Positions 1 through 64,000 of a stretch of DNA of 64,000 bases are shown here, in pieces. The DNA lies in the NCBI GenBank assembly GCA_946699065.1, contig CAMPDV010000113.1, forward strand, positions 248,001 to 312,000, in the 5' to 3' direction. The position numbers and the translations under genes are program-made. How positions within the stretch are numbered: position 1 is the stretch's first letter; every line of letters begins with the position of its first letter. Below the pieces are notes generated by a model. The model did not search any database, was not told the DNA's origin, and saw nothing but the letters and a program-made list of their open reading frames with translations. Source of the stretch: Loxodes magnus. Its lineage: Eukaryota > Ciliophora > Karyorelictea > Loxodida > Loxodidae.

Positions 1-1930
1 TTCCCTGAGTTTACTTCTCCTTAAGTCTCATCTTCATCTTCTTGAATAGATTGGGAACAAGCAGAATAAAGTAATTGGCTTTTTCTTTATTACGGACCTG
101 ACGATATGTTTTGCATGGTTGGCTTTAAATTATAAAGATGAAATAAAATATTTTAAATTAAAGTATTTCTAAACTTTATTTTTTCTAAAGCTTCATTATT
201 TTCGTACTATTATTATATTAGCTCTGCTTATTATTTTATTCTAATCACTTTAGCTTATCATTTCAAGTTATGCTTACTCTTTAAATTTCTTATTATTGTA
301 TAATTAATTAAAATGATATAACGGTAAATTTCTTAAACTAGCACTAAATCCTGTATTTTTTACATCTATACTGAATTAAAAACTAAGTGTATTTTAAAAT
401 TAAGTTAAACCATGTAGTGTAATAAATTAATGGTTAGAGTAAATATACCATAAAGTAAGATTTTATCTTTTTTGTTTTTAGTTAATTTAGATATAGTTGC
501 TTAACTAGAAAATATCCCTTTAAGGATTAAGTAACTAGAGCTACACAAAAGTTAAATATTAAGTTATTCATAAAAATAAATTAAAATAAACCTTTAAAAT
601 AATGTTGATAGATGTAATTTTATCTGCCTAAGCAAAATTAAAATTAATAAGATACATGAAATCTCGCTGTGCTAATTTAATTGTATATATTGTGTGTTTA
701 AAGTAAATTAGAATGTTTTACCCTCTAAAGTATCAAAAGGAGATAGTTAAGAATAACTAAACTTTGTAAGATTTAATATACTCTACTTGCTATATAATTC
801 AATGTTAAAATATTAAACAGCTTTAATGTAAATTTTATTAGATTTGGTTCATTTTATTGTATAAGTTTATTTCCTTAATACTTTTAAATTTATAAGCATT
901 CATTTAGTAATATAGATGTAAATTCCTTTTTTCTAGGCTATTAATCTTTATATATAATGATATTTTCTAAATTTTCTTACTATAAAATGTAAAATAAATA
1001 TATTATTTTAGCAAAATAATAAGTAAATGATTTAGTTAATTAAAGAGGATAAACTTTATTATTTTCCTTAAAGTTAATTGATATAAATATAAAGTAGCTT
1101 AAAGAAAGCATTTATCTATAAGGAAAGTATATTACTTTTTGATTATCTAAATTAATTAATTTATTAAGGTTTTAGTCAATTATAAAATAAGCTAAATTCT
1201 TAAATTAATTTATGCTAAATGATGTATAGATTTAAATTATTTAGAAGTACTATGATATGAGCATAGTGTACATTAATATAAATATTTTTAGTATGCTAGA
1301 TGATAAATCTAGCACTAAATTATAATGAGACAATAATAATTAAATAATAAATAAGTTTAGTGCTTTAATAAATAATAATATGAAGAAGATGCTTAGAGTT
1401 ATCTATATAAGCAATAGTTATTTATTTCTAAATTATTATAATTCATTATTTATTTATCTATAGTATATTATGAAGAGCAGGCTATCATTATTTCTCATTT
1501 ATAACTTACTAAAAATTACTTATATACATTTTCTAAATATAGTTATAATAAACACACTAATAATGAGAAATTAAAATACTATTTTTAAAGCCTTACATTA
1601 GAATCAGGGAATTAAAGTATGTCTTTTTATCATCAACCATGCTTATCAAATTTTTGAGATAAAGACTTTTATTTTAATCTAATTTTCTTGTTTATCTCAT
1701 AATTTTCTAATTTAAACCAATCAAAAAGTAAAAAATATTAGCAATGTTTTTCATGGATGAATATTATAAATTTGATACTACATTTATTACTGTTAAAAAC
1801 AGAAAAGCTTTAATTGAACAAATATATATCTCTTGGAACTTACTTGAGTCAAAGCTTGAAAATTCCAAAATTAAAAAAATGGTGTATATAATTATAAGTT
1901 AATATATATACCTTATTATATATTTTTTAA
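1..1930 (+). repeat. Satellite half-unit Bf, flanking type
   Basis: A+T-rich DNA without a recognisable gene. The first ~690 bases match the start of the B half of the 4.44 kb array units (for example from 7228); after that the two types diverge. Matching copies lie at 29434-31345 in the same orientation and at 40263-42189 and 48961-50962 inverted, with a decayed inverted copy at 52721-53999. Bf therefore appears to mark the edges of the array, while the array interior carries a different B half. The window starts inside the repeat, so its true left limit is not visible. Confidence 0.85.
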
Positions 1931-2252
1931 AACCGCCATAGTTGTTTGAAGGTGAACAGCAAGGTCATCTTCATCAGAGGTTGGGGAAGTTAAGTACCCA
2001 TAATCGACTTTATGTCTTCCTCTGCTTTGGTTTGACCTCGAGACATAAGATTCTTAGACCTTCGACAATGGCTTCGTTTATTTTTAATTCTAGAACGAAA
2101 AAGAAATAATATTGCGAGCTTCATCAGAGGTGGGGAATTTAAGTACCCATAATTGACACATGTCGTCCTCTGTTTTGGTGATGCGATGAGACACAATCCT
2201 GCCATGTCCTTGGACCTCCAGCAAGTATTAAGATTACAAGTATTCTTAAATT

Positions 2253-2368
2253 ATATCAGTACTGAACATTTTTATCAGTATCTGAATAATTATACCAGTA
2301 TTGAACAAGGTTTATCAGTATCTGATAATTTTATCAGTAACAAACATTCTTGTCAGTATGAAACATTT
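2253..2368 (+). repeat. ~20 bp tandem repeats in SINE body
   Basis: Six imperfect units of 19-21 bases around TATCAGTATTGAACATTT and TATCAGTATCTGATAATT. The same block is present inverted at about 47045-47160 and 61710-61825, so it belongs to the element and is not a local satellite. Confidence 0.75.
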
Positions 2369-2373
2369 TTTTT

Positions 2374-2410
2374 AAAGAGTTGCGCACCAACGAGAATGCT
2401 ACGCGCTCTA
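2374..2410 (+). other. Terminal hairpin, SINE copy 1
   Basis: AAAGAG-TTGCGC ... ACGCGCTCT folds as a short stem with an internal bulge and is followed by ATAATC and a TTTATTTATTTA tail. Related hairpins lie at 31361, 31732, 37653, 39855, 40233, 47002, 48490, 48920 and 61669. Confidence 0.6.
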
Positions 2411-2432
2411 TAATCAAATTTATTTATTTATA

Positions 2433-4967
2433 TGAATCTCATCTTCCTTTCTATAATTGCAGAATTAGCATGCTTCACTCTCTATTAAATTTTGTTCTTT
2501 CATTGTTTATGCTGCTCCATTACATTTGGCCCGTAGCCTAAATTATAGCCTTTTCTTGTTTTCTATGTTTGTTGAATCTTAGATAGCTTGGTATTCCTTG
2601 TATGAATTGTTCCATTCATTCACTTCTATATTTTTAGCAGGTGATCATATTCTACATTCGTGTAATGGAATTTACATCATTATGGAGATTTATCGCTTTT
2701 TTATCATTATTATTTAATTTATTTCTTTTCAGTTATCTTGTATTATTATTTCGTCATTGAATTGAAGTGTCTCCATTACCTTCTTTGAGTATGTTTCAAA
2801 TATATAGTTATTCCTCTTTGCTAATTGACATAATCATCCATCCAATGTTGATTCTTAGTTTAGGAGCAATTTTCTTCTGAACATTAACATATGTTATCAC
2901 ATATAGTATCGTAGTTTCAGGAATTGCAGTTCAATCTCCAGGATTTCGTTTTATGCGCAAAATGGTCCATCTATTATAGATCTTAATGATCTACACTGCA
3001 TGATTTCCAATTTATTTAAAGAGTTGTTTCTTATAGCTTCCATTATTAATTGAATACAATCACTTCCATACCAAAATATTTGATTTATAAAGGATTTTAT
3101 TATTATAGATGCATTATATGAAGTGATTCCTTTCTAAATTGTTTATTTGCTTAAAATTCATGCTTGGGTTTTCTGGCATTCTTAGACTTTTGATTCCAAA
3201 TGTTTTTAATATGAAATGTTTTATACCCAATGGACCAAATACTTAAATTCCTTCATTTTCTCTATTACTATTACATTTATTAAGATTATCTCTTAATTTT
3301 TTCATGCATTACCGTTTCATACCATTCATTTTGTTTTTTCCACAATTTATAAATTATGGCGTTATGATCATTATTATAGTATATCAGTTATATCTTCTAG
3401 TTATTCTGGATAAACTAATGCTACAATATCATCAGCATATGTTAGGGCACCTACATATCTTAATTCTGTTCCCTGTCCCGTTTCAGTCTGTATTGTAATT
3501 CCAGCTTTTTTTCCTTTAGTTCATTCAGTAACTAATTTATTATTATATTGAATAATTTCGGGGAGCAGGCATATCCTTATTTTACTCCTTTTTAAGCTTC
3601 AAATTCTTCAGAGATTATATCATTTTTTCTTAATCTTATGCTCTCCTCTTTATATAATGTCTGCTAGGAATCTTATTATTCCTTCAGGTACTTCGATCTC
3701 ATTCAGTATTTTTCATATATCTGATCTGATTACTGAATCAAATGCTTTTTTTATATCAATAAAGATGACGATAGTCTCTTGATTGTTATAATATAGTCAT
3801 TCTTGTATTGTTCTTGGATTGAATATTTATTTAGAGCATGATTTACCTGCTTTAAATCCGTACTATAATTCATCATCACATCTTTACAAGTAAGGATTTA
3901 ATTACTCAAATAGTCAGAGATCTATGATTTAAAAAGGTGGCTTATAAGGGATATGGGACGGTATTTCATAGGGTCATCTTTGTTTTCTTTTTTTGTACCA
4001 ATATAATGTAGGATTCTTTAATCTGTTTAGGTATTTTCCTTGATTGAATTAAATTTAAATTAATTTTACCGTTATATTTATAAAATTATCTTCTCCGATT
4101 TTTATTACTCCTATTTGGATTTGGTCTGGTCCTGTAGCTTTCATTAGATTAACTTTATTCAGACATTTTTTTATATCTTCTATCTAAACTGTTAGTTTAT
4201 TTTTATTTCTAAATTTTTTGATATGCTATTATCTCCGCTATTGTATAATTTTCCAACAATTCTGAAAATTTTTGATATCTTCCTCATTTATCAGTGTTCA
4301 AGCAGTAAACTTCTTTGTCTATTGTACTTTTAAATTCCTTTCCAAATTAAATTCATATTTCCTGATTAATCTAGTCAGATAGCTATTGAATTAGTTTCTT
4401 TTATTTTTCTTTCTTGTTTTCTAAATCTACTTCAGACTTCTTGTCTCATTTTTATACTGAGTGCAATGTCAATTTTTTCTTATCTTATAAGATTTTTAAT
4501 TTTTTTGCTTATTTTTTAAATTATCTTCTTAGTTTTTTTGTTTCCTCCAAGTAATTGTATTTTCTTTATTGTTGACTTGCGTATCCACATATGCTCTCCA
4601 CTCCTTCCTATATTTTTTCTTTCATATTTTATAATAGTCTTCATTTTTTATGCTTTCAAAACCCATTTATTCAATTTAGTCTGCTCATTTCTTGAATTAA
4701 TCTTATATATATTTTATTTTAAGTTTCTGATGGTGTAGTCTTTTTACTTTTGTAGATTTTTTTTACTTTATTGCATAGTTTATTTTTATTAATCCTGACT
4801 AGTGATCTCCTATAATTCTTTTTTGATAAAATGTTGTGCTAATTATATAAGATGCAATGTCTTAATCTGTCAAAAAATAGTCAATTTTGAAACTTTTTTT
4901 ACCAGTATTTGTAATAAAGTTGGGCTATCCTTGGGATCTTAGCATTATAGCTTAAAGTATTTCATGA
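2433..4967 (-). mobile_element. LINE-1 fragment, left copy (EN tail + RT)
   Basis: Inverted duplicate of 44446-46980 (coordinates sum to 49413), nearly identical throughout. Read on the minus strand with TAA/TAG as Gln it encodes the tail of an AP-type endonuclease, a reverse transcriptase with IDIKKAFDSV and YADD, and a C-terminal Cys/His finger. The 5' end is cut inside the endonuclease, as is common after incomplete target-primed reverse transcription. The finger lacks its last ligand where the SINE tail begins. Local frameshifts, some in A-runs, are shared with the right copy, so they predate the duplication. Details are given under the right copy. Confidence 0.85.
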
Positions 4968-4972
4968 TCTAA

Positions 4973-7900
4973 TGAAATAAAGCTTGATGTAATAATTTTG
5001 TATCTTAGTCTAATTTATATAAATAAACTAAGATAAAGGTATTAATCTTAAATAATCTAAACTAGGTATAATCTAGATTTTAAATGATAAATAAAAAGCA
5101 TAATTAATAATTTAAATCACTAATATTTAATAATGTATCTTCATATTAGCAAGGAAATGCTTACAATTCTAAATGTAAGTGGATAATAAAATTTGAGAGC
5201 AAAATGGTTTCATTAAATAATCTTGATTAATATAACTATTTAAGTATTTTTAATAAAGATACTTAGCATACTCTTATAACAATAAAGAAATATAAAAGGC
5301 TATTATACACTGACTTTAATTAATTCTGCTGTTGTTTATTATTTTGATTATGATATATAATGATAGGTTTTATTATTTTCATCCTAATAAAAAATAAAGG
5401 AATTTCAATTAAGTAAAGATAACTATTTATTAAACAAGAAAAGATCTAACTAAGTATTTTAAAATAATAGATATAATTAGTTATACTTAACATAAAATCT
5501 AAATTTTCTAGTTAAAGTTATTAAGAAAGAAATGTATAATAAGTTGCTTTAATAACTTAATAACTATTAAGATATAATACTTTTATCATATTTAAGTTAT
5601 AATTCCTTCTAACTTTATAACTAATTTCAATTATTTAAAGAGTCTTTCTATTTAATTATTTATCTAACCATTCAGTTATTATCAAGAAAGCCTTCTTAGT
5701 TAGACATTATAAGTTAATTTATTTCTAAAGCTCTTGATGAAGATCATAATTTGCAGATAATTCTATTTATGTAAAATCATTCAGAAATAAGTTAAATATT
5801 TTTAATTTAGATATCTAAATTTTAAAGTTTAGCTATTAAAGCAAAAGTATATCATAAGGAAAAATTATTATATAAGCAATCTTTTTTAAAATAAAACTAA
5901 ATTGAATGCTAAATAACTACTAACTAAAATATCTAGATTTCAAATAATTTACTTACAAGTATTTATACCTTCCTCTCATTTTAATTATTCATCTTAGATA
6001 TCAAAGGTGCTTACCACTTCAAATTCAAACCTTTCATTTTAATCATTAAGATGCTATACATTATCAATTATTCAATTAATATCAAAAAACTATAAATACA
6101 TCCAAGTAAGTACTAGATGTCTATATTAAAAGTTAAACATTTAAGATGGTAGCAATATTCATTTACATTTATAATCCTATTTAAAGTTTATGCTTTGTTA
6201 TACCTTTTGTATATAAATTTATTAAACAAGAACTTAACTAAAGTTTATAAATAGAAATCAATCATTCAACGTAACTTTCAATCATACTATTGTCTATTGT
6301 TATTTTACGAGTCAAATTAAATTTACAACTCTTTAATTATATTAAAGCAAGGTATATATCTAATTATACATATATCAAGCATATAATAACTTTAAAATAT
6401 GAAACTATTCATTTTTAACTAGTCAAAGGTTATTTTCAAATTAATACAACTTAGATTTTATTAAGAAAGATTTATTTAAGAAATTATATAACAATATCAG
6501 TTTTATTATTTAAGCAGATACTTCTCGCATAGCATTAAGAACATGTGGGAAATTATAAATATTATGATAGAAGCTACACAGACTTGTAAATAACTATTTT
6601 TTCTCTATGTTCCTAATATGAGACTTCTACTTAGTTTTAAAATATTTTATCTTGCAAGTTAACACAATGTCTGCTTTCTTTTCCTTATTGTTCTACCTTA
6701 ACTTTACCTTAACTTTATGCTTAACTTAATTAATCTTTCTTGCATGTGTTTCTCTTTTTTTTCTAGCGACAAAATAGTTAAGCTTTAATATTATTATTTA
6801 GCACTTAATTGATTCTCATAGCTCTCCTAATTCTCGTAATTCTCATAATTCTCATAGCTCTCATACTAAGCATTCTTAGTAAATTTAGAATTAATGATGC
6901 TTTGCTTTATTAATTAGTATTTCTTTAGTTTTTTGCTAGTTTAATATATTTTTATGCTATACTCATTTAGTTTTTATGCTTATCTTTTCTAAGTTAAACT
7001 TAGAGAATTTACTAAGCTAGAAACTTTTATTTTCTAAAGGTTGTTAATAAATAACTTACTCTGGTTTTTATTTTATCTTGGAGTATAGAAGCAATACTTC
7101 TTAAATATGTTGTCTTGCTATACCTTTATATATGGTGCTGGCTAATTACTAGTACCTATTTACCCTTTTTAGCAACTGCTTCCAGTTAAGTCATTTAAGA
7201 TTAGATTAGAGCTAATTTTTACTTATTTCCCTGAGTTTACTTCTCCTTAAGTCTCATCTTCATCTTCTTAAATAGATTGGGAATAATCAGAATAAAGTAG
7301 TTGGGTTTTTCTTGAATATGGAGCGTACGATATGTTTTGCATGGTTGGCTTTAAATTATAAAGATGAATTTAATCTAAATAAATAAAATATTTTAAATTA
7401 AAGTATTTCTAAACTTTATTTTTCTAAAGCTTCATTATTTTCGTACTATTATTATATTAGCTCTGCTTATTATTTTATTCTAATCACTTTAGCTTGTCAT
7501 TTCAAGTTATGCTTACTCTTTAAATTTCTTATTATTGTATAATTAATTAAAATGATATAACGGTAAATTTCTTAAACTAGCACTAAATCCTGTATTTTTT
7601 ACATCTATACTGAATTAAAAACTAAGTGTATTTTAAAATTAAGATAAACCATGTAGTGTAATAAATTAATGGTTAGAGTAAATATACCATAAAGTAAGAT
7701 TTTATCTTTTTTGTTTTTAGTTAATTTAGATATAGTTGCTTAACTAGAAAATATCCCTTTAAGGATTAAGTAACTAGAGCTACACAAAAGTTAAATATTA
7801 AGTTATTCATAAAAATAAATTAAAATAAACCTTTAAAATAATGTTGATAGATGTAATTTTATCTGCCTAATCAAAATTAAAATTTATAGATACATGAAAT

Positions 7901-9420
7901 CTCGCTGTGCTAATTTAATTGTATATCATTCAATCAATAATTTTATTTAAGCCAATAGAGAAATATAGCATCTCAAATTTTAAGTAACTTAAGCAGGAAA
8001 TTAAATTAAATTGGATTTGGAAGCTATTATCTATTATTAGTTTAATGAATCTATTTAAATGCTTTATACTATCTAAGTAGAAAGAGTATAAAATCCATAT
8101 CATAGGAAATACTAAACTTCAAACTAATCCTCAGATTTAGCAGCTTAAAATTTTATGTATGATTAATTAAGAAATAAGCGCTAATACATCTAAACTCCTT
8201 TTTCTAGATATGAAATAGTTATAATGATATATATCCTAAAAATAGAGAAGCAATAATAGATTACAATAGCAGTTTCAAGTTACTACTAAATAAATCTAAA
8301 CTTAATATCCGGAAACTAACAGAACTATATAAGCAATACTTACCAATGTCTTAACTAGTGAATTAAATACAGATAGACTTAAATTAGGTGTAATAACTTT
8401 TGTAAATCACAAAGCAGCTCTACTATATAAAATTTAATATTAACAAGATATATAGAACAATCTAATAGCGAGAAGAAACACTCTTAACTATTGAATTGAT
8501 CAAACATTTAAATGTAAAACTTGATAATGTAAAACTTGATACATCCTGTAAATAGCCTTCTATTTTGTACTAAAGAAAAGGAAATCCTTAATAGTGAAAC
8601 AGAGATTTGAGCTATAATAATTTTTATGACCTAAATTGTTGAAACTCTTGAGAAGCTATATTGATAGTAATTAAATTTCTCTGCTTAAGTGCCTGCTACT
8701 CTAAAGATCTCTAACGATGCTAAGCTAAAATTTTGCAATTTGAAGAAAAGATCCATGTGAGATGGATGATTTAAGTTATATAAATTATTTAATTAATGAG
8801 AAATACTAAGTTTTTGAAAAAATCTAGGAAGAATTATGTACAAGAAGGAAAATCTGAAGAAAGAGAATCTAAATTTGGATATCGTAGTTAACTTAAGAAA
8901 ACACTGTGATACTAATTTAGAATTTTTATTGTATGATTAAAATATTTTAAATAGAATTAATTTGTTTATTGGTGCTTTATATGTTTTTAAAATTTAGATA
9001 TTTTGTAAATTAATTATTAATATATTTTTAATTTTGGCAAAGCTATTAACAATAATTTATTGGTTTTGAGTATCTGATTAACTACTTTAGTTGGTATGCT
9101 TTAGTAATATCTATTTCTATTTGAAAAACTTTCTTGCTTTTCATAATTTAATAGAAATTTTAAGATTTGTATTAAAGTTATTTTTATAAATTTAGCGTTC
9201 TAGAAGATTTTAAGTTAATTTCCTATTTTGTTAATTTGAAAGATCAATGTTTATATAATTTAAAATAATTAAATGTTTTAATTACTTTTTATATCAAGTG
9301 AGTATGGAAATTATATTTGGTCTAATTAAATGATTTTCCTTTTTATATTTTTAGCTCTTATTAAAAAAGTAAAGCATTAAATAAAACAATTTTTAAGAGT
9401 TTTGCTTATATTATATCTAA
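4973..9420 (+). repeat. Satellite unit 1, variant a
   Basis: 4448 bases. The A half carries AATACATCCAAGTAAGTAC near 6105, shared only with the sixth unit at ~28305; units 2-5 read AATCAGAGTTAGTAC there. The B half is variant a (GAAACACTCTTAACTATTG near 8475). Confidence 0.9.
6813..6866 (+). repeat. CTC-rich short tandem motif inside unit
   Basis: About five imperfect 9-11 base copies of CTCATAGCT and CTCRTAATT in a row. The motif is kept in every A half (about 11255, 15695, 20135, 24575, 29015) and inverted near 42555; it is eroded near 51340 and mostly lost near 54365. Confidence 0.7.
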
Positions 9421-12400
9421 TGAAATAAAGCTTGGTGTAATAATTTTGTATCTTAGTCTAATTTATATAAATAAACTAAGATAAAGGTATTAATCTTAAA
9501 TAATCTAAACTAGGTATAATCTAGATTTTAAATGATAAATAAAAAGCATAATTAATAATTTAAATCACTAATATTTAATAATGTATCTTCATATTAGCAA
9601 GGAAATGCTTACAATTCTAAATGTAAGTGGATAATAAAATTTGAGAGCAAAATGGTTTCATTAAATAATCTTGATTAATATAACTATTTAAGTATTTTTA
9701 ATAAAGATACTTAGCATACTCTTATAACAATAAAGAAATATAAAAGGCTATTATACACTGACTTTAATTAATTCTGCTGTTGTTTATTATTTTGATTATG
9801 ATATATAATGATAGGTTTTATTATTTTCATCCTAATAAAAAATAAAGGAATTTCAATTAAGTAAAGATAACTATTTATTAAACAAGAAAAGATCTAACTA
9901 AGTATTTTAAAATAATAGATATAATTAGTTATACTTAACATAAAATCTAAATTTTCTAGTTAAAGTTATTAAGAAAGAAATGTATAATAAGTTGCTTTAA
10001 TAACTTAATAACTATTAAGATATAATACTTTTATCATATTTAAGTTATAATTCCTTCTAACTTTATAACTAATTTCAATTATTTAAAGAGTCTTTCTATT
10101 TAATTATTTATCTAACCATTCAGTTATTATCAAGAAAGCCTTCTTAGTTAGACATTATAAGTTAATTTATTTCTAAAGCTCTTGATGAAGATCATAATTT
10201 GCAGATAATTCTATTTATGTAAAATCATTCAGAAATAAGTTAAATATTTTTAATTTAGATATCTAAATTTTAAAGTTTAGCTATTAAAGCAAAAGTATAT
10301 CATAAGGAAAAATTATTATATAAGCAATCTTTTTTAAAATAAAACTAAATTGAATGCTAAATAACTACTAACTAAAATATCTAGATTTCAAATAATTTAC
10401 TTACAAGTATTTATACCTTCCTCTCATTTTAATTATTCATCTTAGATATCAAAGGTGCTTACCACTTCAAATTCAAACCTTTCATTTTAATCATTAAGAT
10501 GCTATACATTATCAATTATTCAATTAATATCAAAAAACTATAAATCAGAGTTAGTACTAGATGTCTATATTAAAAGTTAAACATTTAAGATGGTAGCAAT
10601 ATTCATTTACATTTATAATCCTATTTAAAGTTTATGCTTTGTTATACCTTTTGTATATAAATTTATTAAACAAGAACTTAATTAAAGTTTATAAATAGAA
10701 ATCAATCATTCAACGTAACTTTCAATCATACTATTGTCTATTGTTATTTTACGAGTCAAATTAAATTTACAACTCTTTAATTATATTAAAGCAAGGTATA
10801 TATCTAATTATACATATATCAAGCATATAATAACTTTAAAATATGAAACTATTCATTTTTAACTAGTCAAAGGTTATTTTCAAATTAATACAACTTAGAT
10901 TTTATTAAGAAAGATTTATTTAAGAAATTATATAACAATATCAGTTTTATTATTTAAGCAGATACTTCTCGCATAGCATTAAGAACATGTGGGAAATTAT
11001 AAATATTATGATAGAAGCTACACAGACTTGTAAATAACTATTTTTTCTCTATGTTCCTAATATGAGACTTCTACTTAGTTTTAAAATATTTTATCTTGCA
11101 AGTTAACACAATGTCTGCTTTCTTTTCCTTATTGTTCTACCTTAACTTTACCTTAACTTTATGCTTAACTTAATTAATCTTTCTTGCATGTGTTTCTCTT
11201 TTTTTTCTAGCGACAAAATAGTTAAGCTTTAATATTATTATTTAGCACTTAATTGATTCTCATAGCTCTCCTAATTCTCGTAATTCTCATAATTCTCATA
11301 GCTCTCATACTAAGCATTCTTAGTAAATTTAGAATTAATGATGCTTTGCTTTATTAATTAGTATTTCTTTAGTTTTTTGCTAGTTTAATATATTTTTATG
11401 CTATACTCATTTAGTTTTTATGCTTATCTTTTCTAAGTTAAACTTAGAGAATTTACTAAGCTAGAAACTTTTATTTTCTAAAGGTTGTTAATAAATAACT
11501 TACTCTGGTTTTTATTTTATCTTGGAGTATAGAAGCAATACTTCTTAAATATGTTGTCTTGCTATACCTTTATATATGGTGCTGGCTAATTACTAGTACC
11601 TGTTTACCCTTTTTATTAACTGCTTCCAGTTAAGTCATTTAAGATTAGATTAGAGCTAACTTTTACTTATTTCCCTGAGTTTACTTCTCCTTAAGTCTCA
11701 TCTTCATCTTCTTAAATAGATTGGGAATAATCAGAACAAAGTAGTTGGGTTTTTCTTGAATATGGAGCGTACGATATGTTTTGCATGGTTGGCTTTAAAT
11801 TATAAAGATGAATTTAATCTAAATAAATAAAATATTTTAAATTAAAGTATTTCTAAACTTTATTTTTCTAAAGCTTCATTATTTTCGTACTATTATTATA
11901 TTAGCTCTGCTTATTATTTTATTCTAATCACTTTAGCTTGTCATTTCAAGTTATGCTTACTCTTTAAATTTCTTATTATTGTAAAATTAATTAAAATGAT
12001 ATAACGGTAAATTTCTTAAACTAGCACTAAATCCTGTATTTTTTACATCTATACTGAATTAAAAACTAAGTGTATTTTAAAATTAAGTTAAACCATGTAG
12101 TGTAATAAATTAATGGTTAGAGTAAATATACCATAAAGTAAGATTTTATCTTTTTTGTTTTTAGTTAATTTAGATATAGTTGCTTAACTAGAAAATATCC
12201 CTTTAAGGATTAAGTAACTAGAGCTACACAAAAGTTAAATATTAAGTTATTCATAAAAATAAATTAAAATAAACCTTTAAAATAATGTTGATAGATGTAA
12301 TTTTATCTGCCTAATCAAAATTAAAATTTATAGATACATGAAATCTCGCTGTGCTAATTTAATTGTATATCATTCAATCAATAATTTTATTTAAGCCAAT

Positions 12401-13855
12401 AGAGAAATATAGCATCTCAAATTTTAAGTAACTTAAGCAGGAAATTAAATTAAATTGGATTTGGAAGCTATTATCTATTATTAGTTTAATGAATCTATTT
12501 AAATGCTTTATACTATCTAAGTAGAAAGAGTATAAAATCCATATCATAGGAAATACTAAACTTCAAACTAATCCTCAGATTTAGCAGCTTAAAATTTTAT
12601 GTATGATTAATTAAGAAATAAGTGCTAATACCTCTAAACTCCTTTTTCTAGATATGAAATAGTTATTATGATATATATACTAAAAATAGAGAAGCAATAA
12701 TAGATTACAATAGCAGTTTCAAGTTACTACTAAATAAATCTAAACTTAATATCCGGAAACTAACAGAACTATATAAGCAATACTTACCAATGTCTTAACT
12801 AGTGAATTAAATACAGATAGACTTAAATTAGGTGTAATAACTTTTGTAAATCACTAAGCAGCTCTACTATATAAAATTTAATATTAACAAGATATATAGA
12901 ACAATCTAATAGCGAGAAGAATTACTTTTAACTATTGAATAAATCAAGCATTTAACTGTCAAACTTCTAATGTAAAACTTGATAAATCCTGTAAATAAAC
13001 TTCTATCTTATGCTAAAAAAAATCCTTACTAAAGAAAAAGAGATTTGAGCTATAATAATTTTTATGACCTAAATTGTTGAAACTCTTGAGAAGCTATATT
13101 GATAGTAATTAAATTTCTCTGCTTAAGTGCCTGCTACTCTAAAGATCTCTAACGATGCTAAGCTAAAATTTTGCAATTTGAAGAAAAGATCCATGTGAGA
13201 TGGATGATTTAAGTTATATAAATAATTTAATTAATGAGAATACTAAGTTTTTGAAAAAATCTAGGAAGAATTATGTACAAGAAGGAAAATCTGAAGAAAG
13301 AGAATCTAAATTTGGATATCGTAGTTAACTTAAGAAAACACTGTGATACTAATTTAGAATTTTTATTGTATGATTAAAATATTTTAAATAGAATTAATTT
13401 GTTTATTGGTGCTTTATATGTTTTTAAAATTTAGATATTTTTCAATTAATTCTTAATATATTTTTAATGTATAGAACTTATTAAAATAATTTATTGTTTT
13501 TGAGTATCTGATTAACTACTTTAGTAACTAAGCTTTAGTAATATCTATTTCTATTTGAAAAACTTTCTTGGTTTTGCATAATTTAATAGAAATTTTAAGA
13601 TTTGTATTAAAGTTATTTTTATAAATTTAGCGTTCTAGAAGATTTTAAGTTAATTTCCTATTTTGTTAATTCGAAAGATCAATGTTTATATAATTTAAAA
13701 TAATTAAATGTTTTAATTACTTTTTATATCAAGTGAGTATGGAAATTATATTTGGTCTAATTAAATGATTTTCCTTTTTATACTTTTAGCTCCTATTAAA
13801 AAAGTAAAGCATTAAATAAAACAATTTTTAAGAGTTTTGCTTATATTATATCTAA
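9421..13855 (+). repeat. Satellite unit 2, variant b
   Basis: 4435 bases. Variant b is marked by CCTGTTTACCCTTTTTATTA near 11600, by AGAACAAAGTAG near 11734 and by GAATTACTTTTAACTATTG near 12919. It matches unit 5 at all three markers. Confidence 0.9.
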
Positions 13856-16800
13856 TGAAATAAAGCTTGATGTAATAATTTTGTATCTTAGTCTAATTTA
13901 TATAAATAAACTAAGATAAAGGTATTAATCTTAAATAATCTAAACTAGGTATAATCTAGATTTTAAATGATAAATAAAAAGCATAATTAATAATTTAAAT
14001 CACTAATATTTAATAATGTATCTTCATATTAGCAAGGAAATGCTTACAATTCTAAATGTAAGTGGATAATAAAATTTGAGAGCAAAATGGTTTCATTAAA
14101 TAATCTTGATTAATATAACTATTTAAGTATTTTTAATAAAGATACTTAGCATACTCTTATAACAATAAAGAAATATAAAAGGCTATTATACACTGACTTT
14201 AATTAATTCTGCTGTTGTTTATTATTTTGATTATGATATATAATGATAGGTTTTATTATTTTCATCCTAATAAAAAATAAAGGAATTTCAATTAAGTAAA
14301 GATAACTATTTATTAAACAAGAAAAGATCTAACTAAGTATTTTAAAATAATAGATATAATTAGTTATACTTAACATAAAATCTAAATTTTCTAGTTAAAG
14401 TTATTAAGAAAGAAATGTATAATAAGTTGCTTTAATAACTTAATAACTATTAAGATATAATACTTTTATCATATTTAAGTTATAATTCCTTCTAACTTTA
14501 TAACTAATTTCAATTATTTAAAGAGTCTTTCTATTTAATTATTTATCTAACCATTCAGTTATTATCAAGAAAGCCTTCTTAGTTAGACATTATAAGTTAA
14601 TTTATTTCTAAAGCTCTTGATGAAGATCATAATTTGCAGATAATTCTATTTATGTAAAATCATTCAGAAATAAGTTAAATATTTTTAATTTAGATATCTA
14701 AATTTTAAAGTTTAGCTATTAAAGCAAAAGTATATCATAAGGAAAAATTATTATATAAGCAATCTTTTTTAAAATAAAACTAAATTGAATGCTAAATAAC
14801 TACTAACTAAAATATCTAGATTTCAAATAATTTACTTACAAGTATTTATACCTTCCTCTCATTTTAATTATTCATCTTAGATATCAAAGGTGCTTACCAC
14901 TTCAAATTCAAACCTTTCATTTTAATCATTAAGATGCTATACATTATCAATTATTCAATTAATATCAAAAAACTATAAATCAGAGTTAGTACTAGATGTC
15001 TATATTAAAAGTTAAACATTTAAGATGGTAGCAATATTCATTTACATTTATAATCCTATTTAAAGTTTATGCTTTGTTATACCTTTTGTATATAAATTTA
15101 TTAAACAAGAACTTAATTAAAGTTTATAAATAGAAATCAATCATTCAACGTAACTTTCAATCATACTATTGTCTATTGTTATTTTACCAGTCAAATTAAA
15201 TTTACAACTCTTTAATTATACTAAAGCAAGGTATATATCTAATTATACATATATCAAGCATATAATAACTTTAAAATATGAAACTATTCATTTTTAACTA
15301 GTCAAAGGTTATTTTCAAATTAATACAACTTAGATTTTATTAAGAAAGATTTATTTAAGAAATTATATAACAATATCAGTTTTATTATTTAAGCAGATAC
15401 TTCTCGCATAGCATTAAGAACATGTGGGAAATTATAAATATTATGATAGAAGCTACACAGACTTGCAAATAACTATTTTTTCTCTATGTTCCTAATATGA
15501 GACTTCTACTTAGTTTTAAAATATTTTACCTTGCAAGTTAACACAATGTCTGCTTTCTTTTCCTTATTGTTCTACCTTAATTTTACCTTAACTTTATGCT
15601 TAACTTAATTAATCTTTCTTGCATGTGTTTCTCTTTTTTTTCTAGCGACAAAATAGTTAAGCTTTAATATTATTATTTAGCACTTAATTGATTCTCATAG
15701 CTCTCCTAATTCTCGTAATTCTCATAATTCTCATAGCTCTCATACTAAGCATTCTTAGTAAATTTAGAATTAATGATGCTTTGCTTTATTAATTAGTATT
15801 TCTTTAGTTTTTTGCTAGTTTAATATATTTTTATGCTATACTCATTTAGTTTTTATGCTTATCTTTTCTAAGTTAAACTTAGAGAATTTACTAAGCTAGA
15901 AACTTTTATTTTCTAAAGGTTGTTAATAAATAACTTACTCTGGTTTTTATTTTATCTTGGAGTATAGAAGCAATACTTCTTAAATATGTTGTCTTGCTAT
16001 ACCTTTATATATGGTGCTGGCTAATTACTAGTACCTATTTACCCTTTTTAGCAACTGCTTCCAGTTAAGTCATTTAAGATTAGATTAGAGCTAATTTTTA
16101 CTTATTTCCCTGAGTTTACTTCTCCTTAAGTCTCATCTTCATCTTCTTAAATAGATTGGGAATAATCAGAATAAAGTAGTTGGGTTTTTCTTGAATATGG
16201 AGCGTACGATATGTTTTGCATGGTTGGCTTTAAATTATAAAGATGAATTTAATCTAAATAAATAAAATATTTTAAATTAAAGTATTTCTAAACTTTATTT
16301 TTCTAAAGCTTCATTATTTTCGTACTATTATTATATTAGCTCTGCTTATTATTTTATTCTAATCACTTTAGCTTGTCATTTCAAGTTATGCTTACTCTTT
16401 AAATTTCTTATTATTGTATAATTAATTAAAATGATATAACGGTAAATTTCTTAAACTAGCACTAAATCCTGTATTTTTTACATCTATACTGAATTAAAAA
16501 CTAAGTGTATTTTAAAATTAAGATAAACCATGTAGTGTAATAAATTAATGGTTAGAGTAAATATACCATAAAGTAAGATTTTATCTTTTTTGTTTTTAGT
16601 TAATTTAGATATAGTTGCTTAACTAGAAAATATCCCTTTAAGGATTAAGTAACTAGAGCTACACAAAAGTTAAATATTAAGTTATTCATAAAAATAAATT
16701 AAAATAAACCTTTAAAATAATGTTGATAGATGTAATTTTATCTGCCTAATCAAAATTAAAATTTATAGATACATGAAATCTCGCTGTGCTAATTTAATTG

Positions 16801-18299
16801 TATATCATTCAATCAATAATTTTATTTAAGCCAATAGAGAAATATAGCATCTCAAATTTTAAGTAACTTAAGCAGGAAATTAAATTAAATTGGATTTGGA
16901 AGCTATTATCTATTATTAGTTTAATGAATCTATTTAAATGCTTTATACTATCTAAGTAGAAAGAGTATAAAATCCATATCATAGGAAATACTAAACTTCA
17001 AACTAATCCTCAGATTTAGCAGCTTAAAATTTTATGTATGATTAATTAAGAAATAAGCGCTAATACATCTAAACTCCTTTTTCTAGATATGAAATAGTTA
17101 TAATGATATATATCCTAAAAATAGAGAAGCAATAATAGATTACAATAGCAGTTTCAAGTTACTACTAAATAAATCTAAACTTAATATCCGGAAACTAACA
17201 GAACTATATAAGCAATACTTACCAATGTCTTAACTAGTGAATTAAATACAGATAGACTTAAATTAGGTGTAATAACTTTTGTAAATCACAAAGCAGCTCT
17301 ACTATATAAAATTTAATATTAACAAGATATATAGAACAATCTAATAGCGAGAAGAAACACTCTTAACTATTGAATTGATCAAACATTTAAATGTAAAACT
17401 TGATAATGTAAAACTTGATACATCCTGTAAATAGCCTTCTATTTTGTACTAAAGAAAAGGAAATCCTTAATAGTGAAACAGAGATTTGAGCTATAATAAT
17501 TTTTATGACCTAAATTGTTGAAACTCTTGAGAAGCTATATTGATAGTAATTAAATTTCTCTGCTTAAGTGCCTGCTACTCTAAAGATCTCTAACGATGCT
17601 AAGCTAAAATTTTGCAATTTGAAGAAAAGATCCATGTGAGATGGATGATTTAAGTTATATAAATTATTTAATTAATGAGAAATACTAAGTTTTTGAAAAA
17701 ATCTAGGAAGAATTATGTACAAGAAGGAAAATCTGAAGAAAGAGAATCTAAATTTGGATATCGTAGTTAACTTAAGAAAACACTGTGATACTAATTTAGA
17801 ATTTTTATTGTATGATTAAAATATTTTAAATAGAATTAATTTGTTTATTGGTGCTTTATATGTTTTTAAAATTTAGATATTTTGTAAATTAATTATTAAT
17901 ATATTTTTAATTTTGGCAAAGCTATTAACAATAATTTATTGGTTTTGAGTATCTGATTAACTACTTTAGTTGGTATGCTTTAGTAATATCTATTTCTATT
18001 TGAAAAACTTTCTTGCTTTTCATAATTTAATAGAAATTTTAAGATTTGTATTAAAGTTATTTTTATAAATTTAGCGTTCTAGAAGATTTTAAGTTAATTT
18101 CCTATTTTGTTAATTTGAAAGATCAATGTTTATATAATTTAAAATAATTAAATGTTTTAATTACTTTTTATATCAAGTGAGTATGGAAATTATATTTGGT
18201 CTAATTAAATGATTTTCCTTTTTATATTTTTAGCTCTTATTAAAAAAGTAAAGCATTAAATAAAACAATTTTTAAGAGTTTTGCTTATATTATATCTAA
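13856..18299 (+). repeat. Satellite unit 3, variant a
   Basis: 4444 bases, variant a B half (GAAACACTCTTAACTATTG near 17353). Shares TTTTACCAGTC (near 15183) with units 4 and 5, where units 1, 2 and 6 read TTTTACGAGTC. Confidence 0.9.
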
Positions 18300-21200
18300 T
18301 GAAATAAAGCTTGGTGTAATAATTTTGTATCTTAGTCTAATTTATATAAATAAACTAAGATAAAGGTATTAATCTTAAATAATCTAAACTAGGTATAATC
18401 TAGATTTTAAATGATAAATAAAAAGCATAATTAATAATTTAAATCACTAATATTTAATAATGTATCTTCATATTAGCAAGGAAATGCTTACAATTCTAAA
18501 TGTAAGTGGATAATAAAATTTGAGAGCAAAATGGTTTCATTAAATAATCTTGATTAATATAACTATTTAAGTATTTTTAATAAAGATACTTAGCATACTC
18601 TTATAACAATAAAGAAATATAAAAGGCTATTATACACTGACTTTAATTAATTCTGCTGTTGTTTATTATTTTGATTATGATATATAATGATAGGTTTTAT
18701 TATTTTCATCCTAATAAAAAATAAAGGAATTTCAATTAAGTAAAGATAACTATTTATTAAACAAGAAAAGATCTAACTAAGTATTTTAAAATAATAGATA
18801 TAATTAGTTATACTTAACATAAAATCTAAATTTTCTAGTTAAAGTTATTAAGAAAGAAATGTATAATAAGTTGCTTTAATAACTTAATAACTATTAAGAT
18901 ATAATACTTTTATCATATTTAAGTTATAATTCCTTCTAACTTTATAACTAATTTCAATTATTTAAAGAGTCTTTCTATTTAATTATTTATCTAACCATTC
19001 AGTTATTATCAAGAAAGCCTTCTTAGTTAGACATTATAAGTTAATTTATTTCTAAAGCTCTTGATGAAGATCATAATTTGCAGATAATTCTATTTATGTA
19101 AAATCATTCAGAAATAAGTTAAATATTTTTAATTTAGATATCTAAATTTTAAAGTTTAGCTATTAAAGCAAAAGTATATCATAAGGAAAAATTATTATAT
19201 AAGCAATCTTTTTTAAAATAAAACTAAATTGAATGCTAAATAACTACTAACTAAAATATCTAGATTTCAAATAATTTACTTACAAGTATTTATACCTTCC
19301 TCTCATTTTAATTATTCATCTTAGATATCAAAGGTGCTTACCACTTCAAATTCAAACCTTTCATTTTAATCATTAAGATGCTATACATTATCAATTATTC
19401 AATTAATATCAAAAAACTATAAATCAGAGTTAGTACTAGATGTCTATATTAAAAGTTAAACATTTAAGATGGTAGCAATATTCATTTACATTTATAATCC
19501 TATTTAAAGTTTATGCTTTGTTATACCTTTTGTATATAAATTTATTAAACAAGAACTTAATTAAAGTTTATAAATAGAAATCAATCATTCAACGTAACTT
19601 TCAATCATACTATTGTCTATTGTTATTTTACCAGTCAAATTAAATTTACAACTCTTTAATTATACTAAAGCAAGGTATATATCTAATTATACATATATCA
19701 AGCATATAATAACTTTAAAATATGAAACTATTCATTTTTAACTAGTCAAAGGTTATTTTCAAATTAATACAACTTAGATTTTATTAAGAAAGATTTATTT
19801 AAGAAATTATATAACAATATCAGTTTTATTATTTAAGCAGATACTTCTCGCATAGCATTAAGAACATGTGGGAAATTATAAATATTATGATAGAAGCTAC
19901 ACAGACTTGCAAATAACTATTTTTTCTCTATGTTCCTAATATGAGACTTCTACTTAGTTTTAAAATATTTTACCTTGCAAGTTAACACAATGTCTGCTTT
20001 CTTTTCCTTATTGTTCTACCTTAATTTTACCTTAACTTTATGCTTAACTTAATTAATCTTTCTTGCATGTGTTTCTCTTTTTTTTCTAGCGACAAAATAG
20101 TTAAGCTTTAATATTATTATTTAGCACTTAATTGATTCTCATAGCTCTCCTAATTCTCGTAATTCTCATAATTCTCATAGCTCTCATACTAAGCATTCTT
20201 AGTAAATTTAGAATTAATGATGCTTTGCTTTATTAATTAGTATTTCTTTAGTTTTTTGCTAGTTTAATATATTTTTATGCTATACTCATTTAGTTTTTAT
20301 GCTTATCTTTTCTAAGTTAAACTTAGAGAATTTACTAAGCTAGAAACTTTTATTTTCTAAAGGTTGTTAATAAATAACTTACTCTGGTTTTTATTTTATC
20401 TTGGAGTATAGAAGCAATACTTCTTAAATATGTTGTCTTGCTATACCTTTATATATGGTGCTGGCTAATTACTAGTACCTATTTACCCTTTTTAGCAACT
20501 GCTTCCAGTTAAGTCATTTAAGATTAGATTAGAGCTAATTTTTACTTATTTCCCTGAGTTTACTTCTCCTTAAGTCTCATCTTCATCTTCTTAAATAGAT
20601 TGGGAATAATCAGAATAAAGTAGTTGGGTTTTTCTTGAATATGGAGCGTACGATATGTTTTGCATGGTTGGCTTTAAATTATAAAGATGAATTTAATCTA
20701 AATAAATAAAATATTTTAAATTAAAGTATTTCTAAACTTTATTTTTCTAAAGCTTCATTATTTTCGTACTATTATTATATTAGCTCTGCTTATTATTTTA
20801 TTCTAATCACTTTAGCTTGTCATTTCAAGTTATGCTTACTCTTTAAATTTCTTATTATTGTAAAATTAATTAAAATGATATAACGGTAAATTTCTTAAAC
20901 TAGCACTAAATCCTGTATTTTTTACATCTATACTGAATTAAAAACTAAGTGTATTTTAAAATTAAGTTAAACCATGTAGTGTAATAAATTAATGGTTAGA
21001 GTAAATATACCATAAAGTAAGATTTTATCTTTTTTGTTTTTAGTTAATTTAGATATAGTTGCTTAACTAGAAAATATCCCTTTAAGGATTAAGTAACTAG
21101 AGCTACACAAAAGTTAAATATTAAGTTATTCATAAAAATAAATTAAAATAAACCTTTAAAATAATGTTGATAGATGTAATTTTATCTGCCTAATCAAAAT

Positions 21201-22743
21201 TAAAATTTATAGATACATGAAATCTCGCTGTGCTAATTTAATTGTATATCATTCAATCAATAATTTTATTTAAGCCAATAGAGAAATATAGCATCTCAAA
21301 TTTTAAGTAACTTAAGCAGGAAATTAAATTAAATTGGATTTGGAAGCTATTATCTATTATTAGTTTAATGAATCTATTTAAATGCTTTATACTATCTAAG
21401 TAGAAAGAGTATAAAATCCATATCATAGGAAATACTAAACTTCAAACTAATCCTCAGATTTAGCAGCTTAAAATTTTATGTATGATTAATTAAGAAATAA
21501 GCGCTAATACATCTAAACTCCTTTTTCTAGATATGAAATAGTTATAATGATATATATCCTAAAAATAGAGAAGCAATAATAGATTACAATAGCAGTTTCA
21601 AGTTACTACTAAATAAATCTAAACTTAATATCCGGAAACTAACAGAACTATATAAGCAATACTTACCAATGTCTTAACTAGTGAATTAAATACAGATAGA
21701 CTTAAATTAGGTGTAATAACTTTTGTAAATCACAAAGCAGCTCTACTATATAAAATTTAATATTAACAAGATATATAGAACAATCTAATAGCGAGAAGAA
21801 ACACTCTTAACTATTGAATTGATCAAACATTTAAATGTAAAACTTGATAATGTAAAACTTGATACATCCTGTAAATAGCCTTCTATTTTGTACTAAAGAA
21901 AAGGAAATCCTTAATAGTGAAACAGAGATTTGAGCTATAATAATTTTTATGACCTAAATTGTTGAAACTCTTGAGAAGCTATATTGATAGTAATTAAATT
22001 TCTCTGCTTAAGTGCCTGCTACTCTAAAGATCTCTAACGATGCTAAGCTAAAATTTTGCAATTTGAAGAAAAGATCCATGTGAGATGGATGATTTAAGTT
22101 ATATAAATTATTTAATTAATGAGAAATACTAAGTTTTTGAAAAAATCTAGGAAGAATTATGTACAAGAAGGAAAATCTGAAGAAAGAGAATCTAAATTTG
22201 GATATCGTAGTTAACTTAAGAAAACACTGTGATACTAATTTAGAATTTTTATTGTATGATTAAAATATTTTAAATAGAATTAATTTGTTTATTGGTGCTT
22301 TATATGTTTTTAAAATTTAGATATTTTGTAAATTAATTATTAATATATTTTTAATTTTGGCAAAGCTATTAACAATAATTTATTGGTTTTGAGTATCTGA
22401 TTAACTACTTTAGTTGGTATGCTTTAGTAATATCTATTTCTATTTGAAAAACTTTCTTGCTTTTCATAATTTAATAGAAATTTTAAGATTTGTATTAAAG
22501 TTATTTTTATAAATTTAGCGTTCTAGAAGATTTTAAGTTAATTTCCTATTTTGTTAATTTGAAAGATCAATGTTTATATAATTTAAAATAATTAAATGTT
22601 TTAATTACTTTTTATATCAAGTGAGTATGGAAATTATATTTGGTCTAATTAAATGATTTTCCTTTTTATATTTTTAGCTCTTATTAAAAAAGTAAAGCAT
22701 TAAATAAAACAATTTTTAAGAGTTTTGCTTATATTATATCTAA
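18300..22743 (+). repeat. Satellite unit 4, variant a
   Basis: 4444 bases, variant a B half. The closest copy of unit 3, which suggests a recent local duplication. Confidence 0.9.
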
Positions 22744-25700
22744 TGAAATAAAGCTTGGTGTAATAATTTTGTATCTTAGTCTAATTTATATAAATAAACT
22801 AAGATAAAGGTATTAATCTTAAATAATCTAAACTAGGTATAATCTAGATTTTAAATGATAAATAAAAAGCATAATTAATAATTTAAATCACTAATATTTA
22901 ATAATGTATCTTCATATTAGCAAGGAAATGCTTACAATTCTAAATGTAAGTGGATAATAAAATTTGAGAGCAAAATGGTTTCATTAAATAATCTTGATTA
23001 ATATAACTATTTAAGTATTTTTAATAAAGATACTTAGCATACTCTTATAACAATAAAGAAATATAAAAGGCTATTATACACTGACTTTAATTAATTCTGC
23101 TGTTGTTTATTATTTTGATTATGATATATAATGATAGGTTTTATTATTTTCATCCTAATAAAAAATAAAGGAATTTCAATTAAGTAAAGATAACTATTTA
23201 TTAAACAAGAAAAGATCTAACTAAGTATTTTAAAATAATAGATATAATTAGTTATACTTAACATAAAATCTAAATTTTCTAGTTAAAGTTATTAAGAAAG
23301 AAATGTATAATAAGTTGCTTTAATAACTTAATAACTATTAAGATATAATACTTTTATCATATTTAAGTTATAATTCCTTCTAACTTTATAACTAATTTCA
23401 ATTATTTAAAGAGTCTTTCTATTTAATTATTTATCTAACCATTCAGTTATTATCAAGAAAGCCTTCTTAGTTAGACATTATAAGTTAATTTATTTCTAAA
23501 GCTCTTGATGAAGATCATAATTTGCAGATAATTCTATTTATGTAAAATCATTCAGAAATAAGTTAAATATTTTTAATTTAGATATCTAAATTTTAAAGTT
23601 TAGCTATTAAAGCAAAAGTATATCATAAGGAAAAATTATTATATAAGCAATCTTTTTTAAAATAAAACTAAATTGAATGCTAAATAACTACTAACTAAAA
23701 TATCTAGATTTCAAATAATTTACTTACAAGTATTTATACCTTCCTCTCATTTTAATTATTCATCTTAGATATCAAAGGTGCTTACCACTTCAAATTCAAA
23801 CCTTTCATTTTAATCATTAAGATGCTATACATTATCAATTATTCAATTAATATCAAAAAACTATAAATCAGAGTTAGTACTAGATGTCTATATTAAAAGT
23901 TAAACATTTAAGATGGTAGCAATATTCATTTACATTTATAATCCTATTTAAAGTTTATGCTTTGTTATACCTTTTGTATATAAATTTATTAAACAAGAAC
24001 TTAATTAAAGTTTATAAATAGAAATCAATCATTCAACGTAACTTTCAATCATACTATTGTCTATTGTTATTTTACCAGTCAAATTAAATTTACAACTCTT
24101 TAATTATACTAAAGCAAGGTATATATCTAATTATACATATATCAAGCATATAATAACTTTAAAATATGAAACTATTCATTTTTAACTAGTCAAAGGTTAT
24201 TTTCAAATTAATACAACTTAGATTTTATTAAGAAAGATTTATTTAAGAAATTATATAACAATATCAGTTTTATTATTTAAGCAGATACTTCTCGCATAGC
24301 ATTAAGAACATGTGGGAAATTATAAATATTATGATAGAAGCTACACAGACTTGTAAATAACTATTTTTTCTCTATGTTCCTAATATGAGACTTCTACTTA
24401 GTTTTAAAATATTTTATCTTGCAAGTTAACACAATGTCTGCTTTCTTTTCCTTATTGTTCTACCTTAACTTTACCTTAACTTTATGCTTAACTTAATTAA
24501 TCTTTCTTGCATGTGTTTCTCTTTTTTTTCTAGCGACAAAATAGTTAAGCTTTAATATTATTATTTAGCACTTAATTGATTCTCATAGCTCTCCTAATTC
24601 TCGTAATTCTCATAATTCTCATAGCTCTCATACTAAGCATTCTTAGTAAATTTAGAATTAATGATGCTTTGCTTTATTAATTAGTATTTCTTTAGTTTTT
24701 TGCTAGTTTAATATATTTTTATGCTATACTCATTTAGTTTTTATGCTTATCTTTTCTAAGTTAAACTTAGAGAATTTACTAAGCTAGAAACTTTTATTTT
24801 CTAAAGGTTGTTAATAAATAACTTACTCTGGTTTTTATTTTATCTTGGAGTATAGAAGCAATACTTCTTAAATATGTTGTCTTGCTATACCTTTATATAT
24901 GGTGCTGGCTAATTACTAGTACCTGTTTACCCTTTTTATTAACTGCTTCCAGTTAAGTCATTTAAGATTAGATTAGAGCTAACTTTTACTTATTTCCCTG
25001 AGTTTACTTCTCCTTAAGTCTCATCTTCATCTTCTTAAATAGATTGGGAATAATCAGAACAAAGTAGTTGGGTTTTTCTTGAATATGGAGCGTACGATAT
25101 GTTTTGCATGGTTGGCTTTAAATTATAAAGATGAATTTAATCTAAATAAATAAAATATTTTAAATTAAAGTATTTCTAAACTTTATTTTTCTAAAGCTTC
25201 ATTATTTTCGTACTATTATTATATTAGCTCTGCTTATTATTTTATTCTAATCACTTTAGCTTGTCATTTCAAGTTATGCTTACTCTTTAAATTTCTTATT
25301 ATTGTAAAATTAATTAAAATGATATAACGGTAAATTTCTTAAACTAGCACTAAATCCTGTATTTTTTACATCTATACTGAATTAAAAACTAAGTGTATTT
25401 TAAAATTAAGTTAAACCATGTAGTGTAATAAATTAATGGTTAGAGTAAATATACCATAAAGTAAGATTTTATCTTTTTTGTTTTTAGTTAATTTAGATAT
25501 AGTTGCTTAACTAGAAAATATCCCTTTAAGGATTAAGTAACTAGAGCTACACAAAAGTTAAATATTAAGTTATTCATAAAAATAAATTAAAATAAACCTT
25601 TAAAATAATGTTGATAGATGTAATTTTATCTGCCTAATCAAAATTAAAATTTATAGATACATGAAATCTCGCTGTGCTAATTTAATTGTATATCATTCAA

Positions 25701-27178
25701 TCAATAATTTTATTTAAGCCAATAGAGAAATATAGCATCTCAAATTTTAAGTAACTTAAGCAGGAAATTAAATTAAATTGGATTTGGAAGCTATTATCTA
25801 TTATTAGTTTAATGAATCTATTTAAATGCTTTATACTATCTAAGTAGAAAGAGTATAAAATCCATATCATAGGAAATACTAAACTTCAAACTAATCCTCA
25901 GATTTAGCAGCTTAAAATTTTATGTATGATTAATTAAGAAATAAGTGCTAATACCTCTAAACTCCTTTTTCTAGATATGAAATAGTTATTATGATATATA
26001 TACTAAAAATAGAGAAGCAATAATAGATTACAATAGCAGTTTCAAGTTACTACTAAATAAATCTAAACTTAATATCCGGAAACTAACAGAACTATATAAG
26101 CAATACTTACCAATGTCTTAACTAGTGAATTAAATACAGATAGACTTAAATTAGGTGTAATAACTTTTGTAAATCACTAAGCAGCTCTACTATATAAAAT
26201 TTAATATTAACAAGATATATAGAACAATCTAATAGCGAGAAGAATTACTTTTAACTATTGAATAAATCAAGCATTTAACTGTCAAACTTCTAATGTAAAA
26301 CTTGATAAATCCTGTAAATAAACTTCTATCTTATGCTAAAAAAAATCCTTACTAAAGAAAAAGAGATTTGAGCTATAATAATTTTTATGACCTAAATTGT
26401 TGAAACTCTTGAGAAGCTATATTGATAGTAATTAAATTTCTCTGCTTAAGTGCCTGCTACTCTAAAGATCTCTAACGATGCTAAGCTAAAATTTTGCAAT
26501 TTGAAGAAAAGATCCATGTGAGATGGATGATTTAAGTTATATAAATAATTTAATTAATGAGAATACTAAGTTTTTGAAAAAATCTAGGAAGAATTATGTA
26601 CAAGAAGGAAAATCTGAAGAAAGAGAATCTAAATTTGGATATCGTAGTTAACTTAAGAAAACACTGTGATACTAATTTAGAATTTTTATTGTATGATTAA
26701 AATATTTTAAATAGAATTAATTTGTTTATTGGTGCTTTATATGTTTTTAAAATTTAGATATTTTTCAATTAATTCTTAATATATTTTTAATGTATAGAAC
26801 TTATTAAAATAATTTATTGTTTTTGAGTATCTGATTAACTACTTTAGTAACTAAGCTTTAGTAATATCTATTTCTATTTGAAAAACTTTCTTGGTTTTGC
26901 ATAATTTAATAGAAATTTTAAGATTTGTATTAAAGTTATTTTTATAAATTTAGCGTTCTAGAAGATTTTAAGTTAATTTCCTATTTTGTTAATTTGAAAG
27001 ATCAATGTTTATATAATTTAAAATAATTAAATGTTTTAATTACTTTTTATATCAAGTGAGTATGGAAATTATATTTGGTCTAATTAAATGATTTTCCTTT
27101 TTATACTTTTAGCTCTTATTAAAAAAGTAAAGCATTAAATAAAACAATTTTTAAGAGTTTTGCTTATATTATATCTAA
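22744..27178 (+). repeat. Satellite unit 5, variant b
   Basis: 4435 bases, exactly the length of unit 2 and sharing its variant b markers, although two variant a units lie between them. Confidence 0.9.
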
Positions 27179-30100
27179 TGAAATAAAGCTTGGTGTAATA
27201 ATTTTGTATCTTAGTCTAATTTATATAAATAAACTAAGATAAAGGTATTAATCTTAAATAATCTAAACTAGGTATAATCTAGATTTTAAATGATAAATAA
27301 AAAGCATAATTAATAATTTAAATCACTAATATTTAATAATGTATCTTCATATTAGCAAGGAAATGCTTACAATTCTAAATGTAAGTGGATAATAAAATTT
27401 GAGAGCAAAATGGTTTCATTAAATAATCTTGATTAATATAACTATTTAAGTATTTTTAATAAAGATACTTAGCATACTCTTATAACAATAAAGAAATATA
27501 AAAGGCTATTATACACTGACTTTAATTAATTCTGCTGTTGTTTATTATTTTGATTATGATATATAATGATAGGTTTTATTATTTTCATCCTAATAAAAAA
27601 TAAAGGAATTTCAATTAAGTAAAGATAACTATTTATTAAACAAGAAAAGATCTAACTAAGTATTTTAAAATAATAGATATAATTAGTTATACTTAACATA
27701 AAATCTAAATTTTCTAGTTAAAGTTATTAAGAAAGAAATGTATAATAAGTTGCTTTAATAACTTAATAACTATTAAGATATAATACTTTTATCATATTTA
27801 AGTTATAATTCCTTCTAACTTTATAACTAATTTCAATTATTTAAAGAGTCTTTCTATTTAATTATTTATCTAACCATTCAGTTATTATCAAGAAAGCCTT
27901 CTTAGTTAGACATTATAAGTTAATTTATTTCTAAAGCTCTTGATGAAGATCATAATTTGCAGATAATTCTATTTATGTAAAATCATTCAGAAATAAGTTA
28001 AATATTTTTAATTTAGATATCTAAATTTTAAAGTTTAGCTATTAAAGCAAAAGTATATCATAAGGAAAAATTATTATATAAGCAATCTTTTTTAAAATAA
28101 AACTAAATTGAATGCTAAATAACTACTAACTAAAATATCTAGATTTCAAATAATTTACTTACAAGTATTTATACCTTCCTCTCATTTTAATTATTCATCT
28201 TAGATATCAAAGGTGCTTACCACTTCAAATTCAAACCTTTCATTTTAATCATTAAGATGCTATACATTATCAATTATTCAATTAATATCAAAAAACTATA
28301 AATACATCCAAGTAAGTACTAGATGTCTATATTAAAAGTTAAACATTTAAGATGGTAGCAATATTCATTTACATTTATAATCCTATTTAAAGTTTATGCT
28401 TTGTTATACCTTTTGTATATAAATTTATTAAACAAGAACTTAATTAAAGTTTATAAATAGAAATCAATCATTCAACGTAACTTTCAATCATACTATTGTC
28501 TATTGTTATTTTACGAGTCAAATTAAATTTACAACTCTTTAATTATATTAAAGCAAGGTATATATCTAATTATACATATATCAAGCATATAATAACTTTA
28601 AAATATGAAACTATTCATTTTTAACTAGTCAAAGGTTATTTTCAAATTAATACAACTTAGATTTTATTAAGAAAGATTTATTTAAGAAATTATATAACAA
28701 TATCAGTTTTATTATTTAAGCAGATACTTCTCGCATAGCATTAAGAACATGTGGGAAATTATAAATATTATGATAGAAGCTACACAGACTTGTAAATAAC
28801 TATTTTTTCTCTATGTTCCTAATATGAGACTTCTACTTAGTTTTAAAATATTTTATCTTGCAAGTTAACACAATGTCTGCTTTCTTTTCCTTATTGTTCT
28901 ACCTTAATTTTACCTTAACTTTATGCTTAACTTAATTAATCTTTCTTGCATGTGTTTCTCTTTTTTTTCTAGCGACAAAATAGTTAAGCTTTAATATTAT
29001 TATTTAGCACTTAATTGATTCTCATAGCTCTCCTAATTCTCCTAATTCTCATAATTCTCATAGCTCTCATACTAAGCATTCTTAGTAAATTTAGAATTAA
29101 TGATGCTTTGCTTTATTAATTAGTATTTCTTTAGTTTTTTGCTAGTTTAATATATTTTTATGCTATACTCATTTAGTTTTTATGCTTATCTTTTCTAAGT
29201 TAAACTTAGAGAATTTACTAAGCTAGAAACTTTTATTTTCTAAAGGTTGTTAATAAATAACTTACTCTGGTTTTTATTTATTCTTGGCGTATAGAAGCAA
29301 TACTTCTTAAATATGTTGTCTTGCTATACCTTTATATATGGTGCTGGCTAATTACTAGTACCTATTTACCCTTTTTAGCAACTGCCTCCAGTTAAGTCAT
29401 TTAAGATTAGATTAGAGCTAATTTTTACTTATTTCCCTGAGTTTACTTCTCCTTAAGTCTCATCTTCATCTTCTTGAATAGATTGGGAATAATCAGAATA
29501 AAGTAATTGGCTTTTTCTTTATTACGGACCTGACGATATGTTTTGCATGGTTGGCTTTAAATTATAAAGATGAAATAAAATATTTTAAATTAAAGTATTT
29601 CTAAACTTTAAGTTTATTAAAGCTTCGCTTTTTTTACACTATTATTTTATTAGCTCTGCTTATTATTTTTATTCTAAATACTCATTTCAAGTTATGCTTT
29701 CTTAGAAATTCCTCTTCATTGTATAAAAATGATATAGCAATAAGTATTTTAAACTTGCATTAAGATTAATGTACTTTTACATCTATACGGAATTAAAAAC
29801 AGGTTGTGTTTTTAAATTTAGTTAAACGATGTAGAGTAATAAACTAATGGTTAGAGTAAATATAGCAAAGATTTTATCTTTTTAATTTTTAGTTAATTTA
29901 AATATAGCTGTGAAAATAGCCATTTAAGGATTAATTAACTCCAGCTACATAAAAGTTAAAAATATTAAATTATTCTTAAAAATAAATTAAAATAAGCCTT
30001 TCAAATAATGTTGATAGATGTAATTTTTCTAACTTAACAAAATTAAAATTTATAGATACATGAAATCTCACTGTGTTAGTTTAATTGTATATATAGTGTG

Positions 30101-31345
30101 TTTGAAGTAATTTAATGCTTTACCCTCTAAAGTATCAATAAGAATTAATAAAGAATAACTTTGAAAGATATAATATACTCTACTTGCTATATAATGCATT
30201 GCTAAAATATTGAGAAGCTTTAATGTAAATTTTATTAGATTTGACTCATTTTATTGTATAAGTTTATTTTCTTAATACTTTACAATTTTTATTGAGCATT
30301 CATTTAGCAATATAGATGCAAATTCCTTTTTTCTAGGCTATAAAATTTTATGAATAATAGCATTTTCTAAATTTTCTGACTATAAAATGTAAAATAAATA
30401 AAAGATTAAGCACAATTAACAGAAACAAATTATTTAGATACTAAAAGAATGGGGATTTTATCTCATACTTTTAGATAATTAAAAATAATAAATTTTATTA
30501 TTTTCCTTAAAGTTAATTGATATAGCAAAATAAAGTAGCTTAAGGAAACCATCTATCTATAATGAAAGCATATAATACTTTTACTTATCTAAATTCATTA
30601 GTTTATTAAGGTTTTAGTCTAATAAAATAATTTTATTAACGTAATGATTGTTATGGTATGAGCATAGTGTACATTAATATAAATATTGCTTAGTATGCTA
30701 GATGATTTATTTAATCTAGCACTAAATTATAATGAGATAAGAATAATTAAATAATAACTTTGTGCTTTAATAATAATATGATGCTTAGAGTTATCTATAT
30801 TAGTAATAAATATTTATTTCCTAAATTACTATAATTAATTATTTATTTATCTCAAATACTGCATATTATGATGAATACGCTATCATTATTTCTGCATTTA
30901 TAACTTACTAAAAATTACTTATATACATTTCCTAAATCAAGTAAAATCAACTCACTAATCATGAGAAATTAAAGGAAATTTATTAGACTTAGGGTATTTA
31001 AGTATGTCTTTTTATCATAAAGCATGCTTATCAAATTTTGAGATTAAGACTTTTATTTAATCTAATTTTCTTGATTATCTCATAATTTTCTAATTTAAGC
31101 CAATCAAAAAGTAAAATAATATTAGTAATGTTTTCATAAATTAATATTATAAATTTTATATTACATTTGTTACTGTTAAAAAACAGAATAAAACAAGCTT
31201 CAATTTAGCAATTCTGAGTAAAAGTTTGAAAATTCCAAAATTAAAAAATGCTGTATATAATTATAAGCTAATATGTATACCTTATTATAAGATAGTTAAA
31301 AACTAATAAAACTTAGTAGTTAAATTAGTAATCAAGTATTCAATT
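27179..31345 (+). repeat. Satellite unit 6 with Bf half (array edge)
   Basis: The A half (27179-29433) resembles unit 1. The B half is replaced by the flanking type Bf (29434-31345), as at 1-1930. The unit ends at a terminal hairpin and an ORF1-type remnant. It is also the outer part of the left palindrome arm. Confidence 0.85.
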
Positions 31346-31360
31346 TAAATCAATTGGATT

Positions 31361-31390
31361 ATAGAGCGCATAGCACTCTTGCAGCTCTTT
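31361..31390 (-). other. Short terminal hairpin with compensatory change
   Basis: On the minus strand: AAAGAGCTGCA ... TGCGCTCTATAATC. The stem is AGAGC-(T)-GCA paired with TGC-GCTCT. Other copies have GCG/CGC at the inner three pairs, so both sides changed together. The loop is shorter than in the other copies. Confidence 0.6.
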
Positions 31391-31731
31391 AAATTAATTT
31401 TATTTAATGTCGAAAAATTAAATTTTATGGATCTTTCTATCCTTCTTTTCTCTTCCTGCGGTAAATCCTTATAGTTTTTCCTTCCAAAGCATAGGATGCA
31501 ATATGCGATTACGGGTACGTCTTTCCCTGACCTATCATGACGAAGGTTTTCTCCTGACATTCAGAGTTCTCCAGCTTGTCGAATCTTTCTTCTCTTGTTA
31601 TTGGTTTCTCTTTCTACAATTTATCCTCCGTCCGCGCTCATCTTTTAGTTGCCTTGCTGGGTCTTCAAGCAGCATCCGAAGGAAAGAGCTTTCCACCCTA
31701 TTTAAAATATATATAATAAATAAAGATGATT
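31391..31731 (-). pseudogene. ORF1-type zinc-knuckle remnant, left arm
   Basis: The minus strand encodes a short protein (frame 31560-31345) with CILCFGRKNYKDL followed by a Lys/Arg/Glu-rich helix. This resembles the CCHC knuckle and following helix of the ORF1 proteins elsewhere in the window, but the His and last Cys positions are Asn and Leu. It sits between two terminal hairpins (31361 and 31732), so it reads as a short element with its own 3' hairpin. Its twin is at 39896-40232. The assignment rests on resemblance only. Confidence 0.4.
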
Positions 31732-31768
31732 ATAGAGCGTGTAGTATCTCGTTGGCACGCAGATCTTT
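31732..31768 (-). other. Terminal hairpin of element X, left arm
   Basis: Minus-strand AAAGATCTGCGTGCC ... CACGCTCTATAATC followed by an ATCTTTATTTATTA tail. It marks the 3' end of the composite element X; the twin is at 39855-39891. Confidence 0.55.
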
Positions 31769-31811
31769 CAATATTAATATTTAATTTACAAAAATTTATT
31801 TCTTGTTAAGA

Positions 31812-32549
31812 AAATGGAAAGTAAGTAAAAGAAAATTGAAGCGAAGAAAGTCAGGAACTTGCACAAAGACAAATATAAGAACTAACTGACCCTGACTCTC
31901 CTCCATCGACAAAAGGAAAACGCCTTTAATGGAACACTGAGCAGCAAGAATTTGATAAAATCGAATAGCTAAGTTTGACTTATGAAGAAAAATTTCTAAA
32001 AGAAGGATGAGGTAATATTTAATCTACCGGAAAAGATAAGGGAACTCTTAAATAAAATTGAAGAACTTTATTAGGAAACCAACTGCTTATGGAACCAATT
32101 GTTACAAAGTCAATAGTGACTAAAGAACAGCTCTGATATAATCTTAATCTAGTTCGAACAAAGTTGATGGATATTCAATAAGATTAATAAACATAGAACA
32201 AATAGAATTAATAAGAATAAAAATAATAATAGAACCTAATAACTAGAATAGAAAAGATAGAGAATCATTTATACCCGGAATCCAAGTCTAAAATCATCAA
32301 ATATACAATATGCTGATTCTGCCACTCAAAGAACCATTTATTGAAACCTGCCAAAGCTTTAAGCAACTAAAGAGAAAGGAAAACTAAATAACATGAAGAG
32401 AACTTACAAGACTATATGAACTCCTAATGGAGTATACAAGAATAAGATTTTCAACGGATCAAGGAGATTATCATAGTGGCTATTTCCCACGTAAAAAATT
32501 TGGTCGTGTTTCCATCACGTTAAAAAATTGGCAGCGAGAACCTGGTTCA
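31812..32549 (+). mobile_element. Y retroelement (Y1), left-arm copy, 3' part lost
   Basis: ORF1-only element starting at an A-run and ATGGAAAGTAAG (ATG at 31814). With TAA/TAG as Gln it gives a basic N-terminus, a helical middle and a knuckle near 32311 (C-x2-C...H), then RELTRLYELLMEY and a basic tail. The in-frame TGA in the knuckle and the one before RELTRLY both fall where homologues have Trp. At least one frameshift lies between the ATG and the knuckle and another inside the knuckle. The inverted-repeat junction at 32549 cuts off the 3' end that the right-arm copy (39012-39811) still has. Confidence 0.7.
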
Positions 32550-33178
32550 AAAATAGAAACCTCACTGATAAAGTAGAAAAATTAGAAAAACTAATAACGT
32601 CTTTACTTGAGAAACAATATTAATAATCATAAGAAATAGAAAACAAATTAGAACAAAGAATTCTTTAAATTTAATAATAAATTAAGGTAACTCCATTTTC
32701 GTTTTAACAGAATTAATCAGATCCTATGGAAATAGAAAATGAAGCCTCAAATTAAAATAAACAGTAAACGTTTATTTAAAATAAGTAGTAAATTTAAATT
32801 AAATAAGTGTTACAGGAATAATAGTTTAAAAGAAGAATAAAATGCTACGTGTGCAATAAATAACACCAATGAAAATACTGCTACTAACTAAGCGAAATTT
32901 AAAGAAAGAATAAATAAGATATTTTTAGAAAACTATTTAGGATATATCCAACATAAAGCGGAAAAATTTATAAAATTTTTTTCAAAAATTCAAATCTTAA
33001 TCCTTGGATAAATAATTAGGACTACATGCAAGATGAAAACTATTCAGAATATTAAAGGATGGTGCGCTAATGAAGTGCTACACCGCCTAACTAAGCCTAG
33101 TAGAAATTCAAGACAAACTAATGGAGATAAGCTGATAGAATAGGTCAGATGGCTGACTACTAAGGCGTTAACAAAGCT
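32550..33178 (+). pseudogene. ORF1 protein fragment: coiled coil + CCHC
   Basis: With TAA/TAG as Gln one frame runs from 32564 to a TGA at 33071-33073 (about 169 codons). In order: a coiled coil (VEKLEKLITSLLEKQ and on), a Gln-rich linker, a zinc knuckle at 32843-32881 with spacing C-x2-C-x3-H-x4-C, then KQDIFRKLFRIY and a basic tail. One internal TGA lies in the knuckle (HQ-TGA-KYC); the related knuckle at 35472 has TGG there. The 5' end is missing at the inverted-repeat junction. After the stop come ~100 bases of higher G+C with GTCAGATGGCTGAC, able to form a small hairpin, and a TTTAAC-rich tail. By family this is the nucleic-acid-binding ORF1 protein of a non-LTR retroelement. Confidence 0.7.
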
Positions 33179-34489
33179 TTTTAACTTTAACTTTAATTAA
33201 GATTTTTTCATCAATTCATCGTTCTTATCGTTTAAATAATAAATTTAAAAAAATGTAAAAATCAATATATTAAAAGAGAAACTCTTTATACATCTAAAAA
33301 TTAAATTTAATATATCGTTTAGACTAAAAATCATAAATAGTAAAATTACAATAAAAGTTAAATCTTCTTAATATTTTAAATAAAATAGTTAATCTATGAT
33401 ATATATGATTAAGAGGAAAGATTTTAATTTTAGAATATTTGACTAATATAAAAAAAGATCCTTGCATTTAAGTGATAATAAAGAAGCCTAAAATAAAATT
33501 TAATTTTTATCTTAATTGGAAATAAAAAATTTAATATCTTTAGTTTTATAGCAACATTATGCTTTAGATAGATAAAATAAAAATTAATTTCCCTTATTTC
33601 TTAAAATAGTTTAAACTAATGAATATAATAATCTACAAATGCCCTTAGTTAAATAAATTTAATATAACTCATTAAAACATTAAATTAATAGAAGATTTTC
33701 TAATTTACAAATGAGGGATACTTTTAAAATGTATTTTATGCATATAATCAAATATATAAAAATAATGTAAGAGCGTAATATGATTCATCAGTTTAAAAAA
33801 TAAAAATATTATAAGGTATATATTATAAATATTCTTTCCTAAACTTTTTATTTAAAAATTATTAATAGTGCTAATATCTTATATCCTTGATTCTATAAGT
33901 AAATTACTCATCCTTCAAATATTTTTAATACAACGCTTGTAAAATAGATTATTTATAACTATAGAAAATTTTTATTATATATCCCTAAAATCTAATAAAT
34001 CAAATAAAAATTTAAAAAATAAAAATTAGAATATAAAAGTGTAAAAAAGAAGATAGGTAAAAAATCAAATTTTAAATTTAAGATCATCGTCAAATTACTT
34101 AAAAATAAAAAACAAAATTATATAAGAAATATAATTTAAGCCAAAATAACTTTGCAATCCAGATAAAATTTTAATATAAGATAATTTTATAAGAGGGATA
34201 TATCATTATGTTTATTTTTATAAAGAAGAAGTTAATTTATAATGCTTTTTTCCCTTCCTTCTAATTTATAAAACTATTTGAAATATTTAAAAAATATTTA
34301 TTATCGAATTCTTTTTTTATTATTTTTTAAACTATTTTAATAAAATTTCGTAAAATTTTCTTTATGTTTTGTTATTTTTTATTATATTAAAAAAATTAAA
34401 TAATTGATAGATTGTTTCACCACAATATTTACTTCTTTATTTTTATTTTTTTATCTTTTCTTTCATAAGAAATTATTTTTCTTCTTTCT
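33179..34489. other. A+T-rich stretch, no gene seen
   Basis: Very A+T-rich, with long A and T runs. I found no domain in any frame under the standard or ciliate code, no tandem repeat and no match to the satellite units. Confidence 0.6.
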
Positions 34490-35020
34490 AAAGTGAAGCG
34501 AAATTTTTCTTTAATTTTTAGTCTAAACTTCTTCTTTTTTCTGATCCTAAGTTATATTTTAAAATGGAAGTTAAAAATTAAATTATAAAGCAGAAATTTA
34601 ATATTTATATTCAGATTTTGTGATAATTTTTCTTTTTCAATTTTTAGTACTTTGGTAAGTCTTTTTTATATCATACTAAAAATTTAACGAAAAAAATAAA
34701 ATGCAAAAATGTTTGAAATATAAAGAGGTAAAAAAATTAAATTAAATTAGAATAAATATAGATCATGAATTTTCTTAGATTATTCAGTTCAAAATAAATA
34801 AAAATAATTTAAATTTCAGTAACTAATAAAAGCTTGAATGTAATATTTATAATTAAAAATTATAAATATTTTATCTATTGAAAAAATTACTAAGGTGGAT
34901 AAAAACATTAAATCACAGAAATTTATTTGTATTAATATAATTAAAAGTTAAATAAAAAGAAATTAATTTTGATTATACAAGATATAAAATTATAAAAATA
35001 TTTTTAATTCGCAATTTTTT
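34490..35020 (+). repeat. A+T-rich repeat, inverted copy at right window edge
   Basis: Matches 63511-64000 in inverted orientation with a few indels: AAGTGAAGCGAAATTTTTC here against GAAAAATTTCGCTTCACTT at the far end. Similarity stops near 35020, where the ORF1 element begins. No gene was recognised. Confidence 0.75.
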
Positions 35021-35800
35021 TTATTTTTTTTTACAAAATCTAAGAAATATAATCGAAGGAAGCTTACATATAATCGGTGCAGCAAAGAGTATCAAATATT
35101 TAATATGAATTAAAATTACAAAGAAAAAGAATAGAAAAACTAGAAGAAATGCTAGAAAAAATGATTGAATAATTAGATCTATAATTCTCCTCTTTAGAAG
35201 AATCACTAAGTAATAATCTAAAATAGTAATTAAATTGAAATAAATTGATAAATAATTTAACAAAATCCCTAAAATATTCCAATTTCATTTTTCTAAATTT
35301 GAATAACAAATAAAGTAACTTAACAAATAAAGGAACTTAAAAAAGTAAGAATAATAGCAAGCAATAATCTAAAAATAATTGGATTAGTAACCAAGTATCC
35401 CAATGGAATTCGAATCGGAATTCTAATAATAAAAAACAAAGTAGATTAAATTCTATCGGAGAAAAATACGGTGCTACACATGTTAAAGGAACCACTGCTG
35501 GTGAAATTGCTGAAAGAAACCAGAAATTGAAAGAACTAATAAGAATAAAATCCTAGAAGAACTATTTCGCTTTGACAAACAAGGACAGGATAAATTTACA
35601 GAAAGAAATTCTATAACTCAAAAGCTAACGACTCTAATAAAGGGAGAAGAAACCTGTAGGACAATTGGATTTCAGGAAGGAGACAAGGATGGCGGACTAG
35701 TGAAGTTCTACGACATCCTTTAGTTTAGGAGGGAGCAGAAGAAAATGGAAGATATCTGTAAATTTCTCTCTAAAAAATATAAACTTTAATTTTTCTATTT
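35021..35800 (+). pseudogene. ORF1-type element, C-x2-C-x3-H-x4-C subfamily
   Basis: With TAA/TAG as Gln: a coiled coil from about 35120 (EKLEEMLEKMIEQL), an Asn/Gln/Ser-rich linker, then after one frameshift near 35465 a zinc knuckle at 35472-35510 (CYTCQRNHC-W-x-N-C). A C-terminal domain follows containing NKILEELFRF, NSITQKL and GGLVKFYDILQF. Two TGA codons sit in or beside the knuckle. The end reads AAACTTTAATTTTT, like the 3' ends at about 56165 and 57885. A second, inverted copy of the family faces it at 36240-36950. It resembles 32550-33178 in knuckle spacing. Confidence 0.65.
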
Positions 35801-36239
35801 TTAGATCAATGAAATTTTCTATTATTTAAAACATTTTTGAAATGATATCCAATGAGTCCACCAATAAAAAGACAAATAGAAAAATTAAATTGCTATGCCG
35901 CGTTAAAGTAATAAGTTATTGTAACTAGTAGCTTTCTTGAATTTGTAAAAGCCTACTTAAAATGACAATTCAGCAATATAAATAAGCTAAGTAAATAACA
36001 GAAAAAAAAATTTAGAGAAATTAAGAAAGTTTTAAGAAGGTATAGTTCTATTTACTTAATATGTCTTGTTGAGATAAATTTTGCTATAATTATATAATCA
36101 TTAAAAATGTGTTTTAGATTAATAATGTAAAAATTTGATGAAATTTTTAAGTTAAAAATATTTTTAATCTAGAAACAGAAAATAGAAGCCTAAAAATGGT
36201 AATATATTTTAAATATTTATTGTTAAATAAAAAGATAAA
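35801..36239. other. Spacer between convergent ORF1 copies
   Basis: A+T-rich, about 440 bases. No gene or repeat recognised. Confidence 0.5.
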
Positions 36240-36950
36240 ACTAACTTTATAGTCTTAGAGAAGAGCTTCATAGTTAATTACTATTTGTTCCCGCTCTCTT
36301 CAAAAATAAAGTATGTTGTAAAATTTCATTAATTCGCTATCTTTGTCCCCTAAAAATCCATTTATCCTTCTAGTTTCTTTTCCAATTGTTTTTCTATTCG
36401 TTGACACTTGAGTTACAGAATTTCCTTTCTGTATATTTATCCTGTTCTTGTTGGTGAAAAGCAGAAAAATTCTTATTATATAAATTATTTTTAACTCTTT
36501 CAATTTAAATTTTCTTTCAACATTTTTTTCATCAGTGATTCTTCAAACATATATAGCAACGGATTTTTCACCAACAGAAACCGTTCCCATTCACACTCCA
36601 TCATTGATATTAAAATTCGATTTACATTGAAAACTTAATTATTAATCTTAAACTTTTAAATTACTATTTATTATTATTTTTACTTTCCTTACAGTTCTTT
36701 TACTTTTTATCAAAATTTAGAAAAGAGAAATTGAAACATTTGAGGAATTTCATTAAATTATTTATCGACATCTTCCATTTTAAATACTATTTATGATTAA
36801 ATCTTATTAAAGTTTCTTCCATAGATATAAATTATAGTTCTATATATTCAAGCTGCTTTTCTTGCATTTTTTATAGTTTTTCTATCCTTTATCTTTGCTA
36901 TTTTAATTTTATTATATATTAGTTAATTGTTGTTGCCCGGATTATGCGTA
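36240..36950 (-). pseudogene. ORF1-type element, inverted relative of 35021-35800
   Basis: On the minus strand the C-terminal part aligns with the copy at 35 kb: GNSVTQ here against RNSITQ there, GKET against GEET, and ELMKFYNILYF against GLVKFYDILQF. Upstream the nucleotide similarity continues through the coiled-coil part (to about 36950). The knuckle is not intact. The two copies look roughly 70-75% identical, point toward each other and are separated by ~440 bases. Confidence 0.6.
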
Positions 36951-37375
36951 AATTTTCTTAAATTATTTTCTTAAATTATTGACGCTTTTATTTAGTTAGA
37001 TTATTATTCTTATTTTAATGAATGAGCCCATAGAGAGAACTATTTCTTAAATATCATTTTTTATGCTTTAATAATAAATTTCTCTCTATTTATTTTTCTT
37101 ATTAATAAAGAATTTATAATTTTCATTGTAACTAGATTTATAATTATCTGAGAGTTACTTTTATAATATTTATTTTTATAATATTTTAATTGTAATTATT
37201 TTATTTAAGAAATTAATTTAACTTAATTAAAGTTTTTTAGCATCAATGAAGGTTAATTCTATTATGCTTTATGTAAGAAATTGTTTTTATTTAGTTATAA
37301 AGTCTCTTATTTATTATATTTTCATTGATCTTTCTGTTAATTAACTTGACTATGTAAATAAACTTTTTATTATTA
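36951..37375. other. A+T-rich stretch, no gene seen
   Basis: No domain or repeat recognised. It ends where element X begins at ATAAATAGGGAGTAGC. Confidence 0.5.
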
Positions 37376-37652
37376 GATAAATAAATAGGGAGTAGCAATC
37401 CTTCAACTGACATTGACTTAAGATCTGGTGCCAGGAAGTACCCATGAGCGAAGAACCGAACAAGAATCTTGGTAGGATCCAAAAGAGAAAACAAAGAGGG
37501 AAGAGGCATCAAGTAATGCTATTGATGAAAAATGCCAGATATTAAGGTCTCTTAGGAAGCATTCCGATCACGCCCTATAGAAGACGAGACTCGCAAAGGA
37601 TATTAGCACTGTGGAATATTTCAGAAAAAAATTAATTTTAATAATCTTTATT

Positions 37653-37690
37653 AAAGAGCTGCGCGCTTTTGAGGAGCTACGTGCTCTCTA
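37653..37690 (+). other. Terminal hairpin, X copy 1 part 1
   Basis: AAAGAGCTGCGCGC ... TACGTGCTCTCTAATC. The stem AGAGC-(T)-GCG pairs with CGT-GCTCT, with a G-T wobble replacing a G-C pair. Confidence 0.6.
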
Positions 37691-37696
37691 ATCTTA
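37684..37696 (+). repeat. Target-site duplication of Y2, left
   Basis: CTCTCTAATCTTA, repeated exactly at 38643-38655. The uninterrupted site is at 48521-48533 in X copy 2. Confidence 0.8.
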
Positions 37697-38642
37697 ATAA
37701 TAATAATACTTTTAATTTGATATTTTCTGTTTTAGAGATTTTCAACCCGTCAGGAGGACAGCAGTTCATGCTCCCTGCTGTTAAATATAAAAGTGGTCAA
37801 CCAATTTTAGCAAGGTTGGGAACTTGGTTTTCTCAAGGTTTTCCTTCCTTTTACTTGATTTGGTTTCATCTTGATCTTGTATATTGATCCATCCGGATTA
37901 CAAAACATTCTTTTCATTCTTGCTTCTTCTTTTTTTGCTCTTTTATCCAATCATTTCTTTATTTCTATTAACACTTCCGATAAAAATGTCATACACTTCC
38001 ACAGCAGAAACATTTCTTTTTTATTTTGAATTATTTTCCTTGTTGGATTTGTTCTTTTTAGGCTTCGATTTCCATTTTTATAGCTCCAGTTTCGCTTTAA
38101 TCTTTCTTCAAAATTTACAATTTCTCTTCTAATTTTCCGAGTCCGTTATACGGTTCAGTCTGCAGTCTGTTTCTAAAGCTAATTTTAGGATTAACTATTA
38201 TAATTTTGTGATATGTTTCAAAAGGTGCTTAGCTCTCTTTCCTAGGGCATGAATCTTGATTCTATTCCTTCTGCTAGGTTAAGTTTTTGCATTAGCTTCT
38301 CATTGTCCAATCTTATCTTTTTAACCTCTTCCTGGAGGTTTAGTACAACTATAATGAACTGTTCCATGTTCACTGGCTAGAAGGGTTGAACTCTGAGACC
38401 TCCTGGTGTAAAGCAGATTTCGCAAGCTTTCTAGGCTTCTCCTCCTTATTAGAATAAGTCCATGAGTGCTTTTCCGAGTCTATTTCCGTTCTTCATAGTT
38501 CTATTATATTCCAGGTTGCTAAGATTATTTAGAAAAGGGTTAAGGTTAAGTGTAAGAAGACTGCTCGAGATTTGCATCTGACTTCCTCTCCTTCTTCGAG
38601 AATAGGTATCGAAACCCTTTTTGAAGCTTTCCATTTTTTTTA
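37697..38642 (-). mobile_element. Y retroelement Y2 (ORF1-only), full length
   Basis: 946 bases on the minus strand between 13 bp duplications. The 5' end is an A-run then ATGGAAAGC (ATG at 38634); the 3' end is a TATTATTATTA tail. With TAA/TAG as Gln the ATG frame gives a basic N-terminus, a coiled coil (LQEEVKKIRLDNEKLMQKL) and, near the end, RMFCNPDGSIYKIKMKP. The zinc knuckle at 37971-38012 is complete (C-x2-C-x4-H-x4-C, with TGA as the residue before His) but lies in a neighbouring frame, so two frameshifts flank it. The GSIYK motif matches the Y-family tail at 56 kb (GRIFR). No endonuclease or reverse transcriptase fits in the element. Confidence 0.75.
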
Positions 38643-38655
38643 CTCTCTAATCTTA
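38643..38655 (+). repeat. Target-site duplication of Y2, right
   Basis: Exact copy of 37684-37696. Confidence 0.8.
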
Positions 38656-39011
38656 TATATTTATTTATTATTTTTTTAAATAATATAAAATATGGATTTT
38701 GACCGTGGTCGGTAGAACCAGAGATAATCTGATGTAGTTCATACTGCATTCCAAGTAATCTCGCACTAGATGCTACTACGGGGAAAGATGGACAAGCTCG
38801 AAAGAGACAAACCTAACTTTCACGAGGGTTCTTTCTATCAATATGAAAGTTTAACTGACAGATATTCTAATATCATTAACTAATAATTTTATTTGAATCC
38901 TATTCAAGAAGACTGGAGCATTTGATTCAAGATTCGAGAATAATTTTTAATAAGTAGATTCCATATATTGAGAAGCTGACGTGACTCATTGGACTATTAG
39001 AATTTTAACAA
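38643..39011 (+). mobile_element. Composite element X, copy 1, part 2
   Basis: Continues X after the Y2 insertion and aligns with 48521-48877, including ACTAGATGCTA, GGACAAGCTCG, AGAGACAA and GAGAAGCTGACGTGA. The first half is unusually G+C-rich for this window and rich in small inverted repeats, so it may derive from a structured RNA; I could not identify which. It is interrupted by Y1 at AATTTTAACAA. Confidence 0.6.
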
Positions 39012-39811
39012 TAAATAATAATAATAATAATAGTAAACTAAAAGTCAAAAAAAGTTTAGCGTTCCCTGGAATCTAAACCAGGTTCTCGCTGCCAATTTTT
39101 TAACGTGATGGAAACACGACCAAATTTTTTACGTGGGAAATAGCCACTATGATAATCTCCTTGATCCGTTGAAAATCTTATTCTTGTATACTCCATTAGG
39201 AGTTCATATAGTCTTGTAAGTTCTCTTCATGTTATTTAGTTTTCCTTTCTCTTTAGTTGCTTAAAGCTTTGGCAGGTTTCAATAAATGGTTCTTTGAGTG
39301 GCAGAATCAGCATATTGTATATTTGATGATTTTAGACTTGGATTCCGGGTATAAATGATTCTCTATCTTTTCTATTCTAGTTATTAGGTTCTATTATTAT
39401 TTTTATTCTTATTAATTCTATTTGTTCTATGTTTATTAATCTTATTGAATATCCATCAACTTTTTTCGAACTAGATTAAGATTATATCAGAGCTGTTCTT
39501 TAGTCACTATTGACTTTGTAACAATTGGTTCCATAAGCAGTTGATTTCCTAATAAAGTTCTTCAATTTTATTTAAGAGTTCCCTTATCTTTTCCGGTAGA
39601 TTAAATATTACCTCATCCTTCTTTTAGAAATTTTTCTTCATAAGTCAAACTTAGCTATTCGATTTTATCAAATTCTTGCTGCTCAGTGTTCCATTAAAGG
39701 CGTTTTCCTTTTGTCGATGGAGGAGAGTCAGGGTCAGTTAGTTCTTATATTTGTCTTTGTGCAAGTTCCTGACTTTCTTCGCTTCAATTTTCTTTTACTT
39801 ACTTTCCATTT
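39012..39811 (-). mobile_element. Y retroelement Y1 (ORF1-only), right-arm copy
   Basis: 800 bases on the minus strand. It starts with an A-run and ATGGAAAGTAAG and ends AAACTTTTTTTGACTTTTAG plus an (ATT)n tail at 39012-39032. It is flanked by TTTTAACAA at 39003-39011 and 39812-39820; the uninterrupted site is at about 48870-48877. The sequence from 39074 onward is the twin of 31812-32549 and carries the same knuckle and RELTRLY helix. Near the 3' end CCTGG-TTTAGATT-CCAGG can form a hairpin. It is decayed by frameshifts shared with the left copy, so decay preceded formation of the inverted repeat. Confidence 0.75.
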
Positions 39812-39895
39812 TTTTAACAAGAAATAAATTTTTGTAAATTAAATATTAATATTGAAAGATCTGCGTGCCAACGAGATACTACGCGCTCTATAATC
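39812..39895 (+). mobile_element. Composite element X, copy 1, 3' end with hairpin
   Basis: Last part of X after the Y1 insertion. It ends in the hairpin 39855-39891 (AAAGATCTGCGTGCC ... CGCGCTCTATAATC) and a TTTATTTATTA tail. Aligns with 48878-48960. Confidence 0.55.
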
Positions 39896-40232
39896 ATCTT
39901 TATTTATTATATATATTTTAAATAGGGTGGAAAGCTCTTTCCTTCGGATGCTGCTTGAAGGCCCAGCAAGGCAACTAAAAGATGAGCGCGGACGGAGGAT
40001 AAATTGTAGAAAGAGAAACCAATAACAAGAGAAGAAAGATTCGACAAGCTGGAGAACTCTGAATGTCAGTTGAAAACCTTCTTCATGATAGATCAGGGAA
40101 AGACGTACCTGTAATCGCATATTGCATCCTATGCTTTGGAAGGAAAAACTATAAGGATTTACTGCAGGAAGAGAAAAGAAGGATAGAGAGATCCATAAAA
40201 TTTAATTTTTCGACATTAAATAAAATTAATTT
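39896..40232 (+). pseudogene. ORF1-type zinc-knuckle remnant, right arm
   Basis: Twin of 31391-31731. The frame 40063-40278 encodes CILCFGRKNYKDL followed by a charged helix and runs into the terminal hairpin at 40233-40262, so its end is set by the hairpin and not by a conserved C-terminus. It looks like a short 5'-truncated ORF1-type element. Confidence 0.4.
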
Positions 40233-40262
40233 AAAGAGCTGCAAGAGTGCTATGCGCTCTAT
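40233..40262 (+). other. Short terminal hairpin, right arm
   Basis: Twin of 31361-31390, with the GCA/TGC inner stem. Confidence 0.6.
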
Positions 40263-42189
40263 AATCCAATTGATTTAAATTGAATACTTGATTACTAATT
40301 TAACTACTAAGTTTTATTAGTTTTTAACTATCTTATAATAGGGTATACATATTAGCTTATAATTATATACAGCATTTTTTAATTTTGGAATTTTCAAGCT
40401 TTTACTCAGAATTGCTCAATTGAAGCTTGTTTTATTCTGTTTTTTAACAGTAACAAATGTAATATAAAATTTATAATATTAATTTATGAAAACATTACTA
40501 ATATTATTTTACTTTTTGATTGGCTTAAATTAGAAAATTATGAGATAATCAAGAAAATTAGATTAAATAAAAGTCTTAATCTCAAAATTTGATAAGCATG
40601 CTTTATGATAAAAAGACATACTTAAATACCCTAAGTCTAATAAATTTCCTTTAATTTCTCATGATTAGTGAGTTGATTTAACTTAATTTAGGAAATGTAT
40701 ATAAGTAATTTTTAGTAAGTTATAAATGCAGAAATAATGATAGCGTATTCATCATAATATGCAGTATTTGAGATAAATAAATAATTAATTATAGTAATTT
40801 AGGAAATAAATATTTATTACTAATATAGATAACTCTAAGCATCATATTATTATTAAAGCACAAAGTTATTATTTAATTATTCTTATCTCATTATAATTTA
40901 GTGCTAGATTAAATAAATCATCTAGCATACTAAGCAATATTTATATTAATGTACACTATGCTCATACCATAACAATCATTACGTTAATAAAATTATTTTA
41001 TTAGACTAAAACCTTAATAAACTAATGAATTTAGATAAGTAAAAGTATTATATGCTTTCATTATAGATAGATGGTTTCCTTAAGCTACTTTATTTTGCTA
41101 TATCAATTAACTTTAAGGAAAATAATAAAATTTATTATTTTTAATTATCTAAAAGTATGAGATAAAATCCCCATTCTTTTAGTATCTAAATAATTTGTTT
41201 CTGTTAATTGTGCTTAATCTTTTATTTATTTTACATTTTATAGTCAGAAAATTTAGAAAATGCTATTATTCATAAAATTTTATAGCCTAGAAAAAAGGAA
41301 TTTGCATCTATATTGCTAAATGAATGCTCAATAAAAATTGTAAAGTATTAAGAAAATAAACTTATACAATAAAATGAGTCAAATCTAATAAAATTTACAT
41401 TAAAGCTTCTCAATATTTTAGCAATGCATTATATAGCAAGTAGAGTATATTATATCTTTCAAAGTTATTCTTTATTAATTCTTATTGATACTTTAGAGGG
41501 TAAAGCATTAAATTACTTCAAACACACTATATATACAATTAAACTAACACAGTGAGATTTCATGTATCTATAAATTTTAATTTTGTTAAGTTAGAAAAAT
41601 TACATCTATCAACATTATTTGAAAGGCTTATTTTAATTTATTTTTAAGAATAATTTAATATTTTTAACTTTTATGTAGCTGGAGTTAATTAATCCTTAAA
41701 TGGCTATTTTCACAGCTATATTTAAATTAACTAAAAATTAAAAAGATAAAATCTTTGCTATATTTACTCTAACCATTAGTTTATTACTCTACATCGTTTA
41801 ACTAAATTTAAAAACACAACCTGTTTTTAATTCCGTATAGATGTAAAAGTACATTAATCTTAATGCAAGTTTAAAATACTTATTGCTATATCATTTTTAT
41901 ACAATGAAGAGGAATTTCTAAGAAAGCATAACTTGAAATGAGTATTTAGAATAAAAATAATAAGCAGAGCTAATAAAATAATAGTGTAAAAAAAGCGAAG
42001 CTTTAATAAACTTAAAGTTTAGAAATACTTTAATTTAAAATATTTTATTTCATCTTTATAATTTAAAGCCAACCATGCAAAACATATCGTCAGGTCCGTA
42101 ATAAAGAAAAAGCCAATTACTTTATTCTGATTATTCCCAATCTATTCAAGAAGATGAAGATGAGACTTAAGGAGAAGTAAACTCAGGGA
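40263..42189 (-). repeat. Satellite half Bf, inverted
   Basis: Reverse complement of 29434-31345 and related to 1-1930. No gene seen. Confidence 0.85.
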
Positions 42190-44444
42190 AATAAGTAAAA
42201 ATTAGCTCTAATCTAATCTTAAATGACTTAACTGGAGGCAGTTGCTAAAAAGGGTAAATAGGTACTAGTAATTAGCCAGCACCATATATAAAGGTATAGC
42301 AAGACAACATATTTAAGAAGTATTGCTTCTATACGCCAAGAATAAATAAAAACCAGAGTAAGTTATTTATTAACAACCTTTAGAAAATAAAAGTTTCTAG
42401 CTTAGTAAATTCTCTAAGTTTAACTTAGAAAAGATAAGCATAAAAACTAAATGAGTATAGCATAAAAATATATTAAACTAGCAAAAAACTAAAGAAATAC
42501 TAATTAATAAAGCAAAGCATCATTAATTCTAAATTTACTAAGAATGCTTAGTATGAGAGCTATGAGAATTATGAGAATTACGAGAATTAGGAGAGCTATG
42601 AGAATCAATTAAGTGCTAAATAATAATATTAAAGCTTAACTATTTTGTCGCTAGAAAAAAAAGAGAAACACATGCAAGAAAGATTAATTAAGTTAAGCAT
42701 AAAGTTAAGGTAAAATTAAGGTAGAACAATAAGGAAAAGAAAGCAGACATTGTGTTAACTTGCAAGATAAAATATTTTAAAACTAAGTAGAAGTCTCATA
42801 TTAGGAACATAGAGAAAAAATAGTTATTTACAAGTCTGTGTAGCTTCTATCATAATATTTATAATTTCCCACATGTTCTTAATGCTATGCGAGAAGTATC
42901 TGCTTAAATAATAAAACTGATATTGTTATGTATTTGTTAACTAAATCTTTCTTAATAAAATCTAAGTTGTATTAATTTGAAAATAACCTTTGACTAGTTA
43001 AAAATGAATAGTTTCATATTTTAAAGTTATTATACACTTGATATATGTATAATTAGATATATACCTTGCTTTAATATAATTAAAGAGTTGTAAATTTAAT
43101 TTGACTGGTAAAATAACAATAGACAATAGTATGATTGAAAGTTACGTTGAATGATTGATTTCTATTTATAAACTTTAATTAAGTTCTTGTTTAATAAATT
43201 TATATACAAAAGGTATAACAAAGCATAAACTTTAAATAGGATTATAAATGTAAATGAATATTGCTACCATCTTAAATGTTTAACTTTTAATATAGACATC
43301 TAGTACTAACTCTGATTTATAGTTTTTTGATATTAATTGAATAATTGATAATGTATAGCATCTTAATGATTAAAATGAAAGGTTTGAATTTGAAGTGGTA
43401 AGCACCTTTGATATCTAAGATGAATAATTAAAATGAGAGGAAGGTATAAATACTTGTAAGTAAATTATTTGAAATCTAGATATTTTAGTTAGTAGTTATT
43501 TAGCATTCAATTTAGTTTTATTTTAAAAAAGATTGCTTATATAATAATTTTTCCTTATGATATACTTTTGCTTTAATAGCTAAACTTTAAAATTTAGATA
43601 TCTAAATTAAAAATATTTAACTTATTTCTGAATGATTTTACATAAATAGAATTATCTGCAAATTATGATCTTCATCAAGAGCTTTAGAAATAAATTAACT
43701 TATAATGTCTAACTAAGAAGGCTTTCTTGATAATAACTGAATGGTTAGATAAATAATTAAATAGAAAGACTCTTTAAATAATTGAAATTAGTTATAAAGT
43801 TAGAAGGAATTATAACTTAAATATGATAAAAGTATTATATCTTAATAGTTATTAAGTTATTAAAGCAACTTATTATACATTTCTTTCTTAATAACTTTAA
43901 CTAGAAAATTTAGATTTTATGTTAAGTATAACTAATTATATCTATTATTTTAAAATACTTAGTTAGATCTTTTCTTGTTTAATAAATAGTTATCTTTACT
44001 TAATTGAAATTCCTTTATTTTTTATTAGGATGAAAATAATAAAACCTATCATTATATATCATAATCAAAATAATAAACAACAGCAGAATTAATTAAAGTC
44101 AGTGTATAATAGCCTTTTATATTTCTTTATTGTTATAAGAGTATGCTAAGTATCTTTATTAAAAATACTTAAATAGTTATATTAATCAAGATTATTTAAT
44201 GAAACCATTTTGCTCTCAAATTTTATTATCCACTTACATTTAGAATTGTAAGCATTTCCTTGCTAATATGAAGATACATTATTAAATATTAGTGATTTAA
44301 ATTATTAATTATGCTTTTTATTTATCATTTAAAATCTAGATTATACCTAGTTTAGATTATTTAAGATTAATACCTTTATCTTAGTTTATTTATATACATT
44401 AGACTAAGATACAAAATTATTACATCAAGCTTTATTTCATTATA
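42190..44444 (-). repeat. Satellite A half, inverted
   Basis: Reverse complement of the A half of the array units. It ends at GCTTTATTTCATTA, the inverted unit start. No gene seen. Confidence 0.9.
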
Positions 44445-44445
44445 T

Positions 44446-46980
44446 CATGAAATACTTTAAGCTATAATGCTAAGATCCCAAGGATAGCCCAACTTTATTA
44501 CAAATACTGGTAAAAAAAGTTTCAAAATTGACTATTTTTTGACAGATTAAGACATTGCATCTTATATAATTAGCACAACATTTTATCAAAAAAGAATTAT
44601 AGGAGATCACTAGTCAGGATTAATAAAAATAATCTATGCAATAAAGTAAAAAAAATCTACAAAAGTAAAAAGACTACACCATCAGAAACTTAAAATAAAA
44701 TATATATAAGATTAATTCAAGAAATGAGCAGACTAAATTGAATAAATGGGTTTTGAAAGCATAAAAAATGAAGACTATTATAAAATATGAAAGAAAAAAT
44801 ATAGGAAGGAGTGGAGAGCATATGTGGATACGCAAGGCAACAATAAAGAAAATACGATTACTTGGAGGAAACAAAAAAACTAAGAAGATAATTTAAAAAA
44901 TAAGCAAAAAAAATTAAAAATCTTATAAGATAAGAAAAAATTGACATTGCACTCAGTATAAAAATGAGACAAGAAGTCTGAAGTAGATTTAGAAAACAAG
45001 AAAGAAAAATAAAAGAAACTAATTCAATAGCTATCTGATTAGATTAATCAGGAAATATGAATGAAATTTGGAAAGGAATTTAAAAGTACACTAGACAAAG
45101 AAGTTTACTGCCTGAACACTGATAAACGAGGAAGATATCAAAAATTTTCAGAATTGTTGGAAAATTATACAATAGCGGAGATAATAGCATATCAAAAAAT
45201 TTAGAAATAAAAATAAACTAACAGTTTAGATAGAAGATATAAAAAAATGTCTGAATAAAGTTAATCTAATGAAAGCTACAGGACCAGACCAAATCCAAAT
45301 AGGAGTAATAAAAATCGGAGAAGATAATTTTATAAATATAACGGTAAAATTAATTTAAATTTAATTCAATCAAGGAAAATACCTAAACAGATTAAAGAAT
45401 CCTACATTATATTGGTACAAAAAAAGAAAACAAAGATGACCCTATGAAATACCGTCCAATATCCCTTATAAGCCACCTTTTTAAATCATAGATCTCTGAC
45501 TATTTGAGTAATTAAATCCTTACTTGTAAAGATGTGATGATGAATTATAGTACGGATTTAAAGCAGGTAAATCATGCTCTAAATAAATATTCAATCCTAG
45601 AACAATACAAGAATGACTATATTATAACAATCAAGAGACTATCGTCATCTTTATTGATATAAAAAAAGCATTTGATTCAGTAATCAGATCAGATATATGA
45701 AAAATACTGAATGAGATCGAAGTACCTGAAGGAATAATAAGATTCCTAGCAGACATTATATAAAGAGGAGAGCATAAGATTAAGAAAAAATGATATAATC
45801 TCTGAAGAATTTGAAGCTTAAAAAGGAGTAAAATAAGGATATGCCTGCTCCCCGAAATTATTCAATATAATAATAAATTAGTTACTGAATGAACTAAAGG
45901 AAAAAAAGCTGGAATTACAATACAGACTGAAACGGGACAGGGAACAGAATTAAGATATGTAGGTGCCCTAACATATGCTGATGATATTGTAGCATTAATT
46001 TATCCAGAATAACTAGAAGATATAACTGATATACTATAATAATGATCATAACGCCATAATTTATAAATTGTGGAAAAAACAAAATGAATGGTATGAAACG
46101 GTAATGCATGAAAAAATTAAGAGATAATCTTAATAAATGTAATAGTAATAGAGAAAATGAAGGAATTTAAGTATTTGGTCCATTGGGTATAAAACATTTC
46201 ATATTAAAAACATTTGGAATCAAAAGTCTAAGAATGCCAGAAAACCCAAGTATGAATTTTAAGCAAATAAACAATTTAGAAAGGAATCACTTCATATAAT
46301 GCATCTATAATAATAAAATCCTTTATAAATCAAATATTTTGGTATGGAAGTGATTGTATTCAATTAATAATGGAAGCTATAAGAAACAACTCTTTAAATA
46401 AATTGGAAATCATGCAGTGTAGATCATTAAGATCTATAATAGATGGACCATTTTGCGCATAAAACGAAATCCTGGAGATTGAACTGCAATTCCTGAAACT
46501 ACGATACTATATGTGATAACATATGTTAATGTTCAGAAGAAAATTGCTCCTAAACTAAGAATCAACATTGGATGGATGATTATGTCAATTAGTAAAGAGG
46601 AATAACTATATATTTGAAACATACTCAAAGAAGGTAATGGAGACACTTCAATTCAATGACGAAATAATAATACAAGATAACTAAAAAGAAATAAATGAGA
46701 TAATAATGATAAAAAAGCGATAAATCTCCATAATGATGTAAATTCCATTACACGAATGTAGAATATGATCACCTGCTAAAAATATAAAAGTGAATGAATG
46801 GAACAATTCATACAAGGAATACCAAGTTATCTAAGATTCAACAAACATAGAAAACAAGAAAAGGCTATAATTTAGGCTACGGGCCAAATGTAATGGAGCA
46901 GCATAAACAATGAAAGAACAAAATTTAATAGAGAGTGAAGCATGCTAATTCTGCAATTATAGAAAGGAAGATGAGATTCA
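44446..46980 (+). mobile_element. LINE-1 fragment, right copy (EN tail + RT + finger)
   Basis: Non-LTR retrotransposon remnant read with TAA/TAG as Gln. In order: endonuclease C-terminus with PNFITNTG, IDYFLTDQD and IIGDHQSG (about 44488-44630); a linker; RT block 0 KATGPDQI near 45270; RPISLISHLF near 45455; QYGFKAGKS at 45548; palm motif IDIKKAFDSV at 45653-45682; KGVKQG and SPKLFN near 45825-45865; YADD at 45974-45985; and a C-terminal finger, ACQFCNYRKEDEIH, near 46940. The order and motifs fit an AP-endonuclease LINE. Several short frameshifts, partly compensating and some at A-runs, interrupt it. In-frame TGA lies at likely Trp sites (QE-W-LYY, DI-W-KIL). The 5' end is truncated at the satellite unit boundary. 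An inverted duplicate is at 2433-4967. Confidence 0.85.
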
Positions 46981-47475
46981 TATAAATAAATAAATTTGAT
47001 TATAGAGCGCGTAACATTCTCGTTATTGCGCAACTCTTTAAAAAATGTTTCATACTGACAAGAATGTTTGTTACTGATAAAATTATCAGATACTGATAAA
47101 CCTTGTTCAATACTGGTATAATTATTCAGATACTGATAAAAATGTTCAGTACTGATATAATTTAAGAATACTCGTAATCTTAATACTTGCTGGAGGTCCA
47201 AGGACATGGCAGGATTGTGTCTCATTGCATCACCAAAGCAGAGGACGACATGTGTCAATTATGGATACTTAAATTCCCCATCTCTGATGAAGCTCGCAAT
47301 ATTATTTCTTTTTCGTTCTAGAATTAAAAACTAAACGAAGCCATTGTCGAAGGTCTAAGAATCTTATGTCTCGAGGTCAAACCAAAGCAGAGGAAGACAT
47401 AAAGTCGATTATGGGTACTTAACTTCCCCAACCTCTGATGAAGATGACCTTGTTGTTCACCTTCGAACAATGAAC
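46981..47475 (-). mobile_element. SINE-like element, copy 2
   Basis: Inverted duplicate of copy 1 at 1931-2432, with two head modules, ~20 bp repeats, hairpin 47002-47039 and tail. Its tail abuts the 3' end of LINE-1, so the two elements lie tail to tail. On the far side it meets the open frame 47476-48143, which the left copy lacks. Confidence 0.6.
47002..47039 (-). other. Terminal hairpin, SINE copy 2
   Basis: Minus-strand AAAGAGTTGCGC ... TACGCGCTCTATAATC; inverted twin of 2374-2410. Confidence 0.6.
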
Positions 47476-48143
47476 AAAGCAATATGATAAATAATATATA
47501 ATATATAATAAAAGATTGCAGATAATACAAAAAAGAAAGAGAATAGCTAATAGAAAATCTCGCGAACGTAAATATCAGTAATAACTAATAAAATTAAACC
47601 TTCCTGGACCTCAGAATTGAAGAAATATTATGAGGAAATTAGAAATTCGAAAAATTGTTACGAACCCTACAAGGGAGCAAAAGAAAATAAATAGATTATC
47701 ACATTAAAAATTTTCTGAAAGATATATTAGAGAAAAGAAAACTAGATTATATTTAAAAATTCTTCCTTATTAGAAAAAAATTGGTAAAGACTACAGAGCA
47801 GGATTCAACGAGCATACTTAAATTTATAATCTTTTATCAAGAGGACAAAATAAAAACTTTATTTAACAGATTAATAGTAATTCTAAGAAAATGTGAAAAG
47901 GAACTTGCGTTGCGCTCATAAAAGACTAACAGATAATTTAACTTTCTAAAGACAAATAAAAGAGTTAGAAAAATAATAGATAGAGAATAGAATTCTAACG
48001 TTTAAAAAGACCAAATACTGGAGATTGACTTATATTATTCAGATCAGGATATAATGAATCTATTGGAAGAAGATTTAGAATAAATTGAAGAAAATGAGCA
48101 GATTCTGGTAGATAAGATAATTTCCAAGAATACTTACTTTTGA
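47476..48143 (+). CDS. Unrecognised ORF (TAA/TAG = Gln), 5' end uncertain
   Basis: With TAA and TAG as Gln one frame runs from about 47490 to a TGA at 48141-48143, with a single internal TGA at 47631-47633. It gives a charged, mostly helical protein of about 215 residues, including HIKNFLKDILEKRKLDYIQ, FIIFYQEDKIKTLFNRL and an acidic C-terminal helix (IMNLLEEDLEQIEENEQ). Its balanced composition is unlike the Gln-swamped translations of non-coding DNA here. No start codon is secure because the SINE boundary cuts in upstream. The X segment ending in the hairpin at 48490 follows directly, so this may be the last ORF of a retroelement; a host gene fragment is the alternative. I do not recognise the family. 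Confidence 0.5.
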
Positions 48144-48489
48144 TTCCCTCTTAATTTGTAGTCAGCCTATCAATGGTGTAGTCACGTAAATTAATTAATA
48201 AATTCATTCATATAAATAAATAGAGAGGAGCAATCCTCCAACTGACATTGACTTAAGTTCTGGTTCTAGGAATTACCCATGGGCGAAGAAACAAACACAA
48301 ATCTTGGTAGGAGTCAAGAAGATAAAGATTAAATAGGTATCAAGTAATGTTATTGATGAAAGATGTCAGATACTAAGGTTTCTTAGGGAGCATTCCGATC
48401 ATGCCCTATAGAAGTATAGATTCACAAAGGATGCTAGCACTGTAAAAGACTTCAGAAAAGAATGTTTTTTGACTTTAAAAGTCTTTATT

Positions 48490-48526
48490 AAAGAGCTGCG
48501 CGCCATTGAGGTGTTACTTGCTCTCT
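48490..48526 (+). other. Terminal hairpin, X copy 2 module 1
   Basis: AAAGAGCTGCGCGCC ... TACTTGCTCTCTAATC. The outer AGAGC/GCTCT pairs are kept and the inner pairs are weakened. Confidence 0.5.
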
Positions 48527-48919
48527 AATCTTATTTATTAATTATTTATTAAATAATATAAGATGCGGATTTTGGCCGCGGTCAGAAGAACTAGTAGGTA
48601 ATCTGATGAAGTGTATACTGTATTCCGAGTAATCTCGAACTAGATGCTATCACGGGGAAGGGTGGACAAGCTCGGAAGAGACAAGTCTAACTTGAACGAG
48701 AGTTCTCGCTAGCAGTATGAAAGTTTGATTGATGGGTATTCTAATATCATTAATTAATAATTTTTATTTTGATTCTATTCAAGAAGAATGTAATATTTGA
48801 TTCAAGATTATTTTTTAATAAGTAGATTCCCATTTGGAGAAGCTGACGTGATTAATTGGACTATTAGAATTTAACAAGAAGTATGAGAAAATTTGTTCTT
48901 AATATTAAATAATAATATT

Positions 48920-48956
48920 GAAAGATCTGCATGGCAAAGAGGTACTACGCCTCTAT
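48920..48956 (+). other. Terminal hairpin, X copy 2 module 2
   Basis: AAAGATCTGCATGGC ... TACGCCTCTATAATAATC; a decayed member of the hairpin family. Confidence 0.4.
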
Positions 48957-48960
48957 AATA

Positions 48961-50962
48961 ATCTTGATTTATGATTTATTTAAGTTAAATACTTATTTAC
49001 TAATTTAACTACTAAGTTTTTAATTATCTTATAATAAGGTATATATATTAACTTATAATTATATACAGCATTTTTTTAATTTTGGAATTTTCAAGCTTTG
49101 ACTCAAGTAAGTTCCAAGAGATATATATTTGTTCAATTAAAGCTTTTCTGTTTTTAACAGTAATAAATGTAGTATCAAATTTATAATATTCATCCATGAA
49201 AAACATTGCTAATATTTTTTACTTTTTGATTGGTTTAAATTAGAAAATTATGAGATAAACAAGAAAATTAGATTAAAATAAAAGTCTTTATCTCAAAAAT
49301 TTGATAAGCATGGTTGATGATAAAAAGACATACTTTAATTCCCTGATTCTAATGTAAGGCTTTAAAAATAGTATTTTAATTTCTCATTATTAGTGTGTTT
49401 ATTATAACTATATTTAGAAAATGTATATAAGTAATTTTTAGTAAGTTATAAATGAGAAATAATGATAGCCTGCTCTTCATAATATACTAGAGATAAATAA
49501 ATAATGAATTATAATAATTTAGAAATAAATAACTATTGCTTATATAGATAACTCTAAGCATCTTCTTCATATTATTATTTATTAAAGCACTAAACTTATT
49601 TATTATTTAATTATTATTGTCTCATTATAATTTAGTGCTATATTTATCATCTAGCATACTAAAAATATTTATATTAATGTACACTATGCTCATATCATAG
49701 TACTTCTAAATAATTTAAATCTATACATCATTTAGCATAAATTAATTTAAGAATTTAGCTTATTTTATAATTGACTAAAACCTTAATAAATTAATTAATT
49801 TAGATAATCAAAAAGTAATATACTTTCCTTATAGATAGATGCTTTCTTTAAGCTACTTTATATTTATATCAATTAACTTTAAGGAAAATAATAAAGTTTA
49901 TCCTCTTTAATTAACTAAATCATTTACTTATTATTTTGCTAAAATAATCTATTTATTTTACATTTTATAGTAAGAAAATTTAGAAAATATCATTATATAT
50001 AAAGATTAATAGCCTAGAAAAAAGGAATTTACATCTATATTACTAAATGAATGCTTATAAATTTAAAAGTATTAAGGAAATAAACTTATACAATAAAATG
50101 AACCAAATCTAATAAAATTTACATTAAAGCTGTTTAATATTTTAACATTGAATTATATAGCAAGTAGAGTATATTAAATCTTACAAAGTTTAGTTATTCT
50201 TAACTATCTCCTTTTGATACTTTAGAGGGTAAAACATTCTAATTTACTTTAAACACACAATATAAACAATTAAATTAGCACAGAGAGATTTCATGTATCT
50301 TATTAATTTTAATTTTGCTTAGGCAGATAAAATTACATCTATCAACATTATTTTAAAGGTTTATTTTAATTTATTTTTATGAATAACTTAATATTTAACT
50401 TTTGTGTAGCTCTAGTTACTTAATCCTTAAAGGGATATTTTCTAGTTAAGCAACTATATCTAAATTAACTAAAAACAAAAAAGATAAAATCTTACTTTAT
50501 GGTATATTTACTCTAACCATTAATTTATTACACTACATGGTTTAACTTAATTTTAAAATACACTTAGTTTTTAATTCAGTATAGATGTAAAAAATACAGG
50601 ATTTAGTGCTAGTTTAAGAAATTTACCGTTATATCATTTTAATTAATTATACAATAATAAGAAATTTAAAGAGTAAGCATAACTTGAAATGATAAGCTAA
50701 AGTGATTAGAATAAAATAATAAGCAGAGCTAATATAATAATAGTACGAAAATAATGAAGCTTTAGAAAAAATAAAGTTTAGAAATACTTTAATTTAAAAT
50801 ATTTTATTTATTTAGATTAAATTCATCTTTATAATTTAAAGCCAACCATGCAAAACATATCGTCAGGTCCGTAATAAAGAAAAAGCCAACTACTTTATTC
50901 TGTTTGTTCCCAATCTATTCAAGAAGATGAAGATGAGACTTAAGGAGAAGTAAACTCAGGGA
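48961..50962 (-). repeat. Satellite half Bf, inverted, outer copy
   Basis: Reverse complement of 1-1930 (coordinates sum to 50964), a little longer because it keeps ~60 bases next to element X that the left copy has lost. No gene seen. Confidence 0.85.
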
Positions 50963-52720
50963 AATAAGTAAAAATTAGCTCTAATCTAATCTTAAATGAC
51001 TTAACTGGAAGCAGTTGCTAAAAAGGGTAAATAGGTACTAGTAATTAGCCAGCACCATATATAAAGGTATAGTAAGACAACATATTTAAGAAGTATTGCT
51101 TCTATACTCCAAGATAAAATAAAAACCAGAGTAAGTTATTTATTAACAACCTTTAGAAAATAAAAGTTTCCAGCTTAGTAAAGTCTCTAAGTTTAACTTA
51201 GAAAAGATAAGCATAAAAACAAAACGAGTATAGCATAAGAATATATGAAACTAGCAAAAAACTAAAGAAATACTAATTAATAAAGCAAAGCATCATTAAT
51301 TCTAAATTTACTTAGAATTCTGAGTATGCTTAGTATGAGAGCTATGAGAATTACGAGAGCTATGAAAATCAATTAAGTGCTTAATAATACTAAAGCTTAA
51401 CTATTTTATAGTTAGAAAAAAAAGAGAAACACATGCAAGAAAGATTAATTAGATTAAGCATAAAGTTAAGGTAAAATTAAGGTAGAACAATAAAGAAAAG
51501 AAAACAGACATTGTCTTAACTTGCACGATAAAATCTTTCCAAACTAAGTAGAAGCCTCATATTAGGAACATAGACAAAAAATAGTTATTTGCAAGTTTGC
51601 GTAGCTTCTATCACAATATTTATTATTTCCCACCTGTTCTTGAAGTTATGCGAGAAGTATCTGCTTAAATAATAAAACTGATATTGTTATATAATTTCTT
51701 AAATAAATCTTTCTTAATAAAATCTAAGTTGTATTAATTTGAAAATAACCTTTGACTAGTTAAAAATGAATAGTTTCATATTTTAAAGTTATTATACACT
51801 TGATACATGTATAATTAGATTTAAAGCTTGCTTTAGTATAATTAAAGAGTTGTAAATTAAATTTGACTGGTAAATTAACAATAGACAATAATATAATTGA
51901 AAGTTATGTTGAATGATTGATTTCTATTTATATGGTTTAAGCTTTTCTTTAATAAAGTTATAAACAAAAGTTATAAGAAAGCATTAATTTTATATAGGAT
52001 TATAAATGTAAATAAGTATTGCTATCATCTTAAATGTTTAACTTTTAATATAGACATCTAGTACTAACTCTGATTTATAGTTTTTTGATATTAATTGAAT
52101 AATTGATAATGTATAGCATCTTAATTGAAGGTTTGAATTTGAAGTGTTAAGCACCTTTGATATCTAAGATGAATAATTAAAAATGAGATATAAATACTTT
52201 AAAGTCTATTGTTTTAAATCTAGATTCTTTTTAAGTTATTAGTAATTTTAGTATTTAGTTTTATTCTTAATTTTTATATAAATAACTTAAATTTAGATTA
52301 TACTAATTTTCCTTACAACACACTTTTATTTTAATAGCTAAACCTTAAAGATTCAGTTATCTAAATGTAGAATATTAACTTATTTCTGAATGATTTTACA
52401 TAAAAAATATAATCTGCATATTATTATCTATATCAGTGCTTAAGAAATAATGAAACTAAAGATTTCTAACTAAGTAGTTATCTTTAACTGAATGTTTAGA
52501 CAAATAATTGAATAGAAAGACTCTTTAAGTAATTAGTTCTAGATAAGCTTAAAGTGTTAAATATAATGAAAATATTATATCTTAATAATTATTAAGCTAT
52601 TTAAATAAACTTATTATACATTTCTTTTTTAATTATTTTAGCTAGAAAATTTAGATTTTATGTTAAGTATAACTAATTTTATCTATTATTTTAAAATCTT
52701 TTAGCAATAATTATTAAAGA
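50963..52720 (-). repeat. Satellite A half, inverted, diverged and shortened
   Basis: Aligns with 42190-43960. The first ~1.1 kb is close; after about 52200 substitutions and indels accumulate, and the last ~500 bases of the A half are missing. No gene seen. Confidence 0.8.
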
Positions 52721-53999
52721 TAAAATTATTTTAATAGAAATAATTTATATAGCTAGTCTAAAATCTTTAATAAACATATTATCTAAGATAAGAAAAACAT
52801 TATATACTTTCACTATATATGGGTGCTTTCTCTAAGCAACTTTAACTTAATTTGTATATTTTTAATTATATTAACTTTAAGGAAAATGATGATATCTATC
52901 CTTTTTAATTAACTAGAGATATGAGATATATTCTAATACATTCTTAGTAATTAAATAATTTTCTTTTTTATCCTTGCTTAAAGTTATTTTACATTCAATA
53001 GCAAGAGATTTTAGAAAATGCAAATGTATATAAAGTTTTATAACTTATACAAAGGAATCTACTAACTTAGTAAATATATGAATGCTTAAAAAGATTTAAA
53101 GTATTAAGAATTTATAAAAAAAAGCAATAACTCTAATAAACTTTACATTAAGATGCTAAAATACATATTTTAACTATGCTATATATAACAACCAAACATT
53201 TAGATCAAGTTAAATCTTAATAAGGTTTGTAGTTTTTAAATCCTTTTCATACTTTTAAAATTAAGACATTTTAAGTTATTTTAAACACACAGTTTGTATA
53301 ATTAAATTAATGCAGCTTATGCACCAAATTTCATGTATTTTAGAAATCATTTTTGCTTTAGATAGAAAAAAGCTATGAAAATCTCATAACAGTATTTAAA
53401 AAAAGTCTAGTTTATCTTAGTTGCAGGTAACTACTTTTATGTAGTTGGAGTTAATTATTTCTTAAATGAGTATTTTCTATGTAAAAACAACTGAAAAATT
53501 TAACTAAAAATAAAAGATATAATTTCGCTTTATGGTATTGTTATTCTAACCTTTTACTAACGAAGATTTACTTGATATGAAAAAACACTAAATTTTTAAT
53601 TCTAAATAGATGTAAGAGAAGTACATGAATCTTTGTGCTAGTTTAGAAATTTACCGTTAAACTATTTTTTTAATTATACAATAATGAGAAATTTTTAAGA
53701 GACAGCATAACCTTGAAAGTTGGACTAAAGATATTTATTTAGATAAATAAAAAGATAACCAGAGTTAATATAATATTAGTACGAAGCAAGTGAAGCTTTA
53801 ATAAAGTTAAATTTAGAAATACTTTAATTTAAATCATTTTATTTTATTTAAAGTCTACTTTATAATTTACAGCCAAAAATGCAAAATAAACCATCAAGCC
53901 TATATTAGAGAAAAACCCTATAGATTTATGCTATTTATTCCCAGACTATTTAAGAGGAAGAAGACGAACTATCGACTTAAGGAGAAGTAAACTCAGGGA
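52721..53999 (-). repeat. Satellite half Bf, inverted, strongly diverged
   Basis: Recognisable against 49800-50962 by landmarks such as ATTAACTTTAAGGAAAAT and the terminal CTTAAGGAGAAGTAAACTCA. It has many indels. Confidence 0.7.
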
Positions 54000-56115
54000 T
54001 ATAAGTAAAAATTAGCTCTAATCACATCTTAGATGACTTAACTGGAAGCAGTTGCTAAAAATAATGAATAGATACTAGTAATTAGCTAGCACCATATATA
54101 AAGGCATAGTAAGGCAACATATTCAAGAAGTATTGCTTCTATACTCCAAGATAAAATAAAAACCAGAGTAAGTTATTTATTAACAACCTTTAGAAAATAA
54201 AAGTTTCCAGCTTAGTAAAGCCTTTAAGCTACGCTTAGAAAAGATAAGCATAAAAACTAAATGAGTATAGCATAAGAATATACGAAGCTAGCAAAAAATT
54301 AAAGAAATACTAATTAATAAAGCAAAGCATCATTAATTCAAAATTTACTTAGAATGCTTAATATGAGAATTAGTTAAGTGATAAATGGCAAGGCTAAAAC
54401 TTAACTATTTTATAGTTAGAATAAAAAGAAAAATAAATGTAAGAAAAATTAATTAAATTAAGTATAAAGCTAAGGGAAAATTAAGGTGAAACAAAAAAGA
54501 AAATAAAATCAGCACAAAAATTATCTTAACTTGCACAGCAAAATATTTTTAAAATAAATGGAAGTCTCATATTAGAAATATAGACAAAAAATAGTTAATT
54601 ATAAGTCTGCGTGGCTTCTATCACAATATTTATTATTTCCCAACTGCTCTTAAAGTTATGTGAAAAGTATCTGCTTTAATAATAAAACTGATATTGTTAT
54701 ATAATTGGTTAATTAAATCTTTGTTAATAAAATTAAGTTGCATTAGTTTAAAAATATCTTAGTCTAGTTAAAAATGAATAGCTTTATATTTTAAAGTTAT
54801 TATATGCTTTTAATATTATATAGCAAATGCTATAATTAGATTTATATCTTGCTATATATAATAATTAAACAGTTGTAAATTTAAAATGATATGTAAAATA
54901 AATAACAATAGACAATAGTATCATTGAAACTTATGCTATATTATTTATTTAGTTAACATTTATATACTTTAAATTAGGCTTTCCTTTAATAAACTTATAT
55001 ACAAAAGTTATAGCAAGCCATCAATTTTAATTTTATACAGCAGGATTATAATATAAATAGTTATTGCTATCATCTTAAATTTATAGATCTTTAATATACA
55101 CATTTTACACTAACTCTGATGGATCTATACTTTTTAATATTAGTTTAATAATTTATAATATACAGCATACTTAAGGATTAAAAGCTAAGCTTTTTATCTT
55201 AAGTGTTAAGTTACTTTTATAATTAAGAGTATTTATTAAAAAATAGAGCAAGATATAATTACTTGTAGGCATATTCTTCGAACTTATGAACTTTTTAAGT
55301 TAGTAGTAGTTTTAGTTTACAATTCTGTTCTTAAATTTTATATAAATTAACTTTTTTTAGATAGCAAGATTGCTTATTTTTTCCTTATGAATCCACTTTT
55401 TACTTTTAGCAGCTAAATTTAAAAATTTCACTTATCTAAATATAGAACTATTTACTTATTTCCAAGTTATTACCTAAAAATGATATGCATTTTACAATCT
55501 CCATAAAGAGTTTAAAAATAATTGCACTTATAATGTCCAACTAAGTAGTTATCTAAATAATAACTGTATATTTAGATATTTTAAAACAACTAGTTTCATA
55601 CATAGATTCTTTAAATTATTTGTTTTAGTTAAAAAATAAGGTAGAAAGGAATTGTAAACCTAAGATGTTAAATATCTTATATAAACTATTTTGATTAATA
55701 ATTATTAAGCTATTTAAATATAACTTTTATTAATTTCTTCGTTGGCTAGTTTTAATTAAGTAATTTTAGCTAGAAAATTTAGATTTTATATTAAGTATAA
55801 TTAATATCTATTATTTTAAATAGCTAGTTAAAGATAATCTTTCCTTAAGTAACAATCATATTTTCTTAATTTAAATATTTTTATTTTTATTACTTAGAAA
55901 GGAAATAATAAACGTTATCACTATATATCATAATATAAATAATAGATAACCAAAAATAATAAAAATATGATTATAGTAGCAACTTATTATTCTTTATCAT
56001 GATAAGATCATGCTATGTGTCTTTATTATTAACTATTTACTTTACCAATTATATTAATTCAGATTTTTCTGTTCAATTTCATTATCCAATTGCAATTAAA
56101 TTTTTTAACTTTTTC
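54000..56115 (-). repeat. Satellite A half, inverted, strongly diverged
   Basis: Aligns along its length with the A half (for example TTAGCTCTAATCACATCTTAG at its start) but is heavily eroded. It is the outermost satellite copy seen on this side and adjoins the LINE-2 fragment. Confidence 0.7.
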
Positions 56116-56124
56116 TTAATGAAA

Positions 56125-56139
56125 ATTAAAAAATTTAAT
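56125..56139 (+). repeat. Target-site duplication of Y3, left
   Basis: ATTAAAAAATTTAAT, identical to 56793-56807: 15 of 15 bases, though low in complexity. Confidence 0.7.
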
Positions 56140-56792
56140 AATAATAATAATATACTAAATTAAAGTGTTCGTATCTCCAGGGATTTTAAACCCCTTCAAT
56201 ACATACCTCCAGAGTTCGTTCCTTGAGGTTTAAAATAAAAGTTTGGGACTCCCAGTTTTTTTGGAGTTCTGGCACTCCCTTGAAAAAGCCTCCTTCTAAA
56301 TATTCTTCCATCCTTGTCTACATAAATTCTTGAAAGTTCTCTCCAAATCTCTTCACTGTTTCTTCTCTGTTTATCCAAATATATCTTGCATCTCTTGTAT
56401 GTGTGGAATCTTGATTTGCACAGGTAGCACAGCTTGACAATTCTTCTGGGAGGAGTTATCTCTAAGGGTTTTGTGTATTCTAGTTCCATTTTATTTTCAG
56501 CTAAGATTTAAGGTTAAATTCTTTTTTCTCCCAAAAGTTTCACTTCGATTTCCTGTTTCATTAATCTTTCTTCATTGTTTTAACTTTTCTATAGTAATTT
56601 TTAGTTTTCTTTCTTTAATATTTAAACTTCTTCTTATAGGTTACGGATAGATTTCATAAGTTATTCTATTATTAGCTATTCATCATTTTTCTATTTCTAC
56701 ATTATTTTTTAATTACCACTTTTCATGTAGTTGCTTGATCGTGGCTATGGGAGTAAAAAGTCTCGCTTGATTTAGTCAGCTTCTGTTGATTT
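56140..56792 (-). mobile_element. Y retroelement Y3 (ORF1-only), 5'-truncated
   Basis: 653 bases on the minus strand, bounded by a perfect 15 bp duplication. One frame (TAA/TAG as Gln) runs from the 5' boundary (~56790) to a TGA just below 56196 without a frameshift or internal TGA. It encodes a coiled coil (NLQEEVQILKKENQKLLQKS), then PPRRIVK, a zinc knuckle at 56388-56429 (C-x2-C-x4-H-x4-C, CYLCKSRFHTYKRC), EEIWRELSRIY and DGRIFRRRLF. The 3' end is AACACTTTAATTTAG and a (TTA)n tail. The A-run/ATG start of full-length Y elements is absent, so the copy is 5'-truncated. It is the best-preserved ORF1 here and needs only TGA as stop. Confidence 0.8.
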
Positions 56793-56807
56793 ATTAAAAA
56801 ATTTAAT
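56793..56807 (+). repeat. Target-site duplication of Y3, right
   Basis: Identical to 56125-56139. Confidence 0.7.
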
Positions 56808-57828
56808 TATATGATCTTTAGTAATTAAAAAAGTAAGCAAGAATATAAGGAAACTCACATTAAATTTGGAAGAATAAACCAACAAGCAACTAATCTTCAT
56901 GAGACAACGAAACAAATTTGGAAAGACTTCAAGTATATTCTGTGAAAATTTAAAAAAAAAGAAAACAAAAAGCAAATTTCTACTTCTAGATGGAGATGTA
57001 AGGGAATATTTTCACATGATAAGAAAATTCTAAATTCCAAGAAATTAAATTTAATTAAGAAATCAAAAATAAATTATTGATTCAAGGGAGAATAGCGTTT
57101 TTAACAAAAATTCTAATCTAACTCAATTATAGATAAGTCTTAGTAATAAAAAAATAGATAAAATATACAATAATATTTAAGAAATTAAAGATTGTACACC
57201 CTCATTTTTATAAGGATTTAATCATTTTACCATAAAAGAAATTCCAATTGGAAAAGCAGTAGATATAGACGGAATAAAAGGTGAATTTTTAAATATTGTA
57301 GATATTATCAAATATCAATTTTCTACATTTTTCTGAATAATATGTTAAGACTTGGAAGAATTCCTTAGGAATTAAATACATCGGTAATAATTCAAATATT
57401 TAAAAAAAAGGAAATAAAGATGATTGAAAACTGACGACCTATTTCTCTTATTATACTATTATAAAACTATATGATAAAGCTTAGCAAAGGGATTACACAA
57501 TCTGATTTATTAAAGAAATTTGATTCACCCTTCATAAATAAGATTCATGAAAAATAGATAAAATACTTAATAGATTTGAATAATATAACAAATAATTTAT
57601 GACTATCGGAAACGTGAAAAAGTTTTGATTAAATTGATTGCAACATTGATAGATATCGAAAAAATATTTGACTCAATAGAAAGAAGACTTTTGTTTGATC
57701 AACTTAAGAGAGTTAAACTACCACTTGGACTTATAAAAACCTTAGAATAGTTTTACAAAAGCCTAAGTTCTTCATTAATTATAGATGGAAAGAACACTAG
57801 AACATTTTAATAAAACAATGGAGTTATG

Positions 57829-57845
57829 TAAGGAAGTTTTCTTAT
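57829..57845 (+). repeat. Target-site duplication of Y4, left
   Basis: TAAGGAAGTTTTCTTAT, matching 58683-58699 at 16 of 17 bases. The duplicated bases are part of the LINE-2 codons around QGSVL. Confidence 0.8.
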
Positions 57846-58682
57846 ATTATTATTATATTAACTAAATGTAAAATTAAAGTTTGCATATCCTGGGTTTTCA
57901 ATCAGGTTTCTGCTGACAGGTTTTTTTCTGTGGTTGTTCTCCACAACTTTTTTTAAAGTGGACGGTTACCAAGAAGGATTCTCTTAGTTTCTTGTTCATA
58001 GTTTCTATTTATATATTCCTTACTCAGTAATCCAAAGTTTGTTTAAGTTTCTTCAGGTCCTTTATTCTTCATTATAATTGAGTTATCTTCGTTACTTACA
58101 ATTTCTTAGTAAATGATACCAAGATTAGCAGTACCAACAATTTTTAAATCGTTTTTCCAATTTCTATTTTAAAAAAACTTTTTTCTCCAGCATCTCAATT
58201 CTTTTGTTTATGTTTGTATCATTTTTTACTTAATTTTACTTTTCTTAATGTTGTATTTTGTGCTAATCTTCTTCTATGATCATTATTTGTGATTAATTGA
58301 AGTTAGTTTACGACATTTCATAAAGTTAATTTTCTGTTACTACTGAGTTTTTAATCAGTTAACTTTTGAGAATTAGCAGTTCGTTATTTTAATCTTCTAT
58401 GTAATTCATTAGCTCCCGGATTTTTTCTCCTTGATTAAAAAATATCTCTTCATATTTTGCAATTTTTTCTTTCATTTTTTCGATTTGCTTTGGAGTAAAT
58501 TGTTATTTTTGGTTTCAGGATTTTATTGTTCATTCGGACCAACCATTACTTTTCCCTCTAAAGACGAGCTAGATTCTCTATCTTGTCTTTGCTTTTTTAG
58601 CCCCTCGTTCGTCACTTGTTTTCTTGTTTTTCTTTGTTATTTCTTAGAAAGACGAATGTTCTTCTCCATTTTTTTTATTTTT
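57846..58682 (-). mobile_element. Y retroelement Y4 (ORF1-only), full length, in LINE-2
   Basis: 837 bases on the minus strand inserted in the LINE-2 RT gene. The 5' end is an A-run then ATGGAGAAG (ATG at 58667-58669); the 3' end is GCAAACTTTAATTTTAC with an ATTATTATTATA tail. With TAA/TAG as Gln: a basic N-terminus, one frameshift near 58480, a coiled coil (QIEKMKEKIAKYEEIFF and beyond), a zinc knuckle at 58098-58139 (CWYCQSWYHLLRNC, C-x2-C-x4-H-x4-C), then EEQRT-TGA-RNLNKLW and a basic tail. That TGA aligns with the TGG of EEIWRELSRIY in Y3. Conversely, its CWYC is TGG where Y1 has TGA. There is no room for RT or endonuclease. Confidence 0.8.
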
Positions 58683-58699
58683 TAAGGAAGTGTTCTTAT
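58683..58699 (+). repeat. Target-site duplication of Y4, right
   Basis: TAAGGAAGTGTTCTTAT; see 57829-57845. Confidence 0.8.
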
Positions 58700-59960
58700 G
58701 GACCAATTTTAGCATTGCTGTATCATGACATTTTAATTAGATGTTTTTGAAAATTAAAAGTACTTAATTGGAATTCAAATGTCAGGGTTCGAGAATTAGT
58801 TTCGCTTGCAGAGGATGAGCAGATGATCTGATTCTTCTTTCCAAATCTGCAAAGTAATGTAGGGAGATAATAAATGAAGCAAGTAGGAATATTGCATAAA
58901 CTTATTTAAAGATCAATGTCACCAAATCTGAATACATCTAAATTTTAAAGAAACATTAGAAATAATAAAACATACATTTATAATTATAAAATTAACCAAT
59001 TATTTTAAAAGACCAAGTAACATATTTAGGTGCAATTCAACATCAGAAGAACAATTTGATCCTCATTGCAAAGAAATCATGATTCAAGTATAGCTACAAT
59101 GAAGAAAAAAAATTTTAATTAAAAAGATATAAGAATTTGACTCTTTTACATTATAAAACTTTATGCAAACATTTTACATTACCTAAAGAAGAATATTGAG
59201 GAGAACAAGTACAATGGTGTATTCTGAAAGGATTAATTAGTGTTTTGAACAGAATTGAATTAAATATAAGAATCATTTAAAGAAAAGCATTTTAAAAGAC
59301 AATTTAAATTTTTTACGAGTCACATTATATAGATTTAAACTGGTTACTTTTCAAGCACGTTATTGGCAATCAAGTTTTTTAAATTTTATATGAAAAGAAA
59401 TAAAAAAAGCATTTATTTTCCAAGATCGACAGTAGGCTCTCTTATCATTAACAACTGGAAAAAAGGATTTCACGACTATGATCAAGTATAACAATTATCA
59501 GACCTCAAAAGTTTAAGAGAATGAAAAATGCTAAAATATATACTGAGCAGTTTAGTAATCTTTTCCAATTTCCACAAATTACTTACGCTAAGTTAAACAA
59601 ATAATTTAGACAAAAAATTATCATCATATATAAACTTAGAACTTCATCCTATAATTTTCGAAAAGATCTTTAAGGTCATCTTTATCCTATTGATAATTCC
59701 TATTGTTTATGTGGACAGTATGATACATTCGAGAAAATTAATCCTATTGATAATTCCTATTGTATATGTGGACAGTATGATACATTCGAGAAAATTATTA
59801 AATGTCTATATTATTCTAATATAAGAGATTGATTATCTTAAAGAATGGGAATTATGATTTAAGATGCCTTATATTATATGATTTAAGACTTATAAAATCC
59901 TTTATGAAACCTTATTTGGAATATTTAGATTTATAAATAAAAATATTTTACAAGATACTT
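58700..59960 (+). mobile_element. LINE-2 fragment, 3' part (RT fingers to Cys finger)
   Basis: Continues LINE-2 after Y4: GPILALLYHDILIRCF (~58700), the catalytic motif as G-TGA-ADDLILLSKS (58813-58845), KINVTKSEY (~58910), VTYLGA (~59010), LTLLHYKTL and EEYWGEQVQW (~59140-59220), and a C-terminal finger, CLCGQYDTFEKI, followed by KCLYY (59710-59815). The finger is partly doubled by a 57 bp in-frame duplication (59685-59798), and its expected His is replaced. There are several frameshifts. The 3' end is not marked by a clear tail; I place it near 59960 because no protein signal continues. Confidence 0.65.
59685..59798 (+). repeat. 57 bp in-frame tandem duplication in LINE-2 finger
   Basis: Two copies starting at 59685 and 59742 (TCCTATTGATAATTCCTATT), differing at about two bases. 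Nineteen codons are repeated, including both Cys of the C-x-C-G pair. Confidence 0.85.
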
Positions 59961-60489
59961 ATGTCAAAAAGAAAAGAATTATTAGAAATGGAAAAAGTAA
60001 AAAAAAGGAAGAAGTAAAAGACGAGACTATAACAAGAATAATTAAAAATTGATAAAATCAAGATTATATTTAAAAAGCATTAAAAACATTTATTAATGTC
60101 TATAATAAAGGGAGCAATTCTTACTGTTATAAATGTCAAAAAATTCTTTATTTAAAAATTTAAATTTAATAAGAGAAATTATTAAAATCCTTTAATTTTT
60201 TAAAATTTATCATAAAAATAAAAGAGATAATTTAATTAAATTTAAAATTATAATTTAATAAAAAATTCATTTAAGTTGATTTCTCATTCAAATAATAGTA
60301 AAATATTTCTCACTTTTCATTAAACTTTAACTTTATATTATATTATTTAATTTACTGAATATTAAATTTTTTAATTATAGAAAATTCTATTTTTAATAAT
60401 TTAAATTATTAATTATCTTTTAACTACTCAATTTTGGAATTTTAAGTAAAATTTTTTCTTGAATTAAATCTTTTTCTAGTAATCTCTTT
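59961..60489. other. A+T-rich stretch, little signal
   Basis: The plus strand has a short Cys pair (SYCYKCQKIL near 60120) that could be the tail of LINE-2. Otherwise no domain or repeat was recognised. Confidence 0.4.
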
Positions 60490-60730
60490 TGTCGTTAACC
60501 CTGCTATTATTTTACAAACTAAATGAAGAGTCGAATCTTTTTAAATTCCATTATCTGCAAAATATCTTATATCTTAAAGCTCCATTCCTGCAAAAATAAT
60601 TTTTTATTACTCGAATGGAATTTTAAGGACTTAATAAACTTTTATTTTAAATTATTCGATAGTCAGAAAGATTCTATTTCAATTGATCACATATTTCCAA
60701 TTAAATTTTATAAGTAAATAGTATAAATTT
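60490..60730 (-). pseudogene. Ubiquitin-like domain remnant
   Basis: With TAA/TAG as Gln the minus strand gives TIYLQNLIGNM, then SIEIES, and after one frameshift LTIEQFKIKVYQVLKIPFEQ, QKIIFAGMELQDIRYFADNG and IQKDSTLHLVCKIIAG. This aligns without gaps to ubiquitin from Gln2 to Gly76 (QIFVKTLTGKT, TLEVES, IPPDQQRLIFAGKQLEDGR, YNIQKESTLHLV), roughly 45% identical by eye. One TGA stands at the Ile13 position. Positions equivalent to Lys27, Lys29 and Lys63 are kept; Lys48 is Met and the last Gly is altered. With a frameshift and no clear Met1, it is best read as a decayed ubiquitin or ubiquitin-like gene. Host origin or capture by an element are both possible. Confidence 0.75.
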
Positions 60731-60837
60731 CAGCTTCTATTATTAAAAAATAACTAAAAATAACTAAATATTAATAAAAACACTAAAAAGATTAATATTT
60801 CCTATTATTTCTAGAAATTAAAATCATATTACTGAAT

Positions 60838-60881
60838 AATTTAAAATTTTGATTTAATATATTAAATCAAAATTTTAAATT
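60838..60881. repeat. Perfect 44 bp palindrome
   Basis: Two uninterrupted 22-base arms (AATTTAAAATTTTGATTTAA and two more bases to the centre at 60859/60860) with no spacer. The A+T-rich composition makes shorter palindromes common here, but this one is complete over 44 bases. Confidence 0.9.
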
Positions 60882-61647
60882 TAGAACATTTGATAAGACA
60901 TAAAAGTATATTTATAAATTTAAAGTTAGTAGTTTAAAAAATGTATATAATTATATATAAATAGAAAATAAATTTTATATTTGGTTATAAATAATTATGG
61001 CTATTTTTCAAATAGAGTTAAATAAAATAAATAACTTTATATATATTTAATTTAAGAAAATCACATAGAATTTTATTTCTTCTATTTACTAAAATTATAA
61101 TATAACAGAAATGTATGCAAAAAATTATATTAGTACTTTCTAAAAATAGATATTAGGTCTAATAGTTTGATTCAATAATTATTTCTTCATATAAAAAAAG
61201 TTACTAAAAATAAAATTTACGTAAAACCTTAAAAATTTAGATCTTAATTTGTTCTTCAATTCATTATAATTATTTTTTGTAAATAGAAAGAGTTAAAAAT
61301 TTGCTTGTTTATTTGCAAAATTGTAATAAAATAAATATTTTCATCCATATATTAATAAAATTAAAGTTCATATATTTAATTCTTATTAATTAATTGACTA
61401 TAAAGCTTTTAATTGTATTTCTTCTTTTTTATTTATTACTAAAAGTGTAAATTTTTTGAAAAAACCAAGTTGAACTAGATTTTTTGAATTTGAAGTATTC
61501 CTCTCTCATATAATAAGTTACTATTTATCTAAAGTTTACTTTAATATATTTATCTTTATATAGGATTATTAAAGCAAAATTAATATAATCCTTCTAATTT
61601 TCAGTTATAATTTTTAGAAATAATAGCATATTAACTTGTAAAAGTTT
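60882..61647. other. A+T-rich stretch, no gene seen
   Basis: No domain, satellite match or element end recognised. Confidence 0.5.
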
Positions 61648-61999
61648 ATAAATAAATAAATTTTATTATAGAGCGCGTAGCACTCTCGTTGGTCCGCAGC
61701 TCTTTAAAAAATTTTTCATACTGACAAGAATGTTTTTTATTGATAAAATTATCAGATACTGGTAGCCCTTGTTCAATACTGGTATAATTATTCAGTATTG
61801 ATAAAAATGTTCAATACTGATATAATTTTAGAATACTCGTAATCTTTAATACTTGCTGGAGGTCCAAGGACATGGCAGGATTGTGTCTCATTGCATCACC
61901 AAAGCAGAGGACGACATTTGTCAATTATGGGTACTTAAATTCCCAACCTCTGATGAAGATGACCTTGTTGTTCGCTTTCGAACAACTATAGCGGTTTTA
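61648..61999 (-). mobile_element. SINE-like element, copy 3 (single head module)
   Basis: Minus-strand copy of the SINE at 1931-2432: head AAAACCGCTATAGTTGTTCG, one CTTCATCAGAGG module, ~20 bp repeats, hairpin 61669-61704 and TTTATTTATTTA tail. It lies away from the satellite and from LINE-1, so it represents an independent insertion and defines the element's ends. No clear target-site duplication was seen. Confidence 0.65.
61669..61704 (-). other. Terminal hairpin, SINE copy 3
   Basis: Minus-strand AAAGAGCTGCGGACC ... CTACGCGCTCTATAAT; the clearest example of the stem AGAGC-(T)-GCG with CGC-GCTCT. Confidence 0.65.
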
Positions 62000-62540
62000 A
62001 AAAATATAATAATAATTGTTTTATTTAAGCTAAGTATTTAGTAAAGAAATATTTTAATTAGATTCTAAATTCTTTTTATACCTAAAGATAACAAAATTTT
62101 ACCAAAATACCCAAAAATAACAAAATTTATATGCACATTAAAATATTAAAAAAATAAAAGATTATTGTAAATAATAAAAAAGCTAAGACTAAACTTAAAT
62201 AAAGAAAAAGCTAATATGCTTTTAGATTTGTAAATCAAAAATAAATGAAATGCAGATAAAATTTTAAGTATTATATTTATCCCTTTACTATTCATTAGTA
62301 ATTTTAATTAAAATTATTTTAAAATGCTAATATCAAATATTAACAGAGAAAAATAAAGGAAAGCTTTAACTTGATTAATTTATGCAATAATTATGAAATT
62401 TTGTTTAAAGAATCATTTAGAATTATCTGTAAGGATTTATTCAGTATTTTATGCTTAATTAAAGTAAAACCATCATATTTAAAATTATAATAATTATCTT
62501 AAAGTTAAGCAGTGACTAGAAATTTTTATTACAAGTTATA
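62000..62540. other. A+T-rich stretch, no gene seen
   Basis: No domain or repeat recognised upstream of the open frame at 62541. Confidence 0.5.
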
Positions 62541-63347
62541 ATGAAAATGTTAACTAAAAAAGGAATCCAAAAGCATAGCTAAAAGCTTTTTTCCATTTAT
62601 TCATAATCTCTCCTTGAGGAAATAATGTCCTCTCCTTAAAAAACAGTTTTAATAGCCATAAGAGATTAAAGAAAGAGCATAAAAGCATTTTCTTATCCAT
62701 GGAATAGTACCTTAGAAGAAAGATTATAGAGCCAAAATTGTCAAAACTCTTAAATATTAGATAAATAGAATTTTTTATTCAGAAAGTATAGCAGCCTTTA
62801 GTCTTAAAATTAAAATTGGAGAGGATTATAATTTAAAAATAATCTAAGCAAAAATTTTATTAAGAACTAAAGCTAAATCGCTAGTCAAACTGCTGATGAT
62901 TAGAAGATATAAATTTAAAATTAGTAAAAATTGTTGCAACTAAATTAAAAACAGCAAGAAATTTAGATAGCAAGACGAAAGCTATCAAAACTATAATAAA
63001 AGAATTCAGAAAAAATAGTTAAATTAAATTAGATTTAAAAATAGAAATAAAGCTGATAGGTAGAGTTTAAGCAAAAAGAAATTTAATAAAATATAAATGA
63101 ATTAATTAAAAAAATGAACTTAGATGAAAATATTGATTAAGAAATTAATGAAAATTTAAAGAATTCCTTCGAGTAGGAAAAAGAAAAAGAAGAGTGTCAA
63201 TCCCCTTAGTGTAAATTAATAATTATATCTTGTTTCCTAGAAAAGAATTAAAATTTTATTATATATGCTTTTCTGCTTACAAGTTTCTTCCTGCTAAAAT
63301 ACTTTTATTAGATTTAAGAAGCTTTAAGAAACTAAAATAGCAACTGA
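62541..63347 (+). CDS. Candidate Gln-rich coiled-coil ORF (TAA/TAG = Gln)
   Basis: Starts at ATGAAAATG. With TAA/TAG as Gln it is open to TGA at 63054-63056 (171 residues); reading through that codon it continues to TGA at 63345-63347 (268). The middle is very Gln-rich and helical (KIQIQNQQKLLQLNQKQQ). The part after the first TGA is acidic and helical (ELIKKMNLDENIDQEINE), with a CQSPQC pair. Gln from TAA/TAG reaches about a quarter of residues, far above a typical protein; non-coding A+T-rich DNA can produce the same. In favour are an ATG start and only one TGA where chance would give about four. No family recognised; a low-confidence gene. Confidence 0.35.
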
Positions 63348-63510
63348 TTTTAGTTAATTTACTGAAATTAAAAAAATTAAATAAAATTTATTTTATTACT
63401 ATTATTATTTAAGATCTTATAACTTGAAACTTTAAAATAAATTTTGTAGGATATTCAAACTTTTATTTAAAGCACAACGAATTTCGAAGATTTTTTAAAG
63501 AAAAATTAAA
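63348..63510. other. A+T-rich stretch, no gene seen
   Basis: Between the candidate ORF and the edge repeat; contains a short ATTATT run. Nothing else seen. Confidence 0.4.
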
Positions 63511-64000
63511 AAAAATTGCGAATTTTAAAAATATTTATAACTTTATAGCTAGTATAATCAAAATTAACTTCATTTTATTTAACTTTTAATTATATTAATA
63601 CAAATAAATTTCTGTGATTTAATATCTATAAAATTTATTTTAAAAATATTACATTCAAGCTTTTATTAGTTACTGAAATTTAAATTATTTTTATCCATTT
63701 TGAACTGAATAATCTAAGAAATTCATAATCTAGATTTATTCTAATTTATTTTTTTTACCTCTTTATATTTCAAACATTTTAGCATTTTATTTTTTTCGTT
63801 AAATTTTAGTATGATATAAAAAAGGCTTACCAAAATACTAAAAATTGAAAAAGAATAATCATCATAAAATCTGGATATAAATATTAAGTTTCTGCTTTAT
63901 ATAATTTTTAATTTTATAGCTTTTGTTTTAAAATATAACTTAAGATCAGAAAAAAGAAGAAGTTTAGATTAAAAAATAAAGAAAAATTTCGCTTCACTTT
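63511..64000 (-). repeat. A+T-rich repeat, inverted copy of 34490-35020
   Basis: Runs to the window edge and presumably beyond. It lacks the ORF1-type element that follows the copy at 35020, so the point near 63511 may be an uninterrupted insertion site. Confidence 0.75.

Follow-up and report, generated by a model that had tools for sequence, protein, structure and literature searches.

A lineage of short retroelements in Loxodes magnus that probably encode only an ORF1-type protein

Four short insertions, Y1–Y4, in a 64,000-nucleotide stretch of the Loxodes magnus genome (hereafter the window) probably represent a lineage of non-LTR retroelements of 0.8–0.95 kb whose coding capacity is limited to an ORF1-type RNA-binding protein. 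On the basis of their fixed ends, copies free of reverse transcriptase (RT) and a dN/dS of about 0.15 between Y4 and Y5, we consider them selected ORF1-only retroelements; as far as the sample goes, a common LINE that lost its interior does not explain them. Because Y encodes no copying enzyme, yet has multiplied and kept its protein, it presumably borrows one, and from the target duplications, the tail and the absence of RT we infer movement in trans by a partner LINE. In such a scheme, Y RNA would be translated, the coiled-coil/knuckle protein would coat its own Y RNA in cis, and the ORF2 protein of another element, a LINE, would insert a copy of that RNA through target-primed reverse transcription, with the 3' hairpin and tail as the starting point.

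Insertions in the window

The original prediction placed four insertions here between direct duplications. All four were confirmed, each on the minus strand, with target duplications of 12–17 bp that were identified by eye in the sequence and confirmed with a script (Table 1). A paralogous segment without Y1 and Y2 aligns with both flanks of each at 79–82% identity, providing an empty site for the two. The second Y1 copy in the window lies within an inverted segmental duplication (27173-32547 versus 39076-44445), and Y4 is inserted in a degenerate LINE copy that is 52–67% identical to ORF2 of LINE W, described below, and about 70% identical in DNA to young W 3' ends.

Table 1. Y insertions and associated features, in window coordinates.
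Feature	Position	Strand	Duplication	Duplication positions	Match	Empty site	Remarks
Y2	37697..38642	-	CTCTCTAATCTTA	37684-37696 + 38643-38655	13/13	48518-48533	Old copy, frame-shifted; knuckle CFCCGSV(TGA=W)HFYRKC; (TTA)n end at 37697
Y1	39019..39811	-	TTTTAACAA(T/G)AAATAA	39003-39018 + 39812-39827	15/16	48870-48883	Decayed old copy; 84% to young subfamily
Y1, second copy (755 bp)	31793..32547	+					99.6% to Y1; within inverted segmental duplication
Y3	56140..56795	-	AAAAAATTTAAT	56128-56139 + 56796-56807	12/12, exact		5'-truncated by about 190 bp; knuckle CYLCKSRFHTYKRC
Y4	57846..58682	-	TAAGGAAGT(T/G)TTCTTAT	57829-57845 + 58683-58699	16/17		Knuckle CWYCQSWYHLLRNC; 3' hairpin CCTGATTGAAAACCCAGG
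Degenerate W-type LINE copy	56988..60173	+					RT + C-terminal zinc finger; host of Y4 insertion
Paralogous empty site for Y2 and Y1	48212..48991	+					Without both elements

The four insertions had been taken for a single family. We rejected this, as apart from a 29-base tail match between Y3 and Y1 their DNA does not align, and Y1–Y4 are separate, old families; Y1, Y3, Y4 and a fifth family that we found, Y5, share a protein. Each of Y2, Y3 and Y4 was compared with the genome over 40 scored matches: those to Y4 were all 95–100% identical across nearly the whole query, those to Y3 all ~100% identical, and those to Y2 82–100% identical and nearly full length in 37 cases. Longer relatives of Y3 (L018-L020) extend ~190 bp further, up to AAAAAATGGCAG. 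Young Y1 copies are nearly identical to each other and, judged by this and by the Y3 matches, Y elements look recently active.

Copies and ends across the genome

A 3'-end pattern searched against the 706 Mb genome gave 299 matches for Y1, Y4 and Y5 together, or some 100 exact 3' ends for each family on average. This count replaces first-look candidate numbers of 1258–4591, which we rejected as copy numbers. We read the first 20 of the 299 copies, picked by 3' end alone and covering only these three families; two pairs among them are duplicates of one insertion each. The common 5' end was reached by 19 of the 20, although one of these (L094) lacks about 80 bp internally, and the remaining copy (L097) is 5'-truncated. 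The prediction of an ORF1-only element type with many copies and fixed ends was thus upheld, and random truncation was rejected on the 19 copies that keep the 5' end.

The original prediction would have been contradicted by most genomic copies continuing from the knuckle ORF into an RT ORF with the same 3' end, and the copies sampled did not show this. RT- or ORF2-like sequence was present inside none of the 20 copies sampled by 3' end, and ORF2 fragments lay in the flanks of three (L092, L109 and L096 (weak)). Among 40 listed exact Y4 5' ends (of 106 in the genome), 24 had a listed Y4 3' module 758–767 nt downstream, and for none was the nearest listed module 768 nt to 15 kb away; the 3' places used were 38 assigned by eye from 100 of the 299 matches, plus one added. 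L108 is a Y4 copy.

Of 29 complete copies, 27 are flanked by a target duplication of 10 bp or more, versus 5% of 2000 mismatched flank pairs. This count omits L014 and L016, in which the end pattern was not matched, and includes two pairs with shared flanks (L099/L100 and L101/L102) that represent one insertion each. Duplications of variable length, a 3' tandem tail and occasional 5' truncation (1/20, and the window Y3) are hallmarks of target-primed reverse transcription. In the junctions inspected we saw no terminal repeats, the ends being a 5' A-run/start codon and a 3' tail. The 3' ends of Y1, Y3, Y4 and Y5 are mutually related (z 3.1–20.8), and those of Y1, Y4 and Y5 fold into a two-tier stem-loop with modest z-scores of -0.01 to -2.76. 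Another of the comparisons of copies left out six loci that overlap the window.

These ends bear on whether Y elements are instead processed pseudogenes, LINE-made copies of host CCHC genes that are numerous by chance. A short leader with a 5' A-run would suit such retrocopies, as would the selection on the coding region described below. However, Y tails are (TTA)n or (TA)n instead of poly(A), the 3' module is related across families, the same design recurs in several of them, and the numbers of exact 3' ends and of Y4 starts are high, making this origin highly improbable.

The Y protein and its selection

The proteins of Y1, Y3, Y4 and Y5 are homologous (pairwise E 3e-59 to 5e-8), with a coiled coil, a single CX2CX4HX4C knuckle and then a WRxL...G motif. 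In the four-family alignment the C, C, H and C of the knuckle, a motif recognised by eye, and the W, R, L and G of the second motif are invariant. The Y-protein profile did not match the window's Y2, so it is the knuckle and the 3' end that tie Y2 to the others. Pfam assigned the protein no family, three Y proteins giving no zf-CCHC match at E<=1, and the label 'ORF1' therefore rests on architecture. Nothing useful emerged from a PDB search (coiled coils at best E 0.009, one nucleocapsid p7 chain at E 0.99) or from a plasmid search.

Because TGA can be read as W in Loxodes magnus, an open frame alone proves nothing, and we rejected open-frame length as coding evidence. In-frame TGA codons number 4 in Y1, 1 in Y3 (both including the probable stop), 3 in Y4 and 2 in Y5, with 4–8 in each shifted frame; neither Y4 nor Y5 has an in-frame TGA directly before the tail. 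In the ORF frame, dN/dS was 0.15, 0.15 and 0.10 for Y4/Y5, 0.20 for Y1/Y4 and 0.44 for Y1/Y5, versus 0.81–1.27 in shifted frames; the ratios are rough because dS, at 1.5–3.1, is near saturation. Differences by codon position were 81/49/129, and a 30-codon stretch close to the Y4/Y5 C-terminus had no clear third-position excess (7/8/11). Judged from these substitution patterns, the Y protein is under purifying selection.

That selection might, however, date from a full-length LINE outside our sample and have been passed on to Y. In a rival reading, the Y families would have formed time and again by internal deletion of full LINEs, much as HAL1 came from L1, the parents being rare, extinct or unsampled. 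HAL1 did arise in this manner several times (PMC5753468), LINE B carries a knuckle sequence, CENCQAVGHSTYQC, upstream of its endonuclease (EN; L061), and our first-look RT candidates ran to thousands, of which a few families were read. However, with the window as positive control, the Y-protein profile found no match in the few, partly incomplete LINE 5' stretches searched (B, L061; W, L062/L070; A, L065; E, L066). In Y1, Y4 and Y5 alike, the ORF is also followed directly by the same 3' module, an arrangement that separate deletions could reach only by convergence, and all 104 listed matches to that module (100 of 299 and 4 of 8) are, by eye, Y1, Y4 or Y5. We therefore regard a deletion origin as unlikely.

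Partner LINEs and known systems

In Loxodes magnus, the LINEs rnd-1_family-27 and -19 have RT and EN domains, measure 5–6 kb and occur in thousands of copies (PMC11441545); the available part of that article makes no mention of ORF1-only elements, and 'CCHC' and 'zinc' are absent from its main text. The original prediction of a LINE sharing the Y 3' end was not borne out: comparison with the terminal ~60 nt of LINEs A, B, W, E and F gave weak scores, with a best z of 3.9 in 30 comparisons, and among the few families read we found no LINE that ends like Y or bears a Y-type ORF1. LINE A was ruled out as partner by its different 3' hairpin and (TTTA)n tail, and LINEs E and F by (AATT)n and (ATTTT)n tails and low scores. 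Separately, SINE-like repeats in the same genome bear, by eye, the 3' hairpin of LINE A.

Our best guess for the enzyme supplier, a tentative one, is W or a relative of W. This abundant 3.66 kb LINE is the counterpart of Y in reverse, encoding EN-RT only; its EN start codon comes 149 nt into the element, too early for an ORF1 to fit before it. Two copies start at the identical base. There are 337 exact matches to the W 5' end and 364 to the 3' end; using the listed places (87 and 98, respectively), 53 of the 98 3' ends pair with a 5' end, 51 of them at 3588–3614 nt. One W copy is flanked by a 16-bp duplication, as in Y, and another (L114) runs near its 3' end into a Y-like fragment in the same orientation, which arose either by nested insertion of a Y or by template switching.

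These features also fit a split LINE, with ORF1 on Y and ORF2 on W as separate elements, each jumping itself and using the other's protein. The motif TTTAGTTWA, which adjoins the tail in W, Y1 and Y4, links them well by eye, but alignment over the whole 3' end gave a z of only 1.9 for W/Y1 and 1.8 for W/Y4. In addition, the W tail is (TTTAA)n, unlike the (TTA)n of Y, the W 3' end folds no better than shuffles, and many LINE clades do without ORF1. We consider a split LINE improbable; if true, it would resemble a segmented retrotransposon, with a chaperone gene (Y) and an endonuclease-RT gene (W) on separate, mutually dependent elements.

ORF1-only LINEs are known mainly as the HAL1 offshoots of mammals. 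Y, which we read as an ORF1-only lineage presumably served by a partner, looks diversified and recently active and has retained its protein, so why a LINE parasite needs its own ORF1p becomes a direct question. With an ORF1-less LINE present in the same genome in hundreds of copies with identical ends, the cis action of ORF1p and 3'-end recognition become testable in a ciliate.

Like Y, HAL1 encodes only an ORF1-type protein, without EN or RT; its parent is known, as it derives from L1 (PMC5753468). For Y, movement in trans is our reading; Y is HAL1-like in its working, and no HAL1-type parent was found among the few, partly incomplete LINEs examined. Y also differs from HAL1 in comprising several old families with unalignable DNA, in combining a coiled coil with a single CCHC knuckle, and in ending in a foldable module with (TTA)n. 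Unlike an autonomous LINE, Y has neither EN nor RT in the copies examined. With stringent-type SINEs, which have a tail and stem-loop in common with a LINE, it shares small size, non-autonomy, a foldable 3' end and a tandem tail; unlike SINEs, it encodes a protein under selection, and its 3' end fits none of the five LINEs compared. The TR-GAG elements of plants are gag-only LTR retrotransposons that, like Y, keep only the nucleic-acid-packaging gene, whereas Y, with no terminal repeats seen, bears the insertion hallmarks of non-LTR elements.

Insertions in the window and their families

All four short retroelement insertions proposed for the window (Y1-Y4) proved to be real in the window sequence, each on the minus strand. 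Their target duplications are identical at 13 of 13 positions for Y2, 15 of 16 for Y1, 12 of 12 for Y3 and 16 of 17 for Y4. A segment paralogous to the sequence on either side of Y2 and on either side of Y1 carries neither element, a natural empty site for the two. A locus on contig C165 (L004/L010) has Y1, Y2 and their flanks in common with the window at 86-87% identity, so these insertions seem to be older than the duplication linking the two loci. The window Y3 is 5'-truncated, as three other Y3 copies have about 190 bp extra in common. The window also contains a tandem array, inverted copies and a degenerate LINE.

The insertions do not form the single family originally envisaged, as no DNA alignment exists among Y1-Y4. 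We searched the genome with each query and scored the best 40 matches. The Y1 set included the copies in the window itself and numerous matches, at 84%, to a young subfamily; those of Y2 were 82-100% identical, with 37 of 40 nearly full length. All 40 were about 100% identical for Y3 (query 18 to about 670-680) and 95-100% identical for Y4. A fifth family, Y5, was discovered adjoining a Y2 copy (L011), and a further one, Y8, is possible at L038, where it is known from a 3' end and a motif alone. First-look candidate counts are not copy numbers; a 35-place 3' pattern gave 299 genome matches for Y1, Y4 and Y5 combined (reversed control, 0), and a 35-mer from the Y4 start gave 106. On three contigs (G000:C4605, C5455 and C5131), copies of Y1, Y3 or the RT of LINE A follow one another at short intervals that are partly regular, which suggests that retroelements have been trapped in tandem arrays.

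Coordinates of features in and outside the window
Feature	Position	Description
Window	G000:C113:248001-312000	genome 705.7 Mb
Tandem array	window 4967-30092	units about 4.44 kb, 95-98% alike
Inverted copies	window 41531-47470 and 39076-44445	
Flank paralog	window 48212-48991	neither Y1 nor Y2
Degenerate LINE	window 44517-46872 (+)	kin to LINE B (45% protein identity), then SINE-like repeat
SINE-like repeats	window 37377-37697, 46981-47470, 61641-62015	
LINE W	G000:C48:457301 to about 460963 (L070, L067)	3.66 kb, EN-RT only, fixed 5' end
L114	G000:C678:84952-85302 (minus)	W copy and Y-like fragment
L064	G000:C105:425700-431500	A-type LINE and Y-like piece

Structure of copies and the encoded protein

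To read copies irrespective of their 5' ends, we took the first 20 among 100 listed of the 299 matches to the 3' pattern; L099/L100 and L101/L102 have common flanks, so the 20 copies represent 18 insertions. The common 5' end was present in 19 of 20, of which 18 are gap-free and L094 lacks about 80 bp internally; L097 was the single 5'-truncated copy. None of the 20 has ORF2-like sequence between the start and the 3' module. LINE ORF2 fragments flank three (L092, L109 and, weakly, L096), and L092, which has a 17-bp duplication, is nested in a LINE of the W type. Downstream of 24 of the 40 Y4 starts listed, a listed Y4 3' module follows at 758-767 nt, and no start has its nearest listed module farther away within 15 kb; the remaining 16 are without an exact match among listed modules, which mismatches may explain.

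Copies start with an A-run and then ATG (GATG in Y1; TTG in L101/L102) and end in a hairpin, GCAAACTTT..., followed by a (TTA)n tail, mostly (TA)n in young Y1. Of 29 complete copies, 27 lie between target duplications 10 bp or more in length, compared with 5% of 2000 mismatched pairs; two further copies, in which the end pattern failed, were left out. The A-run varies from about 2 to 12 among L091-L110, with hardly any further leader, and this variation could reflect transcription-start slippage or untemplated addition. Two Y4 copies (L096 and L104) have a longer leader in common, AAAATTAAATTAGGAA..ATGG, from duplication to start codon.

In frame, the best genome RT matches mostly contain 7-9 TGA, with TAG and TAA numbering about 4 and about 8. 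Because all three occur, we read TAA/TAG as Q and TGA as W, consistent with karyorelict code 27, in which TGA is the only stop. As TGA may be sense, open frames were discarded as evidence. The Y1 and Y3 proteins are 264 and 254 aa long. Pairwise comparison showed Y1, Y3, Y4 and Y5 to be homologous (Y1 vs Y4, 37% over 247 aa, E 8e-44; Y3 vs Y1/Y4/Y5, 52-65 aa aligned, E 5e-10 to 5e-8), and the knuckle residues C, C, H and C are invariant among the four, as are W, R, L and G in the next motif; Y2 has no match to the profile of the others. No Pfam family scored above cut-off, and PDB matches were coiled coils plus a single nucleocapsid p7 chain (E 0.99).

We estimated dN/dS at 0.15, 0.15 and 0.10 for three Y4/Y5 pairs, 0.20 for Y1/Y4 and 0.44 for Y1/Y5, values whose size is rough because dS is near saturation. 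Identical alignments in shifted frames gave 0.81-1.27, and the frame-dependence is clear. Y4/Y5 differences per codon position were 81/49/129; across 30 codons close to the C-terminus they were 7/8/11, which makes coding there doubtful. A single frame runs throughout 7 of 7 young Y1 and 3 of 3 Y3 translated copies; those of Y4 are mixed, several being frameshifted. TGA ends Y1 inside the 3' module and Y3 ahead of the hairpin, and in L014 (Y4) and L109 (Y5) the main frame reaches (TTA)n with no TGA in at least about its final 45 codons.

3' ends and the search for a partner LINE

We compared the last ~60 nt, scoring z against dinucleotide shuffles. The 3' ends of Y1, Y3, Y4 and Y5 are mutually related (z 3.1-20.8); that of Y2 shows a relationship with Y3 (6.4), a weak one with Y4 (2.6) and none with Y1 (1.4) or Y5 (0.9) over this length. 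The predicted fold of Y1, Y4 and Y5 has an upper CCUGG/CCAGG stem above a short lower stem, and GCG/CGC in Y1 takes the place of GCA/UGC in Y4; G-rich/C-rich hairpins are predicted for Y3 and Y2. Fold z-scores are modest (-0.01 to -2.76). The fold resembles the stem-loop that stringent-type LINE RTs recognise, as described in PMC4176376 and PMC5135761.

A LINE sharing the Y 3' end, as originally expected, did not emerge from 30 Y-LINE comparisons with LINE families A, B (one copy), W, E and F, whose tails are (TTTA)n, (TTAA)n, (TTTAA)n, (AATT)n and (ATTTT)n, respectively. The top scores were Y8-B (z 3.9) and Y8-W (2.9); W scored 1.9 against Y1 and 1.8 against Y4. Relaxing the 3' pattern to permit other stems added just 8 matches, the four printed being Y4/Y5 variants. 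LINE B has a knuckle sequence 5' of its EN. Inspection by eye shows the LINE A 3' hairpin (GAGCTGCG...CGCGCTCTATAAT) in the SINE-like window repeats, suggesting that 3'-end parasitism is active in this genome. At L064, an A-type LINE is followed, just past its 3' end and on the same strand, by a Y-like piece (profile 167-230, E 7e-7).

LINE W has no space for ORF1, because its EN-RT start codon lies 149 nt from the 5' end. Two young copies start at the identical base, one with a 16-bp duplication. Genome-wide, a 5' 40-mer matched 337 times and a 3' 43-mer 364 times (controls, 0). Among 98 listed 3' ends, 53 could be paired with 5' ends that were also listed; the spacing was 3588-3614 nt in 51 pairs and 3183 and 4456 nt in the other two. 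W has hundreds of copies with identical ends. In these features W complements Y, which permits a split system without demonstrating one. At L114, a W copy gives way, close to the 3' end, to a Y-like fragment that has the same orientation (profile positions 167-251, E 6e-8) and would be either a nested Y with a 5' truncation or a chimera produced by template switching.

Comparison with known elements

PMC11441545 describes a 706 Mbp macronuclear assembly of Loxodes magnus in which RVT_1 occurs about 2,700 times and two or more LINE families, with elements of 5-6 kb, appear to be complete; neither 'CCHC' nor 'zinc' appears in the paper's main text. In titles and abstract openings from one open-access collection, we found no ORF1-only non-LTR family besides HAL1, the mammalian half-L1, which, according to PMC5753468 and PMC4859970, has ORF1p as its sole product and multiple origins from L1. 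We conclude that Y is a real, selected ORF1-only retroelement lineage of several families, recently active, and infer that it is mobilised in trans. A half-LINE such as HAL1 is defined by its parent and a shared 3' end, whereas neither was found for Y among the LINEs compared; the likeness of Y to HAL1 lies in how the element works, encoding an ORF1-type protein only.
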